This document shows positions 1-64,000 of a stretch of 64,000 nt of DNA, piece by piece. Where the stretch lies: NCBI RefSeq assembly GCF_032193765.1, contig NZ_JAVBIJ010000001.1, forward strand, positions 186,001 through 250,000, in the 5' to 3' direction. The notes beneath the pieces are model-generated. The model was not told the origin of the DNA, did no database searches, and saw nothing but the letters and a program-made list of their open reading frames with translations. Made by a program: the position numbers and the translations under genes. This DNA is from Rhodoferax potami (GTDB lineage Bacteria > Pseudomonadota > Gammaproteobacteria > Burkholderiales > Burkholderiaceae_C). How positions within the stretch are numbered: position 1 is the stretch's first letter; each line of letters begins with the position of its first letter.

Positions 1-269
1 AGGTCGTCTTCTTTCATGACCAGCAGCTCATCGCCATTGACCTTGACGGTCTGGCCGGAGTACTTGCCGAACAACACGCGGTCGCCGACCTTCACGGTCA
101 GGGCCTTGGTTTCGCCCTTGTCGTTGGTCTTGCCGGGGCCGACAGCCAACACTTCACCTTGGTCAGGCTTCTCAGCTGCGTTGTCAGGGATGTAGATGCC
201 GGAAGCAGTCTTGGTTTCGGTTTCGACGCGCTTAACAATCACGCGATCTGCCAAAGGACGCAGGTTCAT
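1..269 (-). CDS. groES: Co-chaperonin GroES (partial, C-terminus outside window)
   Basis: GroES forms the heptameric lid that closes the GroEL folding chamber in the cytosol. The 89 visible codons begin [14 protein letters not shown] and contain the mobile-loop region with [12 protein letters not shown] at about residues 23-34, followed by the [12 protein letters not shown] beta-barrel strand. The last few residues fall left of the window, and groEL presumably follows there. The ATG at 269 has a GGAG eight bases upstream. A perfect CIRCE operator and a sigma-32-type promoter lie upstream, so heat shock and HrcA control are expected. The family assignment is secure. Confidence 0.96.
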
Positions 270-353
270 GAGAAATCTCCTAGATATGGAAACAAGAAAC
301 ACCAGGGGCCGCCCACTTGGGCAAGCTCCCGAGAACTAACGCGGCTGGTGCTG

Positions 354-380
354 TTAGCACTCAAGTCCGACGAGTGCTAA
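354..380 (-). promoter_or_regulatory. CIRCE operator (HrcA binding site) of groESL
   Basis: Perfect inverted repeat TTAGCACTC-N9-GAGTGCTAA, the canonical CIRCE element bound by the HrcA repressor. It lies 85 bases upstream of the groES start and immediately downstream of the -10 of the promoter at 381-408, so a bound repressor would block early transcription or initiation. The gene for HrcA is at 61710-62723 in this window. Confidence 0.95.
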
Positions 381-408
381 TGATAAGGGCTTTTGACCTG
401 ATTTCAAG
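381..408 (-). promoter_or_regulatory. Probable sigma-32 heat-shock promoter of groES
   Basis: On the minus strand the sequence has CTTGAAA (408-402), a 12-base spacer and CCCTTATCA (389-381), close to the sigma-32 consensus CTTGAAA-N11-16-CCCCATNT. It ends exactly where the CIRCE operator begins, which suggests dual control by sigma-32 (activation) and HrcA (repression). From 409 to 561 I see only a GC-rich hairpin-like stretch near 411-430 and no clear promoter for the rightward gene. Confidence 0.75.
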
Positions 409-561
409 AGTCCCCCCGCTTGCGAGGGGGTTACGTTGGTATGGCACTTTTCGCAGGTCACAGCAAACGGCGACCGCTTTCAAGGCCGCGGCTTACACTA
501 GTTTTGGGGCCGGATGGCCCAGCGGGGGACGCATGGAGTCTGGTTTTCAGCAGGGAGTTCT

Positions 562-2019
562 ATGAGCGAGCATTTTGATGTGCTGATCGTCGGCGCAGGC
601 ATTTCAGGGATCGGCATGGCGTGCCATTTGCAGAAAGAATCGCCGGGCAAGCGATACGCCATCCTGGAGCGGCGCAGCGCCATTGGTGGAACCTGGGATT
701 TGTTTCGCTACCCCGGTGTGCGGTCCGATTCCGACATGTTCTCTTTTGCCTATGCCTTTCGGCCCTGGATGTCGCCCAAGGTGCTGTCCGAAGGCCGACT
801 GGTGCGCGAGTACGTCAAGGAGACCGCAGAGGAATATGGCGTGGACCGCCACATCCGCTTCGGCCTCAAAATCCTCAAGGCCGATTGGTCCAGCAATCAG
901 AACCTCTGGACGATCACGGCCCTGCAGGAGTCCACCGGGGAGACCATCAGCTACGCCTGTAACTTCTTTGTGAGCTGTACCGGCTATTACGACTACGACC
1001 AAGGGCATCTCCCGGTGTTCCCGGGCTTGGATCGCTTTAAGGGGCAGACCATTCATCCGCAGTTTTGGCCCGAAGACCTGGACTACCGGGGCAAACGGGT
1101 GGTGGTGATTGGCAGTGGGGCCACGGCGGTCACGATTGTTCCGGCCATGGTGGCCCAAGCTGCGCACGTCACCATGTTGCAGCGCACACCCACCTACTAC
1201 TTCATCGCACCCACACTTGAAAAGGCGATTGCAATGCTGGGGCGTTTCCTGCCTGCGCGCTGTATCTATGGGACCTTGCGTAGTGTCTATATCGCTTTGC
1301 AGCGTGCGCTCTACAAGGGCGCCAAGCGCTGGCCCGACGCCATGCGAAAGTTCATGTTGCGCCCCATCCAGAAAATGCTGGGGGACACCGTGGACATGCG
1401 CCACTTCACACCCAGCTACAACCCGTGGGACCAACGCATGTGTGTGGTGCCCGATGGCGACCTGTTCAAGGCCATCAAGTCGGGCAAGGCGACTATCGTC
1501 ACCGACGAAATTGCCACATTTACCGAGCATGGCATTTTGCTCAAATCAGGTGAGACGCTGGAGGCGGACATCGTGGTGACTGCGACCGGCATACGCCTCA
1601 AGACCTTCGGTGGCATGGACATCACCCTGGACGGTGCACCGGTGGCGACCCACCAGCTGCTGAGCTACCGCGCGGTGCTGATGCAGGACCTGCCCAATAT
1701 GGCCTTCATTTTTGGCTACACCAATGCCTCGTGGACGCTCAAGGCAGACATCGCTTCGCGCTACGTGTGCCGGCTGCTTAATTACATGGATAGCGAGGGC
1801 ATTGCCTGCGCAACCCCGCGCGCACCCGAAGGGCAACTGGGCGAAGGCAATGTGATGAGCTCACTGACCTCGGGCTATATCCTGCGGGATGTGAGCGAGC
1901 TGCCACGCCAAGGCCGCAGCGGCCCATGGCGCGTGACCCATGCCTACGAAGTCGACAAAACCCTGCTGCTGAACGAGTCGATAGACGATGGCGCGTTGGA
2001 GTTTGTGCGGCGGGGTTAA
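562..2019 (+). CDS. Flavin-containing / Baeyer-Villiger-type monooxygenase
   Basis: A 485-residue FAD- and NADPH-dependent monooxygenase, expected to oxygenate a ketone, amine or sulfide in the cytosol; the substrate cannot be told. The FAD site GAGISG is at residues 11-16. The Baeyer-Villiger fingerprint FxGxxxHxxxWP is present as FKGQTIHPQFWP at about 159-170. A second dinucleotide site, VIGSGATA, is near 182 and an ATG segment (VVTATGIRL) near 342. The ATG at 562 is preceded by GGGAG; an in-frame ATG at 514 would only add 16 atypical residues. The stop overlaps the stop of the convergent hydrolase by four bases. Confidence 0.88.
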   Translation: MSEHFDVLIVGAGISGIGMACHLQKESPGKRYAILERRSAIGGTWDLFRYPGVRSDSDMFSFAYAFRPWMSPKVLSEGRLVREYVKETAEEYGVDRHIRFGLKILKADWSSNQNLWTITALQESTGETISYACNFFVSCTGYYDYDQGHLPVFPGLDRFKGQTIHPQFWPEDLDYRGKRVVVIGSGATAVTIVPAMVAQAAHVTMLQRTPTYYFIAPTLEKAIAMLGRFLPARCIYGTLRSVYIALQRALYKGAKRWPDAMRKFMLRPIQKMLGDTVDMRHFTPSYNPWDQRMCVVPDGDLFKAIKSGKATIVTDEIATFTEHGILLKSGETLEADIVVTATGIRLKTFGGMDITLDGAPVATHQLLSYRAVLMQDLPNMAFIFGYTNASWTLKADIASRYVCRLLNYMDSEGIACATPRAPEGQLGEGNVMSSLTSGYILRDVSELPRQGRSGPWRVTHAYEVDKTLLLNESIDDGALEFVRRG

Positions 2020-2939
2020 GCCGACAGCGTTTGCGCAAACTCTAGGAAGTCTTGGGCGGTTTGGGCGGGTGCTTCCAGCATGGGCAAGTGCCCAATGCCC
2101 TGCATCACGATCGTCTTGTGGCGCGGAAACAGCCGCTCCTGGGTCTGGGCAGCTGCCGGGTTCAAGATGGCATCTTCCGCCCCCCACACGATCAGCGCCG
2201 GGGTGGGCCAAGTCGTGTGTTGGGTTTCGAGCATGGGCGAATGTTGGCTGAGGTCTTTGAAGATCTCGCAATGCAAGGGGTAATCCGCTATCGCGCGAGC
2301 GCCCAAAGTGCGCTTCAAGAAGCCGGGAAAGTAGGGAGGACGCGCCATGGTGGCGCGGATCAGCTTGGCCACGTCGGCTTGGCTGCGCAGCAGGAGGGGA
2401 GAGTCGCCAGTGGCGAGGTAGTGCCGCAGCATAGGCGAGTCGTGGGCAGCGGCCGTGCCGGCAGCATCCAGCAACCATAGCGCCTTGACCTGCTCGGGAA
2501 AGCGCGCGGCATATTCACAGGCAATGAAGCCGCCCATGGAGTTGCCACCGAGAATTACTTTTTGCACACCCAGAGCCTGAAGGAACGCATGCAAGCGCTC
2601 CACTTGATCGGACATGCGGTACCGCGCTGCGGGGTCGCGTGTTGCATCGCCAAAGCCCGGCAGGTCGGGTTGTATCACCCGAAAGTGCGGTGTTAAAAAC
2701 CGCGCCATGCGTGTGAAATTGTCTTTGTCGCCCCCGAAACCGTGCACGAGCACAAGCACTTCGCCTTGCCCACCTTCCAGGTAGGGGATGTCAAAGCCTG
2801 CAATCGCTTGCGACTTCAGCATCAGTCCGCTGCGCTTACGCTCCAACCCCAATCCCCAGCGAGACGCGCTGTCAGGCTTCCATTGGATAAACACCCACAG
2901 ACAGGTGGCGATCAGCAGCAGCGTGTAAAGAAGTGTCAT
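2016..2939 (-). CDS. Alpha/beta-fold hydrolase with N-terminal membrane anchor
   Basis: About 307 residues. The protein opens with a hydrophobic segment (MTLLYTLLLIATCLWVFIQW), probably a signal anchor, so it may act at the inner membrane. The fold is shown by the oxyanion motif HGFGGD, the nucleophile elbow GNSMGG (Ser), the acid in WGAEDAIL and the late catalytic His in GIGHLPMLEAP, as in esterases and C-C hydrolases of the MhpC/lipase type. I chose the ATG at 2939 because it has GAGGGG at good spacing. An ATG at 2960 overlaps the upstream stop (TGATG) and is a real alternative. The substrate is unknown; proximity to the monooxygenase suggests, but does not show, use on ester or lactone products. 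Confidence 0.82.
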   Translation of the reverse strand: MTLLYTLLLIATCLWVFIQWKPDSASRWGLGLERKRSGLMLKSQAIAGFDIPYLEGGQGEVLVLVHGFGGDKDNFTRMARFLTPHFRVIQPDLPGFGDATRDPAARYRMSDQVERLHAFLQALGVQKVILGGNSMGGFIACEYAARFPEQVKALWLLDAAGTAAAHDSPMLRHYLATGDSPLLLRSQADVAKLIRATMARPPYFPGFLKRTLGARAIADYPLHCEIFKDLSQHSPMLETQHTTWPTPALIVWGAEDAILNPAAAQTQERLFPRHKTIVMQGIGHLPMLEAPAQTAQDFLEFAQTLSA

Positions 2940-2959
2940 GTGCAGCCCCTCGAATGGCA

Positions 2960-3373
2960 TCAAACCTTGACACTGGTCCGCAGCAAGGCAGTTCTCAATT
3001 CGCGGTTCGCGGGCAGGGAGACATCCACGCCTTGCACCGCCACGTCAAATGGTGAGCCTTGTTTGATGCAGCTCGGGAGCAGCTTTTTGGTCGGTGTCGT
3101 ATTGGGGTGTTTGCCATCAGCGGCACACATGCGCACGGAAAAGCCAAATTCGTCGAGCACTCCTTTTGCGTACAGCTCCGCTAATTGCTGGAACGACACG
3201 AAGGTGGAGCGTTTCACTTCTTTAGCCCCCGGTTCGCGGATGTTGCGAACGATCTCAAACTTGCCGAGTGAGTCTCTTTGTGTGTTCGTAAAGGGATGCA
3301 CCAAAATCGTCACACGAGGGCCACCTTTGGTGGCCGTGAAGATGTGTTCGGCGCTGATATCTGTGAGCAGCAT
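2960..3373 (-). CDS. Hypothetical protein, 137 residues
   Basis: I do not recognise this protein. It begins MLLTDISAEHIFTATKGG, has no signal peptide or membrane segment, and has a basic, beta-rich composition with two cysteines (around VRMCAADG and LPSCIKQG). The ATG at 3373 follows AAGGA at good spacing; an open frame extends to 3472 but its residues look non-coding. Its TGA overlaps a possible ATG of the hydrolase gene, so the two are probably one transcript. No function is proposed. Confidence 0.55.
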   Translation of the reverse strand: MLLTDISAEHIFTATKGGPRVTILVHPFTNTQRDSLGKFEIVRNIREPGAKEVKRSTFVSFQQLAELYAKGVLDEFGFSVRMCAADGKHPNTTPTKKLLPSCIKQGSPFDVAVQGVDVSLPANRELRTALLRTSVKV

Positions 3374-3510
3374 GTTGTGTTCCTTGTGGGCAGGGACTTT
3401 AACTGAACGTTTGCAGCGCCCAGCGGCCCTGTTTTTGGCGGGAATTTGTCCAAGCCTTGCCCGATACGGCATGATCGAGGGCTTTTTTGCACGATTTCCT
3501 GACTATTGCC

Positions 3511-4179
3511 ATGACCGAATCCTTGCCCCAGCCAACGGAAGCGCCTGCTGCCGAAACACCAGTAGCCTCCAAGGCGCGCCCCGCCAAATCTGATGTGTTG
3601 CCGGTGCTCGACAAAATGGCTGCCCTGTATCCCCACTTGTTCGGTGCCGTCTTCAGGCCCATGAAGCGGGGTATTTTTCAGGAGTTGCTTGACAAGCACC
3701 CGGCCGAATTTGAACCGGTCAGCCTCAAGGCGGCGCTGTCCATGCATGCGCGGTCGCTGCGCTACTTGACTGCAGTCGCGTCCGGCGAGCAGCGTCACGA
3801 CCTGCAAGGCCAGCCGGTAGAGCCGATGGCGCCTGAGCACGTGTACCACGCCTTGCTGGAGGTGTTCCGCCGTCGCCAGTCCCGCACCCAGGAAGACTTG
3901 CGTCCTAAGCTGGTGCAGCGGGTGGTAGCTGCGTGGGAGGCCTCTGGCCTTACGCCCCAGGCCTATCGCGAGTTACTCAGCGGACGCGACGAAGCGTCCA
4001 ACGCTGTGCTCGACGAAGCGCTCGTCGAAGCCGAAGCGCGTGCTGCCAAGGCGGAGGCCTTGTTGGCTGCATTCAATGCAAGCGGTGCAAGCGTTGAAGC
4101 GTTTGCCGATATGTACGGTCTGGATCCGCGCGCAGTCACCCGTTTGTTGCGGCGCCCCGGTGCCAAAGTGCCGGCCTGA
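3511..4179 (+). CDS. ProQ/FinO-family RNA chaperone
   Basis: A 222-residue protein with a ProQ/FinO domain at about residues 30-135. The pattern LYPHLFGAVFRPMKRGIFQELL matches the domain opening (seen here across residues 39-60), and SLRYLTAVASGEQRHDLQG matches its conserved RY and Y/L-x-G...R-DL-G elements. ProQ-type proteins bind structured RNAs and 3' ends and pair small RNAs with targets. The C-terminal part (150-200) is Ala/Glu-rich and helical and ends in a short helix-turn-helix-like stretch (FADMYGLDPRAVTRLLRR), which is not part of the core domain. An upstream in-frame ATG at 3487 is possible. Confidence 0.85.
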   Translation: MTESLPQPTEAPAAETPVASKARPAKSDVLPVLDKMAALYPHLFGAVFRPMKRGIFQELLDKHPAEFEPVSLKAALSMHARSLRYLTAVASGEQRHDLQGQPVEPMAPEHVYHALLEVFRRRQSRTQEDLRPKLVQRVVAAWEASGLTPQAYRELLSGRDEASNAVLDEALVEAEARAAKAEALLAAFNASGASVEAFADMYGLDPRAVTRLLRRPGAKVPA

Positions 4180-4202
4180 GTCACCGCCCTGATCGATCAC
4201 CA

Positions 4203-4221
4203 GGGCCCCGCTGCGGGGCCC
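4203..4221. terminator. Hairpin between convergent genes, probable bidirectional terminator
   Basis: GGGCCCCG-CTG-CGGGGCCC is an 8-base-pair perfect stem between the stop of the ProQ gene and the stop of the convergent YhgE gene. There is no U-tract on either side, so it may act as a bidirectional pause or 3' stabiliser rather than a strict intrinsic terminator. Confidence 0.5.
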
Positions 4222-4224
4222 GGC

Positions 4225-6159
4225 TCAGAGCCCCACCGTGGGCTGCATTTGCGCAGGGTGCAGGTAGCGCCATCGCCCTATCCAGCAGGCGAGCAGCAAG
4301 GTGGCAATACCTGCCAAACCTACCCATGTCATCGGGGTGGTCCACGCGCCTCCATAGGCGCCGAACATGGCCGCTTTGATGGCCTGGACCGTCCAGGTCA
4401 TGGGCATCCAGGGGCTGATGATTTCATACAGCCCGCCACTCAGCTCCACGGGTAGCACGCCGCCCGAGGCGGACAGCTGGACCGCCAGAAACACCATGGC
4501 AAACACCTTGCCGGCGTCGCCCATGGTGCGCGACAAAAACAGCACGATCATCAAAAACGACATGCCCGCAACCCCGAGGCAGGTTGCAAAAGCCGCGATG
4601 TTGTGCACCGGTACATGCAGACCCCAAGTCACGGTTGCACCCAACAGCGCCGCCTGCAGCGCCACCACGAGGATGGGCACGCTGACCTTGCCTATGAACT
4701 TTGCCGGAGGCGAGAATTTTTTCGCATGCCGAGGTAACACCCGGATATGAATCAAAAACGCCGCCACCCCTGCACCCAACCACAGGGCGGCGGGGATCAC
4801 GTTGGGCGCAAACCCGCTGCCACTGTTGCCCACCACGGCATCGATTTCCATGATCGGTTTGACCGAGTTGGCCAGTCCTTCCGGGCTGCCCTCGGGAGTA
4901 TCGATCGAGGCGGGTAAAGAGTTGGCCAGCAGCACCAAGCCCGAGGACAGGGCTTGGCTTCCCGCCTTCAGTTTTTGCAGGCCCTCCGACAAGTCTCCCG
5001 CTCCATGGCTGAGCTGTGCGCTGCCACTCGCCAGTTCGTCGAGCTGGCTGTCTTCCGGGAGCTTGGTCACCGCTTGGCGGATGGCACCAGTCATGGTGCG
5101 CATGCCGGTTGTCAGCGTGCCCACACCGGCACTCAAACGTGTGGCGCCATCTGCCAGTTTTTTCTGCGCATCAGCGGCTGTGCGAATGCCATCGTCCAGT
5201 TGATTGAGCCCGCCTGCCAGTTGGCCCACGCCGTCCTTGACACGCGTCGGTAGCAACAAGCTGTCGTCGGCTTCTGTCTTGAAGCCCATGGCACCTTCCA
5301 GCAGCTTGTGGCTGCCGCCCTGCAATTCATCCATGCCCTTGCTGAGGTCGGTGTGGCCACTGGCTAGCGCCTCGGCTCCGGCTTTAAGCCGGTTCAGCTC
5401 AGAGTTGGGTGGACGTTTGGAGTCGAGGGTTCGCAGTCCGTTGCCGAGCTGCTTGAAACCATCGGTGGCCTGGTTCACGCCTGCATTGAGCTTGACGGAA
5501 CCGTTGGAGAGCGCACGCCCGGCGGTGGCCGCCTGGTTGGCCCCGGCTTGGAGATCTGCCGCACCGGTGCGCAGCGCATCTACCCCCGCGCGCAACTCGT
5601 CCACACTGCGCTGTGAGCCTGCGGCGTTGGTGAGCACCATGGACCACCGGCGCTCGTTCAGGCTTTCGTTGACCTCGTGGCCCAGTTCGTTGGCGAACTG
5701 TTTCGCGATGGCGGCTGTCTGAAAGTTATTGCCCTCGGAGGCATACACCACCAGCTTGCCGCCACCCGGTTGTGCACCGGGTACCGCGTTAGAGCTGAAA
5801 TCTTTCGGGATGATGAGCGCGAATGCGGCCCGGCCCATGCGGACATCCTGCCGCGCTTGTTCGGAGTCGTCGTAATTCACATAGCCGAAGCGCGCACTCC
5901 GCCCCAGCTTGTAGACCACTTGCGCACCTACGTTGAACACACGGTCCTGGTAGTGCACACCCTCGTCCAGGTTCACCACCGCAACCTTCAGCGCCTGGCT
6001 GTGGGAGCCGGGGTCCCACACACTGGTGAGGTAGATCGCGGCATACACCGATGGCAGCACTGCCACCACCACTACAGCGAGCAGCATTTTGGGGTACCGC
6101 AGCAGCAACAGCATTTCGTGTCGCGCCACGTAGCGCACTTGGCTTGCAAAATTTCTCAT
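4225..6159 (-). CDS. YhgE/Pip-type ABC-2-like membrane protein
   Basis: A 644-residue inner-membrane protein of the YhgE/Pip group (named for the phage infection protein of Lactococcus; relatives include secretion-associated proteins). It has one N-terminal membrane segment (about residues 22-45), then a large extracytoplasmic region with many L-x-x-G-x-x-x-L repeats (roughly 195-440), and a C-terminal ABC-2-type block of about five membrane segments (460-635). The ATG at 6159 overlaps the stop of the mechanosensitive-channel gene as ATGA, so the two are translationally coupled. The transported substrate, if any, is unknown. Confidence 0.82.
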   Translation of the reverse strand: MRNFASQVRYVARHEMLLLLRYPKMLLAVVVVAVLPSVYAAIYLTSVWDPGSHSQALKVAVVNLDEGVHYQDRVFNVGAQVVYKLGRSARFGYVNYDDSEQARQDVRMGRAAFALIIPKDFSSNAVPGAQPGGGKLVVYASEGNNFQTAAIAKQFANELGHEVNESLNERRWSMVLTNAAGSQRSVDELRAGVDALRTGAADLQAGANQAATAGRALSNGSVKLNAGVNQATDGFKQLGNGLRTLDSKRPPNSELNRLKAGAEALASGHTDLSKGMDELQGGSHKLLEGAMGFKTEADDSLLLPTRVKDGVGQLAGGLNQLDDGIRTAADAQKKLADGATRLSAGVGTLTTGMRTMTGAIRQAVTKLPEDSQLDELASGSAQLSHGAGDLSEGLQKLKAGSQALSSGLVLLANSLPASIDTPEGSPEGLANSVKPIMEIDAVVGNSGSGFAPNVIPAALWLGAGVAAFLIHIRVLPRHAKKFSPPAKFIGKVSVPILVVALQAALLGATVTWGLHVPVHNIAAFATCLGVAGMSFLMIVLFLSRTMGDAGKVFAMVFLAVQLSASGGVLPVELSGGLYEIISPWMPMTWTVQAIKAAMFGAYGGAWTTPMTWVGLAGIATLLLACWIGRWRYLHPAQMQPTVGL

Positions 6160-7787
6160 GGCTGCTCGGGTGTGTAAGGGCGGGCCGGAGCAGGCGCCCA
6201 GTCTGCCGGTGCTACGGTTTTCGCCACCGCAGGGTCGGCAATGTACTGAGGCGACATGATCTGTACCCCGAAAGTATTAAATACATCCTGGATGTTGGCG
6301 TGCAACGCGCTCAACACCTCCGCCCGCGGGCGGGGCTCCTCGGGGATGGCCTGGCATACCAGCCGGTACACCGGGTACCAGTCGGACAGCTCGGTCTGGA
6401 ACACCTGGGGCGCCGGGTGCGCCTGAATTCCCTCTGTGCGCAGCGCCGCGTCAATCAGCATGGCGTGCACCTGGCGCCACGGTGTGTCGTAGCCTATGGT
6501 GACGGTGGTGTCCACCACGTAGCCCGGGCCATTCACGGTTCGCGAGTAGTTTTTGGTAGTGCTGGCGAGCACGCTGCTGTTGGAAATCGTGAGTTCTTCA
6601 CCCAGCCCGGTCCGGATACGGGTTGCAAACATGCCGATATCGGTCACGGTGCCTTCTTGGTCCGCGATCCGCACGTACTCGCCTTTGCGGTAGACGCGGC
6701 CATAGGTCAATATCAAGCCACTGGCCGCTTGCCCGACCAGGTTGGAAGCGCCCAGTGAAATCATCAGCCCGACCAGCACCGAAAGCCCTTTGAAGGCCTC
6801 AGTGCCCGCACCCGGCAAGTAGGGGTAGGCCATGGCCAAGGCAAACAGCCAGACCAGCACCTTGCTGATACGGCGGGTCGGCACCGCCACGTCGGCGTCC
6901 AGCCATGAGAGGGTGTGCTCGTCTTCCAGAACCCGATCAAAAAAACGATCCAGTCCCCGGGTGAGCAGGCGCGCCAGATAAAAAATAACCACCGCCGTGA
7001 ACAAGCCCGGTATGGCTTGAATCACCGCATTTCCTGCTTTGCCGGCAAAACCCAGCAAGTAACCGTTCAGGGCCTCACCCCAAGCGCGTGTGAACGGAAA
7101 GCGTTGCAGCACAAAGCTCAGCCACTCATACGCAATCAGCGCTTGCAACAGGCGCAGCAGCACGGTCATGCCGGTGCGCACGGTGCCCACGGCGCGATTC
7201 CGGTTGAGCAAGCTGATGCCGCCCAGCTGCAAGCGGGCGGCGTGCTCGGCGGACAGCTGTAGCAGCCGTTTACCGGCCGCAATGTGCAGGCGCTTGAGTG
7301 CAGCCCACAGCGCAATGGCCACCGCAGTAGCTCCGGCTACCCAAGCGAAAGCGCGGGCCAAAGCATCAAGGTCCCGGCTTTCGCGGCTTTGGGCAATGGC
7401 GGCCTCCAAGGCGCGCTGGGCCCTGAGGGCGGTGGCTTCCAGTGTGTCGCGCGCACTGAGGTCGACTTCAGCTGGCGTCACCACAAAGGTGGTCGCGCCA
7501 TCTATCTGGATCAGGATGCCCATGGTGTCCGGCTTCTGGCTGACTAGGTGGGGGCCGGCTTGCGCCAGTTGGGCTTGCAAGCGGGTGTGCGCGCGCTGGG
7601 CACGGTCTTCGGCCGAGATGCCCGCCATCTCCCCGCGAAAAGTGATCAGGTTGCGGTTGTAAAACGTCAGCGCGGCATCGGGGCTGGTGGGCTGCTGTAC
7701 CGTAGGCCCTGAAGGCCCGGCAACTTGTGCCAAGGCATTGCCCGACAACAGGGACAGCGAGAGCCACAGTAACAACAAAATTTTCAT
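6156..7787 (-). CDS. MscS-family mechanosensitive ion channel
   Basis: A 543-residue protein with a signal peptide (MKILLLLWLSLSLLSGNALA), a periplasmic or linker region, several membrane helices (from about residue 150), and the MscS channel core. The pore-lining helix is Gly/Ala-rich (LSVLVGLMISLGASNLVGQ, near 335-355) and is followed by the beta domain (YVRIADQEGTVTDIGMFATRI). Such channels open under membrane tension and release solutes on osmotic downshift. The extended N-terminus makes it longer than E. coli MscS (286 residues). It is first of a two-gene unit with the YhgE-like protein. Confidence 0.86.
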   Translation of the reverse strand: MKILLLLWLSLSLLSGNALAQVAGPSGPTVQQPTSPDAALTFYNRNLITFRGEMAGISAEDRAQRAHTRLQAQLAQAGPHLVSQKPDTMGILIQIDGATTFVVTPAEVDLSARDTLEATALRAQRALEAAIAQSRESRDLDALARAFAWVAGATAVAIALWAALKRLHIAAGKRLLQLSAEHAARLQLGGISLLNRNRAVGTVRTGMTVLLRLLQALIAYEWLSFVLQRFPFTRAWGEALNGYLLGFAGKAGNAVIQAIPGLFTAVVIFYLARLLTRGLDRFFDRVLEDEHTLSWLDADVAVPTRRISKVLVWLFALAMAYPYLPGAGTEAFKGLSVLVGLMISLGASNLVGQAASGLILTYGRVYRKGEYVRIADQEGTVTDIGMFATRIRTGLGEELTISNSSVLASTTKNYSRTVNGPGYVVDTTVTIGYDTPWRQVHAMLIDAALRTEGIQAHPAPQVFQTELSDWYPVYRLVCQAIPEEPRPRAEVLSALHANIQDVFNTFGVQIMSPQYIADPAVAKTVAPADWAPAPARPYTPEQP

Positions 7788-7857
7788 GGGTAGCAGCGAT
7801 CTAAGTCAGACCCACTATACCCATACCAGCCCTTCCTTTGGTGGGGCCGGCTTTCCT

Positions 7858-8979
7858 TTACATGGTGTAGCGGCGCAATTGCCGCCGGTCCCACCAATCC
7901 TTGAGCCAGTGCCAGGCACGCCCTGACGCGCTGTACCCTCCCCAGGCCATAACCGCCTGTTGTGAACCCCCGAACAGCAGTTGAAAGCCTGCCCCCGGCT
8001 GGCCGGTGGTGGCGGGTAAGCGCGCGCCGCGCGCCACGGCTTGCAGATGGCGCAGCGGGGAATCCAAATCGCCATTGGCGACCCACACTTGCGGATGGCT
8101 GCTGCTGCGCAAGTAGCCGTCGGTAGTCGCTTGGCCGTCAGCATTCAACGCAAGTCCACTGGCGGCCAGCCAAGCGTGTGGCAGGTGCTGCAAGGCCAAC
8201 AGCGGCACATCGCATGCGAGCTGCGCGCCGCACCCCAGATGCACCGCGCTGGCATCGATCTGGAGCGCCGTGTCGTGCAAAACCGTGATGCGCTGTGCCT
8301 TGAGTTGTTGCAGTAACCGGGTGATGCCCGCGGTGGCGAGCGGGGTACCGGCTGGAGACGGCAGCATCAACACCGTGACTGCGCAGGACGGGAGGCGCTG
8401 TTGCACCGCCAACGCCAATTCCAGCGCAGCCACTTGGTCGCCGATGACCGCTACGCGCAAGGCTTTTTTCGCCGCCAATTCGGACACACCTTGCCAGCGT
8501 TGGGCCCAGGTATCTAGCGGGTAGACGCAGAGGCCGAATTTTCCCGCGCCGGGTATGGTTTGTTCCAACTGCTCGTTGTGGTGCGCAGGGGCGGCATTGA
8601 TCGAAAGCCACTCGTAGTGCTGAGTGCTGCCATCATCGAGTGCCAGCGTTTGCTGCCCGGCATCCAGCGACACGGGCTGCTGTTGCAGCCAGCGGATGCC
8701 CGCACGCTTCACCAAAGGCTCTAGCGGGATGGTGCAGTCTTCTTGCTGGTAGTCGCCGGCAACCAGGCCCGGCCCCATGGCAGGGTGAACCACGTGGGTC
8801 TCTTCGGCTACCAGCGTCACCTGTACCTCGGGCAAGGGCTTGCGAGCCAGCGTGTGCAAAAGTTTCAGGTGCGCCATGCCGGCGCCCAACAGCACCAACT
8901 GCCGGGGTTGATTGCTCTGCGCTTCGGGCGATAGGTGTGTGTCTGCTGGGTCTGGGCGCTGCACTGCGGGTGCGTTCAT
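7858..8979 (-). CDS. FAD-dependent oxidoreductase, stand-alone paralogue of the SelD-fused domain
   Basis: 373 residues. It aligns by eye with the N-terminal half of the SelD fusion encoded two genes upstream: the FAD site LLGAGMAHLKLL corresponds to LVGGGHSHVVAL, GPGLVAGDYQQED to LPGYVAGHYSYDD, and both end with a W-x-KDW-x-DRR sequence (WLKDWWDRR here). The second dinucleotide-binding site, GGGAGG in the fusion, is degenerate here (GDQVAALE), so NAD(P)H binding may be weak or lost. It is the last gene of the eight-gene operon and starts four bases after the DUF3047 stop. Its reaction is unknown. Confidence 0.75.
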   Translation of the reverse strand: MNAPAVQRPDPADTHLSPEAQSNQPRQLVLLGAGMAHLKLLHTLARKPLPEVQVTLVAEETHVVHPAMGPGLVAGDYQQEDCTIPLEPLVKRAGIRWLQQQPVSLDAGQQTLALDDGSTQHYEWLSINAAPAHHNEQLEQTIPGAGKFGLCVYPLDTWAQRWQGVSELAAKKALRVAVIGDQVAALELALAVQQRLPSCAVTVLMLPSPAGTPLATAGITRLLQQLKAQRITVLHDTALQIDASAVHLGCGAQLACDVPLLALQHLPHAWLAASGLALNADGQATTDGYLRSSSHPQVWVANGDLDSPLRHLQAVARGARLPATTGQPGAGFQLLFGGSQQAVMAWGGYSASGRAWHWLKDWWDRRQLRRYTM

Positions 8980-8983
8980 GCCG

Positions 8984-9775
8984 CTATTGTTTCATGAGCT
9001 GCAGGCGGTTCACAAAACCGAGGCTGGTGCCGCCGGTGTTGTCGGCATCCGCGCCGGTCACGATCGCGAGCAAGGGCGGGACGGTGTCCGTCTCGTTGCC
9101 AAAGGCGGCCAGAAAATCGACCTGCAGATCCCGCTTGTGGGAGACCCAGCGGCCGAGCGCATCGCTGTTGCCATTCAGCACACGCAGCCGCACTCGGGCG
9201 GTGTACGCGTTGTTGAGGGTAGTGCCTGCGGGTAACTGGTTGTCCCACACGTAGCACAGGGTGGCACCGGGCAAGGCTTCTGCGCTCACCCGGCGGGCCA
9301 GGCGCAGCAGGTTGCGTTCGACAAAAGGGATTTTCTCCAGCGGCAAATCAAACAGCGCACACACCTTGAGGGCGGCATCATCTCCGCTTTTGCTGCGCAG
9401 GTCGGCCTGGGCCAGGGGTTGGTCAAGACGCCACTGCCATTGCAAATAGCGGCCTTCGCTACCCGCGGGAACCGCATGGCTCAGCGCGCCATAGCTTTTG
9501 TCGCTGCGCAGGCGCAGCACTTTTTGGCCGTCCAAGGTGGCGATGTCCGGTGCCAGCAGGGGAACCTTGCCACCGGGCAGGCCTACGACCCGCCAGGGGC
9601 TGGGGGGCGCGCCATCTGCCGAATCCGCCCAACTTTGCAGCAGACCCCCTGTGTTAGCGGGCTGGGTTTGCGCGTGGGCTCCTGTCAAGCTCGCACAGGC
9701 TGTGTATAGGAAAAATGCGGCAGAGGCCCAGGTTTTAATTGCGCGTGCTGCTATCTTTTTAGGAGTATTTCGCAT
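8984..9775 (-). CDS. Exported DUF3047 protein
   Basis: 263 residues with a signal peptide ending near ASLTGAHAQ, hence periplasmic or exported. The body matches the DUF3047 pattern as I know it: a W-x-V-GLPGGK opening, LRLRSDKSYGALSH, then YLQWQWRLD and a late YVWDNQLPAGT. No catalytic residues are known for the family. The ATG at 9775 lies inside the end of the selD fusion gene (17-base overlap), so expression is coupled to it. The first codons, encoding MRNTPKKIAARAIKT, derive from the dispersed repeat described at 9733-9770. The longer open frame to 10018 is a shadow of selD. Confidence 0.72.
   Translation of the reverse strand: MRNTPKKIAARAIKTWASAAFFLYTACASLTGAHAQTQPANTGGLLQSWADSADGAPPSPWRVVGLPGGKVPLLAPDIATLDGQKVLRLRSDKSYGALSHAVPAGSEGRYLQWQWRLDQPLAQADLRSKSGDDAALKVCALFDLPLEKIPFVERNLLRLARRVSAEALPGATLCYVWDNQLPAGTTLNNAYTARVRLRVLNGNSDALGRWVSHKRDLQVDFLAAFGNETDTVPPLLAIVTGADADNTGGTSLGFVNRLQLMKQ
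9733..9770 (-). repeat. REP-like repeat forming the start of the DUF3047 gene (half copy)
   Basis: On the minus strand AATACTCCTAAA, GATAGC and a CGCGC block appear in the same order and spacing as in the repeat at 44663-44720, where they also follow an ATG. Only the left half of the element is clear. It encodes residues 3-15 of the signal peptide. Confidence 0.55.
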
Positions 9776-12095
9776 CGGCTTCCTCCGGACGGATATGGAT
9801 ATGAACCGGGGCTGCGCCCGCAGCCAGCGTACGCACATGGCCGATGGCACAGGCCGCAGCGTAGCCTTGCGCACGCAGGTCGGCAAGGCACGCTGTTGCT
9901 TGGCTGGCGGGCACGCTGGCCAGCAGCCCGCCAGCGGTTTGCGGGTCCACCAGCAGCGGCCACAGCGGGTGGGCCATGGCCTCGGTGGCGTTGTGCACCA
10001 CATGCTGTTGGCGCGCATTGGCGCTGTGCAGGGAGCTCAGCAGGCCTTGTTGCACACACTCCAGCGCGCCGTCTAGCAGGGGCAGGGCAGCAGCATCCAG
10101 CACCACCTGCACGCCACTGGGGCGGGCCATCTCTACCGTGTGGCCTATGAGCCCAAAGCCGGTCAGGTCGGTGCAGGCGGTGGCGCCATAGGTGCGCAGT
10201 GTTTGCGCGGCGGCTTGGTTGCTTTGCACCATGCTTTGCAGGGCGGCTTGCACCCAGCGGCCTTTGGCGGCTGCACGACCATGCGCGGCAAACAAGGCAC
10301 CGGTGCCAATCGGCTTGGTCAGCAGCAGCACATCGCCGGGCTGCATGTCGCCCTTGCGCAGCACGCCCGTCATTTGCCCTTGATCGTTCACATCTACCAG
10401 GCCGTTTACTGCAAAGCCCAGTGCGAGCTCGGCGCCTTCACCGCTGTGCCCGCCGATCAGCGTGCATCCGGCCGCATTGAGCACCTCGACCGCGCCTTGC
10501 ATCATCTGGCGCAGGGTGGCTTCCACCTGCCGGTCCACGCCTGGGGGTACGGTGGCAATAGCGGTCGCGGTGTGCGGTTGCGCGCCCATGCCAAACAAGT
10601 CGCCCAGTGCATGGTTGGCGGCAATCCGGCCGAACACATACGGGTCGTCCACAAAGGCGCGGAAAAAGTCCACGCTGTGCACCAGCGCTTTGCCGGGCGG
10701 CACGCGCACGACGGCGGCATCATCCGGGCTGTCAAGGCCCAGCAGCACATCGGGGTTGGGTTGCACCCACAGGTTTTGCAGCGCACGCGAGAGCACGCTG
10801 GCTCCCACCTTGGCACCACAGCCGCCGCAGCGCATGGCGACTGCGGCTTGCGCTTGCTGAGCTTCGTCGGCGCTTAGCTGAATTAATGCGTTGGCGGATG
10901 TCGCGGCTGAAGTCATGCCCGCGAGCCCCTTCACGCCTTGCACGCTGAAGCGCTGCATAAAGCGGCGGTCTATCCAGTCCTTCCAGAGCCAGACCCATGC
11001 ACCGGCAAAGCCAAGTGCGCCGCGCGACGCCACGGCAAATTTGTCACCGGTGCTGATTAGCGCCAGCCAGTGGCGCTGCGGGCGGTAGGGCTGCGGGGGT
11101 AAGCCCTGGACCGCGCGCTGCAGGTTGATGGCCAGCGGCATGCCCATGCGCACTGCAAACACGCCGGCTTTCTCCAGCGCAAAGTTCTCCATGGCGGCCA
11201 CATCACCCGCGGCAAACACGCGCGGGTCGGTGATGCTTTGCAAGGTGTCGTGCAAGCGAATGCAACGGTTGTCTGTCAGGGCCAAGCCGGTGCCTTGCAG
11301 CCAGGTGCCGCCACCGGCTTGGGTAACCCAGAGCACGTCGTCAGCGTCAAACCACTCGCCCTTTGCGCTGCGTAGCCGGCCTGCCTCGACTTCGGCCACG
11401 GGCGTTTGCAAGTGCACCTGTACGCCTCGCTCGGCCAGTACTTCGGTAAATCGCCTCTGTACACCCGCGTTGTGGGTGGGCAGCAAGCCATCCGAAGTAA
11501 ACAAGTGGAATTGCGGCGCCAAGTTTGCGCGCCCTGCGGCTTGTGTCTCAGCACTCAGCCGGTACTGCATCGCCAGGCACAACTCCACGCCGCCCGCGCC
11601 ACCGCCCACGATGGCAATCGTCAGCGGCCGCGTAGCGTGCGCCACCTTGTCGAGCAACTGCAGCCAGCGCTGGTTGAAGCCGGTGATGGGTTTGACCGGT
11701 ACTGCGAATTCAGTGGCGCCCAATGCGCGCATCTGCGGCGTGGAGCCGGTGTTGATGGAGACCACGTCGTAGTCGATATCCGGCCGGCCGCGCAGCTGCA
11801 CCGTGCGCGCCTCGCGGTCCAAGCCCGTTACTTCGGCTTGGATGAAGCGCGCGCCGGTGGCTGCGCACAGGCGGCACAGGTCGATGTGCACATCGTCATA
11901 GCTGTAGTGCCCCGCCACATAGCCGGGCAGCATGCCGGAGTAGGGCGTGTGCGCGTCGGTACAAATCAGGGTGATGCGCACGCCGGGCAGTGGGTGCATG
12001 GCGAAGTAGCGCAGCGCCACCACATGGCTGTGGCCGCCACCCACCAACACGATGTCTCTAACGATGGGCGTGGCGGGTACTTGCATAGACCTCAA
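9759..12095 (-). CDS. selD: Oxidoreductase-selenophosphate synthase (SelD) fusion
   Basis: 778 residues, two enzymes in one chain. Residues about 12-405 form a FAD/NAD(P)-dependent oxidoreductase of the NDH-2-like group, with LVGGGHSHV for FAD, IVGGGAGGVELCLAM for NAD(P)H, FAAGDVAAM near the isoalloxazine site, and an end sequence WKDWIDRR. From about residue 430 it is selenide, water dikinase: GGCGAKV holds the catalytic Cys and Lys, GLDSPDDAAVV and SVDFFRAFVDDP the metal-binding Asp residues, and GGHSGEGAELALG and DLTGFGLIGH the ATP-site glycines. SelD makes selenophosphate from selenide and ATP for Sec-tRNA, 2-selenouridine or a Mo-enzyme selenium cofactor. No SelA, SelB or SelU gene is in this window. 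The start is one base after the upstream stop. Confidence 0.92.
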   Translation of the reverse strand: MRSMQVPATPIVRDIVLVGGGHSHVVALRYFAMHPLPGVRITLICTDAHTPYSGMLPGYVAGHYSYDDVHIDLCRLCAATGARFIQAEVTGLDREARTVQLRGRPDIDYDVVSINTGSTPQMRALGATEFAVPVKPITGFNQRWLQLLDKVAHATRPLTIAIVGGGAGGVELCLAMQYRLSAETQAAGRANLAPQFHLFTSDGLLPTHNAGVQRRFTEVLAERGVQVHLQTPVAEVEAGRLRSAKGEWFDADDVLWVTQAGGGTWLQGTGLALTDNRCIRLHDTLQSITDPRVFAAGDVAAMENFALEKAGVFAVRMGMPLAINLQRAVQGLPPQPYRPQRHWLALISTGDKFAVASRGALGFAGAWVWLWKDWIDRRFMQRFSVQGVKGLAGMTSAATSANALIQLSADEAQQAQAAVAMRCGGCGAKVGASVLSRALQNLWVQPNPDVLLGLDSPDDAAVVRVPPGKALVHSVDFFRAFVDDPYVFGRIAANHALGDLFGMGAQPHTATAIATVPPGVDRQVEATLRQMMQGAVEVLNAAGCTLIGGHSGEGAELALGFAVNGLVDVNDQGQMTGVLRKGDMQPGDVLLLTKPIGTGALFAAHGRAAAKGRWVQAALQSMVQSNQAAAQTLRTYGATACTDLTGFGLIGHTVEMARPSGVQVVLDAAALPLLDGALECVQQGLLSSLHSANARQQHVVHNATEAMAHPLWPLLVDPQTAGGLLASVPASQATACLADLRAQGYAAACAIGHVRTLAAGAAPVHIHIRPEEADAKYS

Positions 12096-12096
12096 T

Positions 12097-14280
12097 TCAG
12101 CTTCGCTTCCAGTCGTGGAACTTGCGCACCCATTCCAGCAGCTTGTGCGGCTGGTGCGCGCGCTTCCATTCGCCGGCGGCGTATTTGTTGGCTTCGGCCA
12201 GTGTGGGGTAGGTGTGGATGGTGCCCAGAATCTTGTTCAGGCCCAAGCCGTGTTTCATGGCAAGCACGTACTCGGCCAGCAGGTCGCCGGCATGGGTGCC
12301 GACAATGGTTACGCCCAGAATCTTGTCTTTGCCCGGCACAGTCAGCACTTTCACAAAGCCGTGGGCCTCGCTGTCTGCAATCGCGCGGTCCAGGTCGTCA
12401 ATTCCGTACTTGGTCACCTCGTAGGCAATGCCTTGTTCTATGGCGTCCTGCTCGTTCAAACCGACGCGCGCGACTTCCGGGTCGATGAAGGTGGCCCAAG
12501 GGATGACCGAGTAATCGGCTTTGAACTTCTTGAAGTCGCCGAACAGCGCATTCACCGCCGCATACCAAGCTTGGTGCGCGGCTACGTGGGTGAACTGGTA
12601 GGGGCCGGCCACATCACCCGCCGCAAAGATGTTGGGGTAGATGGTTTGCAGGTACTCGTTGGTCTGCACCGTCTTGTGAGTGGGGATACCCAGCTCTTCC
12701 AGTCCGTAGCCTGAGAGTCGGGCGGTGCGGCCCACTGCGCACAGCAGTTGATCAAACGCAATGCGCTTTTCGACGCCAGCGTGTTCCACCACCAACACCT
12801 TTTCGCCATCCACCATCTCACAGCGCATGGCCTTGTGGCTGGTCAGCAGGTCCACGCCATCGGCGCGTAGCGAGTTGGCGGCGAGTTCAGACACTTCCAT
12901 GTCTTCCCGCGCCATGATGCGCGGCGCCATTTCCACTTGGGTCACGGCAGAGCCGAGGCGTGCAAAGCTTTGTGCCAACTCACAGCCAATCGGCCCGCCG
13001 CCCAACACCACCAGGCGCTTGGGTACCTCGTCCAGCTTGGCGAACTCGTCCCACAGTGTGTCGCTGGTCACATAGCCCACCTCGTCCAGACCCGGCAGGG
13101 GCGGGACGAAGGGGCGGGCGCCTGCCGCAATCACGATATTGCGGGTGGTCAGGGTCTGCGTGCCGCCGTCGTTGAGCGCGATCTCTACCGTCCAAGGGTT
13201 GATGATCTTGGCGTAGCCCTGCAGCACTTCCACACCCAGGCCGGTGTAGCGCTCCACGCTGTCGTGCGGCTCAATGGCGGCAATCACCTCGTGGATGCGC
13301 TGCATCACCTTTTTGAACGAAAAGAGGCTCTGGCGCTCGTCAGATGTGCGCGGGCTGCTATGTAAACCATAGCGGTCTGCGTGCTGCATCTGATGGGCCA
13401 GTTTGGCGCTTTTAATCAGTGCTTTGCTGGGCACGCAGCCGTAATTCAGGCAGTCGCCACCCATCTTGTGGGCCTCCACCAGTGTGACCTTGGCTTTGAC
13501 CGCCGCCGCAATGTAGGCCGACACCAGCCCACCGGCGCCACCGCCGATCACGATAAGGTTGCGGTCAAAAGTTTGGGGACGCACCGCTTTCCAGCGGGCG
13601 TAGACCTTGCGTTTTTGCACCAGGTTCATGAGGGCCTTGGCGATCAGGGGAAATAGGCCGAGCAGTACCAACGCGCCCAGCACCTCGGGGCTTGCGACAT
13701 CCTTGAGCGACTGCAGTTCTGCCAGCCGGGTGCCGGCATTCACATAAACAGCAGTGCCTGCCAGCATGCCGAGTTGGCTCACCCAGTAAAAGGTGCGTGT
13801 GCGCAGGGTGGTCAAGCCCATCAGCAGGTTGATCACAAAAAAGGGCACGACCGGAATCAGCCGCAGGCTAAACAGGTAAAGCGCGCCATCCCGGGCAATG
13901 CCTTGATTGATCTCGGTCAGCCGGCTTCCGAAGCGGGCTTGTACCGCGTCGCGCAGCACAAAACGCGCAGCCAGAAACGACACCGTGGCCCCAACGCTTG
14001 AGGCAAACGACACCAGCAACAAGCCCCATCCCAAGCCGAACACCCCGCCCCCCGCGAGCGTGAGAATGGCCGCGCCCGGCAGCGACAACGAGGCCACCGC
14101 CACATACACCGCAAAAAAGCCGGCGCGCAGAGACCACGGGTTCTCTGCGTAAGCGCTTGCCAGCGAGGCTTGGCTCTGGCGCAGAGCGTCCAGACTCAGG
14201 TAGCGACCCAAGTCCAACACGACGAAGCTGGTAATTGCCAGCCCGATCAGGGCCAGCACCAGGAGTTTGGATGCCTTCAT
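12097..14280 (-). CDS. VTT-domain membrane protein fused to mercuric reductase-like disulfide oxidoreductase
   Basis: 727 residues. Residues 1 to about 225 are a TVP38/TMEM64 (VTT, DedA-like) membrane domain with five or six hydrophobic helices and the family's glycine-rich re-entrant pattern (LTLAGGGVFGLGWG). Residues about 238-727 are a complete class I pyridine nucleotide-disulfide oxidoreductase: FAD site VIGGGAGGLVSA, redox-active cysteines in GGDCLNYGCVPSK (near 273-285), NAD(P)H site VVLGGGPIGCELA, and FAAGDVAGPYQFTH. The C-terminal HTYPTLAE segment supplies the active-site His of dihydrolipoamide or mercuric reductases. No extra N- or C-terminal cysteine pair typical of true MerA is seen, so mercury reduction is not implied. 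It is in the middle of the eight-gene operon. Confidence 0.87.
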   Translation of the reverse strand: MKASKLLVLALIGLAITSFVVLDLGRYLSLDALRQSQASLASAYAENPWSLRAGFFAVYVAVASLSLPGAAILTLAGGGVFGLGWGLLLVSFASSVGATVSFLAARFVLRDAVQARFGSRLTEINQGIARDGALYLFSLRLIPVVPFFVINLLMGLTTLRTRTFYWVSQLGMLAGTAVYVNAGTRLAELQSLKDVASPEVLGALVLLGLFPLIAKALMNLVQKRKVYARWKAVRPQTFDRNLIVIGGGAGGLVSAYIAAAVKAKVTLVEAHKMGGDCLNYGCVPSKALIKSAKLAHQMQHADRYGLHSSPRTSDERQSLFSFKKVMQRIHEVIAAIEPHDSVERYTGLGVEVLQGYAKIINPWTVEIALNDGGTQTLTTRNIVIAAGARPFVPPLPGLDEVGYVTSDTLWDEFAKLDEVPKRLVVLGGGPIGCELAQSFARLGSAVTQVEMAPRIMAREDMEVSELAANSLRADGVDLLTSHKAMRCEMVDGEKVLVVEHAGVEKRIAFDQLLCAVGRTARLSGYGLEELGIPTHKTVQTNEYLQTIYPNIFAAGDVAGPYQFTHVAAHQAWYAAVNALFGDFKKFKADYSVIPWATFIDPEVARVGLNEQDAIEQGIAYEVTKYGIDDLDRAIADSEAHGFVKVLTVPGKDKILGVTIVGTHAGDLLAEYVLAMKHGLGLNKILGTIHTYPTLAEANKYAAGEWKRAHQPHKLLEWVRKFHDWKRS

Positions 14281-14290
14281 AGGGCTTCTT

Positions 14291-14896
14291 TCAAGAAAAA
14301 GTGCGCCAACCCCACCAGATGCGGGTGGCAGTGGTCACCGCACACAGCGCGGCGAACAGGTAGGCCAATGTCGCAAAGTGCGCAGGCCATAGGCACATGG
14401 CCACAAAAAAGGCCAGTGTTTCGGTGGCTTCGGTCAGGCCACCCAAAAAGTAAAACGATTTGTCGGGGTAGGCCAGGTTGTCCATGCCGCGCTTGGCGGC
14501 CAGTGTCGCAAACGCCAGAAAGCTGCTGCCGGTGCCAATGAAGGCGGCCAACAAGGCTGCTGCGGGCAGGGCGTTGGTAGTGGGCTCTGCCACCGCAAAG
14601 GCGAGCGGGATGCTGGCGTAAAACAAAAAGTCCAGCGAGATATCGAGAAAACCGCCCGCATCCGTAGGCTGGGTTTCGCGGGCCACCGCACCATCCAGTC
14701 CGTCTAGTAGTCTGGAGGTTAAAAGGGCGATAGCGCCCGCCGCGTATGCGCCATTAGCTATCAAAATTGCAGCAACAATGCCGACTCCAAATCCGGCCAG
14801 CGTGACGGCATTCGCACCCACGCCAGCGCGCACCAGCAGGCGTGCCATGGCCTGCAGGGGCGTGCGCAGCAAGGGCGTGGCAAAACGGTCCAGCAT
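14291..14896 (-). CDS. CDP-alcohol phosphatidyltransferase (YnjF-like)
   Basis: A 201-residue integral membrane enzyme of the CDP-alcohol phosphotransferase family, which transfers a phosphatidyl group from CDP-diacylglycerol (or a similar donor) to an alcohol. The metal-binding signature D-x2-DG-x2-AR...D-x3-D is clear as DGLDGAVAR at about residues 64-72, followed by GGFLDISLDF; the gap between AR and G is one or two residues shorter than in most members. Four to six hydrophobic helices follow. Its place after the ABC permease and ATPase genes matches E. coli ynjF. Part of its coding sequence (residues about 43-59) comes from a dispersed repeat read in frame. The accepting alcohol is unknown. 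Confidence 0.82.
   Translation of the reverse strand: MLDRFATPLLRTPLQAMARLLVRAGVGANAVTLAGFGVGIVAAILIANGAYAAGAIALLTSRLLDGLDGAVARETQPTDAGGFLDISLDFLFYASIPLAFAVAEPTTNALPAAALLAAFIGTGSSFLAFATLAAKRGMDNLAYPDKSFYFLGGLTEATETLAFFVAMCLWPAHFATLAYLFAALCAVTTATRIWWGWRTFS
14719..14768 (+). repeat. REP-like repeat read through inside the CDP-alcohol transferase gene
   Basis: On the plus strand it shows TTAAAAGGGCGATAGCGC, then TATGCGCC, then TTAGCTATCAAAATT, in the same order and spacing as the intergenic copies at 28375-28433 and 31688-31752 (AAAAG...TAGCGC...TATGCGC...TAGCTA). It adds no stop codon in the gene's frame and encodes an Ala/Ile-rich helix. Confidence 0.65.
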
Positions 14897-14902
14897 GGCG
14901 GC

Positions 14903-15454
14903 TCAGGGCAGCAGGTCGGCGACGCCGTCCCACACCTCAGGGGCCAGGCGACCTTCAAATCGCTGCAATACCCGCCCCTTGCTATCGATCAGCAAAGTCA
15001 GCGGCAAACGGGTGCCGGCGGGGAGCTCTTCTTCCATGCGCACCGACAGCAGGCCTTTGGCGTTCATCTGGGTCTGGCCCACCAGCTTTTCATAGGTTTG
15101 CCAATCGCTGGCTTTGCGGTCCAGGTTCACCAGCAAGAGGCTGAAGGGCTTGTTTTTCCAGCCATTCAGGTTGGCGCGCAATTCGGGCAGGCTGTCGCGG
15201 CAGACAGCGCAGTCGGTGTTCCAGAAAAAGGCGACTGTGACAGTGCCGTCCAGCGCTTGGGTGCTGAAGCGCTGCCCATTGGCATAGACCGCCGGCAACT
15301 GCAGCCGGTTGCCATTCGCTATGGCTGTCGATCCCGCGGCGGGGGGTGTTGTGGATTGCGCTGCCGCGTTGAAGGCCATGCCCAGGCTGCAGGCGAATGC
15401 CAGAAGGCCGGTCAGGGCAAGGCGGAGCCAAGGGGCGGTGGAGGTGTGGGGCAT
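14903..15454 (-). CDS. TlpA-like periplasmic thiol:disulfide redoxin
   Basis: 183 residues with a signal peptide (hydrophobic core LALTGLLAFACSLGMAF, cleavage near NAAAQS). The thioredoxin fold is marked by VAFFWNTDCAVCRDSLPELR: a CxxC active site (CAVC) at about residues 77-80, and a later segment with cis-Pro-like LPLTLLID. It would reduce or oxidise periplasmic thiols, or deliver electrons to partners such as cytochrome c maturation factors. It starts 55 bases after the ATPase stop and ends six bases before the transferase gene. It occupies the position of the rhodanese gene ynjE in the E. coli ynj operon. Confidence 0.78.
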   Translation of the reverse strand: MPHTSTAPWLRLALTGLLAFACSLGMAFNAAAQSTTPPAAGSTAIANGNRLQLPAVYANGQRFSTQALDGTVTVAFFWNTDCAVCRDSLPELRANLNGWKNKPFSLLLVNLDRKASDWQTYEKLVGQTQMNAKGLLSVRMEEELPAGTRLPLTLLIDSKGRVLQRFEGRLAPEVWDGVADLLP

Positions 15455-15509
15455 GCAGCGAGTCTACGGTGAAGCGGGCTGGTGGTTGGTCGCCGGTGCG
15501 CGCATTTCC

Positions 15510-16148
15510 TTACACCGCGCCGGCTGTGTCCAAGCGGGTGAGGTGTTGGGGGTCGGCGACATCGGCCAGATCGTGGGTTACCAGCAGCGCCGGAATGGCA
15601 CGCCGCGCCACCAGCCCGAACACCAGGGCGCGCATGCGTTCGCGCAGGGCCGCGTCGAGTTTGGAGAAGGGCTCGTCCAGCAGCAAACAGCGGGGCTGGG
15701 CCAGCAGGGCCCGGGCCAAGGCCACGCGCGCCCGTTGCCCGCCGGAGAGGCGGGCGGGGTTAGCGTGCAAAAACTCCCGCATTTCCACATCGTCCAATGC
15801 GGCTTCCACCGCCCGCTCGCGCGTTTGGCGCTCGCCAGCGGGTATGGCGAACAACAGGTTTTCGCGCACGGTCATGTGGGCAAACAGCAGGTCGTCCTGA
15901 AACAAGAGCCCGACCCGGCGCGCCTGCACCGGCAGAGACTCGATACGCTGGTCAGTGAGCGTCACGCGGCCGTCCCACAGCATGCCGGCATCCAGCGTGC
16001 CACACACGGCAGCCAGCACGCTGCTTTTGCCGCAGCCGCTGGGCCCCATGAGGGTGTGCACCTTGCCGGCTGGCACATGGATGTGCAGGCCCCGCAGCAA
16101 GTCACCGGCAGGGCTGGCCAGTTGGGTGATATGGATATCCAGACTCAT
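15510..16148 (-). CDS. ABC transporter ATP-binding protein (YnjD-like)
   Basis: 212 residues, a compact ABC ATPase that powers the permease encoded just upstream (4 bases apart). Walker A is GPSGCGKSS (about residues 35-43), the signature LSGGQRARVALARALL (near 134-149), Walker B CLLLDEPFSKLD, and the switch His is in LLVTHDLADV. The short length and the pairing with a double-size permease match YnjD of E. coli and ThiQ-type ATPases. The substrate of Ynj transporters is not established. Confidence 0.87.
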   Translation of the reverse strand: MSLDIHITQLASPAGDLLRGLHIHVPAGKVHTLMGPSGCGKSSVLAAVCGTLDAGMLWDGRVTLTDQRIESLPVQARRVGLLFQDDLLFAHMTVRENLLFAIPAGERQTRERAVEAALDDVEMREFLHANPARLSGGQRARVALARALLAQPRCLLLDEPFSKLDAALRERMRALVFGLVARRAIPALLVTHDLADVADPQHLTRLDTAGAV

Positions 16149-16152
16149 GGGT

Positions 16153-17823
16153 TTATTGTGCCGCCGCAGGCCAGCGGCGGGGCCGGCCCGACCAGGCGGC
16201 CAGGCCGAACATCAGCATCGGTAACAGCCATTGCAGCCATGCGAACGCAGCAGTCAACGCGCGCTGCCCGCCGGAGGCCAGGGTGACCGCCTCGGTAGTG
16301 ACCGTCTGAAACCGCCCGGCCCCGACGTACAAGGTCGGCAGGTACTGCGCCACGCTCACCGCAAAGCCGACCGCTAGCGCCGCTGCCAGCGCGCTGCGCA
16401 AAAGCGGCCATTTCACTTGCCACAAAAACGCTGCCCGGCTGCGCCCCAGGGCTGCACTCACCTGCAGGAGGCGCGGATCGACACCCCCGTAAGGGCCTTG
16501 CAGCGCAATCAGCACATACGGCAAGGCACTCAAGGTGTGCGCCAGCCAGAGGCCGGCAGCTTGCCCATCAAGCCCCCAGGCCAAGCTGAGGCGGTGCAGA
16601 CCCACCACCCAGAGCACTGCGGGCAGCACCAAAGGCAGCATCCAGACCGGTCGCATGCGCCGCTGCCAGCCAAGCGGCGCCCACTCCAACCAAGCCACCA
16701 CCCAGGCCAGTGCGGTGGCCGCACTTAACAGTCCCAAACCGAGAGTGATCCAAACCGTGCGGCTGCTGCGCAGTACGCCCTCCCAGGCATGGAGGGTCCA
16801 GACCTCCGGCAAAAGGGCCGGAAAAGGCCAGGGCCCTGAGACGCTGCCTGTTGCGAGGGCGGCCAGCACCGCGACATAGACGCCCAAGAGCGCTGCCAAA
16901 GGGGCGCTTACGGCATCGGGCTTACGCACTGTGATGGAGTACTGCGCAAGCGTGACGCCGCGCACCTGACGCTGGCGCCACAGGGGCCAGGCCCTCCAAG
17001 CCACCAGCGCACCGGCGCACCCGAGCAGCACCGCCGCCAGCAGCCAGGCGGCGCTGGCGCCTTGGGCATTGATGGCAGGGTCCGCATCTTGCAGCCACTG
17101 CCAGGCGAGCACCGACAGGGTGGGGGGCGCAGTCGGCCCGATAACCAGCGCCATATCCACCACCGTCAGGCTATAGGCCAGCACCGCCAGCAATGGGGCT
17201 GTGAGGTGGCGCACCAGCTGTGGCCAGCCGATGCGCCACCAGGCTTGCGCATCGCTGTAGCCCCAGGTAGCTGCCAAGCGCAAGGACTGGCGCAGCTGCG
17301 CCTGCACACCCGGCTGCTGCACATAGGCCAACGCGGCCCAGAGTAAAAAAGGCACCTCTTTCAACACCAGCACCGCTATCAGGCCCAGGCCCCAAGGGTC
17401 TTGGGTCGTGGCCCAAGCGGGCGGAGACTCCAGCCCGCTGGGCCAGGGTGATATGAGCCGCAACAGCCACCCCCCGGGCGCGAGCAGGGCCACCATGCCA
17501 ATGGCAAACGCCGCATGGGGTACCGAGAGCAAGGGGGACATCCAGCGGGCCCATTTATCCAGCCCTTGTGCGGTGCCGGTGGGCGCCAACCAGCGCGCCA
17601 GAATGCATGCGGTGATGCCGGTGGCCAGCAGGGTCGCACTCAGGCCGGTCCAGATCGTCATGCCCAAGGCGGGCCAGGTTTGTGGGTGTTGCAACAGGGC
17701 GGCCCACGCCGGCGCTTGCATGCCAAAAGGCACGGTGCTGCCCACCGCCCACAGCAAGGGTCCGGCTACGAGTAACAGCAGTGCAAAAGGAACTAGGTGG
17801 CGCGAAAGGCGTGCGACGGGCAT
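16153..17823 (-). CDS. ABC transporter permease, fused two-domain (YnjC-like)
   Basis: A 556-residue permease with two BPD-type membrane domains in tandem (about residues 45-270 and 330-545), as in YnjC, ThiP and FbpB. Around 11-12 hydrophobic helices can be counted. The EAA-like loops are LRLAATWGYSDAQAWWRIGWP in the first half (seen across about residues 180-202) and VSAALGRSRAAFLWQVKWP in the second. It is the first gene of the eight-gene operon. No binding-protein gene is next to it; a YnjB-type protein is at 40599-41798. Confidence 0.83.
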   Translation of the reverse strand: MPVARLSRHLVPFALLLLVAGPLLWAVGSTVPFGMQAPAWAALLQHPQTWPALGMTIWTGLSATLLATGITACILARWLAPTGTAQGLDKWARWMSPLLSVPHAAFAIGMVALLAPGGWLLRLISPWPSGLESPPAWATTQDPWGLGLIAVLVLKEVPFLLWAALAYVQQPGVQAQLRQSLRLAATWGYSDAQAWWRIGWPQLVRHLTAPLLAVLAYSLTVVDMALVIGPTAPPTLSVLAWQWLQDADPAINAQGASAAWLLAAVLLGCAGALVAWRAWPLWRQRQVRGVTLAQYSITVRKPDAVSAPLAALLGVYVAVLAALATGSVSGPWPFPALLPEVWTLHAWEGVLRSSRTVWITLGLGLLSAATALAWVVAWLEWAPLGWQRRMRPVWMLPLVLPAVLWVVGLHRLSLAWGLDGQAAGLWLAHTLSALPYVLIALQGPYGGVDPRLLQVSAALGRSRAAFLWQVKWPLLRSALAAALAVGFAVSVAQYLPTLYVGAGRFQTVTTEAVTLASGGQRALTAAFAWLQWLLPMLMFGLAAWSGRPRRWPAAAQ

Positions 17824-17870
17824 GGCTGCATCCTAATCAAAGCCTTGGTGGCTGGTGGAGGCCGTGCGCG

Positions 17871-17903
17871 AAAAAAAGCCCGGCTTGCTGGTGCAAACCG
17901 GGC
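17871..17903 (-). terminator. Intrinsic terminator after the Tim44-like gene
   Basis: Read on the minus strand, GCCCGG - 14-base loop - CCGGGC is followed at once by seven T residues. It lies 40 bases downstream of the Tim44-like stop and 48 bases upstream of the ABC permease start, so it separates the two transcription units. Confidence 0.8.
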
Positions 17904-17942
17904 TCGGGGGCAGGGCGGGCTGGTGCGGCCCGCGTGCAGGGA

Positions 17943-18875
17943 TCAGCTGGCTTGCTGGATGCCAGCCAACACCCATCCGCCATTGCCCTGGCGGGACTTG
18001 GTGAGGTGCCAGATTTCGTCGAATGTTTCGTCGTCGGAACCTGCGCCGAAGCGGATGAAGCCCGTGAACTTGACGCTCACCACATAGCGCTGCGCTTCTT
18101 CTGCCACTTCGAGCACGGTGGTGTCGATGCGAACCACTTCACCTGGCTGGGCAGATGTTTCGCGCTCAGCAAAGTCGAGCTTGATTTCTGCAAACATCTC
18201 TGGCGAGGTGAACTCACGGATGTCGTCCAGGTTGCCTGCGTCATAAGCGGCTTGCAAACGGATGAAGTTCACTTTCGCGTTGCGCTCAAAGCTCACACGG
18301 TCAAAGTCAGCGGGGATCGCGGACGTTGCAGCGGGCTGGCCGCCAATGTCAGCACCGATCAGTGAGCCGGAGGACGAGCCGCCCATGCCGGAGGCTGCTG
18401 GTGTCGCCATTTTGTAGGCCTGTTGGGGCATTCCTGCACCGCCTTGGCCTGCAGAGGCGCCAGCCGGCATCAAGCCGCCTGCACCTGCTGTGCCGCCTTG
18501 GCGAGCCATGGCTCGCTTACGCAGGAAGAAGCCCACCACGGCCATGATGGCGAATGCGACCAAAGCCATGGTCATCATTGAGGCGAGCTCGTCACCGAAA
18601 CCGAAGTGCGATGCCAGAGCGGCGATACCCAAGCCAGCTGCGATACCTGCGATTGGCCCCATCCAAGAGGGCTTGGAAGCTGCGGCAGCACCTGCGCCTG
18701 CGGCCGGTGCCGCGTTTTGGGCGGTGGGGGCTGATGGCGCTTTGTCTTGGGTGGCTTGACGCTGGGTGCCCATGGACTTGCCGCCGCCCAATCGCTTGGC
18801 CGCTTCGGCGTCCATGGAAACGCTGGCAATGCCCATCGTGAACACTACCGCGAGAACGGAAAGAAGTCTTTTCAT
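17943..18875 (-). CDS. Tim44-like domain protein, membrane-associated
   Basis: 310 residues. A signal peptide (MKRLLSVLAVVFTMGIASVSMDAEA) is followed by a basic, Gly/Ala/Pro-rich linker, two hydrophobic segments (near 79-97 and 103-122: IAGIAAGLGIAALASHFGF and ASMMTMALVAFAIMAVVGFF), another Gly-rich linker, and a C-terminal Tim44-like domain (about 185-310, ending VSVKFTGFIRF...DEIWHLTKSR). The Tim44-like fold is shared with a mitochondrial import protein and MRPL45, but the bacterial role is unknown. The ATG at 18875 has AGGAG at ideal spacing. A terminator follows. Confidence 0.82.
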   Translation of the reverse strand: MKRLLSVLAVVFTMGIASVSMDAEAAKRLGGGKSMGTQRQATQDKAPSAPTAQNAAPAAGAGAAAASKPSWMGPIAGIAAGLGIAALASHFGFGDELASMMTMALVAFAIMAVVGFFLRKRAMARQGGTAGAGGLMPAGASAGQGGAGMPQQAYKMATPAASGMGGSSSGSLIGADIGGQPAATSAIPADFDRVSFERNAKVNFIRLQAAYDAGNLDDIREFTSPEMFAEIKLDFAERETSAQPGEVVRIDTTVLEVAEEAQRYVVSVKFTGFIRFGAGSDDETFDEIWHLTKSRQGNGGWVLAGIQQAS

Positions 18876-18977
18876 GTCGATCTCCTGAAAAAATGAATGA
18901 CAAGCGGAGATTACGTGCGAAAAGACCAATTAAAAACCAGTGTATTTAAGAATAACGTTCCGTAAAAAACTGAGGGT

Positions 18978-19862
18978 TCAGGCGAGGCCATCCAGCACCC
19001 GCTGCACCAAGGGGTGCTGGACTTTCTTTTCGGTGCCCACCGCAAAGAAATGTTCGGTCACGCCTTCGCAGGGAGCCAGTCGTTCGACGCCATAGTTGGC
19101 AAGCAAGTCTTGCTCAGCCCATTCTGCTGCCGGAAAAATGCCCATGCCGCTGGCCCCGAAGGTATTGAGCAGCGCACTGTCCTCAAACTCGCCCACGATG
19201 CGCGGGCGAACGCCCTGTTGCTCAAACCAGTGGTCTAGGCGGGCCCGCACGGCGGTGTGGGCTGTGGGTAGCAGCACCGGGGTGCTGGCAAGGCACTGGG
19301 GGAAGTGGCTTGCGGCGCCGCGCACCAATGTCGGGGTGCCGTACCACGCCATGGGCGACTGCCCCATGGCGTGGCTGTAGAGCTTGATGTTGGGGTTGGC
19401 CGGAGCAGGGCGGTCAGAGAACACCACGTCCAGCCGGTGCAAGGCCAAGTCCCCCAACAACTCGTCAAGCTCGCCTTCGTGGCAGATCAAGCGCAGGGTC
19501 GGCTCGCTGATGACCGGTTGCAACAGGCGGCGCGCCACCAGCTTGGGCAAGCCGTCTGATATGCCCACAGCCAGCCGCATCGACGGCGCGCTGGCTGATT
19601 CGCGCACCCGCTCGGGCAAGTTCTCGCCGATCTGGAATATCTGGTCGGCCAGTTGCAAAGCGGTCTGGCCCGCATCTGTGAGCACCAAGCCGCGGCCGGC
19701 GGGTTTGAGCAGGGCATAACCCAGCGAGCGCTCCAGTTCGCGGACCTGCGCGCTCACGGTTTGCACTGCCATGTCGAGCTTGTCGGCCGCCCGTGACATG
19801 CCGCCCTCCTTGGCCACCACCCAAAAGTAGTACAGGTGCTTGTAGTTGAAGCTGGTGCTCAT
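18978..19862 (-). CDS. LysR-family regulator, NhaR-like
   Basis: 294 residues. The opening FNYKHLYYFWVVAKEGGMSRAA matches the NhaR branch (NYxHLYYFW) rather than typical LysR proteins; in E. coli NhaR activates the Na+/H+ antiporter gene nhaA and osmC in response to sodium. The winged helix-turn-helix spans about residues 8-66 and the effector domain about 90-294. No antiporter is nearby. The gene is divergent from a hibernation-factor-like gene across 97 bases, so it may regulate that gene and itself. Confidence 0.82.
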   Translation of the reverse strand: MSTSFNYKHLYYFWVVAKEGGMSRAADKLDMAVQTVSAQVRELERSLGYALLKPAGRGLVLTDAGQTALQLADQIFQIGENLPERVRESASAPSMRLAVGISDGLPKLVARRLLQPVISEPTLRLICHEGELDELLGDLALHRLDVVFSDRPAPANPNIKLYSHAMGQSPMAWYGTPTLVRGAASHFPQCLASTPVLLPTAHTAVRARLDHWFEQQGVRPRIVGEFEDSALLNTFGASGMGIFPAAEWAEQDLLANYGVERLAPCEGVTEHFFAVGTEKKVQHPLVQRVLDGLA

Positions 19863-19959
19863 ATTCTGTATTTACGGGAATTTGGATCAGAAATTATCTG
19901 CTTTTTGCGGAATGTTCTCGTGCTTAAGGTAGAGGCTCATTCACAGCAAGGAGTTTTTT

Positions 19960-20304
19960 ATGCAAGTCATTTTTGAATCGCGACATGCAACTGGCAGCAC
20001 TTTGCGCCAAGAGGCTCTGGAGCGGGTGCGGTTTGTCTTGCGCAGGCTGGGGGCCACCGTGCCGCGGACCAAAGTCATGTTCACCGACATCAATGGCCCT
20101 AAGGGCGGCGTCGACAAGCATTGCTTGTTGGAAGTGAAAACCGAGAAGTCGGGGGTGCTGGTGATTTCTTCGCTGGCGAGCGATTGGCGCACCGCACTGG
20201 ATGACGGTTTGGAGCGCTTGGTGCGCGCCCTGACGCGAACTATGGACCGCCAGAGAAAGCCTGCCCGCACACGACTGGCCAAGCCAACTCTTGAGGTGAA
20301 TTAA
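19960..20304 (+). CDS. HPF/RaiA-like ribosome-associated protein
   Basis: 114 residues resembling the short hibernation factors HPF and RaiA: beta-alpha-beta-beta-beta-alpha order, FESRHATGSTLRQEALERV as first strand and helix, and a C-terminal basic helix rich in Arg/Lys. The classical HPF motif is poorly conserved, so it is a divergent relative that may bind ribosomes or rRNA under stress. AAGGAG precedes the ATG. It is coupled to the next small gene (TAATG overlap). Divergent to the NhaR-like gene. Confidence 0.6.
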   Translation: MQVIFESRHATGSTLRQEALERVRFVLRRLGATVPRTKVMFTDINGPKGGVDKHCLLEVKTEKSGVLVISSLASDWRTALDDGLERLVRALTRTMDRQRKPARTRLAKPTLEVN

Positions 20305-20471
20305 TGGGTGACGATTTTCTGACGCTGGAGTGGATCAGCCTGGCGCTGTCGATGCCGATTCTTTATGCGGCGTGGCATGAGTATTCCGAACGCAATACGC
20401 GTGACGCCAAGTTTTTAGCCGGCCTGGGTGCTGGCGGGCTGATTTTGTCCGGCGCAGGGTTTGTTCTGTAA
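20304..20471 (+). CDS. Small hypothetical protein, 55 residues
   Basis: The ATG at 20304 shares its A with the TAA of the HPF-like gene and is preceded by GAGGTGA, so it is very likely translated. The product starts MGDDFLTLEWISLALSMPIL, has a basic/acidic middle (HEYSERNTRDAK) and ends with a Gly-rich hydrophobic segment (FLAGLGAGGLILSGAGFVL). It could be a two-helix membrane microprotein. I know no family for it. Confidence 0.62.
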   Translation: MGDDFLTLEWISLALSMPILYAAWHEYSERNTRDAKFLAGLGAGGLILSGAGFVL

Positions 20472-20520
20472 AGCGGGCGCACTGCCCGCACCATTGAATT
20501 TTTGAAGCAAGGAGTTCCCT

Positions 20521-20799
20521 ATGAAATGCCCCCATTGTCCCAGCAGCACCTTGGTGATGACCGAGCGGCAAGGCGTCGAGATTGACTATTGCCCTACCTG
20601 TCGTGGCATCTGGCTGGACCGAGGCGAGCTCGACAAGCTGCTGGACAAAGCCTCCGGCCCCGCCCCAGTGCAGGCCATGCCGGCGGCACGCCCTCCGTCT
20701 GCGCCGCGGCATCGCGATTTTGAAGACTCTGACTTTCACGAGCACAAGCGCTACCCGCAGAGCCGCAAGAAGTCGTGGTTGCACGAGATCTTTGACTAG
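20521..20799 (+). CDS. Zinc-finger protein, TFIIB-type (zf-TFIIB)
   Basis: 92 residues. The N-terminal 45 residues carry two CPxC knuckles (MKCPHC and DYCPTCRGIWLDRGEL), the zf-TFIIB pattern seen in many small bacterial proteins of unknown role. The rest is charged and disordered and ends in KSWLHEIFD. AAGGAG stands before the ATG at 20521. It is the third gene of a short unit after the HPF-like and 55-residue genes. Confidence 0.8.
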   Translation: MKCPHCPSSTLVMTERQGVEIDYCPTCRGIWLDRGELDKLLDKASGPAPVQAMPAARPPSAPRHRDFEDSDFHEHKRYPQSRKKSWLHEIFD

Positions 20800-20821
20800 C
20801 GCCTTGGCATCCTGAGCGGTT

Positions 20822-21754
20822 TCAGCCTTCCGGCATGCGGTAGACCAATACCTTGAGGGCCCGCTCCGGCGCAATATCGGCAAATGCCGCCGGGTTGGGC
20901 AGGCGCTGCACCAGCTCCAGGCCAGGTGCTTGCTCTTGCATATGCCCCTGCAGGAAGGCGGTGTCCAGCTCGGGGGCATTCAGGCACACCAGCGCGTGGC
21001 CGCCCGGCGCCAGCAACTCGGGCAGGCGACGCACCAAGCGGGCATAGTCTTTGGTGGCCACAAAGCTGCCACGCTGGTAGCTCGGTGGGTCGAGCACAAC
21101 CAAGTCGTAGGGGCCGCTGCGTGTGATCTTGCCCCAGGTCTTGAAAATATCGTGCCCCAAAAAGCTCACACCGCTCTCAATCCCGTTGAGCCGGTGATTT
21201 TGTTGGCCCGTGGCCAGCGCGCCTTGGCTCATGTCTACATTCACCACATGCCGTGCGCCCGCCTGCAAGGCCACTACCGAGAACGAGCAGGTGTAGGCAA
21301 ACAGGTTGAGGACCCGGAAGGCAAAAGTTTTCGGATGGCTGGCCACATAGTCGCGCACCCAGCGCCGGCCCTCTGCCATGTCCAGAAACAGGCCGTGGTT
21401 CTGGCCCTTTAACAACTGCACTTTGTAGCGGCTGCCCGCTTCGGTAACCACGTGGGGCTCAGGCACTACACCGGTCATCAAGCGGGTATCGGCGTGGCCG
21501 TCAGCACGGCATTGAAATACCCAATTCAGAGGCTGCCCGTCGCCGATCTGGGCCCAGCGCGCTGTCAATGCATCGCCCAGCGCCGCGAGCTCCGCCTCAC
21601 TTGTAGCCGCAAAGCTGGTGGCGACTAGCACCGGTGGGTACCAGTCCAGCGACCAGGATTCGCTGCCGGGGAACAGGCCGCCCCGGCCATGAAACAGGCG
21701 GCAGGCATCGGAGGGGAGTTCCATCGTGGCGATGGTGGAGAGCAGAGCTTGCAA
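20822..21754 (-). CDS. Class I SAM-dependent methyltransferase, RlmI/RlmK-like
   Basis: 310 residues. The SAM-binding region has VLNLFAYTCSFSVVALQAGA (motif I, near 150), VNVDMSQGAL and LVVLDPPSYQRG (motif IV, DPPSY), as in COG1092 enzymes that methylate C5 or N positions of rRNA bases. It lacks a clear N-terminal PUA domain, which E. coli RlmI has, so the exact target is uncertain. Convergent with the zinc-finger gene (22-base gap). Confidence 0.78.
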   Translation of the reverse strand: MQALLSTIATMELPSDACRLFHGRGGLFPGSESWSLDWYPPVLVATSFAATSEAELAALGDALTARWAQIGDGQPLNWVFQCRADGHADTRLMTGVVPEPHVVTEAGSRYKVQLLKGQNHGLFLDMAEGRRWVRDYVASHPKTFAFRVLNLFAYTCSFSVVALQAGARHVVNVDMSQGALATGQQNHRLNGIESGVSFLGHDIFKTWGKITRSGPYDLVVLDPPSYQRGSFVATKDYARLVRRLPELLAPGGHALVCLNAPELDTAFLQGHMQEQAPGLELVQRLPNPAAFADIAPERALKVLVYRMPEG

Positions 21755-21825
21755 GGGGCGTTTATTCAGTGGAGGATGCGGGGAGTGTATGCAGTGTGTG
21801 GCCTATAAAAATCACTATCGGTGCT

Positions 21826-21840
21826 ATTGGGCAATCCAAT
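21826..21840. promoter_or_regulatory. Inverted repeat upstream of katG, possible regulator site
   Basis: ATTGG-GCAAT-CCAAT lies 70 bases before katG in an AT-richer stretch. It does not fit the full OxyR tetranucleotide pattern (ATAG-N7-CTAT), so no regulator can be named. A katG promoter is expected here, but I cannot place -35/-10 boxes with confidence. Confidence 0.3.
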
Positions 21841-21855
21841 TGGCAAGGTTGATAG

Positions 21856-24120
<2,265 letters not shown>

Positions 24121-24163
24121 GCTAACGGTTGGTGATTGCCGCTGCCCCTGGGTGGCGGCTTAC

Positions 24164-24209
24164 AACCCCGCTGTGCTGCCGGTGTACCGGTGATGCAGCG
24201 GGGTTTTTT
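24164..24209 (+). terminator. Intrinsic terminator of katG
   Basis: AACCCCGCTG pairs perfectly with CAGCGGGGTT, and the stem runs into a T-tract (TTTTTT) 45-90 bases after the katG stop. It ends just before the stop of the convergent patatin gene. Confidence 0.88.
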
Positions 24210-24212
24210 GCG

Positions 24213-25331
24213 TCAGCCCGGGGTGGGCACCCGCAGGTCGTCGAGGTAGTCGGCGGCGATGTTGATGCTGCACTCCACCCCGATGGAGGTCACATGTTTT
24301 TTCAGCCACTCTTTGGCAGACGCGCGGCCCAGGTCCCGCAGGGTGTGGATGAGCTTGGCGTCGGTGTCTGACTTGGTGGAGGCCGGGTAGCCCTCCAGAA
24401 TGCTGCCGCCATCAATGCGGTGCATCAGCACATTTTTGTAGCGCGCCGGGTCCAGCTTGCCTTCGGCTAGCAGGCGCTTCACAAAGTCGATAGCGCGCAT
24501 CTCGGCAATCAGCGCTGAGTTGAAGGTGATTTCGTTCAAGCGGTCCAGAATGCCGGCCGCCGTGGTAGGCAGCTTGTGGCGCTCTATGGGGTTGATCTGC
24601 ACCAGCATCACGTCCGGGCTTTTGCACTCGTAAATGAGGGGGTGGATGGCGGGGTTGCCGGCGTAGCCGCCATCCCAGTAGTGCTCGCCCTCAATCTCTA
24701 CTGCTTGGAACACGGTGGGCAGGCAGGCGGAGGCCATCACCGCATCGGCGGTGAGCCGCTTACCTGAAAAAATCTCGGCCTTGCCAGTGCGCACCTTGGT
24801 GGCCACCACAAACACCTTGAGCGCTGGGTAGGCGGCCAGGCGCTCAAAGTCCATTTGGCGCTCTAAAAAGTCGCGTAGCGGGTTGATGTCCAGCGGGTTG
24901 CTTTGGTAGGGCGATACCGCTTGCGTCCAGAAGCTGGTGACCGCGTCAGAAAGGATCTGGCTGGGGGATGCCGAGCCGGTGAGGGCGGAAAGCCCGCCAA
25001 ACAGCAAGTCAAACGGCACCTTGTGGGCGCCTGCCAGCGAGCTGCTGAGCGCGCCCATGTTGACCACACCTTCCCAAAAATCTGCCAGCGACTGTTGGGC
25101 ACTGTCTCTGGCCACCTTGCGTGATTTACCCTCGGCCTGCGCAAAGCCGTGGGCCAGCGCCACCGCATTCATCGCGCCGGCACTGGTGCCGCTGATGCCT
25201 TCAAAGTCCAGCCGGCCGTCTTCGAGCAAGGCGTCCAGCACTCCCCAGGTGAATGCCCCGTGCGAGCCTCCGCCCTGCAGGGCGAGGTTGACCATGGGGC
25301 GCGTGGCGGTAGGGGTTTTGGGGTCGGTCAT
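24213..25331 (-). CDS. Patatin-like phospholipase
   Basis: 372 residues, cytosolic lipid acyl hydrolase of the patatin family with a Ser-Asp dyad. The oxyanion loop is LQGGGSHGAF (residues 18-27), the nucleophile is in GISGTSAGAMNA (GxSxG, near 46-57), and the catalytic Asp is in WDGGYAGNP (near 218). The C-terminal half has no known extra domain. It belongs to the PHB-depolymerase-like or general phospholipase branch; the substrate is not known. Confidence 0.86.
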   Translation of the reverse strand: MTDPKTPTATRPMVNLALQGGGSHGAFTWGVLDALLEDGRLDFEGISGTSAGAMNAVALAHGFAQAEGKSRKVARDSAQQSLADFWEGVVNMGALSSSLAGAHKVPFDLLFGGLSALTGSASPSQILSDAVTSFWTQAVSPYQSNPLDINPLRDFLERQMDFERLAAYPALKVFVVATKVRTGKAEIFSGKRLTADAVMASACLPTVFQAVEIEGEHYWDGGYAGNPAIHPLIYECKSPDVMLVQINPIERHKLPTTAAGILDRLNEITFNSALIAEMRAIDFVKRLLAEGKLDPARYKNVLMHRIDGGSILEGYPASTKSDTDAKLIHTLRDLGRASAKEWLKKHVTSIGVECSINIAADYLDDLRVPTPG

Positions 25332-25357
25332 GCCCCTAGCTTAGGGCAAGGCGGCAT

Positions 25358-26221
25358 TCAGGCAGCTGACGGCTCGCCCAAGACCCCATCCCTGAAATCG
25401 CTTAGCGCCTGATAAATCTCCTGCTGCGAGTTCATCACAAAGGGGCCGTATTGCACGATGGGCTCTTTGAGCGGCTTGCCGGCAATCAGCAGGAACCTGG
25501 CGTCCGCGCTGGCGGTGATGGTTATTCCATCGCTGGCCGCATCGTTGCGGAAGATGGCCATGCGCTGGGCGGGCACGGTCTTGTCGCCCACCTGCACGTC
25601 ACCGCGGTACACATAAATGAACGCGTTGTGTGTGGCGGGTAGCGGTTGGCTGAAGGTGCTGCCGGCAGGTATGTGCACATCCAGGTACAGCGGTTGGGTT
25701 TTCTCGCGCTGCACAGCGCCTGCGGTGCCATGGCTTTCACCGGCAATCACCGTCAGTTGCACACCCTCGGCGGTAGTGACTTTGGGCAGGTCGGTCGCCT
25801 GAATGTCGCGGTACCAGGGGGCGCCCATCTTTTCGCTGCTGTGCAGGTTCAGCCAGAGCTGAAAGCCTTCCATTCGGCCTTCGGTCTGCTGCGGGATTTC
25901 GGAGTGGATCACACCGCGCGCGGCAGTCATCCACTGCACACCACCGTCTGTGACCAAGCCCTCGTGGCCCGCGCTGTCGCGGTGGCGCAAGCGGCCGCTC
26001 AGCATGTACGACACGGTCTCGAACCCGCGGTGCGGATGCTCGGGGAAGCCGGCAATGTAGTCATCCGGGTTGTCGCTGCCAAAGGCGTCCAGCATCAGGA
26101 AGGGGTCCAAGCGGTGTTGCAGGTTTTGGGTCAGTACCCGGGTGAGCTTGACGCCTGCGCCATCCGAAGTGGCTTGCCCCGCCACCAGGCGCTCAATGGT
26201 GCGTGATTGTTGAACTGTCAT
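25358..26221 (-). CDS. Pirin family protein (bicupin)
   Basis: 287 residues with the pirin N-terminal cupin: FPEHPHRGFETVSYMLSG carries the two metal-binding His, followed by the later HSE of TAARGVIHSE. The C-terminal pirin domain runs to the end. Bacterial pirins can act as quercetin dioxygenases or as redox-sensing partners of other proteins. The ATG at 26221 has AAGGAGA; the longer open frame upstream is antisense noise over the DoxX gene. It probably shares a transcript with doxX, 97 bases upstream. Confidence 0.88.
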   Translation of the reverse strand: MTVQQSRTIERLVAGQATSDGAGVKLTRVLTQNLQHRLDPFLMLDAFGSDNPDDYIAGFPEHPHRGFETVSYMLSGRLRHRDSAGHEGLVTDGGVQWMTAARGVIHSEIPQQTEGRMEGFQLWLNLHSSEKMGAPWYRDIQATDLPKVTTAEGVQLTVIAGESHGTAGAVQREKTQPLYLDVHIPAGSTFSQPLPATHNAFIYVYRGDVQVGDKTVPAQRMAIFRNDAASDGITITASADARFLLIAGKPLKEPIVQYGPFVMNSQQEIYQALSDFRDGVLGEPSAA

Positions 26222-26318
26222 GGTGATCTCCTTGGGGTTGAACGGACGGACAGGCCGCAAAAGGCGGCCTGTGGTTGAAGGGCTGTGTGCGGCGTGCCGG
26301 ACCGAGCTGTACCGGGTT

Positions 26319-26741
26319 TTATTCGCGGCGTGCGTCGAGGCTCCAGCCACCGGCGCCGTTGGCGGCCAAGGCCAACAAGCCACCGACCACTGCCACGTTC
26401 TTGAAGAACAGCAGTTGCACCATGAAGGCCTGGTCAGCCGGCACAGCCCAGAAAGCGTGGAAGAAGAAGCTCGCCACCAGTGTGAACAGGGCCAACACCA
26501 GAGCCGCGATGCGGGTGCCGAAGCCGGCAATCAGCGCCAGGCCACCCACAATTTCGACCACCAGCGCGAGCACAGCGCCGACGGCGGGCAGTGGCAAACC
26601 GACGGAAGCGATGTAACCCACGGTGCCTTCAAAGCCGGTGAGCTTGCTGATGCCAGCTGGCAAAAACAGGGCAGCCAACAGCACGCGGCCTGCGAGGTTG
26701 AGTGCGTTTTGGGCGGTAGTGGTGGTGTTGCTAGAGGACAT
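26319..26741 (-). CDS. DoxX family membrane protein
   Basis: 140 residues with four membrane helices (about 15-35, 48-70, 75-95, 105-125) and the DoxX pattern GRVLLAALFLPAGISKLTGF. DoxX-type proteins are linked to thiol or oxidative stress systems in other bacteria. The gene faces a divergent LysR regulator, a common arrangement for doxX-pirin pairs, which suggests local control. Confidence 0.85.
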   Translation of the reverse strand: MSSSNTTTTAQNALNLAGRVLLAALFLPAGISKLTGFEGTVGYIASVGLPLPAVGAVLALVVEIVGGLALIAGFGTRIAALVLALFTLVASFFFHAFWAVPADQAFMVQLLFFKNVAVVGGLLALAANGAGGWSLDARRE

Positions 26742-26841
26742 GGTGATTTCCTTTCAAGGGGGAAGTTGTTTGCGATGGGTGAACTGTATTCCTCATCAAT
26801 CAGCCTGAAAATCCGTTGAAATGGATATGATTGTTGTCACT

Positions 26842-27774
26842 ATGGAACAATCAAGCGCACTCCAGACTGCCGCCATCGACCCTAACGACCTGCTCATCTT
26901 TGCCCGCGTGGCGGAGCTGGGCAGTTTCAGCCGTGCGGCCGACAAGGTGGGGCTGCCCAAGTCCAGCGTGTCGCGCCGGCTCGCAGCCCTCGAGCAGCGC
27001 TTGGGCGAGCGCCTGCTGCTGCGCACCACCCGCCGCCAAACACTGACCGAGTTCGGCCAGCAACTGCTCGAGCACGCTAAGCAGGTGGTGCTGGAGGTAG
27101 AGGCTGTAGCCGCCCTGAGCGAGCGCCGCCAGGCCACGCCCACCGGGCGGCTGCGGGTGTCCATGCCGGCAGACATTGCCCACTTGCTCTTGGCCGACAT
27201 GCTGGGTGCGTTTGTGGCCATGTACCCCGGCATCTCGCTGGAGCTGGACCTATCGGCCCGCCGGGTAGACCTGCTGGGTGAAGGTTTTGACGTGGCGGTG
27301 CGCATCGGCGCCTTGCCGGACGACAGCCTGCTGGCTGCGCGGCGCCTGAGCCTCATGTCCACCGGGTTGTACGCCTCGCCCCAATACCTGGCCGAACACG
27401 GCACACCGCAGACACCGCAAGACCTGCTGCAGCACCAGGCGGTGCGCTTGCTGGGCGGCAACGGGGAGCCCCTGCCCTGGCGCTTGGTGAATGGCGAGCA
27501 AGCATGGACTGCGCTACCCCCCGGCCGCTTTGCGGCCAACGCGCCGGACCTGTTGTTGCGCCTGGTGCTGGCCGGCACCGGCATAGGCGCAGTGCCCGAT
27601 GTATTCACCCAAGCCGATCTGCGCCGCCACGCGCTGGTGCGGGTGTTGCCCGAGTGGTGTTTTCCGCAAATGCCTGTCTCAGCCGTCTTCCCCGGTCGCA
27701 AGCTCATGCCACCCAAGACGCGGGTGTTTATTGAGATGCTGCAAGTGGCTTTGGGAGACCCCCATGCGGCATAA
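26842..27774 (+). CDS. LysR-family transcriptional regulator
   Basis: 310 residues. The winged helix-turn-helix reads DLLIFARVAELGSFSRAA...LPKSSVSRRLAALEQRLGERLL (about residues 15-65), and the substrate-binding domain starts near 98 (GRLRVSMPADIAHLLL). It belongs to the CrgA/DmlR-like branch. The ATG at 26842 is preferred over 26821 from conservation of the start. The divergent doxX-pirin pair is the likely target. Its end overlaps the Nudix gene by 11 bases. Confidence 0.85.
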   Translation: MEQSSALQTAAIDPNDLLIFARVAELGSFSRAADKVGLPKSSVSRRLAALEQRLGERLLLRTTRRQTLTEFGQQLLEHAKQVVLEVEAVAALSERRQATPTGRLRVSMPADIAHLLLADMLGAFVAMYPGISLELDLSARRVDLLGEGFDVAVRIGALPDDSLLAARRLSLMSTGLYASPQYLAEHGTPQTPQDLLQHQAVRLLGGNGEPLPWRLVNGEQAWTALPPGRFAANAPDLLLRLVLAGTGIGAVPDVFTQADLRRHALVRVLPEWCFPQMPVSAVFPGRKLMPPKTRVFIEMLQVALGDPHAA

Positions 27775-28357
27775 ATCCTTGGCCACCCCGGCCGAACTCC
27801 GGGCCCACGCGCAAGCTGAACTGGAAAAGTACATTGCCAGCTTTCCCGCCGAGGCCACCGACCTGCAAGCCATCGCTGATCAATTGGCCGATACGTCCGC
27901 AGACCCGTTTTCACGGGCCAACATGCAAGGCCACATCACCACCAGCGGCTTGTTTTATGACAGGGCGTCCGACAAGGTGCTGCTCATCCACCACCGCACC
28001 CTGAACCGCTGGCTACAGCCCGGCGGCCACCACGAAGGGCTGGACCGCTTGGACGTTTCTGCGGCGCGGGAGGTGGAGGAAGAGACGGGCGTTCAGGTGT
28101 GCGGAGCTCAGGACCAAGCCCTCGATCCGCCGCTGATCGACATCGACAGCCACGCCATCCCGGCCAACCCGGCCAAAGGCGAGGGCGCGCATCTGCACCA
28201 CGACTTTTTGTACCTGTTCCGAGGCGATGCCACTGCGCCCTTGAGCCCGCAGTGGGAAGAAGTGCAGGGCGTACGTTGGGTTGCGCGTGAGGCTTTGTTA
28301 GCGCTGCAGAGTGCGCGCTTTGTACGGCTGGTGAGCAAGCTGCGGCTTGCTCTTTGA
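27764..28357 (+). CDS. Nudix hydrolase
   Basis: 197 residues. The Nudix box begins in WLQPGGHHEGLD and ends in AAREVEEETGV (about residues 83-110), in the pattern G-x5-[D]-x7-RE-V-x-EE-x-G-V, where the first acidic residue is Asp instead of the usual Glu. These enzymes cleave nucleoside diphosphates linked to another group; the substrate is not predictable. A helical N-terminal extension of about 50 residues precedes the domain. It is translationally coupled to the LysR gene. Confidence 0.83.
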   Translation: MRHKSLATPAELRAHAQAELEKYIASFPAEATDLQAIADQLADTSADPFSRANMQGHITTSGLFYDRASDKVLLIHHRTLNRWLQPGGHHEGLDRLDVSAAREVEEETGVQVCGAQDQALDPPLIDIDSHAIPANPAKGEGAHLHHDFLYLFRGDATAPLSPQWEEVQGVRWVAREALLALQSARFVRLVSKLRLAL

Positions 28358-28374
28358 CAAGCCTTCTTATGGGT

Positions 28375-28433
28375 AAAAAGTGCCGCTAGCGCAGGTGAAA
28401 TATGCGCTAGCAGCTACTAAATAAATAGCAAAT
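28375..28433 (+). repeat. REP-like repeat, intergenic copy A
   Basis: Sits between the convergent Nudix and nsrR genes. Key blocks in order: AAAAAGTGCCGCTAGCGC, ATATGCGCTAGCAGCTA, AATAGCAAATC. It is about 80% identical by eye to copy B at 33435-33492. The inner TAGCGC...GCGCTA pair can form a hairpin. Confidence 0.8.
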
Positions 28434-28462
28434 CAAGGCGGGTGAGCGTACCCGCTGCTGGC

Positions 28463-28930
28463 TCAGTCCGCCGTCGGGTCTACCGGCGTCAGGGCCTCCC
28501 CGCGCGACAGCGAGGACAGTTGCCGCAGCATCCGTATGCCGTCTTGGGTGCCCAGTACGTCGGCCAACGAGTAGCGCTCCAGCACACCGAAGAATGCAGC
28601 GAGCGCCAGGTCCAACGGGCCGGGTAGCTTGCAGACCCCGTTGAGTTTGCATTGCGCGCAGCCCACCAGGTCGATGTGCCCCTCCGTGTAGCGAATGAGT
28701 TTGCCAATGTTGATTTCTGTGGCGGGGCGGCCCAGCCGGATGCCCCCGTTGCGGCCCCGGACAGATTCGATATAGCCCTCGGCCGCGAGCTTGCTGACCA
28801 CCTTCATCAAGTGGTTGTCAGAGATCTCATAGGCACCCGCGATCTCCCCCACGGAACACAGCCGTTCTGTGTGGGCAGCGAGGTAGAGCATGACGCGAAC
28901 GGCAAAGTCAGAAAACTGGGTTAGGCGCAC
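28463..28930 (-). CDS. nsrR: Rrf2-family nitric oxide sensor/repressor NsrR
   Basis: 155 residues. It opens MRLTQFSDFAVRVMLYLAAH and has the Rrf2 winged helix (ISDNHLMKVVSKLA, RGRNGGIRLGR). The Fe-S ligand cysteines are in GCAQC and GVCKL (about residues 84-93). NsrR represses NO-detoxification genes until its cluster is nitrosylated. I chose a GTG start at 28930 because TTGGAGGC stands just upstream; the open frame continues only to a TTG at 28942. It is divergent from the truncated haemoglobin-AOX-hmp genes, with an operator-like palindrome between. Confidence 0.9.
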   Translation of the reverse strand: MRLTQFSDFAVRVMLYLAAHTERLCSVGEIAGAYEISDNHLMKVVSKLAAEGYIESVRGRNGGIRLGRPATEINIGKLIRYTEGHIDLVGCAQCKLNGVCKLPGPLDLALAAFFGVLERYSLADVLGTQDGIRMLRQLSSLSRGEALTPVDPTAD

Positions 28931-28945
28931 GGAAGCCTCCAATTA

Positions 28946-28968
28946 AATAGGTATTTCATTTGCATGTT
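28946..28968. promoter_or_regulatory. NsrR-like operator between nsrR and the NO-detoxification genes
   Basis: AATAGGTATTT-C-ATTTGCATGTT is an imperfect 11-1-11 inverted repeat. Read on the minus strand the halves match the E. coli NsrR half-site AAGATGCATTT at 8 of 11 positions each. It lies 15 bases before the nsrR start and 54 before the haemoglobin gene, placed to repress both directions. A weak rightward promoter (TTGCAT, 17 bases, TAAACT at 28983-28988) would overlap it. Confidence 0.55.
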
Positions 28969-29022
28969 TATTGATTCCTAGATAAACTGGCATCCAAGAT
29001 ACATCATTTAACGAGACTTGTG

Positions 29023-29424
29023 ATGCTCATTGCTGAAACACACCCACCTTTCGCTCTGGACGAGGCCGGCATTTCGACCTTGATCGCGACTTTTTATGCC
29101 CGCGTTCGGGAAGACGAATCGCTGGGCCCGGTGTTTGCCCGCGCAATACCCGAAGGGCACTGGGCAGAGCACCTCGGTCACATGAGCGCCTTTTGGTCCT
29201 CCGTGATGCTGTCGTCCGGCCGCTACCACGGCAAGCCGGTGCAAATGCATGCCACGCATCTGGACGTGCTCACCCCCGCCATGTTCACGCGTTGGCTGGA
29301 GCTGTGGACGCAGACCACACACGCGCTGTTTGCGCCAGAGCACGCCAAGCTGTTTGTCCACAAGGCCAGCCAGATCGCCACCAGCTTGCAATACGCCCTG
29401 TTTGATTCCAACACCCCGCGCTAG
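29023..29424 (+). CDS. Truncated haemoglobin, group III-like
   Basis: 133 residues of a 2-over-2 globin: FALDEAGISTLIATFYARVREDE as helices A/B, a proximal-side HLGHMSAFWSSVMLSSGRYHGKPVQMHATH segment (read across about 49-78) that carries the F-helix His, and WLELWTQTTH. Group III globins bind O2, NO or nitrosyl species and often sit with NO stress genes. The ATG at 29023 is preceded by a weak GAGA. It is the first gene after the NsrR-like operator. Confidence 0.85.
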   Translation: MLIAETHPPFALDEAGISTLIATFYARVREDESLGPVFARAIPEGHWAEHLGHMSAFWSSVMLSSGRYHGKPVQMHATHLDVLTPAMFTRWLELWTQTTHALFAPEHAKLFVHKASQIATSLQYALFDSNTPR

Positions 29425-29487
29425 GTGTTGAGCGCTAAGCGCCCTGCAGCCGCAATCCACAAAACCCACCTTCACCCTGGAGCCCCC

Positions 29488-30450
29488 ATGTCGTTCTCTA
29501 CGCCCCCGATTGATCTGTCTGTTCACCATGCGCCCGGTGCTGCATCCGACCGCTTTGCACTGGCGGTGACCAAGTTGCTGCGTTGGTGTGCCGATACCTT
29601 TTTTGCCAAGCGCTATGGCCACCGCGCCATCGTTCTGGAGACCGTAGCCGCCGTGCCCGGCATGGTCGGCGCCACGCTCACCCATCTGCGTTGCCTGCGC
29701 CGAATGGAGAACGACAAAGGTTGGATCCGCACGCTGATGGAAGAGGCCGAGAACGAGCGCATGCACTTGATGACCTTCATCGAAGTGGCGCAACCCACCT
29801 TGTTCGAGCGCGTCGTGATCCTGACCGTGCAGTGGGTTTTTTACCTCGGCTTTTCGCTGCTGTATCTCATCAGCCCCCGCACCGCCCACCGCTTGGTCGG
29901 TTATTTTGAGGAGGAGGCGGTGGTCAGCTACACGCTCTACCTTGCCGAAATCGATGCGGGCCGGGTGGCCAATATTCCGGCACCGGCGATTGCCCGCCAG
30001 TACTGGGGCTTGCCCCCGTCGGCCACCTTGCGCGATGTCGTGCTGGCAGTGCGCGCCGATGAAGCCCACCACCGCGACGTGAACCACAGCCTGGCCGCAG
30101 AGCTCGGCGGTGCTAGCCCTGCAAGCAACCCTTCACCCTACCCATGGCACGCCAGCACCACAGAGCTGACGCCCCCAGAGGCCGGCCCCTACCGCGTGAC
30201 GGTGGACTTCACCCAAGACAACTTGCCCGCCGCGCTCCAGAAAGAACACAACACGGCCAAAGACGTGTGGGGCGTGATCCGCGTAAAGGAAGGCAGCCTC
30301 CGGCTGACCCACCTGGACACCGGAAAGGTCGAGCTACTCGATGCGCAGACGCCGGGCTATGTGACGCCCCTGAGCCCGCATTTTGTGCAGCCGGTGGGAG
30401 CGGTCAAGGTCTGTATCGAGTTTTATGACCACGACCCGCGCCGCAATTGA
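29488..30450 (+). CDS. Alternative oxidase fused to a DUF1971 (TehB-like) cupin domain
   Basis: 320 residues. Residues about 20-215 are a di-iron alternative oxidase, a quinol oxidase that reduces O2 to water without proton pumping and resists NO and cyanide. All six ligands are visible: Glu in [10 protein letters not shown], ExxH in AENERMHL, Glu in YFEEEAVV and ExxH in RADEAHH, with hydrophobic helices between. Residues about 230-320 match DUF1971, the cupin found in TehB tellurite proteins ([17 protein letters not shown], then [15 protein letters not shown]). GGAG precedes the ATG. The gene sits between two globin genes under probable NsrR control, which fits a role in respiration during NO stress. 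Confidence 0.88.
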
Positions 30451-30492
30451 TCAGCCGTACCAAACCCCGAACATCCACAAGAAAGAAAGCAC

Positions 30493-31662
30493 ATGCTGAG
30501 CACTGAACACACCGCCAAAATCAAAGCCACCGTCCCGCTGCTGGAGACGGGCGGCGAGGCGCTGACCACCCACTTTTACCAAGTCTTGATGAGCGAGTAC
30601 CCGGAAGTCCGCGCCCTGTTCAATCAGACGCATCAGCAACAAGGTACCCAAGCGCGCGCCTTGGCCAATGCGGTGCTGAAGTACGCACGCCATATCGACA
30701 ACCTGGGCGCTTTGGGCCAGTTGCCCGCGCAAATCATCCAGAAGCACGTGTCGCTGCAAATCCTGCCGGAGCACTACCCCATGGTGGGCACCTGCTTGCT
30801 GCGCGCCATCCGCGAGGTGCTGGGCGAAGCCATTGCCACCGATGCGGTGATCGAGGCTTGGGGCGCCGCCTACTGGCAACTCGCCAACATCCTGATCGGC
30901 GCAGAGAGTGCGCAATACGCCCAAAACGCCGCTGCGCCCGGCGGCTGGGGCGGTGCGCGTCAGTTTGCGGTGATCGAGAAGAAGGTGGAAAGCACAGAAA
31001 TCACTTCTTTCGTGCTGGCCCCGGTTGATGGTGGCGCGGTGCTGAACTACCAGCCCGGCCAGTACCTGGGCCTCAAGTTGCAAATCAATGGCCAGGAAGT
31101 GCGTCGCAACTACTCTCTCTCGCAAAAGGCAGATGGCCGCACCCTGCGCATCAGCGTCAAGCGCGAGCCCAAGGGCGTGGTGTCCAACTACCTACACAGC
31201 CAGGTCGAGGTAGGCGTGGTGCTTGAGGTGTTTCCACCCGCGGGCGAGTTTGTGCTGGGGGCCGGCACCGCACCGCTGGCCCTGATCAGCGGCGGAGTGG
31301 GCATCACCCCCACCCTGGCCATGGCAGAAACGGCCTTGGAGCAAGGCGAGCGGGATGTTGTGTTTATTCACTACGCACGGAACCCCGAAGTGCAAGCGTT
31401 CAAAGAAACACTCGCTGCCTGGGCGCACAAGCACCCCCGCTTCACGCTGCACCTGGCCTATGAGGAGGGTGCCACCGAAGGCGTTGCCTCCGGCCGCCCC
31501 AGCCTGGCGCACATCCAACAATGGGTGCCGGCAGATGCCGATGCCTACTTTCTCGGCCCCAAGCCCTTCATGCAGTGCATCAACCGGGCGCTGGCGGACC
31601 ACGGACTCCCCACGGAGCGGCGCCACTTTGAGTTCTTCGGCCCTAGCGAGGCGCTGAACTAA
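30493..31662 (+). CDS. hmp: Flavohaemoglobin, nitric oxide dioxygenase
   Basis: 389 residues with the standard three domains: a globin (1-140; proximal His in IIQKHVSLQI), an FAD domain (150-255; RRNYSLSQ) and an NAD domain (265-389; ISGGVGITPTLAM, FEFFGPSEAL). It oxidises NO to nitrate with O2 and NADH in the cytosol. It begins 42 bases after the AOX gene and completes the NO-defence unit. AAGAAAG stands before the ATG. A REP-like repeat follows the stop. Confidence 0.95.
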   Translation: MLSTEHTAKIKATVPLLETGGEALTTHFYQVLMSEYPEVRALFNQTHQQQGTQARALANAVLKYARHIDNLGALGQLPAQIIQKHVSLQILPEHYPMVGTCLLRAIREVLGEAIATDAVIEAWGAAYWQLANILIGAESAQYAQNAAAPGGWGGARQFAVIEKKVESTEITSFVLAPVDGGAVLNYQPGQYLGLKLQINGQEVRRNYSLSQKADGRTLRISVKREPKGVVSNYLHSQVEVGVVLEVFPPAGEFVLGAGTAPLALISGGVGITPTLAMAETALEQGERDVVFIHYARNPEVQAFKETLAAWAHKHPRFTLHLAYEEGATEGVASGRPSLAHIQQWVPADADAYFLGPKPFMQCINRALADHGLPTERRHFEFFGPSEALN

Positions 31663-31687
31663 ACGCACAGCCTTACATTGCAGGAAG

Positions 31688-31752
31688 TATTGCTATAAGC
31701 GAGCACTAGCGCCCGAAAAATATGCGCTAGTAGCTATCAAATAAGTAGCAAA
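31688..31752 (+). repeat. REP-like repeat, intergenic copy C
   Basis: Starts 25 bases after the hmp stop. Blocks: CTATAAGCGAGCACTAGCGC, AATATGCGCTAGTAGCTAT, AATAAGTAGCAAAA. Same order and spacing as copies A and B, with a possible hairpin ACTAGCGC/GCGCTAGT. The gene-poor stretch 31663-32049 otherwise holds only the doubtful small frame at 31827. Confidence 0.75.
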
Positions 31753-31826
31753 ATGCCTTCGTGAAAAAAGCAGCTGTATGTGTTGTAGCGCACAGTGCGC
31801 CGATGTTCGCCTCCGCACAATGAGGC

Positions 31827-32015
31827 ATGGACTCGCCCGCTACCCCATCGCCTCTCAACCGCCCGCAAGGGCCATCGGCTGCGGAATTGCACACCCCGCC
31901 CGACGAGGCGCCGCCTAAGCGGCCCCGGCCAAGGCGCAATGTCCCTATCCTCGATAGCGACTCCGACGATCTGGACGATGGCTACTTCGCCCGGGGTCCA
32001 TTCTTTGTACCGTGA
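31827..32015 (+). CDS. Doubtful small open frame, 62 residues
   Basis: Encodes a Pro-rich, basic then acidic peptide (PKRPRPRRNVPIL, DSDSDDLDDGYFARG). The composition is plausible for a small disordered protein, but the GAGG is only one base from the ATG and I know no family. It may be non-coding. Listed because the stretch between hmp and the BLUF gene otherwise has no gene. Confidence 0.25.
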   Translation: MDSPATPSPLNRPQGPSAAELHTPPDEAPPKRPRPRRNVPILDSDSDDLDDGYFARGPFFVP

Positions 32016-32049
32016 GGGTGTTCCACATCCACCGCAGAGGGTGCCGGTA

Positions 32050-32481
32050 TCAGTCAGGCACTTCGACCCCTTGTGCAAAAAACACCAGCAGGGCCAATGC
32101 AGCACCGGGCTGCACGCGGGTGGCGATTTCATGTTTGTTGGCATCAAACACCTGGCCCGCGCTGGGGGACTCCCGGAGCTCTGTGGCGGTCAAGTTGCGC
32201 AAGCCCATGGTCCACGCGCCGAATTGCCGCTCTGCAATGCCTTGCCGGGACAACACGAAAACATCCCGGTGGCGGGTATCCCGCTCGATGGATTGGAAGG
32301 TGGTGCTCACCTCCGCCTCCTCGCCTTCCAGCACCTGCAAGACGCTGCCGTTGGCGTGCAGCAGCATGCCGGTGATACCGCGCAATTGGTTGATGTGCTG
32401 CGCAGTGTGAAGGATGTCAGCCAGCACCTCCGGCCCGCCTTGCACCAAGGTGCTGGTGTAAATCAAATGGATCAGTGCCAT
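32050..32481 (-). CDS. Short BLUF-domain blue-light sensor
   Basis: 143 residues, essentially a single BLUF domain that binds FAD. The opening MALIHLIYTSTL carries the essential Tyr, QHINQLRGITGMLL the flavin-contacting Asn/Gln region, and GSVLQVLEGE the conserved strand, with a C-terminal helical pair to the end. Such short BLUF proteins (like PixD) signal by changing partners rather than through a fused enzyme. The ATG at 32481 is the family start; the longer open frame overlaps the Crp/Fnr gene. Partner unknown; the adjacent regulator is one candidate. Confidence 0.85.
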   Translation of the reverse strand: MALIHLIYTSTLVQGGPEVLADILHTAQHINQLRGITGMLLHANGSVLQVLEGEEAEVSTTFQSIERDTRHRDVFVLSRQGIAERQFGAWTMGLRNLTATELRESPSAGQVFDANKHEIATRVQPGAALALLVFFAQGVEVPD

Positions 32482-32545
32482 AACGAGACCTATCAAAACA
32501 GAGTGAAAGAGAAAGAGAAGCTGGGCCGAACGCGTCCTGCGGCCA

Positions 32546-33291
32546 TCAGGACGAATGATGCGCTCGGGGCCCCTGGCCCGCATCAGGGGCCGACAGCAGG
32601 CGCTCGTATTCCTTGTGAACCACCCCAAAGCACTCGCATACGACGCGCATCAGGCCTTCGCGGTCCAACACCCGCAACCTGCCGCGCCGGTAGCGGATCA
32701 GCCCCGACACCTGCAACTTGCGCGCCTCGTGGCTGACGCCTTCACGCCGCACGCCCAGCAGGGTTGAGATGATTTCGTGGGTCACCGTCAACTCGTCGGT
32801 CACCGAGCGCTCCAGCCTCAGCAGCAGCCAGCGGCACAGCTGTTGCTCTAGGTGGTGGTGCCGGTTGCACACTGCGGTTTGCGTGATCTGGGTGACCAGC
32901 GCCTGGGTGTAGCGCAGCAAAAGCCGCATCACCACTGCGCGGCGTTCAAACTCCGCCGCGAGGTGGCGCGATGGTAAGCGGTAGGCTTGCCCCGCGTTAT
33001 GGACCACGGTGCAGCCCGGCGTGCGGTCCCCGCCCAGAAACAGCGAGATACCGACGACCCCATCGTTTCCGATCACGGCAATCTCCGCAGAGTCGCCGTT
33101 CTCCGTGACATACACCATCGACACTATGGCGGTGGTGGGAAAGTACGCGTGCGTGGGCGCTTGCCCGGCATCTGCCATGACCTGCCCCAGGTGCAGGGTG
33201 ACCAACTCCAGATTCGGGAGCAGGCGGTTTACTTCTTCGGGGGGAGCGTAGCGAGTAGCCGGTTTTCGTCCGGCCGGAAGAGGCTATCCAT
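32546..33291 (-). pseudogene. Crp/Fnr-family regulator, apparently frameshifted near the N-terminus
   Basis: The frame from ATG 33291 (with AGAGG upstream) reads MDSLFRPDENRLLATLPP and then hits a stop. After a run of six C (minus strand; G at 33239-33244), the next frame continues EEVNRLLPNLELVTLHLGQVM and runs to 32546. One extra base would give a 248-residue protein of normal length. The C-terminal part has the cyclic-nucleotide-binding fold (YFPTTAIVSMVYV, AEIAVIGNDGVVGISLFLGG) and a Crp-type helix-turn-helix (ELTVTHEIISTLLGVRREGVSH at about 170-191). The shorter frame could start at ATG 33178 but lacks the first strand. Sequencing error, true mutation and slippage are all possible. Confidence 0.7.
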
Positions 33292-33354
33292 GGGTAAAAC
33301 CTCTTTGTAATTCAAATGCGATCGCGCAGACCCTACCGCCTTTTCAGGCCGGTG

Positions 33355-33374
33355 TATGTGCGATACCGTACATA
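33355..33374. promoter_or_regulatory. Palindrome upstream of the Crp/Fnr gene, candidate autoregulatory site
   Basis: TATGTGCG-ATAC-CGTACATA is an 8-4-8 inverted repeat with one mismatch, 63 bases before the start codon at 33291. Its size and symmetry suit a dimeric Crp/Fnr protein, although the half-site is neither TGTGA nor TTGAT. Confidence 0.4.
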
Positions 33375-33434
33375 GGAATTACTGGCGGCTACCCACCGTG
33401 CAGCACGCGCCGCCTGTGCTGCTTATTTTTAGAT

Positions 33435-33492
33435 GAAAAGTGCCGCTTGCGCTCATGGAATATGCGCGAGTAGCTCCTAAATCAATAGCAAA
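33435..33492 (+). repeat. REP-like repeat, intergenic copy B, abutting the Hsp70-like stop codon
   Basis: Blocks: GAAAAGTGCCGCTTGCGC, AATATGCGCGAGTAGCT, AATCAATAGCAAATCAA. The last bases (to 33495) include the TCA that is the TGA stop of the minus-strand Hsp70-like gene, so the element defines that gene's end. Confidence 0.8.
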
Positions 33493-34755
33493 TCAATACG
33501 GGTGTACCGCACCCGCCCACGCTAGCCCGGCGGCTACACTGCCAAAGCGGTTGCCTTCCACCAGCGTGGCTTGAGGCATGGCCGCGCGAAGCGCTGCTAT
33601 CAAGGTGCGCAGTGCGGACGAGCCACCGGTCAGGTACACCGCGTCCACCGCGCTTAAGCCCGCAGCGGCCACGCAGTCCTGGGCGCACTGCACCACCTGC
33701 GCTAGTGAGGCGTGCAGGGCGGCTTCCATGTTCACCGCATCCACCGTGGGGGCCAGGCTCCGGTCCAGAAAGTCGAGGTTCACCACCGCGCCATCACCGC
33801 TGATGGAGCAGGCAATCTTGGCGGCTTCCACGCTGGCCAGCATGCGGTGGCCGTGCTGCTCTTCCAGCGCATCCATCAGGCGGCGGTGCAGCGCCTGGTC
33901 GGTGTAGTCGGTCCACAGCTCTTTGGCAAAGTGCATGGACTTGCGGGTGTAGGCCTGGTGAATCAGGTGCCAAGTGCTCAGGTCAAAAAACACGCTGCTG
34001 GGCACAATGCGCCCGCCAGTGCCCACGTGCTTGTAGCCCAAGTGGGGCATCACAGTGGTCAGGTCCAGCAAGCGGTCAAAGTCGGTGCCGCCAATGTGCA
34101 CGCCGGTGGTGGCCAGAATGTCTGCGGTGCGGTCGCCCTGCGCGCTGCGCTCGGGGTTGAGGCGAATGACGGTGAAGTCGGAGGTGCCGCCGCCAATGTC
34201 GACCACTAGCGCGGTGGTCTCTTTGGCTACGCGCTGCTCGTAGTCCAGCGCAGCGGCAATCGGTTCGAGCTGGTAGGCAATGTGGGTGAAGCCGGCCTCC
34301 AATGCGGCGCGGCCCAGTGTTTCTTGCGCCAGCTGGTCGCGCTCGGCGTCATCGTCCACAAAGTGCACCGGGCGGCCCAGCATGGCGTGGGTCAGGGGCT
34401 GGCCCACATGGGCTTCGCAGCGGCGCTTGAGCTCTTTGAAGAATAGCACCACGATGTCAAAAAAGCGGATGCTCTTGTCGCCCACGGCGGTGTACTCGTC
34501 CATCAGGCGGCTGCCCATCAGGCTTTTGAGCGAGCGCAGCAAGCGCCCCTCTGTGCCATTCAGGTAGGCCTGCATGGCCTCTGCGCCATAGAGCACGGAA
34601 TGCGTTTCGCTGGCAAAAAACAGGGCGGTGGGCATCTCGGCCTTGGCGCCGTCCAGCGGGATCACCTGCAAGGCGCCTTGCGCGTCAATCAGTGCACAGG
34701 CGGAATTCGAGGTGCCGAAGTCAATGCCCAGCACGAGGGGGCGAGCAGTCTCCAT
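33493..34755 (-). CDS. Hsp70-like ATPase, YegD type
   Basis: 420 residues. The actin/Hsp70 ATPase fold is clear: phosphate loop 1 GIDFGTSNSACAL (residues 10-22), connect/phosphate 2 VVDIGGGTSDFTVI (near 206-219) and the adenosine motif YLTGGSSALRTL (near 381). There is no C-terminal peptide-binding domain, as in E. coli YegD, so it is not a standard DnaK chaperone. The ATG at 34755 overlaps the esterase TGA (TGATG), so the two are coupled. The stop codon lies at the edge of a REP-like repeat. Client or role unknown. Confidence 0.85.
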   Translation of the reverse strand: METARPLVLGIDFGTSNSACALIDAQGALQVIPLDGAKAEMPTALFFASETHSVLYGAEAMQAYLNGTEGRLLRSLKSLMGSRLMDEYTAVGDKSIRFFDIVVLFFKELKRRCEAHVGQPLTHAMLGRPVHFVDDDAERDQLAQETLGRAALEAGFTHIAYQLEPIAAALDYEQRVAKETTALVVDIGGGTSDFTVIRLNPERSAQGDRTADILATTGVHIGGTDFDRLLDLTTVMPHLGYKHVGTGGRIVPSSVFFDLSTWHLIHQAYTRKSMHFAKELWTDYTDQALHRRLMDALEEQHGHRMLASVEAAKIACSISGDGAVVNLDFLDRSLAPTVDAVNMEAALHASLAQVVQCAQDCVAAAGLSAVDAVYLTGGSSALRTLIAALRAAMPQATLVEGNRFGSVAAGLAWAGAVHPY

Positions 34756-35426
34756 CACGCGGGCAGCACCTGCTTCAAAAAGGCGGCAATGTCAGCAATC
34801 TCACGCGGGTGCACGCTGTGCGGCATGGGGTAGGTGTGCCACTGCACCGGGTGGCCGAGGGCGGCCAGTGCGTCGCGCGAGTCTTCGCCGCGCTTCAAGA
34901 TCACCACCGGGTCTTGGGTGCCGTGGGCCATGAAGATGGGGGTAGTCGCATTGGCGGCGTTGCGCTCGGTGGCAAAGCGGTCTGCCAGCGGCAGGTAGCC
35001 GGACAGGGCCATCACACCCGCAATTTTGTGTGGCAGGCGCAGCGCGGTGTGCAGTGCCATGGCGCAGCCTTGGCTAAAACCCGCCAATACGATGTGATCG
35101 GCCGCGATGCCACGGGCCACTTCGCGCTCCACCAAGGCCGCAATCGCCGCCTCAGAGCGCTGGATGCCCGCCGCGTCCTGCTTGCTTACCAGGTCCATGC
35201 CATACAGGTCGTACCAGCCGGGCATCACATAACCGCCGTTGATGGTGATCGGGATGCTGGGCGCCTGCGGAAACACAAAGCGGATAGGCTGGCAACCGTC
35301 CAAGTCCAGCTCGGGCACCAGGCCTGCAAAGTCATCGCTGGTGGCGCCCAGCCCGTGCATCCAGATGACGGCGGCCGTGGGGTTGGGGGCGGATTCGAGT
35401 TCGATGCAGTCGAGCAGGGCAGTCAT
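34755..35426 (-). CDS. Carboxylesterase/phospholipase of the dienelactone-hydrolase-like group
   Basis: 223 residues, alpha/beta hydrolase of the Abhydrolase_2 (acyl-protein thioesterase-like) family. Motifs: WMHGLGATSDDF (oxyanion), AGFSQGCAMALH (GxSxG, Ser near 115), HGTQDPVV (Asp near 168) and PMPHSVHPREI (His near 200). Typical substrates are short-chain esters or lysophospholipids. The ATG at 35426 is the family start; an open frame to 35504 overlaps the divergent transporter promoter. Operon with the Hsp70-like gene. Confidence 0.88.
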   Translation of the reverse strand: MTALLDCIELESAPNPTAAVIWMHGLGATSDDFAGLVPELDLDGCQPIRFVFPQAPSIPITINGGYVMPGWYDLYGMDLVSKQDAAGIQRSEAAIAALVEREVARGIAADHIVLAGFSQGCAMALHTALRLPHKIAGVMALSGYLPLADRFATERNAANATTPIFMAHGTQDPVVILKRGEDSRDALAALGHPVQWHTYPMPHSVHPREIADIAAFLKQVLPA

Positions 35427-35494
35427 GGCGCGGGCCTTGGTATTGAATTTGGGAGACGGGTTTATACCCGAGTTGCAGCGGTTATCGTCAAGGC

Positions 35495-36379
35495 ATGTCT
35501 TCACACCGCTTTCATCATGTGCTGCCTTTGTTGGCGGTTTTGGGTTCTGTCACCGCCTTGGGGCTGGGCACGTCGATCGCCAAACAGCTCTTTCCCGTGG
35601 TCGGGTCCCTGGGCACCACGGCCTTGCGCGTGGGCTTTTCGGCGCTGCTGCTTTTGCTGATCTGGCGGCCCTGGCGCTGGGCACTGGCGCCGGCCGACCG
35701 CATGTCACTGCTGCGTTACGGCGTGGCGCTGGGGCTGATGAACTTGCTGTTTTACATGTCGCTACGCACGATTCCGTTTGGCATTGCAGTGGCGATTGAG
35801 TTTTCGGGGCCTTTGGCGGTGGCGCTGTATTCGTCGCGCAAGCCGGTGGACTTTGTGTGGCTGGCGCTGGCGATTGCGGGTCTGGGCCTATTGCTGCCGT
35901 TCGGCGGCAACGTGCAGTCGCTGGATGTGACCGGTGTGCTCTATGCCCTGGCCGCCGCCGCGTTTTGGGGTGCTTACATCGTGTTCGGCAAGCGGGTGGG
36001 CCATTTGCACGCAGGCCACTCGGTGGCACTGGGGCTCACGGTGGCCGCCATCACCGTGGTGCCCTTCGGAGTCTGGCACGCGGGTGCAGCCCTGCTGGAT
36101 CCACATGTTTTATTGATCGGGCTGGTGGTGGCCGCGATCTCCAGCGCCCTACCTATCTCGCTGGAGATGGTGGCCCTCAAGCGCCTGCCGCAAGAGGCCT
36201 TCGGCATCATGACCAGCATGGAGCCGGCGGTGGCGGCCTTGTTAGGTCTGATGTTGCTCCATGAGCAACTCAGTGCCCAGCAGTGGTGGGCCATCGTGTT
36301 CATCATGGGTGCTGCAGCGGGCAGCGCGGTCACTGCCAAGCGCGAGCCGCCGGCGGTTGCAGCCGGTCTCGTGCAGTAA
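35495..36379 (+). CDS. EamA/DMT-family exporter, RhtA-like
   Basis: 294 residues, ten membrane helices in two EamA repeats (about 10-140 and 150-285). LGLGTSIAKQLFPVVGSLGTTALRVG at residues 22-47 and the late segment SSALPISLEMVALKRLP match RhtA, which exports threonine, homoserine and other amino acids. The start lies 68 bases from the divergent esterase start. The substrate is inferred from family only. Confidence 0.85.
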   Translation: MSSHRFHHVLPLLAVLGSVTALGLGTSIAKQLFPVVGSLGTTALRVGFSALLLLLIWRPWRWALAPADRMSLLRYGVALGLMNLLFYMSLRTIPFGIAVAIEFSGPLAVALYSSRKPVDFVWLALAIAGLGLLLPFGGNVQSLDVTGVLYALAAAAFWGAYIVFGKRVGHLHAGHSVALGLTVAAITVVPFGVWHAGAALLDPHVLLIGLVVAAISSALPISLEMVALKRLPQEAFGIMTSMEPAVAALLGLMLLHEQLSAQQWWAIVFIMGAAAGSAVTAKREPPAVAAGLVQ

Positions 36380-36384
36380 GCGCT

Positions 36385-37500
36385 TTACTTGGGCAGCCAG
36401 CCCAGCCCGTGGGCGTGCAGGCTTTGCACATACAGGCGGTCTTTGGTTTCGGTAATCGCCGTGGTTTCGGGGTAGCTGCCGCTCGGGTCTTGCAGGTCGG
36501 CCACTACTTTTCCGTCCTCAGTGAAGGCGATCACATGGCCGTAGGCCTTGGGGATGGGCCACAGCGCACGCGGCAAGCGTAGGGTGAGGCTGCGCAGCCA
36601 TGGCATGGCCGACAAGTTGTCGATGGTGGCGTTGCGGGGCTTGGCAAAACCCAGCCAGATTTTTCCGTCCAGGCCGCGCATCAGGTTGTCGGGGTAGCCG
36701 GGCAGGTTGTCCAGCAGCACCCGGGCTTGTGCGGTGCCTGGGGTGTGGGTGTCAAGGCTGCGCACGTCGAGCTGATGGGCGCTGACCGCAATCTTCCAGA
36801 CCCGGTATTTGCCGGTTTCGTTCACAAACAGTGACTGTTCGTCCCGGCTCAGTGCCACGCCGTTGGCAAAGCTCAAGCCGGTCGCAACCAGGCGGGTGGC
36901 TTTGGTGGCAGGGTCGTATTCCAGAACGCGACCGGTGCTGGACTGCTCCACGATGTCGAGCAGGCTTGCCTCGAAGGTGCCACCCCAGTCTTTGGGTGCA
37001 AAGCGGGTGGAGGCATCGCTGAAATACATCTTGCCGTTTTGAGCGACCACCACCGCATCTGCATAGCGGATCGGGTCGCCGTTCACCGTGTCGGTGAGCA
37101 CGGTCACTTTGGCGTCCGGCGCGATGGACAGCAGCCCTTTGAACGCATCCGCCGCAATCAGGTTGCCCTCTGCATCAAAGTCAAAACCGAGCACGCGGCC
37201 ACCCGTGTTGGCAAACACCTGCTGCGCGCTGCCATCGGCTTCCATGCGCAAGATATTGCCGCTGGCCACCGTCGTGTAGAGCTTGCCGTCGCGGCCGAAC
37301 TGGATATGTTCCGGCCCCACTTCGCCGCGCAGGTCGATCATTTTTAAACCGCTTAGCCGATCGTTGACGGCGTGGGCGCCTTGATAGCCGGGTGCAGTGG
37401 GCGCATCCCACGCCACGGGGCTCACCGGGACTGGCCACAAGAGCAGATACAGCGTGGCGCAGCCCACAACCCCCAAAAGGAGGTTCACAATTTTCTTCAA
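36385..37500 (-). CDS. SMP-30/strictosidine synthase-like beta-propeller protein
   Basis: About 371 residues with a signal peptide or anchor (KKIVNLLLGVVGCATLYLLL) and a six-bladed propeller of the SMP-30/gluconolactonase/LRE and strictosidine-synthase-like group: GPEHIQFGRDGKLYTTVASG, VLGFDFDAEGNLIAADAFKG and NGVALSRDEQSLFVNET are typical blade repeats. Members hydrolyse lactones or bind metals outside the cytoplasm. I chose a TTG start at 37500, preceded by AGGGAA and directly before the signal peptide; a longer frame to 37575 overlaps the next gene. Substrate unknown. Confidence 0.78.
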   Translation of the reverse strand: MKKIVNLLLGVVGCATLYLLLWPVPVSPVAWDAPTAPGYQGAHAVNDRLSGLKMIDLRGEVGPEHIQFGRDGKLYTTVASGNILRMEADGSAQQVFANTGGRVLGFDFDAEGNLIAADAFKGLLSIAPDAKVTVLTDTVNGDPIRYADAVVVAQNGKMYFSDASTRFAPKDWGGTFEASLLDIVEQSSTGRVLEYDPATKATRLVATGLSFANGVALSRDEQSLFVNETGKYRVWKIAVSAHQLDVRSLDTHTPGTAQARVLLDNLPGYPDNLMRGLDGKIWLGFAKPRNATIDNLSAMPWLRSLTLRLPRALWPIPKAYGHVIAFTEDGKVVADLQDPSGSYPETTAITETKDRLYVQSLHAHGLGWLPK

Positions 37501-37540
37501 AGCGTGTTTCCCTGAGAGCCCGAAGCTCGGGCGAATGCAT

Positions 37541-38881
37541 TTAGATTTTGCTGTGGTTGTCGTTGGTGCTGCCACTAGTGCGGGCTTGAGCCTCGACCTG
37601 TGCCACGCGCTTTTCCAGTTGGCTGCTGCGTTGGTGGTGGTGCATCAGCTGGTCCCGCCGGTCGATGGCGGCGCGTCCTGCCCGCACAAACCAGGGCTTC
37701 CACAGGGCCGGTACCTTGGGTGGGCGCTTGATGTTGGGCCCCTCGGCGTTCTGGACATAGTCGGCCAACTGCAAGGCCGGCTGCGTAAAGCGCCGGCTCA
37801 GCCACAGCGCAGTGCCTGCAGTGGCCAGCAGCCCGAGGAGGCCGGTCAACATCATGGGCCAGGTTTTACTCAGTGCTTGCGATGCCACGGCTTCCGCCGG
37901 CTGGTAAATCACCAGGCTGAAGGGCGAGCCCCGTAACGCGAACCGGAGCCAGCCGGCCTCGGTGGTGTAGGGGCCCGCAGGCAGCGCCGCTTTGCTGTCG
38001 CTGGCGGCCAGGGTGCGGCCTTCGGTGTCGATGACCCAGGCTTGGCCCAGCGTCAGCGGGTGTTGTTGCATGACGGCGTTGAGCGCGTCGACTGCCAAGT
38101 CGGTTCCCATGACGCCTACATAGGCGTTGCCGGCGTACACCGGCGCCAGCACAGACACCACCGGAATGCCCTTGAGCGTGTCGGTATGGGGCAGGGTCCA
38201 GACCGGTTCTTTTTGCGGGTTGCGGGTTGGGCCGGCTGCCTCTACGGGGCGGGCGCCTTGTGCCTCCCAGAACACGGCGAGCGCGGTGCCCATGTCGGAT
38301 TTGCCGGTGGCGGCAAACACCTCATCGCGCGATTGCGCGGGGTACACCCAGCGCCAGCGCTGCGGCGCATCGTAAAAATAGCTCCACACCAAGCGGGATT
38401 GGGTGTTGTGGGCGGCAACGACCTGCCCGAGCGCCCCCAAAGGGGCATTGAGCTCGCGCCGGTAATCCCCGCCTGCGCTGGGGTTCACATGGATGGAACC
38501 CATGTCTTTGACCAGGTCTTGCGGCATCCGGTCCCAAGGCGCATCCCGCAGTGGCGCGAGGTTGCGGCGCTCCAGGCGCTCGGCCAGGCTGGCATCCACA
38601 AAACCTGCTTGGCGCAGGTTGCGCTCGGCGCTCTGGCGCATGCCGGCCACATGCTGGCGTGCGGCATCCAGCGGCCCGTTGAGTGCGGTTTGTAGCTGCT
38701 CACCTTGGGCACTGAGTGCCCAGCTTAGGGCCCTTTTCTGGCGGTTGTATTCCGCCCAACTCCCGAGCAACAAGGCCAGAGTCACGCCCCCTATCACCAG
38801 TGCAAGACTGATGTGGTGTGTGCGGAGCATGTGCGATGCGCTGACGACCGGCGCAGAGGAAGGTGGGGCAGTAGGCGGCAT
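37541..38881 (-). CDS. Cache-domain membrane sensor without an output domain
   Basis: 446 residues. A first membrane helix (about 22-41) and a second (about 350-370) bracket a periplasmic double-Cache-like region (45-345) with RWVYPAQSRDEVFAATG and a PVYAGNAYVGVMGTDLAVDAL strand-helix that is typical of dCache_1. After the second helix come a HAMP-like linker and a Gln/His-rich coiled-coil tail (HHHQRSSQLEKRVAQVEAQ), and then the protein ends. No kinase, GGDEF, cyclase or methyl-accepting module is present. The stop is 40 bases before the SMP-30-like start. It may signal through a partner or have lost its output. Confidence 0.72.
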   Translation of the reverse strand: MPPTAPPSSAPVVSASHMLRTHHISLALVIGGVTLALLLGSWAEYNRQKRALSWALSAQGEQLQTALNGPLDAARQHVAGMRQSAERNLRQAGFVDASLAERLERRNLAPLRDAPWDRMPQDLVKDMGSIHVNPSAGGDYRRELNAPLGALGQVVAAHNTQSRLVWSYFYDAPQRWRWVYPAQSRDEVFAATGKSDMGTALAVFWEAQGARPVEAAGPTRNPQKEPVWTLPHTDTLKGIPVVSVLAPVYAGNAYVGVMGTDLAVDALNAVMQQHPLTLGQAWVIDTEGRTLAASDSKAALPAGPYTTEAGWLRFALRGSPFSLVIYQPAEAVASQALSKTWPMMLTGLLGLLATAGTALWLSRRFTQPALQLADYVQNAEGPNIKRPPKVPALWKPWFVRAGRAAIDRRDQLMHHHQRSSQLEKRVAQVEAQARTSGSTNDNHSKI

Positions 38882-38956
38882 AGCGCTATTGTGGCTCCGT
38901 GGCCAGGGCCGGGTGCCGCCGCCGTGCTAAGCGGCCGCGGTGGCACGCCAGCCGGT

Positions 38957-39859
38957 TCAGTTGCCCCGGGCGTTGGGGGGAATCTTGCTTTTCATCTCTG
39001 CCACGGCTGCTCGCCCGGCCACATAGCCTGCCTGGATCAGGTCTTTGCGTGCACCGAAGTCGGTGCTGCTGAAGCGGGCAGTGTCCGGCCGGATCAACAC
39101 GTCGGCTTCTTTGGCCTCCAGATTGGTCAGTGCGCGGCCCATGATTTCAAACGACTGCAAGATGACTTCGTAGAGGCCATGGCCCACGTTGTTTTGGGGT
39201 TTGGTGCCCACGTCCACTGCAATGACCTGGCTGGCGCCCAGAGTGCGCGCAAACCGCACCGGCAGGGGGCTCACCAAGCCACCATCGACCAGCTCCACAC
39301 CGCCCACAACGGCCGGCACAAAAACGCCCGGAATCGCACTCGACGCTCGCACCGCCTGGCCGGTATCGCCGGAGCGCAAGAGCACCGCGTCACCGTTGTT
39401 CAGGTTGGTGGCCACGGCGCCAAACGTGAGCTTGAGCTTTTCAATCGGTTGGTTGCGCACGTATTCGTTGATCAGCTTTTGCAGCGCCTCGCCCGCGAAC
39501 ATGCCGCGTTTGTTGGCCGAGTTGAAGTCGGCCACATCGATATCACGCACCTTGAGGGCGACTTCTTCCATTTGCCAGGGGCTGAAACCCGCCGCATAGA
39601 AAGCGCCCACCAGAGAGCCGGCGCTGGTGCCGACCACCACATCGGGCTTGTAGCCGCTCTCTTCCAGCGCCTTGAGCACACCGATGTGCGCAAACCCGCG
39701 CGCGGACCCACCACCCAGAACAAGCCCGAGCTTGCCGGTGCGCCGGGGTGTGGCCTGCGCGGCGGCCGTGCCTGAGAGGGCGAGGGCGGAGGCCGCCGCC
39801 ACACCAGTAGCCAGTTGACGGGCGAAAGTGCGACGCAGCATGCCGGGCGCTCCCATCAT
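38957..39859 (-). CDS. Patatin-like phospholipase, exported (RssA-like)
   Basis: 300 residues. An N-terminal signal with RR (LRRTFARQLATGVAAASALALSG) suggests export, possibly by Tat. The oxyanion loop LGGGSARGFAHIGVLKAL, nucleophile VVGTSAGSLVG (GxSxG) and dyad Asp in VELVDGGLVSPLPV match the RssA/NTE group. The ATG at 39859 overlaps the OmpA-like stop (ATGA). An ATG at 39841 with GGGAG upstream is also possible and fits the signal peptide better. The coupling with an OmpA-like lipoprotein hints at an envelope role. Confidence 0.85.
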   Translation of the reverse strand: MMGAPGMLRRTFARQLATGVAAASALALSGTAAAQATPRRTGKLGLVLGGGSARGFAHIGVLKALEESGYKPDVVVGTSAGSLVGAFYAAGFSPWQMEEVALKVRDIDVADFNSANKRGMFAGEALQKLINEYVRNQPIEKLKLTFGAVATNLNNGDAVLLRSGDTGQAVRASSAIPGVFVPAVVGGVELVDGGLVSPLPVRFARTLGASQVIAVDVGTKPQNNVGHGLYEVILQSFEIMGRALTNLEAKEADVLIRPDTARFSSTDFGARKDLIQAGYVAGRAAVAEMKSKIPPNARGN

Positions 39860-40476
39860 TTGCCCATCACGGGTTGAATCAAGCCCTTGTCCATCATGGC
39901 TTTGAGGCGGTCCCAGGCGTTCTCGAAGGCGTTGGGCGCTTCTCCACGGGTGATGTTTTCCACTTTTTCTTCCAGGATCACCACCTCGACACGGCGGTTG
40001 AGTTTGCGGCCTTCGTCGTTGGCGTTGGAGGCCACAGGGCGGTTGAACGAGTAGCCTGCGGTGCTCAGGCGCTTGGCATCAATGCCTTGGGCGATCAAGG
40101 CTTCGCGCACGCTACGGGCACGGGCTTCCGAGAGCTCCTGGTTCAGGGCTTCGTTGCCGAGGTTGTCGGTGTGGCCTTCGAGGATCACATTTTTGTCGGT
40201 CTTGGTGTTGATCAACACTGCAACACGCTGCAAATAGGCAGAGGACTCTGTGACGTTCAGGCTGGACTTGCCCGACTCAAACAAGGCCGAGCTCGGCAGA
40301 AAAATCTGAACACCACGCTCCGACTGGGTAATCGGCAAGGTCGGCCCGTTGTACACGGGGGTGGCTGGCACCACTGGCGCCTGCTGGCAAGCGCTCAGCA
40401 ATGCGCCGGTGAGGGCGAGGGCGGCAACTGTGGTGCACAGACGCGCGGCGTGGGTAGAACGGGTGAGGTAAGACAT
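39856..40476 (-). CDS. OmpA-family peptidoglycan-binding lipoprotein
   Basis: 206 residues with a lipobox (LTGALLSAC, Cys near residue 29), so an outer- or inner-membrane lipoprotein. The C-terminal OmpA domain (about 75-180) has LEGHTDNLGNEALNQELSEAR and GYSFNRPVASN, the peptidoglycan (diaminopimelate) binding motif. It is the first gene of a coupled pair with the patatin-like protein. A tail after the domain (KVENITRGEAPNAFENAWDR) is unusual. Confidence 0.87.
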   Translation of the reverse strand: MSYLTRSTHAARLCTTVAALALTGALLSACQQAPVVPATPVYNGPTLPITQSERGVQIFLPSSALFESGKSSLNVTESSAYLQRVAVLINTKTDKNVILEGHTDNLGNEALNQELSEARARSVREALIAQGIDAKRLSTAGYSFNRPVASNANDEGRKLNRRVEVVILEEKVENITRGEAPNAFENAWDRLKAMMDKGLIQPVMGK

Positions 40477-40568
40477 ACAGACAGATCCAAATAAAAGGCC
40501 GCCAACTGGCCCAGACGCATTGAAACGCTTAAGCCGTGGGTCTGTCTAGCAATTGCTTACAAACACTC

Positions 40569-40598
40569 GAAATAGTTCGCCGATCTGCGAACTATTTC
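40569..40598 (-). terminator. Perfect 12-bp stem-loop right after the YnjB-type gene
   Basis: GAAATAGTTCGC-CGATCT-GCGAACTATTTC is a perfect inverted repeat that starts directly after the stop codon of the minus-strand gene. No clear T-tract follows, so it may act as a 3' stabiliser or a weak terminator; the AT-rich, symmetric arms would also suit a protein-binding site. Confidence 0.45.
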
Positions 40599-41798
40599 TC
40601 ATGCCCCGTAGCGCTTGGTCCATTCCTTTTCCAGCGCATCCACCCAGCTACCGTGGGGCTCTGGAATAGCAGGTGCCGGCTTTTCTACTTGGCCGGGCAA
40701 AGGCTTGGCCGCGAATGCAGCGCGCTCGCTGGCGCTGAGCTTGTCGAGCGCGAGCACCGTCGGGTCGCCCCAGACAGAAATGTCAGCCTTGCGGGCTTGC
40801 GCCTCTGCGCTGAGCAAGAAGTTGGCAAATACCTGCGCGCCTTCTTTGGCAGTCGCGTTCACAGGAATCGCGACGAAGTGCGTATTACCAATTGTTCCGC
40901 TACTGAATTGATAGCTGGTGATGCTCGCAGGAAGGCGCTTGGCGGCGATTTCGTTCGCAGCGTCGTTGGGGTTGAAGGTGATTGCAATCGCCACTTCGCC
41001 ATCGGCCAGCATCTGGCGGATCGCCTCGGCGTTGTTGGGGAACTGCTTGCCGCCGCGCCACAGGTGCGGGTGCATCTGGTCCAGCGCTGCCCACAGGGGG
41101 GCGGTGGCTTTGGTAAACGCGTCTGGGGTGACTGGTTTGTAGAGCGCGTCGCGGTTGGCGTTCACATCCATCAGCACTTGCTTCAAGAAGGTGGTGCCGT
41201 GGAAGTTGGGCGGGCGCGGGTAGGTCACGCGGCCGGGGTTGGATTTGGCAAAGGCTTGCAGCTCGGCCAGGTTTTGTGGCGGCTTGGGGGTGCGCTTGCT
41301 GTCGACCATGAAGGTCAGCTGTGCCATGCCCCAGGGAGCCTCCAGGCCATCGGTAGGCTCGGCAAAGTCGAGGCGGGTGGTGGGTTTGCCTTGCACGTCC
41401 ACTTTGGCATACGAGGGCAGGCTTTCTGCAAAGGGCCCGAAGAGCAGGCCCTCGCGCTTCATGGTCAAAAAGTTTTCACCGTTGATCCACACCATGTCCA
41501 CGCTGCCATTGGTTTTGCCAGCGGCTTTTTCGTTGCGCACCCGCTTGATCATGTCGGGTGCGTCGGCAATTTTGACGTGCTGCACTGTCACGCCAAAGCG
41601 CTTTTGCGCCTCGCCCGCGGCCCACTGGATGTAAGCGTTGATGGTCTCCGACCCGCCCCAAGCATTGAAGTACACCGTTTGCCCTTTGGCTTTGGCTTCA
41701 ATGGCAGACCAGGCGGGGGTGGATTGGGCGAAGGCGGGAGGCGCGAGTGCGGCAGCAGTGCCGGCGATCAGTTGGCGACGTGCGATGCGAAGAGTCAT
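40599..41798 (-). CDS. ABC transporter solute-binding protein, YnjB type
   Basis: 399 residues with an RR signal sequence (RIARRQLIAGTAAALAPPAFA) that suggests Tat export to the periplasm. Segments FNAWGGSETINAYIQW, VDMVWINGENFLTMK and SSGTIGNTHFVAIPVNA match E. coli YnjB as I recall it (FNAWGG, VDLLWVNGENF, GTIGNTHFVAIP). YnjB is the binding protein of the YnjBCD importer. The permease and ATPase of that type are 23 kb away at 15510-17823. No other transporter gene is adjacent. The ligand is unknown. Confidence 0.83.
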   Translation of the reverse strand: MTLRIARRQLIAGTAAALAPPAFAQSTPAWSAIEAKAKGQTVYFNAWGGSETINAYIQWAAGEAQKRFGVTVQHVKIADAPDMIKRVRNEKAAGKTNGSVDMVWINGENFLTMKREGLLFGPFAESLPSYAKVDVQGKPTTRLDFAEPTDGLEAPWGMAQLTFMVDSKRTPKPPQNLAELQAFAKSNPGRVTYPRPPNFHGTTFLKQVLMDVNANRDALYKPVTPDAFTKATAPLWAALDQMHPHLWRGGKQFPNNAEAIRQMLADGEVAIAITFNPNDAANEIAAKRLPASITSYQFSSGTIGNTHFVAIPVNATAKEGAQVFANFLLSAEAQARKADISVWGDPTVLALDKLSASERAAFAAKPLPGQVEKPAPAIPEPHGSWVDALEKEWTKRYGA

Positions 41799-41868
41799 GG
41801 TGCGGAGCGTCCTAAAAAAACATGAGTCGGAAAATAACCCCGTTTTCTTACACTGCGGGTATCAGGGG

Positions 41869-43137
41869 TTAAGCCAGCAAGGCTTGTGCAAATTCCCGAG
41901 CGTTGAAGGTTTCCAGCTCATCAAGCTTCTCGCCCACCCCGATGAAGTACACCGGAATCGGCCGCTCGCGGGCGATGGCCGCCAGCACGCCGCCCTTGGC
42001 GGTGCCGTCCAGCTTGGTAACGATCAGGCCGGTGAGGCCGAGCGCGTCGTCGAACGCTTTGACCTGCTGCACTGCGTTCTGGCCAGTGTTGCCATCGATC
42101 ACCAGCAGCACTTCGTGCGGGGCAGTGCCGTCGGCTTTGGCGATCACGCGTTTGATCTTCTTCAACTCTTCCATCAGGTGCAGTTGGGTGGGCAATCGGC
42201 CCGCGGTGTCGACCAGCACCACATCTTTGCCGCGCGCTTTGCCGGCGGTGACCGCGTCGTAGCTCACCGCAGCGGGGTCGCCACCTTCTTGGCTGACGAT
42301 CTCGACCGTGTTGCGGTCAGCCCAGACGGTGAGCTGCTCTCGCGCTGCTGCGCGGAAGGTGTCTGCAGCTGCCAGTAAGACGCTCGCGTTGCTGTCGGCC
42401 AAATGCTTGGTTAACTTGCCGATGCTGGTGGTTTTGCCCGCACCGTTGACGCCTGCCACCATCACCACGGTGGGCGTGTGCTCGCCGATCACCAGGGACT
42501 TTTGCAGGGGTTGCAGCAGCTCGGTGAGCTCGGCAATCAAAATATTTTTCAGCGCCGTCGGGTGGGTCACGCCGGTCGCTTTGACTTTGCGGCGCAGGGC
42601 CGCCGTCAGGTGCTCGGTGGCGGATACGCCCGCATCGGCCATCAGCAGGGCGCCTTCGAGGTCTTCGTAAAGCGCCTCATCAATCTGGGTGCCGACGAAA
42701 ACACCGGAGATGCTGCTCGCGGTTTTGCCCAGACCGGCTTTGAGCTTGTCGAGCCACTTCTGGCGCTCAGGCGGTGTAGCCGGTGGCTCGGGGATCTCAA
42801 TCGGCGCCACCAAGGCGCTGCCAATCAGCGAGCCAGTGCCCCAGGCAGGCGGCGGCGAAGCGGGTGCTGTTTGCACGGCCTGCACGGGTGCCGCTGCAAC
42901 AACGGCGGGCGCCGCAGGGCTGGCTGGTGCAGTGTTCACCGCTGCGGGTACAGGTACAGCTGGGGCTGTGTCAGGCAGCGCGGCGGGCGATGCAGCTGGC
43001 GTGGCCGGGGCAGAAGCCGTGGGCAGTGCCGGGGCGGCTGGCGATGGGGATTCGGCGGCCAGAGGCGCGTCGGGCGCTACCGCTTCAGGGGCCGGAGTCG
43101 TCGAGGAAAAGAATTTCTTTTTGAAAAAACTGAACAT
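41869..43137 (-). CDS. ftsY: Signal recognition particle receptor FtsY
   Basis: 422 residues. The SRP receptor docks ribosome-bound SRP at the inner membrane. A disordered Ala/Pro/Val-rich stretch (about 15-110) replaces the acidic A domain, followed by the N domain (120-205) and the G domain: GVNGAGKTTSIGKL (G1), DTAGRLPTQ (G3), TKLDGTAKGG (G4) and the C-terminal helix. It is divergent from the M16 peptidase gene with only 28 bases between the starts, so promoters must overlap the coding ends. Confidence 0.96.
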   Translation of the reverse strand: MFSFFKKKFFSSTTPAPEAVAPDAPLAAESPSPAAPALPTASAPATPAASPAALPDTAPAVPVPAAVNTAPASPAAPAVVAAAPVQAVQTAPASPPPAWGTGSLIGSALVAPIEIPEPPATPPERQKWLDKLKAGLGKTASSISGVFVGTQIDEALYEDLEGALLMADAGVSATEHLTAALRRKVKATGVTHPTALKNILIAELTELLQPLQKSLVIGEHTPTVVMVAGVNGAGKTTSIGKLTKHLADSNASVLLAAADTFRAAAREQLTVWADRNTVEIVSQEGGDPAAVSYDAVTAGKARGKDVVLVDTAGRLPTQLHLMEELKKIKRVIAKADGTAPHEVLLVIDGNTGQNAVQQVKAFDDALGLTGLIVTKLDGTAKGGVLAAIARERPIPVYFIGVGEKLDELETFNAREFAQALLA

Positions 43138-43165
43138 GAGTGCGTTTCTAGAATCACAGCATTCT

Positions 43166-44644
43166 ATGAAACACCCATTTCACCTGACGGGCGCACTGCG
43201 GCGCGCCTGCATTTCGTGGTCGGCAGGGGCTTGTGCACTGGTGCTGATCAGTGCGAGCCCGTTGGCATTGGGCCAATCGAACCCCCCGGTTTCTGTGGCC
43301 GCACCGCTGGCGCAGCAGTTCACTTTGAAAAACGGCATGACCCTGATCGTCAAGCCCGACCGGCGCGCGCCCACTGCGGTCCACATGCTGTGGGTGCGGG
43401 TGGGTTCGATGGACGAGGTCGATGGCAGCAGTGGGGTGGCCCATGTCTTGGAGCACATGATGTTCAAAGGCACACCCACGGTCAAAGCAGGCGATTTTTC
43501 CCGCCAAGTAGCGGCCTTGGGCGGGCGTGAAAACGCGTTTACCAGCAAAGACTACACCGGGTACTTCCAGCAGATCCCCTCCCAGCGGCTGGAGGATGTG
43601 ATGCGCCTCGAGGCCGACCGCTTTGCCAACAGCACCTGGACCGATGAAGATTTCCGCAAGGAGCTGGAGGTGGTCAAAGAAGAGCGCCGCCTGCGCACCG
43701 AAGACAAACCCCATGCGCGCCTGCACGAAGCGATGGACGGTGTGACCTACCAAGCAGACCCCTATCGCCGCCCGATTGTGGGCTGGATGAGCGATCTGGA
43801 GAGCTTGCAGCCGGAGGACGCGCGCGACTTTTACCGCCGCTGGTACACCCCCACCAACGCCGCCGTGGTGGTGGCCGGGGATGTGGAGGTGAATGCCGTG
43901 CGGGCTTTGGCCGAAAAGTATTACGGCAGCCTGCCTGCGCGTGCGGTGCCCCTGCGCAAACCCCGCACCGAGCCGGAGCAGGCCGGCTTGCGGCGCTTGG
44001 CCCTCAAGGCCCCGGCAGAGCAGGCCTATGTGGCGCTGTCCTTCAAGGTGCCTGGTTTGCGGCCGGAGGGGCTCCCTGCCCTAGCGAACGTGCCCATGGA
44101 TGCGCCTAGCGAAGACGCTTTGGCCTTGACGGTGCTCTCTGCCGTGTTGTCGGGCTACGACGGTGCGCGGCTCCCGCGGGCCTTGACATTGACCGAGCCT
44201 TCGGTGGCCGATAGCGCCGGCGCCTATTACGGGCTGACCGCCCGGGGGCCACAGCTCTTCACGCTCTACGGGGTACCTGCGGCGGGCAAGACCGCGGCAG
44301 AGGTGGAGGCCGCCTTGCGCGCCCAGATCGCCTTGGTGGCCAAGGAGGGGGTCACCGAGGCCGAGCTGCTGCGTGTGAAAAACCGTTGGGTTGCCGGTGA
44401 GGTCTACAAGCAAGACAGTGTGTTTAACCAGGCCCGCTTGTTGGGGGTGAGTTGGATCAACGGATTTGCCTTGGGCAGCGACACGGTGCTGCTGGAGCGG
44501 CTCCGCGGGGTGAGTGCGGTGCAGGTGCAATCTGCTGCTGCACGTTACTTCGGGGACGATGCGCTGACGGTTGCCACCCTGATTCCCCAGCCTTTGGAGA
44601 TGGCGCGCAAGCCCCGGTCGCCGGCGGCCGGCATGCGGCACTGA
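43166..44644 (+). CDS. M16-family zinc metallopeptidase (pitrilysin-like), active subunit
   Basis: 492 residues with a signal peptide ending near SASPLALGQS. The inverted zinc motif HxxEH is present in VAHVLEHMMFKGT (about residues 93-105), with the distal Glu in EELEVVKEERRLR-like helix (KELEVVKEERRLR). The C-terminal M16_C domain follows. The enzyme probably acts in the periplasm. The ATG at 43166 starts the signal peptide; the upstream open frame is antisense to ftsY. The next gene encodes a partner without the zinc motif. Confidence 0.9.
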   Translation: MKHPFHLTGALRRACISWSAGACALVLISASPLALGQSNPPVSVAAPLAQQFTLKNGMTLIVKPDRRAPTAVHMLWVRVGSMDEVDGSSGVAHVLEHMMFKGTPTVKAGDFSRQVAALGGRENAFTSKDYTGYFQQIPSQRLEDVMRLEADRFANSTWTDEDFRKELEVVKEERRLRTEDKPHARLHEAMDGVTYQADPYRRPIVGWMSDLESLQPEDARDFYRRWYTPTNAAVVVAGDVEVNAVRALAEKYYGSLPARAVPLRKPRTEPEQAGLRRLALKAPAEQAYVALSFKVPGLRPEGLPALANVPMDAPSEDALALTVLSAVLSGYDGARLPRALTLTEPSVADSAGAYYGLTARGPQLFTLYGVPAAGKTAAEVEAALRAQIALVAKEGVTEAELLRVKNRWVAGEVYKQDSVFNQARLLGVSWINGFALGSDTVLLERLRGVSAVQVQSAAARYFGDDALTVATLIPQPLEMARKPRSPAAGMRH

Positions 44645-44659
44645 GCACTACACGACACC

Positions 44660-46012
44660 ATGAATACTCCTAAATTGATAGCTTCTCGCGCGATGATTAC
44701 GGGCGCTATAGGCATTTTTTGTATAAATTTGGCATGGGCGGGCATTCCGATCCAGCACTGGACGCAGCCCCAAGGTGCCCGGGTGTTTCTGGTCGAGAGC
44801 CCGGCCATCCCGATGGTGGATGTGCAAATTGATCTGGATGCCGGCAGCCGGCGCGACCCGGCCGACCAGCCCGGTCTGGCGAATCTGATGGCAAGTAGCA
44901 CCTCTAACGGTGTGCGCGCCAGCCATGCCGGCCCGGCGCTGGATGAAAACCAACTCAGCGAGGCGTGGGCGGATTTGGGGGCTTCTTTCGGTGGCAGCGC
45001 GAGCGCCGACCGCATGAGCTTCGCGCTGAGGTCTCTGACCTATCCCGATATCCTGGATCAAGCGGTTGCGCTGGCTGCGCGTCAGATTGGCGAGCCGGCG
45101 TTTCCGGAGGCGCCGTGGTTGCGTGACCGGCCCAAGCTGATTGCCAGCCTCAAGGAGGCCAACACCCGGCCCGCCACATTGGTAGCCCGCGCTTTTAACC
45201 GCGCGGTGTATGGCAACCACCCCTATGGTTATGAACCGACCGAGGCCAGCTTGCTCCGCACCCATGTGCAGCACATGCGCGACTTACATGCCCGTGTTCT
45301 GCGGGCGTGTGCGGTCCAGGTCAGCATCGTGGGTGCGCTGAACCGGACACAGGCCGACGCACTGGTGACCAAGTTGCTGGCCCGCTTGCCCCAAGCCGGC
45401 TGTGTGAAACCACCGCCGGTGCCGGAGGTGCAGCCCTTGGCGGCCGCCAGCGACCAGCGGATTGCGTTTGCCTCTGCCCAGGCCCATGTGCTGGTGGGGC
45501 AACCCGGCTTCAAGCGCAACGATCCTGATTTCTTTGCGCTGACGGTGGGCAACCACGTTCTGGGGGGCGGCGGTTTCACCGCACGATTGACCGAAGAGGT
45601 GCGCGAAAAAAGAGGCTTGACCTACAGCGTGTACAGCTTCTTTGCACCAGGTCTGCACGCAGGTGCCTTTACCGTCGGCCTTCAGACGCGGCCCGACCAG
45701 GCAGAGCAGGCCCTGTCCTTGGTGCGGGAGGTGCTGAGCCGGTTTGTTGCGCAAGGCCCGTCTTACAAGGAGCTGCAAGCCGCCAAAGACAACTTGATGG
45801 GCGGCTTTGCGCTGCGGATCGACAGCAACAAGAAGTTGCTGGACAACGTGGCCAACATCGCCTGGAACCGCCTGCCGCTCGATTACCTGGACACCTGGAC
45901 CCAGCAGATCGACAAGCTGACGGCGGCAGACGTGCGCGCAGCCATGGCCCGTGTGCTGCAGCCCGACCGGATGGCTACCGTGTTGCTGGGGGCGCCGGAT
46001 CCGGTGCGGTAA
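44660..46012 (+). CDS. M16-family peptidase-like subunit lacking the zinc motif
   Basis: 450 residues with a signal peptide (ITGAIGIFCINLAWAG). The M16 fold is clear (ARVFLVESPAIPMVDVQIDLDAGSRRD read across about 37-63; ARLTEEVREKRGLTYSVYS in the second half, which holds the R/Y substrate-binding pair), but the HxxEH site is replaced by GLANLMAS, so it should be catalytically inactive and form a heterodimer with the upstream subunit. It starts 15 bases after that gene. Its first codons come from a REP-like repeat (44663-44720). Confidence 0.88.
   Translation: MNTPKLIASRAMITGAIGIFCINLAWAGIPIQHWTQPQGARVFLVESPAIPMVDVQIDLDAGSRRDPADQPGLANLMASSTSNGVRASHAGPALDENQLSEAWADLGASFGGSASADRMSFALRSLTYPDILDQAVALAARQIGEPAFPEAPWLRDRPKLIASLKEANTRPATLVARAFNRAVYGNHPYGYEPTEASLLRTHVQHMRDLHARVLRACAVQVSIVGALNRTQADALVTKLLARLPQAGCVKPPPVPEVQPLAAASDQRIAFASAQAHVLVGQPGFKRNDPDFFALTVGNHVLGGGGFTARLTEEVREKRGLTYSVYSFFAPGLHAGAFTVGLQTRPDQAEQALSLVREVLSRFVAQGPSYKELQAAKDNLMGGFALRIDSNKKLLDNVANIAWNRLPLDYLDTWTQQIDKLTAADVRAAMARVLQPDRMATVLLGAPDPVR
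44663..44720 (-). repeat. REP-like repeat encoding the signal peptide of the M16-like subunit
   Basis: Plus-strand blocks AATTGATAGCTTCTCGCGCG, GGGCGCTATAGGCATTTTTT align with the reverse complement of copy A (TAGCTGCTAGCGC...GCGCTAGCGGCACTTTTT). The left edge AATACTCCTAAA is shared with the copy at 9733-9770. It codes for residues 2-20. Confidence 0.7.
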
Positions 46013-46021
46013 GCTCACTCC

Positions 46022-46666
46022 ATGAACGCCAAAGCTTCCTCTAAAACCACATCTCCCCGCGGTGTTACAGGCGCCGCCAAGCGCCCCCCACGCCCCCGGG
46101 CGGCTCAGAGCCACGAAATCCGCATCATTGGCGGACTCTGGAAACGCACCAAACTCAAGGTCGCCGACAAGCCGGGCCTGCGCCCCACGCCGGACCGGGT
46201 CCGTGAAACCGTGTTCAACTGGCTGGGCCAGGACATGACCGGCTTGCGCTGTCTGGATGCCTTTGCCGGCACCGGCGCCTTGGGTTTTGAGGCCGCCTCG
46301 CGCGGCGCCAAGCAAGTGACACTGATCGAGCAAGACACCGCCCTGATCGACCAGCTCAAAAAGACCCAATCCCAGCTCAATGCCGGCATGGTGCTGGTGC
46401 AACGCGGTGACGGCATTGCGGCGATCCGGCAGGCGGCACCCGCAAGCTTGGATGTGATTTTTATCGATCCGCCGTTTGATGCACCCTTGTTTGAGCCCGC
46501 GCTGGGTGCCTGTGCCCATGCGTTGGCAGCTGGTGGCTGGGTGTATCTGGAGTCCCCCGCCGCCTACACCGATGAGGCCTTGAGCGCATATGGACTGCGC
46601 GTCTACCGGCATCTGAAGGCGGGCGCGGTCCATGCTCACCTGTTGCAAGCGCTGGTCGCTCCCTAA
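46022..46666 (+). CDS. rsmD: 16S rRNA (guanine966-N2)-methyltransferase RsmD
   Basis: 214 residues. It has the RsmD opening IRIIGGLWKRTKL, RPTPDRVRETVFNWLG, SAM motif I LDAFAGTGALGFEAASRGA and the catalytic DPPF in VIFIDPPFDAP. It methylates G966 in the 30S subunit. The 30 or so N-terminal residues are a basic disordered extension. It is followed 22 bases later by coaD, the usual neighbour. Confidence 0.93.
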   Translation: MNAKASSKTTSPRGVTGAAKRPPRPRAAQSHEIRIIGGLWKRTKLKVADKPGLRPTPDRVRETVFNWLGQDMTGLRCLDAFAGTGALGFEAASRGAKQVTLIEQDTALIDQLKKTQSQLNAGMVLVQRGDGIAAIRQAAPASLDVIFIDPPFDAPLFEPALGACAHALAAGGWVYLESPAAYTDEALSAYGLRVYRHLKAGAVHAHLLQALVAP

Positions 46667-46688
46667 GCCCCTTTGAGAAGGCCCTGCC

Positions 46689-47177
46689 ATGCCCCAAGCC
46701 ACGATTGCTGTTTTTCCCGGAACCTTTGACCCTATTACTTTGGGCCACCAGGACCTGATCCGTCGCTCATCCCGTCTCTTCGGGACGGTCATCGTGGCAG
46801 TGGCGGTTGCCCACCACAAGAAGACGCTTTTCAGTCTCGACGAGCGTTTGGCGATGGCGCGCGAAGTGTTCCAGCCGCTCGACAACGTGCAGGTAGAGAG
46901 CTTCAGTGGCTTGGTGCGCGACTTCGCAGTCGCCCATGGTGCCCGCGCCATGGTGCGTGGCGTGCGTTCGGTGACCGACTTCGATTACGAGGCGCAACTC
47001 GCCGGCATGAATAAGTCTTTAGCCCCTGATGTAGAAACGGTTTTCCTCACGCCGGACTCGCGTTTTCAATTCATCTCGAGTACGCTGGTCCGGGAGATTG
47101 CCACGCTCAAGGGCGACGTTGCCGCCTTCGTGGCCCCGGTGGTTCATGCCCGCTTGATGGACCGCTTGACACCCTGA
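46689..47177 (+). CDS. coaD: Phosphopantetheine adenylyltransferase CoaD
   Basis: 162 residues, the fourth step of coenzyme A synthesis from pantothenate, transferring AMP to 4'-phosphopantetheine. The nucleotidyltransferase motif T-x-GH is in AVFPGTFDPITLGHQDLI, with RGVRSVTDFDYEAQLAGMN and the ISSTLVREIA signature. Length is standard. Confidence 0.96.
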   Translation: MPQATIAVFPGTFDPITLGHQDLIRRSSRLFGTVIVAVAVAHHKKTLFSLDERLAMAREVFQPLDNVQVESFSGLVRDFAVAHGARAMVRGVRSVTDFDYEAQLAGMNKSLAPDVETVFLTPDSRFQFISSTLVREIATLKGDVAAFVAPVVHARLMDRLTP

Positions 47178-47195
47178 CCCTTCAAGGAGCCTGCC

Positions 47196-47648
47196 ATGAA
47201 AGTCCTGTTGCCGGTTGACGGTTCGGAGTTGTCGATGGAGGCCGTTCACTGGGTGCTAGCCGCCAGGGACCAAGGCCTGCCGGTCGAGGTGGTGTTGGTC
47301 AATGTCCAGGAGCCTGCCAATCTTTATGAGCTGGTAGTGGCACACGACGCCGATGTATTGAGTCAGGTCAGCACCGATGCCGGCATGCACTGCATCGAGC
47401 CAGCGCGCGCTCTGCTGAGCGCTGCCGGAGTGGAGTGTGTCTGCGAAGTTGCGACCGGCGACCCAGCGCACATGGCTATCGAGGTCGGTGAACGGCATGG
47501 CGTCGATCTGGTGGTGATGGGCGCTGAGAGTGCCGGGGCACTCGGGTCCGGTTTGGTCGGATCAGTCGCCAACGAAGTGCTGCGGACCAGCACCGTGCCG
47601 GTGGTGATCGTCAAACTCCCCGCTGACGACGAGGGCTTGAGCCCCTGA
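47196..47648 (+). CDS. Universal stress protein (UspA family)
   Basis: 150 residues, single Usp domain with KVLLPVDGSELSMEAV and the ATP-binding pattern GAESAGALGSGLVGSVANEVL (G-x2-G-x9-G-S type, read over about 109-129). It is expected to bind ATP and dimerise in stress. AAGGAGCC precedes the ATG. Confidence 0.9.
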   Translation: MKVLLPVDGSELSMEAVHWVLAARDQGLPVEVVLVNVQEPANLYELVVAHDADVLSQVSTDAGMHCIEPARALLSAAGVECVCEVATGDPAHMAIEVGERHGVDLVVMGAESAGALGSGLVGSVANEVLRTSTVPVVIVKLPADDEGLSP

Positions 47649-47680
47649 GGCGATAATCCTGCCATGGAGCGCGAACTGCT

Positions 47681-47944
47681 GTGGCACTGTTAATTACCGA
47701 CGAATGCATCAACTGCGATGTATGCGAGCCCGAATGCCCGAATGAGGCCATCTACCTGGGTGAGCAGATTTACGAAATCGATCCGCATAAATGCACCGAG
47801 TGCGTTGGGCATTTCGACGAGCCCCAGTGCGTACAGGTGTGCCCCGTGTCTTGCATTCCGGTGAACCCCGATTTCACCGAAAGCAAAGAAACTTTGATGC
47901 AAAAGTACCTGCGCTTGCAGGCTGCGGCGATCAAGCCTGCCTGA
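47681..47944 (+). CDS. Two-[4Fe-4S] ferredoxin, YfhL/Fdx type
   Basis: 87 residues. Cluster ligands are CINCDVCEPECP and a second set CTECVGHFDEPQCVQVCPVSC, with the insert and C-terminal helix typical of YfhL and Allochromatium-type ferredoxins, which have a low-potential cluster. The start is GTG at 47681, required by the conserved opening ALLITDECINCD; no ATG is in frame. Confidence 0.93.
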   Translation: MALLITDECINCDVCEPECPNEAIYLGEQIYEIDPHKCTECVGHFDEPQCVQVCPVSCIPVNPDFTESKETLMQKYLRLQAAAIKPA

Positions 47945-47975
47945 GGGCTAGCAGGCTAGCGGTCACCCCGGGCTG

Positions 47976-48374
47976 TTAAGGCTTTGCAGGTGGGACCTGC
48001 TTGGCAGTAAAGAACTGCGGTCCCTCTTTCTTCTTTGCGCTGTCTTTGCCTGAGCCTTTTGCGGTAAGGGCTTTCTCTTGCTCCAAGGCTTTGGCCTCCA
48101 GTGCGTGGCGCTTTCTGACCTCCGCTTCAGTGGCGAGGCGCTCTTTTTCCAGCGCTTTGGCTGCCGCCAATTGGCGCTTGTTTTCTTTGTCTACCGTTTG
48201 TTTGCGTGCAACGTCTGTGCTCGCATCCGGCGCCGATGTGTCCAGCGTTTTGCCATCGCCACAGGGAGTCTGGCTGTAGGTGTTGCCACACTTGTAGACT
48301 TTTTGGGCTTGAGTCGCCGTTCCTGTTGCGGTTAATGCTGCAAAAACGATAGCAAAGGCGATGGCGTGACTCAT
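47976..48374 (-). CDS. Exported DUF4124-like protein
   Basis: 132 residues with a signal peptide (cleavage near ATQAQ) and a short DUF4124-like motif KVYKCGNTYSQTPCGDGK, two Cys probably disulfide-bonded. The rest is a charged Lys/Glu/Ala coiled coil. Function unknown. It starts 25 bases after the pth stop and may be co-transcribed. Confidence 0.72.
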   Translation of the reverse strand: MSHAIAFAIVFAALTATGTATQAQKVYKCGNTYSQTPCGDGKTLDTSAPDASTDVARKQTVDKENKRQLAAAKALEKERLATEAEVRKRHALEAKALEQEKALTAKGSGKDSAKKKEGPQFFTAKQVPPAKP

Positions 48375-48399
48375 ACAGGTCTCCGGTGGGGCAGGGGGC

Positions 48400-49080
48400 T
48401 CAGGGGGTGTTTTGCACCGTGGATATGTTTGGCACTGCGGATAGTGCGCCCGCCGCATCTGCAGCTGGTACCGGTGGGGTAGCGGGGCGTGGCGGCTTAG
48501 GGCGAGGGGGCTTGCTGGTGTGGATAAGCATCGTGGCTTTGTCCATGTCCCCAGCCAACAAGTGCGGCAGTGCTTTGAGCGAACGGTCAATGCTTTGGTC
48601 GATGGCAATACGATGGTCGAGCGATGGTTTTTTGAGGACCCAGTGCACGACTTCTGATTTCACGCCGGGATGTCCTACGCCCAGGCGCAAGCGCCAGTAA
48701 TCACCGGTGCCTAGCTGGGCATGGATGTCTCGCAAGCCGTTGTGTCCGGCGTGGCTGCCACCGAACTTGAGCTTGGCTTCGCCGGGCACCACGTCCAGCT
48801 CGTCGTGAACCACCAGAATTTCTTGGGGCGCTATTTTGAAAAAGCGGGCCAGCGCGCCCACCGACTTGCCGGACAGGTTCATGAACGTTTGCGGCTCTAG
48901 CAACCAGACCGTCTGGCCTTGCAGGGTGGTGCGGGCCACGAGACCGTGGTAGCCCTTGTCCATCGAGAGATTCAGCTTGAGTTCACGCGCGAGGGCATCA
49001 ACCCACCAGAAGCCGGCGTTATGGCGAGTGCCTTCGTACTCCGTACCCGGGTTGCCCAGGCCGACAAATAGTTTGATCAT
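48400..49080 (-). CDS. pth: Peptidyl-tRNA hydrolase Pth
   Basis: 226 residues. It releases tRNA from stalled peptidyl-tRNA. Conserved [19 protein letters not shown] (catalytic His near 20), MNLSGKSVG and [25 protein letters not shown] (read across about 92-116). About 35 residues beyond the usual end form a Pro/Ala-rich tail ([13 protein letters not shown]). It stands in the conserved pth-rplY-prs block. Confidence 0.95.
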
Positions 49081-49129
49081 GCTAAAAATTATGGCTCACA
49101 ATCGGGGCTGCAGAGGGCGCCCCAATGCA

Positions 49130-49153
49130 AACGGCCCACCGAGGTGGGCCGTT
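49130..49153 (-). terminator. Probable terminator after rplY
   Basis: AACGGCCCAC pairs perfectly with GTGGGCCGTT around a 4-base loop, 27 bases downstream of the rplY stop on the minus strand. Only a short T-run (GTTT) follows, so readthrough into pth is possible. Confidence 0.65.
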
Positions 49154-49179
49154 CTTAAGTCCTCAACGCAAAGCGTTAA

Positions 49180-49809
49180 TTACTTCTTACCTTTTTTGCC
49201 CTTGGCATCAGCAGCGGGAGCTGCAACGGGTGCAATCACTTCTTCCACAGGAGCGACCACGGACACAACCACGGGGTTTGGCTTGCCGTGAGTCACAGCA
49301 ACAGTTCCCTTGGGCATAGCCAGATCGTTCACGTGCAAGGACTTGCCCTTCACCAGACCGCTCAGGTCCACAGCGATGAATTCAGGCAGGTCGGCAGGCA
49401 AGCAAGCCACTTCCAGCTCGGTGATCACGTGGTTGATCAAGCAGGAATCGGTCTTCACTGCAGGCGAGTTTTCCTGGCCGCTGAAGTGCAAAGGAACGCG
49501 CATGCTCAGCTTGGTGTTGGCTTCCACGCGTTGGAAGTCAATGTGCAGGATCAATTGCTTGTAGGGGTGCATTTGCACGTCGCGCAACAGAACCTTGCTT
49601 TCCTTGCCGTTGAATTCCATGTCCAGGATAGTGGAGTGGAAAGCTTCTTTCTTGATGGCGTGCCACAAAGCATTGTGATCCAGCTCAACCAAGAGGGGTT
49701 CGCCAGTGCCACCGTAAACGATGCCAGGTGTACGACCGGTAACGCGGAGACGGCGGCTCGCACCCGTGCCCTGCTTAGCGCGCTCAAAAGCGACAAATTT
49801 CATATTCAA
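49180..49809 (-). CDS. rplY: 50S ribosomal protein L25/Ctc (bL25)
   Basis: 209 residues of the long CTC form: an L25 domain (1-95) that binds 5S rRNA and a beta-barrel C-terminal domain, ending in an Ala/Val/Lys-rich tail ([12 protein letters not shown]). The start [20 protein letters not shown] is typical; the listed frame begins MNMKF with the first ATG at 49809. Confidence 0.95.
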
Positions 49810-49850
49810 CTCCTAAAAGAGTCCACCGCGACCAGTGTGACTCCGACTTT

Positions 49851-49878
49851 AAAAAGACATCGCCGGCACAGCGCCGGC
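49851..49878 (-). terminator. Hairpin between prs and rplY, possible attenuator
   Basis: On the minus strand GCCGGC-GCTGT-GCCGGC is followed, after six bases, by TTTTT. It lies between the prs stop and the rplY start and may partly terminate transcription, lowering rplY relative to prs or the reverse. Confidence 0.4.
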
Positions 49879-49905
49879 AATATCTGCTTTTTGCACCGGG
49901 TAGTG

Positions 49906-50868
49906 TTACTCGGTGAACAAACTCATGACCGAATCTCCCTTGGCGATCCGCTGGATCGTGTCGGCGATCAGCGGAGCCACGGAGAGTTGGCGAATTTTGG
50001 TGCACTGCGCGGCGGCAGCGCTCAAAGGAATGGTGTTGGTCACCACGACTTCGTCGAGGGCGTCACCACCAGCGATACGCTCGATGGCCGGGCCGGAGAA
50101 GATGGGATGTGTGCAATAGGCATACACCTTCTTCGCGCCGCGGGCTTTCAATACTTCAGCGGCCTTCACCAAAGTGCCGGCGGTGTCGATCATGTCGTCC
50201 ATGATCACGCAGTTGCGGCCTTCAATCTCGCCGATCACGTGCATGACTTCAGACACGTTGGCCTTGGGGCGACGCTTGTCGATGATGGCCATGTCGCAGT
50301 TCAACTGCTTGGCCAGAGCGCGGGCACGCACCACGCCACCTACGTCGGGCGACACCACGATCAGATCGCTGTAGTTCTTCTGGCGCAAATCGCCCAGCAG
50401 CACGGGGGACGCGTAAATGTTGTCCACCGGAATATCAAAGAAACCCTGGATCTGGTCAGCGTGCAAATCCATGGTCAGCACGCGGTCTACGCCCACGGCT
50501 TGCAACATGTTGGCGACCACTTTGGCAGTGATAGGCACACGGGCAGAGCGGGGACGACGGTCTTGACGTGCATAACCGAAGTAGGGAATCACGGCGCTGA
50601 TGCGCTCAGCAGACGCACGCTTGAGTGCATCGACCATGATCAGCAGTTCCATCAGATTTTCGTTAGTGGGAGCGCAAGTGCTCTGGACCACAAACACGTC
50701 GCGGGCGCGAACGTTTTGGTTGATCTCTACCGTGACCTCGCCATCCGAGAAGCGACCGACGGTGGCTGCACCGAGGGAAATGCCGAGGTGCTTGGAAATG
50801 TCTTCCGCCATGCCAGGATTGGCATTGCCGGTAAAAACCATGAAATCAGGGGGTGTGAATGCCTGCAT
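49906..50868 (-). CDS. prs: Ribose-phosphate pyrophosphokinase Prs
   Basis: 320 residues. It makes PRPP for purine, pyrimidine, His, Trp and NAD synthesis. Typical segments are [46 protein letters not shown] (metal His) and the PRPP loop [14 protein letters not shown]. Length standard. Confidence 0.97.
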
Positions 50869-50947
50869 GTGGGGAGGTCCAGCGAAGAGAGTGGGTTTAT
50901 TTTTTCACAGATCGCATGCTGAATCGGGACCGGCCCGAACAGCAATT

Positions 50948-51024
50948 TGGCAGGGGAAGAAGGATTCGAACCTTCGCATGCTGGAATCAAAATCCAGTGC
51001 CTTAACCAACTTGGCGACTCCCCT
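50948..51024 (-). tRNA. tRNA-Gln (anticodon TTG)
   Basis: 77 bases including the encoded CCA. Acceptor AGGGGAG pairs with TTCCCCT, the anticodon arm is CTGGATT-TTG-ATTCCAG with the anticodon at 50988-50990, and the T arm is AAGGTTCGAATCCTT. It sits between ispE and prs on the same strand, the usual place in Betaproteobacteria. Confidence 0.97.
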
Positions 51025-51038
51025 ACACGGGTTGGTAG

Positions 51039-51914
51039 CTAAACGCTACCCACCGATAAACCATCGCTGGGTGCCCATCCCTGAAGGGGGTGAACATCCA
51101 AACTACTGCACAACCTGACTTGACAATCAGTAGGCGCATTACCCATTTCGATGTCCTGAGTGCAGTGCGCAAAAACTGCGCTTCCTGAACCAGTCATTCG
51201 ACCACTGAGACCTTTTGAATTCAGCCACTGAAGGGCTTGGTTCATTTCCGGGCACAGCGTCTGGGCTATGGCCTGCAAATCATTTCTTGTTGTCTTTAAG
51301 ACATTTTCGAAAGTGTGTGCAGCGAAGCCATAGATTGTAGCGCACTCTGAATCACGTTTCAAGCTTGGATCGGAAAAAATTCGTTTTGTTTCTAAACCGG
51401 CCCCGGGTTTCACGACCAACCAAGGCGAAACCGGGATGTCGATGGGGGTCAGTTTTTCTCCGATGCCTTCTACCCACGCGTTCTTTCCGCCGAGGAAAAA
51501 GGGCACATCTGCACCCAGTTTCAGGCCGATCGCTAGCAGCGCAGGCAGCGGCAGATTCAAGTTCCACAGGCGATTCAAGACCAGCAACGTAGACGCTGCA
51601 TCCGAAGACCCTCCGCCCATGCCTGCTTGCGCCGGGATGGATTTGTGGATGCCGATGTGGGCACCCAAGGCGCAGCCGGTGGCTTGCTGCAAGGCGCGGG
51701 CTGCGCGGAGTACGAGATCGTCTTCCGGCAAGGCCCAGCTCAGATCCTCGCGGCTGATACCGCCATCACTGCGCAGGTCGAAGTGGAGGGTGTCACTCCA
51801 ATCAATCAGCATAAAGGGGGACTGCAACAGGTGATATCCATCCTCGCGGCGACCCACGATATGAAGGAACAAGTTGAGCTTGGCGGGGGCGGGGATGTCG
51901 TAGAGCGACTGCAT
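51039..51914 (-). CDS. ispE: 4-diphosphocytidyl-2-C-methyl-D-erythritol kinase IspE
   Basis: 291 residues, GHMP kinase of the MEP isoprenoid pathway. The opening DIPAPAKLNLFLHIVGRREDGYH and the ATP loop AGMGGGSSDAASTL are typical, and the C-terminal GRMTGSGSAVFA completes the site. It follows lolB with 33 bases between. Confidence 0.95.
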   Translation of the reverse strand: MQSLYDIPAPAKLNLFLHIVGRREDGYHLLQSPFMLIDWSDTLHFDLRSDGGISREDLSWALPEDDLVLRAARALQQATGCALGAHIGIHKSIPAQAGMGGGSSDAASTLLVLNRLWNLNLPLPALLAIGLKLGADVPFFLGGKNAWVEGIGEKLTPIDIPVSPWLVVKPGAGLETKRIFSDPSLKRDSECATIYGFAAHTFENVLKTTRNDLQAIAQTLCPEMNQALQWLNSKGLSGRMTGSGSAVFAHCTQDIEMGNAPTDCQVRLCSSLDVHPLQGWAPSDGLSVGSV

Positions 51915-51947
51915 GGCGGCGATTATCTGCGCTGCAGGGTGCGTCGT

Positions 51948-52451
51948 TCAGGGCTGCAGAATGATTCGCAACTCAACACGCGGCAGCGATGGGTCATCGC
52001 GCTGGGCCGTTAATCGACCTTGCTCTAGGGTACTCAGGTCCACGGACCAGCCTGGCACGGGCGTAGCCGTACCCCGGAGCCAATCAAACAGCGCTTGCAC
52101 CGGGAGCTCGGCGCCGGTAGCCTGCTGCACCAGTGCCTCGACAGAGTCAAACTGGCGGATTTGTCCTTCTGCCGCGAGGGTTGCGGTGCCGGGCGCCCAT
52201 TGCAGCTTTGTCGCAGTAGTGCCGAGGGGGGTGTAAAAGGCCAGCTGGCCTGCTTCGGCTGAACCACCCAATTCAAAGTCGGCGCTGAAGGCTTGGGGTG
52301 GCGTGCTCTGCACTTTGAGGGCCAGTCTGCCGCTCCACTGCGATTCAGCAGGAAAAGTGCTGTTCGCGCCCGGTTTATGTGCGCAACCTGCTATCAAAAA
52401 AATAGCAATCCAGAGCGTGAGGCGCGCTCGGGTCCGGATTCCCCAGCTCAT
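51948..52451 (-). CDS. lolB: Outer-membrane lipoprotein receptor LolB
   Basis: 167 residues. LolB accepts lipoproteins from LolA and inserts them into the outer membrane. The lipobox is LIAGCAHKPG (Cys near residue 23), then WSGRLALKV and LGTTATKLQW and a C-terminal LRIILQP. The length is slightly short for the family. The ATG at 52451 overlaps the TPR stop (ATGA). The signal peptide codons (minus strand GCTATTTTTTTGATAGC) resemble a piece of the REP-like repeat. Confidence 0.87.
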   Translation of the reverse strand: MSWGIRTRARLTLWIAIFLIAGCAHKPGANSTFPAESQWSGRLALKVQSTPPQAFSADFELGGSAEAGQLAFYTPLGTTATKLQWAPGTATLAAEGQIRQFDSVEALVQQATGAELPVQALFDWLRGTATPVPGWSVDLSTLEQGRLTAQRDDPSLPRVELRIILQP

Positions 52452-54184
52452 AAGGACGGGTTCAGCCGCTGGATGGTCTCGCGCAGGGTTTCGTTGTCTT
52501 TTTGCAGTTCCAAGCCCTGCTGCCAAATTTTGGTAGCCGCTTCGCGCTGCCCTGAGACCCACAGCACTTCGCCCAAATGGGCTGCTATTTCTGCGTCCTG
52601 CCGGCTGGCATAGGCTTGCTGCAATAGGCGCTGTGCTTCGGGGAGATTGCCGCTGCGGAACTCCACCCACGCGAGGCTGTCGACGATAAAGGGGTCTGCG
52701 GGTGCAAACTCCAACGCCTTTTGGATCAGTTGCCGCGCCTCTGGCAGGCGTATGCCACGGTCCGCCAAGGAATAGCCCAATGCGTTGTACGCGTGGTGGT
52801 AGTCCGGCGCTTTGGCAATCAGCTTGCGCAGCAGGGTTTCCATCTCCTCAGGTCGACCGAGTTTTTCTGCCACCATGGCCAAGTCGTAGGCAAAGGTGTT
52901 GTCATCCGGGTAGGTCTGCACCGCGGTTGTGAGCAAGGTGTAGGCCTCGCTCATTTGCTTGTAGTCGCGGAGCAGCTGGATTTCGGTGGCCAGCTTGGTG
53001 CGGGCGTCATCGGCTTGTCGCTCAGGGGCGTTGCGGATCGCGGCACGGGCTTCATCCAGCTTGCCCTGGCGGGCCAGCAGCGTGGCGCGGCGCACAGTCA
53101 CCCGCAAGGCGTCTTGGGGGCTTTTGATCCGTTGCAGGAGTGCGTTGGCTTCGTCGGGCTTGCCGTTCAGTTCTGCAATCTGGGCGAGCAATAAATAGGC
53201 TTGTACCGCGCCCCGTCCGGTTTCGGTCTCGTCATTGGGGTCTTGTTCGGCGGGGAGCAGGCTCAGGTATTGCTTGAGTGATTTCTCTGCCGCGGCCGGG
53301 CCTTTGTCCTGGATTTCCAGAGACCCACGTACCAACCAAGCATCCGCAAAATCCGGCTTTTGCGTGTTGATCAGCTGCATTTGGGTGAGTGCTTCGGCAA
53401 ACCGCTGCGCACCTATCAAGGCCCGCCCGTAGCCCATGCGGATTTCGGGTAGCGCATTGCCAGCCAAGTACTTGCGCACGATCGCCTCGGCGGCGGGCGC
53501 TTTGGCATCCATCAAATTCAGGGCGAGTACTGCCGGCTCTTCCGCGTTGGCATCCAGCGCGGCGCCACGTTGGGCTGCATCCAGCGCGCCGGGCAGGTTG
53601 CCAGCGCCGATTCGCATCACGCCGACAGCGCTCCACGCCGCGGGTCCGTAGAGCGTGGTGGGCAGGTCTGCTGCCAGCGCCTGTTCGAGCACCGCTGCGG
53701 CCAGTGTTTTATCGGTTACCCGCTGGAAATAGCGTGGCAACACATTAATAGTGCCTACCCGGTCCTTTCCCGAGAGGCCTTGGAGTTCGCGTTTGAGTGG
53801 TTCGGTCAGTTCAGACAGGCGGTTCGTGCCTATCAATATTTGCAAGATGTAGCGATTGGCATCTTTCGAGCTTGGGAACCCCCGCTGCCAGGCACGGGCG
53901 GCCTCCAGCGCAAAGTCCGCGCTTCGGGCGCGTAGGGCCAGCTCTACCGCCCGCTCGTACAGCCGCGGTGAATTGGCGCGCCGGGCTGCATCCAGGGTCA
54001 AGGAGAACGCATTGGTCTCATCGCCATTGAAGGCGCTCATTTCTGCCACCAGGATCTGGTACATCAGCCCGGCGTTGAGGTCCGAGTTTGTGATGGGCGC
54101 CGGCGCCACAGCCTGCGCGGACCCGAATGGAATGAGTCCGGCCACGACGGAAGCGATAGCGATGAGGCGTTGGGTGCGGTGCAT
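52448..54184 (-). CDS. TPR-repeat protein, exported
   Basis: 578 residues with a signal peptide ([24 protein letters not shown]). A run of TPR-like helix pairs covers residues about 45-570, the last ones being clearest ([44 protein letters not shown] at about 465-525). TPR arrays mediate protein contacts. It is coupled to lolB, as in other Betaproteobacteria, which suggests an outer-membrane biogenesis role. The start at 54184 is 39 bases from the divergent mutM start. Confidence 0.86.
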
Positions 54185-54223
54185 CAGACCATAATAATCC
54201 AACCCCCGTATCTGAGAGCGCCC

Positions 54224-55039
54224 ATGCCTGAATTGCCCGAAGTTGAAGTCACCCGCCGGAGTTTTGCCGACCGCATCACCGGCGCCACGATTCAGGCAGT
54301 GCACATGGGCAAACCTTTGCGCTGGCCATTGCAATGCGAGCCAGCATCGTTGGCGGGCATGCGGGTGCGTGGCGTCCGGCGCCGGGGCAAGTATCTGTTG
54401 ATCGACCTCAGCGAAGGCTTGCTGCTGGTGCACTTGGGCATGTCGGGTTCGGTGGTCTTTGACCGGCATTTGCCGCCCGCGGGTGTGCACGACCACTTTG
54501 ACATGGTCACCGATCTCGGCACCCTGCGCCTGCACGACCCCCGCCGCTTCGGCGCTGTGGTGTTTGCGGCGGGTGAGGCAGACCCGGTTGCGCAAAAACT
54601 GCTGGGCCACTTGGGCGTAGAGCCTTTGGGTGACGGTTTTGAGGTGGCCGTTTTTCTGGCCGGGCTGCGGCAGCGCAAAGCCCCCATCAAACAAGTGCTC
54701 TTGGCCGGCGAGGTGGTGGTGGGGGTGGGCAATATTTATGCGTCCGAGGCCTTGTTCTTGGCGGGTATACGCCCCACCAGCCCGGCCAACAGCATCAGCA
54801 AGCCGCGCGTGGCCAAGCTGCATGCGGCGGTGAAGGATGTGCTGAGCCGCGCGGTAGAGAAGGGCGGCAGCACGCTGCGCGACTTTTCCAACGCCAATGG
54901 CGAGAGTGGCTACTTTCAATTAGAGGCCAATGTCTACGGCCGTGAAGGCGCGCCTTGTCGTGTGTGTGCGACACCGGTGCGAGCGATCCGGCAAGGGCAG
55001 CGGTCTACCTATTTCTGCATGATTTGCCAGAAGCGCTAG
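54224..55039 (+). CDS. mutM: Formamidopyrimidine-DNA glycosylase MutM (Fpg)
   Basis: 271 residues. It removes 8-oxoguanine and FaPy lesions with beta/delta lyase action. The opening MPELPEVE supplies the catalytic Pro and Glu, Lys near 57 is in RGKYLLIDL, and the zinc finger is CRVC...CMIC at the C-terminus (about 248-268). The ATG at 54224 is required since Pro2 must be exposed. Part of the GO repair set with mutY downstream. Confidence 0.96.
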
Positions 55040-55082
55040 GGCTGGATGGGGTGCTATATTGGCCGATTCCTCGGGGGACTAC

Positions 55083-57044
55083 GTGGCTACTTCATTCAAC
55101 GATCAATTTGACCAACACGGCACATGGCGGCGTGAGTTTGCGCTGCGCCTGAAGCTGCTGGCCGAATGGCTGAAAGACCACGAGTTGCTGGATGCCGGCG
55201 TCGAAGAGCGCCTGTTGCGCCTGGAGACCCAGCTGCGCTCTGACAAGGTGATGGTGGCCTTTGTGGCCGAGTTCTCGCGCGGCAAGTCCGAGATGATCAA
55301 CGCCTTGTTCTTTGCGGGCTACGGCCGGCGCATCATGCCGGCCAGCGCAGGCCGCACCACCATGTGCCCCACTGAGATGGGTTATGACGCTGAGGTGCCC
55401 CCCTGCCTGCGCCTGCTCCCGATCGAGACCCGCCTGCAACCCCAGGCGCTGATGGAATGGCGCATGGCGCCCGAGAAGTGGACCCGCATCGACCTCGATG
55501 TGAACAATCCCCAGCAACTGGCCAAGGCCTTGGAAAAAGTCGCCGAAACCATTCGGGTGACACAAGAAGAGGCCCGCGCCTTGGGCTTCTGGAATGCCCA
55601 AGCCCCTGAAGACAACCCCATGGTGGACGCGCAGGGCATGGTCGAAGTGCCGCGCTGGCGCCATGCGCTCATCAATATTGCCCACCCGCTGCTCAAGCAG
55701 GGGTTGGTGATTCTGGACACCCCGGGCCTGAACGCCATCGGCGCTGAGCCGGAGCTGACCGTCAGCCTGATTCCCCAGGCCCACGCCGTGGTGTTCATGT
55801 TGGGCGCCGACACCGGGGTGACCAAGTCTGACTTGGCTATCTGGCGCGAGCACCTGATCACCGAGTCCACCGACCCCGAAGCGCGTTTGGTGGTGCTCAA
55901 CAAGATCGACACGCTGTGGGACGCCCTCAGTACCCCCGCCCAGATTCAGACCCAGATCGACCGCCAGCGCACCAGCACCGCTGATATTTTGGGGATTTCC
56001 AAAGAGCGGGTGATTGCGGTGTCGGCCCAGAAGGGCCTGGTCGCCAAGGTCACCGAAGACGATGCGTTGCTGCGCCAGAGTTGCCTGCCGGTGCTCGAAG
56101 ACGTGCTCGGCCACGGCATGATGGGCAAGCGCCAGCAGATTCTGGCTTCCGCCATGAAGGGCGGAATTACGGATTTGCGGGCTGAAACCGGTCGCGTCAT
56201 CAACATCCGTAAGCGCGACCTGACCGAGCAGATGATGGAGTTGCAAAGCCTGCAGGGCAAAAACGCCAACGTCATCAAGCACATGCGCAACCGCATCTCG
56301 CAAGAGCAGGCCGAGTTTGACCAGGGCGGCGCCAAGATCCATGCAGTGCGCTCAGTGCATCTGCGCCTGCTGCGCGAGGTGTTCAACATTTTGGGCGCAG
56401 CCATGCTCAAGAAAGAAATGGCCGGGCTGGGTGACACGTTGCTGCAAAAGGGCCTCAAGTTGGGCGTCAAGCGGGCTTACAGCGAAACCTTTGACCGCCT
56501 GCGTGCCAACCTGCAGCGGGTGCAAGCCCTGTGCGCCGAAATCCAGACCATGCTGGAGGCCAGCTTTACCGCGCTGAACGCCGAATACGGCTTCTCGCTG
56601 CAGCCACCGGCGCAGCCGGACATGGCCCGATTCACGGTGGATCTGGACACGATCGAACGCAATCACCTGCAGTATTTGGGCTTGGGCAATGCCTTCCGCC
56701 TGGCCCAGCCGGAGTTTGCAGACCGCTTGGTGCGCGCCTTGTCCACGCGGTTGCGCACGGTCCACGAAACCGCCTTGGCAGATGTAGAGCTCTGGAGCAA
56801 AGCGTCTGCAGCGCAGCTCGATGCCCAACTGCGCGAGCGCCGCCGCAATTTTGTGCGCCGTATTGAAGCGATTGACCGCATCTCGCAGGCCGCGGGTGGC
56901 CTGGAGGACCGCATCGGTGAAATCAATCTGCAGAGCAACGCCCTGAATGTGCTGGACGACAAGCTCATGGAGCTCACCTCCTACCTGGTAGCGGCGCACC
57001 AGAGCAGCACCGCGCTGACCGAAGTCGACGTCGAACTGGTCTGA
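55083..57044 (+). CDS. Dynamin-family GTPase
   Basis: 653 residues. The G domain has a P-loop FVAEFSRGKSEMINAL (G1, near residues 58-73; the residue after GKS is Glu, not Thr/Ser), the G2 Thr in SAGRTTMCPTEM, DTPGLNAIG (G3) and LNKIDTLWD (G4). The region from about 360 to 650 is helical with long coiled stretches, as in bacterial dynamin-like proteins that remodel or protect membranes. The GTG at 55083 is preceded by GGGGGA; a TTG at 55059 is weaker. It lies between mutM and mutY, two bases before the latter. Confidence 0.88.
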   Translation: MATSFNDQFDQHGTWRREFALRLKLLAEWLKDHELLDAGVEERLLRLETQLRSDKVMVAFVAEFSRGKSEMINALFFAGYGRRIMPASAGRTTMCPTEMGYDAEVPPCLRLLPIETRLQPQALMEWRMAPEKWTRIDLDVNNPQQLAKALEKVAETIRVTQEEARALGFWNAQAPEDNPMVDAQGMVEVPRWRHALINIAHPLLKQGLVILDTPGLNAIGAEPELTVSLIPQAHAVVFMLGADTGVTKSDLAIWREHLITESTDPEARLVVLNKIDTLWDALSTPAQIQTQIDRQRTSTADILGISKERVIAVSAQKGLVAKVTEDDALLRQSCLPVLEDVLGHGMMGKRQQILASAMKGGITDLRAETGRVINIRKRDLTEQMMELQSLQGKNANVIKHMRNRISQEQAEFDQGGAKIHAVRSVHLRLLREVFNILGAAMLKKEMAGLGDTLLQKGLKLGVKRAYSETFDRLRANLQRVQALCAEIQTMLEASFTALNAEYGFSLQPPAQPDMARFTVDLDTIERNHLQYLGLGNAFRLAQPEFADRLVRALSTRLRTVHETALADVELWSKASAAQLDAQLRERRRNFVRRIEAIDRISQAAGGLEDRIGEINLQSNALNVLDDKLMELTSYLVAAHQSSTALTEVDVELV

Positions 57045-57046
57045 CT

Positions 57047-58111
57047 ATGGCGACACCGAGTTTTGCCACCGCCGTGGTGCGCTGGCAGGCGCAGCATGGC
57101 CGCAACAGCCTGCCTTGGCAAAACACCCAAGACCCGTACCGGGTGTGGCTGTCAGAGATCATGCTGCAGCAAACGCAGGTGGCCACCGTCATCGGCTATT
57201 TCGACCGCTTTTTGGCCCGCTGCCCTACGGTGGCAGACCTGGCCGCCGCCAGCAGTGACGAGGTCATGGGCCTGTGGAGCGGCCTGGGCTACTACAGCCG
57301 CGCCCGCAATTTGCACCGCTGCGCCCAGCTGGTCATGGAGCTGCACGGCGGTGCCTTCCCGCGCGATGCGGCCACGCTGGTCACCTTGCCCGGTATAGGC
57401 CGCTCCACCGCTGCGGCGATTGCCTCGCTGTGTTTTGACGAGCGGGTGGCCATCATGGATGCCAACGTCAAGCGTGTGCTCACCCGCGTGCTGGGGTTTG
57501 ACGCCGATCTGGCCTCCACCAAGAATGAGCGCGCTCTGTGGGACCAGGCCACAGCCCTGCTGCCCAGCGCGGCCGAGGTGGCCACTGAGGGCCCGCGTGT
57601 GATGCCGCGCTACACACAGGGCATGATGGATTTGGGCGCCTCGCTTTGCAGCCCCAAGCGGCCCAGCTGTTTGCTCTGCCCGGTGCAAAACCAGTGCGCT
57701 GCTGCCAAGGCAGGAGACGCCGAGCGCTACCCGGTGCGCACCCGCAAGCTCAAGCGCAGCAGCCAGAGCCTGTGGCTCTTGTGGTTGCGGCGTGTTGATG
57801 GCGCAGTGTGGCTGAGCAAGCGCCCCACGCCTGGTGTGTGGGCGGGCTTGCAGTGCTTTCCGCTGTTTGAGAGTGAAGACGCGTTGCGCGCCGCGCTACC
57901 GCCCGCGTTTGCTGGCGACTTGCACTTCCTGCCCGCAGTGACCCATGTGCTCACGCATAAAGACCTATTTATGCATCCAGCGCAGGTGGAATGTGCGCAA
58001 GTTGCTATGGATTTAATAGCAAGTGGCTTGGGCGAGGGCGCTTGGTTTACGCCCGCCGAATGGGCTGCGGCGGGCTTGCCGGCACCTGTGCGAAAGCTGT
58101 TGGAAGGCTAG
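57047..58111 (+). CDS. mutY: Adenine DNA glycosylase MutY
   Basis: 354 residues. It removes A opposite 8-oxoG. The catalytic Glu is in SEIMLQQTQVATV (near 37), the helix-hairpin-helix is LVTLPGIGRSTAAAI, the catalytic Asp is in IMDANVKRVLTRV, and the [4Fe-4S] loop C-x6-C-x2-C-x5-C is CSPKRPSCLLCPVQNQC (near 202-218). The C-terminal MutT-like domain contains a REP-like repeat read in frame (57960-58022, encoding AQVECAQVAMDLIAS). The gap to the GTPase gene is two bases. Confidence 0.95.
   Translation: MATPSFATAVVRWQAQHGRNSLPWQNTQDPYRVWLSEIMLQQTQVATVIGYFDRFLARCPTVADLAAASSDEVMGLWSGLGYYSRARNLHRCAQLVMELHGGAFPRDAATLVTLPGIGRSTAAAIASLCFDERVAIMDANVKRVLTRVLGFDADLASTKNERALWDQATALLPSAAEVATEGPRVMPRYTQGMMDLGASLCSPKRPSCLLCPVQNQCAAAKAGDAERYPVRTRKLKRSSQSLWLLWLRRVDGAVWLSKRPTPGVWAGLQCFPLFESEDALRAALPPAFAGDLHFLPAVTHVLTHKDLFMHPAQVECAQVAMDLIASGLGEGAWFTPAEWAAAGLPAPVRKLLEG
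57960..58022 (+). repeat. REP-like repeat read through inside mutY
   Basis: Blocks CCAGCGCAGGTGGAATGTGC, GCGCAAGTTGCTATGGA and TTTAATAGCAAG line up with copy A (GCGCAGGTGAAATATGCGC...GCTACTAAAT...AATAGCAAA). It adds about 18 residues in the linker between conserved parts of the C-terminal domain. Confidence 0.65.
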
Positions 58112-58122
58112 AGAGGGTTTTG

Positions 58123-58216
58123 CCGCCGGGCCGCCCCAAGGCGTGGACTCGGGGTTTTGCCAAACGCGCCCCCGTGGGGGGCAGCGACCCGCGCAGCGGC
58201 GGAGCGTGGGGGCTTT
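58123..58216. repeat. GC-rich Comamonadaceae-type intergenic repeat between convergent genes
   Basis: The stretch runs from CCGCCGGGCCGCCCCAAGGC to GGCAGCGACCCGCGCAGCGG and CGGAGCGTGGGGGC and fills the whole gap between mutY and rapZ up to the rapZ stop. The GCCCCC-GTG-GGGGGC hairpin is at 58168-58182. I recognise the GGCAGCGACCCGCGCAGCGG/CGGAGCGTGGGGGC sequence as a repeat frequent at gene ends in this family (from memory). Confidence 0.55.
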
Positions 58217-59108
58217 AGGCTCTTGCGTCCATCTCGCGGTGGCGCTTGAGGGTGATCCACTCACCACTGAAGCGCTTGGCGAGTTGTTCTACCAAAAACA
58301 CCGAGCGGTGTTGGCCGCCCGTGCAACCGATGGCCACGGTGACATAGCTGCGGTGGTCGCTCGCCAAAGCATCGAGCCAGCTTTCCAGAAAGTGGGCAAT
58401 GTGGTGCTGCATGAGCGCCACGGCATCTTCGGCCATCAGGAAATCCATCACCGGCTGGTCCCGCCCGGTCAGGTGCTTGAGCTCGGGGTTGTAGTGCGGG
58501 TTGGGCAGCATGCGCACATCGAACACGTAGTCCGCATCGGTGGGCACGCCCCGTTTGAAGGCAAACGATTCAAACACCAGCGTGAGTTGCCCCCCGGGCG
58601 AGGCGATCAGCGCTTTGACATAGCTCTGCAACTGCGAGGGGCGGATGATGCTGGAGTCAATCACATGGGCCTGCTCGCGCAGGTCGGCCAGCAGCTCGCG
58701 CTCCAGCTCAATCGCATCGACCAGCGCGCGGCGCTCATCGCGCTCGCCATGGTCGGAGCTACCCTGTGACAAGGGGTGCTTGCGTCGGGTCTCAGAGTAG
58801 CGGCGCACCAGCGTGTCGGTGGTGGAGTCCAAAAACAAAGGCTTGACCACCACGCCCAGCGCCCGCACCGCAGCCAGTTGCTGGGGCACTAAAGGCAGTG
58901 AGACCGCGCTGCGCACATCCATCGCAATGGCGATGCGCTGTGCGTCGTGCTGGCGTTCCAGCTCCACAAAGGGCAGCAGCAGCTCGGGCGGCAGGTTGTC
59001 GACGCAGTAAAAGCCTGCGTCTTCCAAGGCGTGAAGCGCCACCGATTTGCCGGAACCCGACATGCCGGTGATCAGCACAATTTCCATCGACGTGTGTAGA
59101 GAGCTCAT
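58215..59108 (-). CDS. rapZ: RNase adapter protein / nucleotide-binding RapZ
   Basis: 297 residues. Walker [15 protein letters not shown] is at residues 15-28, a Walker-B-like region near [27 protein letters not shown] (about 88-115), and the C-terminal [20 protein letters not shown] signature of YvcJ/RapZ is present. In E. coli RapZ guides RNase E to the GlmZ small RNA to control amino-sugar synthesis. It starts either at 59108 or at the ATG 59087 (MEIVLITG), which fits homologues equally well. It follows recN by three bases. Confidence 0.92.
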
Positions 59109-59111
59109 TTT

Positions 59112-60761
59112 TTATAGGCCTGACTGCAACATTTCTTTCGCGTGTGCCAGCGTAGTGCCTGAGAGTTTCTCCCCACCTAGCATGCGGGCAATTTCGGCCA
59201 CGCGCTGCTCGCCGCCCACGGGGGCCACGGTGCTCAGGGTGGCTTTGCCTTGCAGCTGCTTGGAAACCACCAAATGGTGGTGCGCGCAGGCGGCTACTTG
59301 GGGCAGGTGGGTCACGGCCAGCACCTGGCGGTCGCTGCCCAGCTGCTGCATGAGGCGGCCCACGGTTTCGGCGACTGCGCCGCCTACGCCGGAATCCACC
59401 TCGTCAAATATCAAGGTCTGGGCGGTGCCCAAGCGGCTGGTGGTCACCGCAATGGCGAGCGCCATGCGCGACAGCTCGCCGCCCGAGGCCACCTTACCCA
59501 CCGGGCGCGGTGTGCTGCCCGCATGGCCCGCGGCCAGAAACTGCACGTCTTCCAGCCCGCTGGCCTGGGGCTGGGCCAAGGGCTCCAGTGCCACCTCAAA
59601 CCGGCCGCCTTGCATGCCCAGCCCTTGCATGGCATGGGTGATGCTTTGGGCCAGCAAGGGTGCGGCCTTGGCGCGTTGTTTGGAGAGGGCTTTGGCCTCC
59701 GCCATGAAGGCGGCTTGGGCCTTGCGCTCTTTGGCTTGCAGGCCGTCCAGGTCAGCGGCGGCATCCAACTGGGCTAGCTCGGTTTTCCAGCTCGCCCACA
59801 ACTCGGCCAGCTCTTCGGGCGGGCGCTTGTAGCGGCGCGCCAGGCTCACCCAGAGCGACATGCGTTCGTCCAGCTCCGCCAGCCGCTCCGGGTCCAGCTC
59901 GGCGCGGCGGGCATAAGAGCGCAGGCTGTGTACCGTATCTTCTATCTGCGCGACGCTGGAGTTCAGGGCCTCAATGGCATCTTTGAATTCGGCTTCCAGG
60001 TGCGACTGGGCTTGCAGCAGCTGCAGGGCAGCGTGCAGCGGGGCTAGCGCATTGGTGTCGTCGTCTTCCAGCAGGTTGACGGCGCCTTGGGCGGCATCAA
60101 TCAGCGCCTGCCCATTGGCCAGGCGGCTATGGCTGGCGTTGAGCTCGGGCCACTCGTCGGTACCGGGGTTGAGCTTGTCTACCTCGCCAATCTGCCAGGC
60201 CAGACGTTCGCGCTCGCGCTGCAGGCTGTCTTGTGCGGCTTGGGCTTGGGTGAGGGCTTGTTGGGTCTGGCGCCAGGTGGCCCACAGGCTGCCCAGAGCG
60301 CTGGTGTCCAACTTGGCATAGGCGTCCAGCAAGCCGCGCACTGCCTCAGGCCGGGTCAGGCTTTGCCAGGCGTGCTGGCCGTGAATGTCCAGCAGCTGCT
60401 CGCCGATGGTGCGCAACTGCTGCGCGGTGGCGGGGCTGCCATTCACCCAGGCGCGGCTTTTGCCCTGCGTATCTACCGTGCGGCGCAGCAGCAGGGTGTC
60501 GCCACTCTCAAACCCGGCCTCGTCCAGTACAGCTTGCAGGCCGGGCGCGTTGTCAAACTCAGCGCTCACATCGGTGCGGGCCGCGCCTTCGCGGATCACG
60601 CCGGTGTCGGCGCGCGCGCCAGTGACGAGCTGCAGCGCATCAATCAGGATGGATTTGCCCGCGCCAGTTTCACCTGTCAGCACCGAAAAGCCGGATTCGA
60701 GGTCCAGCTCCAGCTCGCTGACGATCACAAAGTCTCTGAGAACAATTCGCTTGAGTGCCAT
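59112..60761 (-). CDS. recN: DNA repair protein RecN
   Basis: 549 residues, an SMC-like ATPase for double-strand break repair. Walker A is LTGETGAGKSILIDAL (near 28-43), the middle (about 155-360) is a coiled coil, and the C-terminal end has SGGELSRMALAIAV and TLIFDEVDSGVGG (Walker B). Length standard. Confidence 0.96.
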   Translation of the reverse strand: MALKRIVLRDFVIVSELELDLESGFSVLTGETGAGKSILIDALQLVTGARADTGVIREGAARTDVSAEFDNAPGLQAVLDEAGFESGDTLLLRRTVDTQGKSRAWVNGSPATAQQLRTIGEQLLDIHGQHAWQSLTRPEAVRGLLDAYAKLDTSALGSLWATWRQTQQALTQAQAAQDSLQRERERLAWQIGEVDKLNPGTDEWPELNASHSRLANGQALIDAAQGAVNLLEDDDTNALAPLHAALQLLQAQSHLEAEFKDAIEALNSSVAQIEDTVHSLRSYARRAELDPERLAELDERMSLWVSLARRYKRPPEELAELWASWKTELAQLDAAADLDGLQAKERKAQAAFMAEAKALSKQRAKAAPLLAQSITHAMQGLGMQGGRFEVALEPLAQPQASGLEDVQFLAAGHAGSTPRPVGKVASGGELSRMALAIAVTTSRLGTAQTLIFDEVDSGVGGAVAETVGRLMQQLGSDRQVLAVTHLPQVAACAHHHLVVSKQLQGKATLSTVAPVGGEQRVAEIARMLGGEKLSGTTLAHAKEMLQSGL

Positions 60762-60781
60762 GTTTTCAATAGGGGTGGTGC

Positions 60782-61678
60782 TTACGCCACCCCTTCATTC
60801 CAATGCATTTTCTGGCGCAGGGTGTCAAAGTAGGTCCAGCCCTTCGGGTGCAAAAAGCGCACCTTGTGCTGCGAGCGGGTCACCTCAATGCGGTCGCCGT
60901 GCATCAAGCTGGCCAGGCTTTGCATGTCAAAGTTGGCGCTGGCATCGCGTCCTGCTACGATTTCGATAGCTATGTGCGCACTATCGGCGAGGGCTATCGG
61001 CCTGTTTGACAATGTATGTGGCGCAATCGGCACCATCACCCAAGCCGCAATCGAGGGGTGCAACAGCGGCCCTCCGGCCGACATGGCGTAGGCGGTGGAG
61101 CCCGTGGGCGAGGCGATGATCAGCCCGTCCGCCCGCTGGTTGGCCACAAAGTGTCCGTCTACCTCCACGCGCAGTTCCACCATGCCCGAGGTGGCTCCGC
61201 GGTTCACCACCACATCGTTCATAGCTTCGGCCTCAAACACGCAGTGGCCGTCGCGCATCACGCGGGCGCGCATCAGGGCGCGGTCGTCCACCTCGTAGTG
61301 GCCAGCCAGCATGGGGGCCAGTGTGGTTTTGTATTGCTCGAAGCGGATGTCGGTAATAAACCCCAGCCGCCCGGAGTTGATGCCGATCAGCGGCACCTGG
61401 TAGCGCGCCAACTGGCGCCCGATGCCCAGCATGGTGCCGTCGCCACCCACCACCAAGGCCAGGTCGCAATGGGTGCCAATGCCGTCCACATCCATGGTGG
61501 TGTAGTTGCTCAGGCCCGTGTTGGCGGCGGTGTCGGCCTCGATCACCACCTCGCAGCCCTGGTCCATCAAATAATGGGCAATCTCGTCCAGCGATTTGCG
61601 GGACGAGGCCCCCGCAGCGCTGGTGCCGGTGGTTTGGTACTTGCCGATCAGAGCGACATGCCTAAATAGAGACAACAT
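60782..61678 (-). CDS. nadK: NAD kinase NadK
   Basis: 298 residues. It phosphorylates NAD to [17 protein letters not shown] (GGDG motif, near 72), [12 protein letters not shown] and the [19 protein letters not shown] [14 protein letters not shown] are diagnostic. I chose ATG 61678 ([14 protein letters not shown]); the frame extends to 61738 over the hrcA start and is not likely used. Divergent from hrcA with 31 bases between. A repeat-like stretch (GATAGC...GCTATCGGCC) lies at 60963-61002 in the coding sequence. Confidence 0.95.
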
Positions 61679-61709
61679 GCGCAAATTAGACACTAAATAG
61701 GTTACTAAA

Positions 61710-62723
61710 ATGACCGGCATGCTCGATGAACGTTCCAAGATGTTGATGAAGGCGCTCGTAGAGCGCTATATCGCCGATGGACAGCCCGTCGGCAGCCGCA
61801 CGCTCTCCAAAGAGTCCGGCCTCGACCTCTCGCCCGCCACCATCCGCAACGTCATGTCGGACTTGGAGGACCTGGGCCTCATCGTCAGCCCCCACACCTC
61901 GGCCGGGCGCATCCCCACCGCGCGCGGCTACCGCCTGTTTGTGGACACCATGCTCACGGTGCAGCAAGGCCACATGGCTGCGCACAGCCTCGCGCCCGAT
62001 CAGCCGCAAAAAGTCATCAGCAACGCGGCGAATCTGCTCTCCAACTTGTCGCAGTTTGTGGGGGTGGTGATTGCGCCGCGCCGCACATCGGCTTTCCGGC
62101 ATATTGAGTTTTTGCGCCTCTCGGAGCGGCGGCTGCTGGTCATCATCGTGGCGCCCGATGGCGATGTGCAAAACCGCGTCATCTTCACCGAGGTGGACTA
62201 CACCCAAAGCCAGCTCGCCGAGGCGGCCAACTTTTTGAACAGCAGCTACATGGGGCTGGAGATCGAGCAAGTGCGCCAGCGCCTGCAAGGCGAGGTAGAA
62301 AGCCTGCGCGGCGAGATTGCCACTCTCATGCAAGCAGCGGTGAATGCCAGCTCGGAAGTGATCTCCGAAACGCAAGACGAAGTGGTGATCTCCGGCGAGC
62401 GCAACCTGCTGTCGGTGTCTGACTTTTCGAGCGACATGGGCCACCTGCGCCGCGCGTTTGAGCTGTTTGAGCAAAAGGCCCAGCTTATGCGCCTGCTGGA
62501 CGTGACCGGCCAGGCCGAAGGCGTGCGCATCTTCATCGGGGGCGAGAGCCAGGTGGTGCCGTTTGAAGACCTGTCCATCGTCAGCAGCCCCTACGAGGTG
62601 GATGGCAAAGTGGTTGGCACGCTAGGCGTGATCGGCCCCACCCGCATGGCGTATGACCGCATGATCCAGATTGTGGATATCACCTCCAAGCTGGTGAGCA
62701 ACGCGCTGAGTCACCACAAATAA
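61710..62723 (+). CDS. hrcA: Heat-inducible repressor HrcA
   Basis: 337 residues. HrcA binds CIRCE and represses groESL (and often dnaK) until GroEL is occupied by unfolded proteins. The N-terminal winged helix is [48 protein letters not shown], of which the recognition part [18 protein letters not shown] is unmistakable. The GAF-like dimer domain follows, ending [24 protein letters not shown] element is at 354-380; none is visible upstream of hrcA itself. An ATG at 61719 is an alternative start. Confidence 0.96.
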
Positions 62724-62824
62724 TGGCGACCAGATAACAGCCAAGATTAAGCACTTTATTGCATCCGTCTGCGCCTAGGCAGCACCAACTAGACCGCTGC
62801 TCCAAGCTGCGGACATTCACTCAA

Positions 62825-63949
62825 TTAGACACTCAGACCTGCGCTTGCTGACGGGCTCGAGACAACCGTGCGTTGATGCTCAAAAATCTCTGCAACAACA
62901 GCGCTGACATGGTGGTTGCTGTCTATAGCGATCATGCTAGTTGCTTCGCGAACTTCTCTAAGGCCCAAGCCGCAATTCAAGATTTCAGCATCCCCCCAAC
63001 TAAAAGGAGGCGTCGTGTGCATATAGTGAGCCGACGCCACAAGGGTGGCGCAAAGCCGTTTGTGTTGAGAAGTCAATGTTTCCAGTCGCTTTGAATGTCC
63101 ACGCACAATGAAATACTGATTGTTAATGGTGTATCGAATTTTGGCGTTTGCATCAGGAGCAATCACTCCCTCAATCGCATCAGGGTTTCGAATCAAATAG
63201 TCGCCAAAAATAAGTGACGTGTCTTTGCTGGCAGAGAAAATTGCTTTCCAGGCAAGCATTTCGATGCGCGGGATGCAGCCTTCCGAGTTCGTTTTGTTTA
63301 CCGCCGCATTCACAACTGCAGGCATCGATCCACCTGCAACAATTACAGTGCCGAAGCCCAAACCACGCAAAACGCCTACGGCGCGCTCAACATCTCCCAT
63401 TAAGTCTGGGACTGCAACCGTAGATACGTTGCCGAAGTCGAGGAGGATGTAGCAATTTTTTGGTCCGACGTTGAGCGCTTCCATGATTTCATTCATGCGC
63501 TCAGAGAAATACTCAACGTCAGGCATGTCATCTTGCACGGCTTCACGATCAATGCGAATGCAAGGTGTTACTTGTACCGAAGTACGAATATTCTTGTGCG
63601 CTTGGACGTACAGAGGATCGTCCCAACGGTCGTAACCGACTACCGGTTGAACCGGAACGCCATTTGATCGGAACACTGAAAACGCATATTCCAAAACATG
63701 AATTCCACTTTCGGTTCGCGCGTTCGGCTTCCACTTAGAAATATCTAAAAACGCCTGGCGTCCGGGCCAAGCTTTGCCAGCGCTAGTCGCAGTTCGAAGG
63801 ATGGATTTTTCGAACAAACGTGCATCGGGCTTTTGGGCGGGCAACTCAAAGACAGGCATCACTTTTTCTGAAATACCTGCCGCCAAGTTTGTAAGGGCTG
63901 TGAATTCACCCTTTTTAGCGCCCATCACTGGAACATATAGAAGACTCAT
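62825..63949 (-). CDS. Beta-family protein (phage T4 beta-protein-like), accessory gene
   Basis: 374 residues. It opens MSLLYVPVMGAKKGEFTALTNL and has the beta-strand/alpha-helix alternation and LPAQKPD...FLDISKW...PVQPVVGYDRW...CYILLDFGNVS...VIVAGGSMPAVV pattern of the 'beta family protein' group (related to an uncharacterised T4 protein and frequent near defence or island genes). Codon use and base composition are markedly AT-richer than in the rest of the window, so horizontal origin is likely. GGAGG at ideal spacing spans the stop of an upstream gene, to which it is coupled. Function unknown. Confidence 0.62.
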   Translation of the reverse strand: MSLLYVPVMGAKKGEFTALTNLAAGISEKVMPVFELPAQKPDARLFEKSILRTATSAGKAWPGRQAFLDISKWKPNARTESGIHVLEYAFSVFRSNGVPVQPVVGYDRWDDPLYVQAHKNIRTSVQVTPCIRIDREAVQDDMPDVEYFSERMNEIMEALNVGPKNCYILLDFGNVSTVAVPDLMGDVERAVGVLRGLGFGTVIVAGGSMPAVVNAAVNKTNSEGCIPRIEMLAWKAIFSASKDTSLIFGDYLIRNPDAIEGVIAPDANAKIRYTINNQYFIVRGHSKRLETLTSQHKRLCATLVASAHYMHTTPPFSWGDAEILNCGLGLREVREATSMIAIDSNHHVSAVVAEIFEHQRTVVSSPSASAGLSV

Positions 63950-64000
63950 TTAGACCTCCAGCTCAGAAAAGTTAAAGTGTTTACGTACCTGTCCGTGACC
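63950..64000 (-). CDS. C-terminal end of an unidentified gene (partial)
   Basis: The last 51 bases form an open frame ending VRKHFNFSELEV and TAA, directly in front of the beta-family ATG with no gap; the SD of that gene lies inside its last codons. The gene itself is beyond the window, so its identity is unknown. In other genomes beta-family genes often follow sce7726-like genes, which is only a suggestion here. Confidence 0.5.
   Translation of the reverse strand, partial: GHGQVRKHFNFSELEV

Follow-up and report, generated by a model that had tools for sequence, protein, structure and literature searches.

Eight genes form a single minus-strand unit at 7858..17823 of a 64,000-nt stretch of Rhodoferax potami contig NZ_JAVBIJ010000001.1 (hereafter, the window). 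The question they raise is why an ABC importer of the Escherichia coli Ynj type should share a unit with several redox proteins, a phosphatidyltransferase and SelD (Table 1).

Layout and content of the operon

The intergenic gaps, counted from the permease end, are 4, 55, 6, 10 and 1 nt, followed by a 17-nt overlap and a gap of 4 nt. This agrees with the sequence-only reading, which had described eight minus-strand genes with gaps of 1–55 nt and one 17-nt overlap; all of the ORFs were located, and the domains that it assigned match our profile results. The 1-nt gap corresponds to a TTG start of the gene at 9759–12095, for which an ATG at 12086 is equally possible, leaving a gap of 10 nt. The overlap requires that the DUF3047 gene start at ATG 9775, which is preceded by GGAGGA; we consider the mechanical ORF start at 10018 over-extended. 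Immediately upstream of 17823, a GC-rich hairpin and then a T run are seen in the letters, which suits a transcript beginning at the permease gene. Catalytic motifs are intact across the eight-gene operon.

Table 1. Genes of the operon and of the associated upstream cluster in the window
Feature	Position	Strand	Evidence
YnjC-type fused ABC permease, 556 aa	16153..17823	-	35% identity to E. coli YnjC (527 columns)
YnjD-type ABC ATPase, 212 aa	15510..16148	-	PF00005; 49.5% identity to E. coli YnjD (198 columns)
TlpA-like redoxin, probably exported	14903..15454	-	PF08534/PF00578; WNTDCAVC
YnjF-type CDP-alcohol phosphatidyltransferase	14291..14896	-	PF01066; 54% identity to E. coli YnjF
VTT (DedA/TVP38)::class I disulfide reductase	12097..14280	-	PF09335, PF07992, PF02852
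NDH-like FAD domain (TIGR03169)::SelD	9759..12095	-	TIGR03169 470 bits (cut-off 310), TIGR00476 290 bits (cut-off 125); both exceeded
DUF3047, probably exported, predicted beta-rich fold	8984..9775	-	PF11249
Standalone diverged NDH-like flavoprotein	7858..8979	-	PF07992; TIGR03169 167 bits, below the cut-off of 310
YnjB-type solute-binding protein	40599..41798	-	NF008633 527.7 bits (cut-off 203); 48.6% identity to E. coli YnjB; synteny
Esterase of the ancestral cluster	34755..35504	-	319 bits to the Abhydrolase_2 protein of locus L071; same place in relatives
HSP70-like protein of the ancestral cluster	33493..34758	-	PF00012; same place in relatives

With the fused permease, the ATPase and YnjB, all components of a YnjBCD importer are present, YnjB being encoded outside the operon. 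Its gene lies 23 kb upstream in the same window, with inserted genes between and the order collinear with that of relatives, and it is likely the partner of the operon's YnjCD. The permease, for which alignment A1 comprised 18 rows, matches no Pfam family at E 0.001. A sequence search (E 0.01) returned no solved relatives of YnjB, and fold searches matched its model to type II binders of sugars, polyamines, iron, metal-citrate, sugar-phosphates and dinucleotides alike, so that the fold does not single out a ligand; the matches listed included no binder of sulfate, molybdate or phosphate, an absence that points neither way.

Among the remaining proteins, the redoxin has one N-terminal TM-like window, the YnjF-type transferase carries a CDP-OH motif, and the VTT::disulfide reductase carries the motifs GDCLNYGC and HTYPTLAE, its VTT half resembling E. 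coli YdjX/YdjZ (32.6% identity to YdjX). DUF3047 has no solved relatives by sequence search (E 1); its model (pLDDT 83.8) gave weak matches to carbohydrate-binding modules and glycosidases.

The SelD half of the NDH::SelD fusion is of the Cys type and contains CGGCGAK, with the catalytic Cys and Lys; against TIGR04369 (fusion_not_SelD) the fusion scores 454 bits, below the 700-bit cut-off. The last gene of the operon, left without a clear description by the sequence-only reading, encodes a diverged version of the NDH domain that is fused to SelD. In the standalone NDH, one column is Cys in 93% of 28 rows from relatives. For catalysis by a cysteine in the fused NDH domain we found no support, as no column is Cys in more than half of 50 fused rows. 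Nor was a role of NDH solely for SelD upheld: standalone TIGR03169 proteins (at least 230 bits) occur in 15 of the 370 genomes of our class sample, eight of them without SelD, and in one genome (G029) a diverged NDH is present, whereas SelD and SelU both went undetected.

In the window's own genome, the fusion is the only SelD detected (a single match at E 1e-40), and SelU is also present, completing the SelD and SelU set of the selenouridine trait. SelA and DUF3641/ArsS gave no match there, and the best SenB match reached 34 bits against a cut-off of 300. Because this sole SelD is accompanied by SelU, and by none of SelA, SenB over its cut-off or ArsS, its selenophosphate would likely be used for selenouridine in tRNA.

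Conservation of the module and the place of SelD

For the neighbourhood survey, at least 583 YnjC loci were found with one peptide pattern, and the best 80 (L160–L239), all confirmed by tblastn, were scanned with a simple gene-calling script, whose counts, zeros included, are lower bounds. The script called YnjC in 71 of these 80 loci though tblastn confirms it in all, and it overlooked a SenB in L159 that tblastn recovered. In the best 80 of at least 583 loci, the counts are thus at least 71 for YnjC, 56 for YnjB, 55 for YnjD, 54 for YnjF, 43 for the VTT reductase, 20 for NDH, 17 for DUF3047 and 16 for SelD. YnjC, YnjD, YnjF and the VTT::disulfide reductase co-occur across many Burkholderiales and in certain other bacteria, and DUF3047 and a standalone NDH-like protein often join this recurring set. 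No window gene beyond the cluster and the block syntenic with it recurs in more than 5 of the best 80 loci, and the adjacency of the operon genes is far above chance. The survey therefore bears out the proposal that the genes form a true grouping, homologues being adjacent more than rarely.

The redoxin is lineage-limited: it was found in the window, in three close relatives (L048, L049 and L051), weakly in L109, and in 2 of the best 80 loci. The operon had been said to copy the E. coli order ynjC-ynjD-ynjE-ynjF, with the redoxin in the place of YnjE; this holds for C, D and F at the identities given in Table 1 and fails for the redoxin, which we rejected as a general substitute for YnjE.

SelD is not a constant part of the cluster. 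It lies within the flanks of YnjC (up to 10 kb) in at least 16 of the best 80 of at least 583 loci, against a chance expectation of about 0.4 (Poisson, with kinship ignored, and an expectation only), and 10 of the 16 remain when the six loci closest to the window are set aside; the other 64 of the 80 show no SelD, some of them being cut by contig ends. An M16 peptidase adjoins YnjB in 13 of the same 80 loci, which means that synteny alone can yield counts similar to those of SelD. On the YnjC tree, the SelD-adjacency label needs at least 10 changes, compared with 16.6 in shuffles; this clustering indicates that part of the adjacency is plain inheritance. SelU, SelA, SenA and ArsS were called by the script in none of the 80 YnjC flanks (again as lower bounds).

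The placement of SelD takes several forms. It lies inside the operon in some loci; the fusion follows DUF3047 on the opposite strand in L187 (with SenB) and L192; a standalone SelD follows NDH on the opposite strand in L175 and L204 (the latter with SenB); and an NDH::SelD fusion comes after YnjBCD and two glycosyltransferases in L226 and L228. In one genome (G151), SenA, SenB, SelD, NDH, DUF3047, the VTT reductase, YnjF, YnjC and YnjB all fall within about 16 kb, interspersed with some other genes.

Across the class sample, SelD occurs in 12 of the 15 genomes with YnjB (the window's own included), compared with 92 of 370 overall (Fisher p 7e-6, kinship ignored); the three without a match are G103, G329 and G361. 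Of the 12 genomes with both genes, just two have them near each other: the window's own, at 30 kb, and G151, at 11.7 kb. Two more have them far apart, and in eight they lie on different contigs. For the more distant 50 of the best 80 loci, SelD was matched in 38 genomes and in none of the other 12; it accompanies 28 of the 32 loci with YnjF and 10 of the 18 without (p 0.017, a weak difference that leans on loci cut by contig ends). The selenium link of the module is moderately supported. The earlier suggestion of sulfur- or selenium-related import and redox chemistry linked to selenophosphate gains from the SelD and selenoneine neighbours in several arrangements and from the enrichment of SelD in YnjB genomes, and is tempered by the variability of SelD.

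Proposed working and alternative readings

We propose that a conserved Ynj module, of which the operon forms the downstream part, imports and reduces chalcogen compounds to feed SelD, a reading that we regard as evenly balanced between right and wrong. The module would run YnjB, esterase, HSP70-like protein, YnjC, YnjD, redoxin, YnjF, VTT::disulfide reductase, NDH::SelD, DUF3047 and NDH, with the redoxin and NDH::SelD as its variable members. YnjB would pass a chalcogen compound on to YnjCD, which would import it at the expense of ATP; the VTT reductase, NDH proteins and redoxin may hold this compound, or its carrier, reduced; the fused NDH domain would supply reduced selenium to SelD for selenophosphate, which SelU would spend on tRNA; and in sister genomes the same neighbours are seen beside SenB/SenA (selenoneine). 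In this scheme, we infer the substrate, the direction of electron flow and the roles of YnjF and DUF3047. The module would offer roles for the poorly understood YnjBCDF, VTT::disulfide-reductase fusions, DUF3047 and the SelD-fused NDH domain.

It is exceedingly improbable that unrelated genes have come together in one transcript by chance. Only the absence of SelD from 64 of the best 80 loci speaks for it, whereas much the same genes stand together in many genera and partly in E. coli, window genes that belong neither to the cluster nor to its synteny block recur far less, and the neighbourhood counts rule chance out for all genes but the redoxin. More serious, though still on the doubtful side, is a general sulfur or thiol module (envelope redox or persulfide), in which YnjBCD would import a sulfur compound or other solute and SelD would be recruited only for co-expression with a shared reductant. 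Clusters without SelD suit this reading (VTT reductase-DUF547-YnjB-C-D-YnjF in G361 and YnjB-C-D-YnjF in G329), as does YnjE of the E. coli set, which we take to be a rhodanese. Also in its favour, passages of PMC3930520 group ynjABCDEFI with sufCDS in an E. coli genetic-interaction network, and part of PMC2731931 describes modest induction of ynjABCD by the envelope-stress regulator BaeR. However, SelD and Sen neighbours in several arrangements, together with the excess of SelD in YnjB genomes, would not be expected if the role concerned sulfur alone.

We consider it quite unlikely that the cluster belongs to an organo-arsenic or glycolipid pathway, where NDH and the VTT reductase would serve ArsS-type arsenosugar chemistry, YnjF and glycosyltransferases would make a lipid or a sugar, and SelD would be incidental. 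ArsS homologues do occur with NDH and the VTT reductase in L149, L151 and L078–L081, and TIGR04282/04283 glycosyltransferases adjoin YnjBCD in 5 of the best 80 loci and in G376. The presence of NDH and the VTT reductase beside ArsS in the SelD-less genomes G249 and G356 also counts against the selenium reading. Yet the absence of an ArsS match from the window's own genome and from the 80 scanned YnjC flanks argues against the arsenic part, and the window's operon has no glycosyltransferase.

Comparison with known systems

Both fusions in the operon are already known. The VTT::disulfide reductase is of the same type as COG0398 DedA proteins fused to PF07992-PF02852, and DedA was reportedly studied with selenite by Ledgham in 2005, to go by the title. 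This fusion is the most common one of the COG0398 subfamily according to PMC10127716, passages of which draw no link to YnjBCD or SelD. The known NADH-dehydrogenase-like::SelD fusion, as described in parts of PMC2432076 and PMC4561486, shares its domain order and Cys-type SelD with that of the window, which, unlike the known fusion, lies within a Ynj importer cluster and adjoins a second, diverged NDH copy. Compared with the senABC selenoneine cluster (passages of PMC10891094 and PMC9814287), SenB, SenA and EgtD genes stand beside fusions 61–63% identical to the window's in G009, G003 and G039, whereas the window's own genome has no SenB over the cut-off. Among open-licence PMC papers, we found no published description of the cluster as a selenium module.

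Another close counterpart is the E. coli K-12 ydjXYZ-ynjABCDE/ynjF stretch, which shares homologues of YnjB, YnjC, YnjD and YnjF and VTT-domain proteins with the window, and whose ynjF lies 5.6 kb from selD. In E. coli there are YdjY, YnjA and YnjE besides a pair of separate VTT proteins, and SelD is unfused; no homologues of YdjY, YnjA or YnjE were found among the window ORFs at E 1e-4. The E. coli stretch viewed has no annotated disulfide-reductase half, NDH or DUF3047, and in the window YnjB is split from the rest by inserted genes. The nearness of selD to ynjF favours the selenium reading, as does the FNR regulon table of PMC3688515, which lists ydjXYZ-ynjABCD and ynjE; against it, passages of PMC8981825 already account in part for selenite entry into E. 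coli through phosphate transporters. As a tentative and rather improbable extension, YnjBCD and its VTT (DedA-type) redox partners could be the long-missing dedicated bacterial system of selenium uptake and reduction for SelD, acting on selenite or organoselenium (possibly a selenosugar), and the FNR-controlled ydjXYZ-ynjABCD near selD could be the same system for anaerobic selenoenzymes. The importer stands beside selD in several lineages, with selenoneine genes in some, and its E. coli K-12 counterpart near selD makes the role testable in a laboratory strain.

Operon architecture and the displaced binding protein

All eight minus-strand genes that the sequence-only reading had placed at 7858–17823 were found in the window, separated, from the permease onward, by gaps of 4, 55, 6, 10 and 1 nt, a 17-nt overlap and a gap of 4 nt; the overlap holds only if DUF3047 starts at the ATG at 9775, preceded by GGAGGA. 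One cysteine column was occupied in 93% of 28 standalone-NDH (NDH-like FAD protein) rows of an alignment versus only 20% of 50 SelD-fused rows. By family, YnjF would be a lipid head-group enzyme, and DUF3047 gave weak matches to carbohydrate-binding modules; we assign no firm role to either.

Features of the operon and its surroundings
Feature	Position	Strand	Evidence or location
Fused permease (YnjC)	first operon gene	−	no Pfam match; 35% identity to YnjC
ATPase (YnjD)	second operon gene	−	domain search
TlpA-like redoxin	third operon gene	−	domain search; CAVC intact
CDP-alcohol phosphatidyltransferase (YnjF)	fourth operon gene	−	domain search; CDP-OH motif intact
VTT::disulfide reductase	fifth operon gene	−	domain search; GDCLNYGC and HTYPTLAE intact
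NDH (TIGR03169)::SelD	9759–12095	−	domain search; SelD GCGAK intact
DUF3047	seventh operon gene, ATG 9775	−	domain search
Diverged standalone NDH	7858–8979	−	domain search
ABC-2 type membrane protein (PF12698)	4225–6159	−	downstream of operon, behind MscS-type gene
HSP70-like gene	33493–34758		between YnjB and YnjC
Esterase	34755–35504		between YnjB and YnjC
YnjB homologue	40599–41798	as operon	48.6% identity to E. coli YnjB; NF008633, 527.7 bits
M16/PF03602/PF01467 block	42689–47174

Given the YnjB homologue, the predicted YnjBCD importer gene set is complete within the window. The predicted YnjB structure (pLDDT 90.6) is similar to numerous type II binding proteins, and structure-model searches named no single ligand. 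A YnjC-alignment scan confirmed at least 583 relatives, the best 80 of which were analysed; 13 of these 80 loci have, next to cluster genes, one or more members of a neighbouring block that comprises two M16 peptidases, PF03602 (RsmD) and PF01467 (CoaD). The fullest examples (L169, L178) carry CoaD-RsmD-M16-M16 on one strand and YnjB-esterase-HSP70-YnjC-YnjF-VTT reductase on the opposite strand. Gene order and orientation are the same in the window, except that additional genes separate YnjB from the esterase and the HSP70-like gene from YnjC; the operon therefore appears to be the downstream portion of an ancestral cluster that has been stretched.

The ABC-2 protein may be an exporter that forms part of the cluster. 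Among the loci retrieved, 13 others carry a homologue, in most cases shortly behind NDH; an Mpo1-like gene, present in 11 loci, often separates the two. In genome G029 (locus L116), where neither SelD nor SelU was detected, the ABC-2 protein directly follows a diverged NDH.

Cluster membership among relatives

Across the best 80 of at least 583 loci, calls over threshold comprised YnjC (71), YnjB (56), YnjD (55), YnjF (54), VTT reductase (43), NDH (20), DUF3047 (17), SelD (16), glycosyltransferases TIGR04282/04283 (5), DUF547 (4), SenB (2) and redoxin (2), with none for SelU, SelA, SenA or ArsS. In L177, L209, L212 and L113 the VTT reductase is followed by a DUF547 homologue, in the slot that DUF3047 takes in other loci, which suggests interchangeable partners.

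We also mapped 40 regions from the window's relatives, 20 picked for the SelD fusion and 20 without it. Among the former, the fusion comes immediately after the VTT reductase in 10; in four it is followed by NDH, with no VTT reductase called upstream (two at contig starts); and in six it lies elsewhere, in four of these (L057, L058, L060, L061) beside SenA, SenB or EgtD homologues. Several of the latter hold YnjC, YnjF, VTT reductase or NDH without selD; by gene content, SelD is thus a variable cluster member.

Selenium association or plain synteny

Among 370 genomes drawn across the class, R. potami's own included, 15 carried YnjB, 92 carried SelD and 12 carried both (Fisher p 7e-6, uncorrected for kinship). 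For the 50 more distant loci among the best 80, 38 of the genomes have SelD; the 12 SelD-less genomes are seven alphaproteobacteria (a class we presume for some), Aliagarivorans and four MAGs that may be incomplete, and no YnjF was called at the loci of these alphaproteobacteria and Aliagarivorans. Counting against a selenium link, three of the 15 YnjB genomes lack a SelD match and 64 of the best 80 loci show no SelD. In the 12 genomes with both genes, the two are close together only in G151 (11.7 kb apart) and R. potami (30 kb); SelD is far away in two and on another contig in eight. Standalone TIGR03169 (at least 230 bits, 15 genomes) accompanied SelD in seven and lacked it in eight, and ArsS homologues accompany NDH and VTT reductase in L149 and L151, from SelD-less genomes of the window's class (G249, G356). 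On the same side stand the YnjB model, which points to no one ligand, and a report that phosphate transporters participate in selenite entry in E. coli (PMC8981825). The ArsS-NDH-VTT reductase grouping also recurs in L078–L081, from four genomes that share the window's order.

When 52 queries were counted over the same best 80 loci, the only ones outside the cluster genes to come near SelD's 16 were the synteny genes on the YnjB side (M16 peptidases 13 and 11, HSP70-like 12, esterase 11), with the remainder at six or fewer; counts of this size can therefore come from plain synteny. SelD adjacency needed at least 10 changes on the YnjC tree (by a quick method, the count being inflated by contigs cut short), fewer than the shuffle mean of 16.6 (0/500 shuffles as low), so it appears to be inherited in part and in part regained or lost. 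That SelD differs in position, strand and form between loci speaks for more than synteny by descent. Hydrogenophaga taeniospiralis (L228) and a betaproteobacterial MAG (L226) have an E. coli-like YnjBCD and, after it on the opposite strand, two glycosyltransferases plus the SelD fusion, and G151 holds SenA, SenB, SelD, NDH, DUF3047, VTT reductase, YnjF, YnjC and YnjB in ~16 kb, with other genes interspersed. The L226/L228 glycosyltransferases, lying between YnjBCD and the fusion, are TIGR04282/04283 homologues, named for arsenosugar biosynthesis; no ArsS was found within either locus, and their substrate may be a selenosugar or a lipid.

Proposed pathway and known systems

Co-conservation, collinearity, intact motifs and a single SelD found alongside SelU in the R. 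potami genome are established; neither SelA nor ArsS was found in that genome, and no SenB over cut-off. YnjBCD would import a chalcogen compound, with reducing power from the VTT reductase, NDH and redoxin; the fused NDH domain would hand reduced selenium to SelD, as proposed earlier for the fusion (PMC2432076), and SelU would consume the selenophosphate.

The NDH::SelD (PMC2432076, PMC4561486) and VTT::disulfide-reductase (PMC10127716) fusions were already known, and among the neighbours of orphan selD a 2016 survey names an ABC-transporter ATPase (PMC5029168, section 12). We found no description of YnjBCD or the operon cluster as a selenium system in the open-licence PMC literature. In E. 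coli, an FNR regulon table includes ydjXYZ-ynjABCD and ynjE, the last named as directly activated (PMC3688515), and ynjABCDEFI is grouped with sufCDS (PMC3930520), data that fit the pathway without deciding it. E. coli K-12 itself has a single stretch that encodes YdjX and YdjZ (both VTT) along with YnjB, C, D and F; its selD is 5.6 kb away from ynjF.
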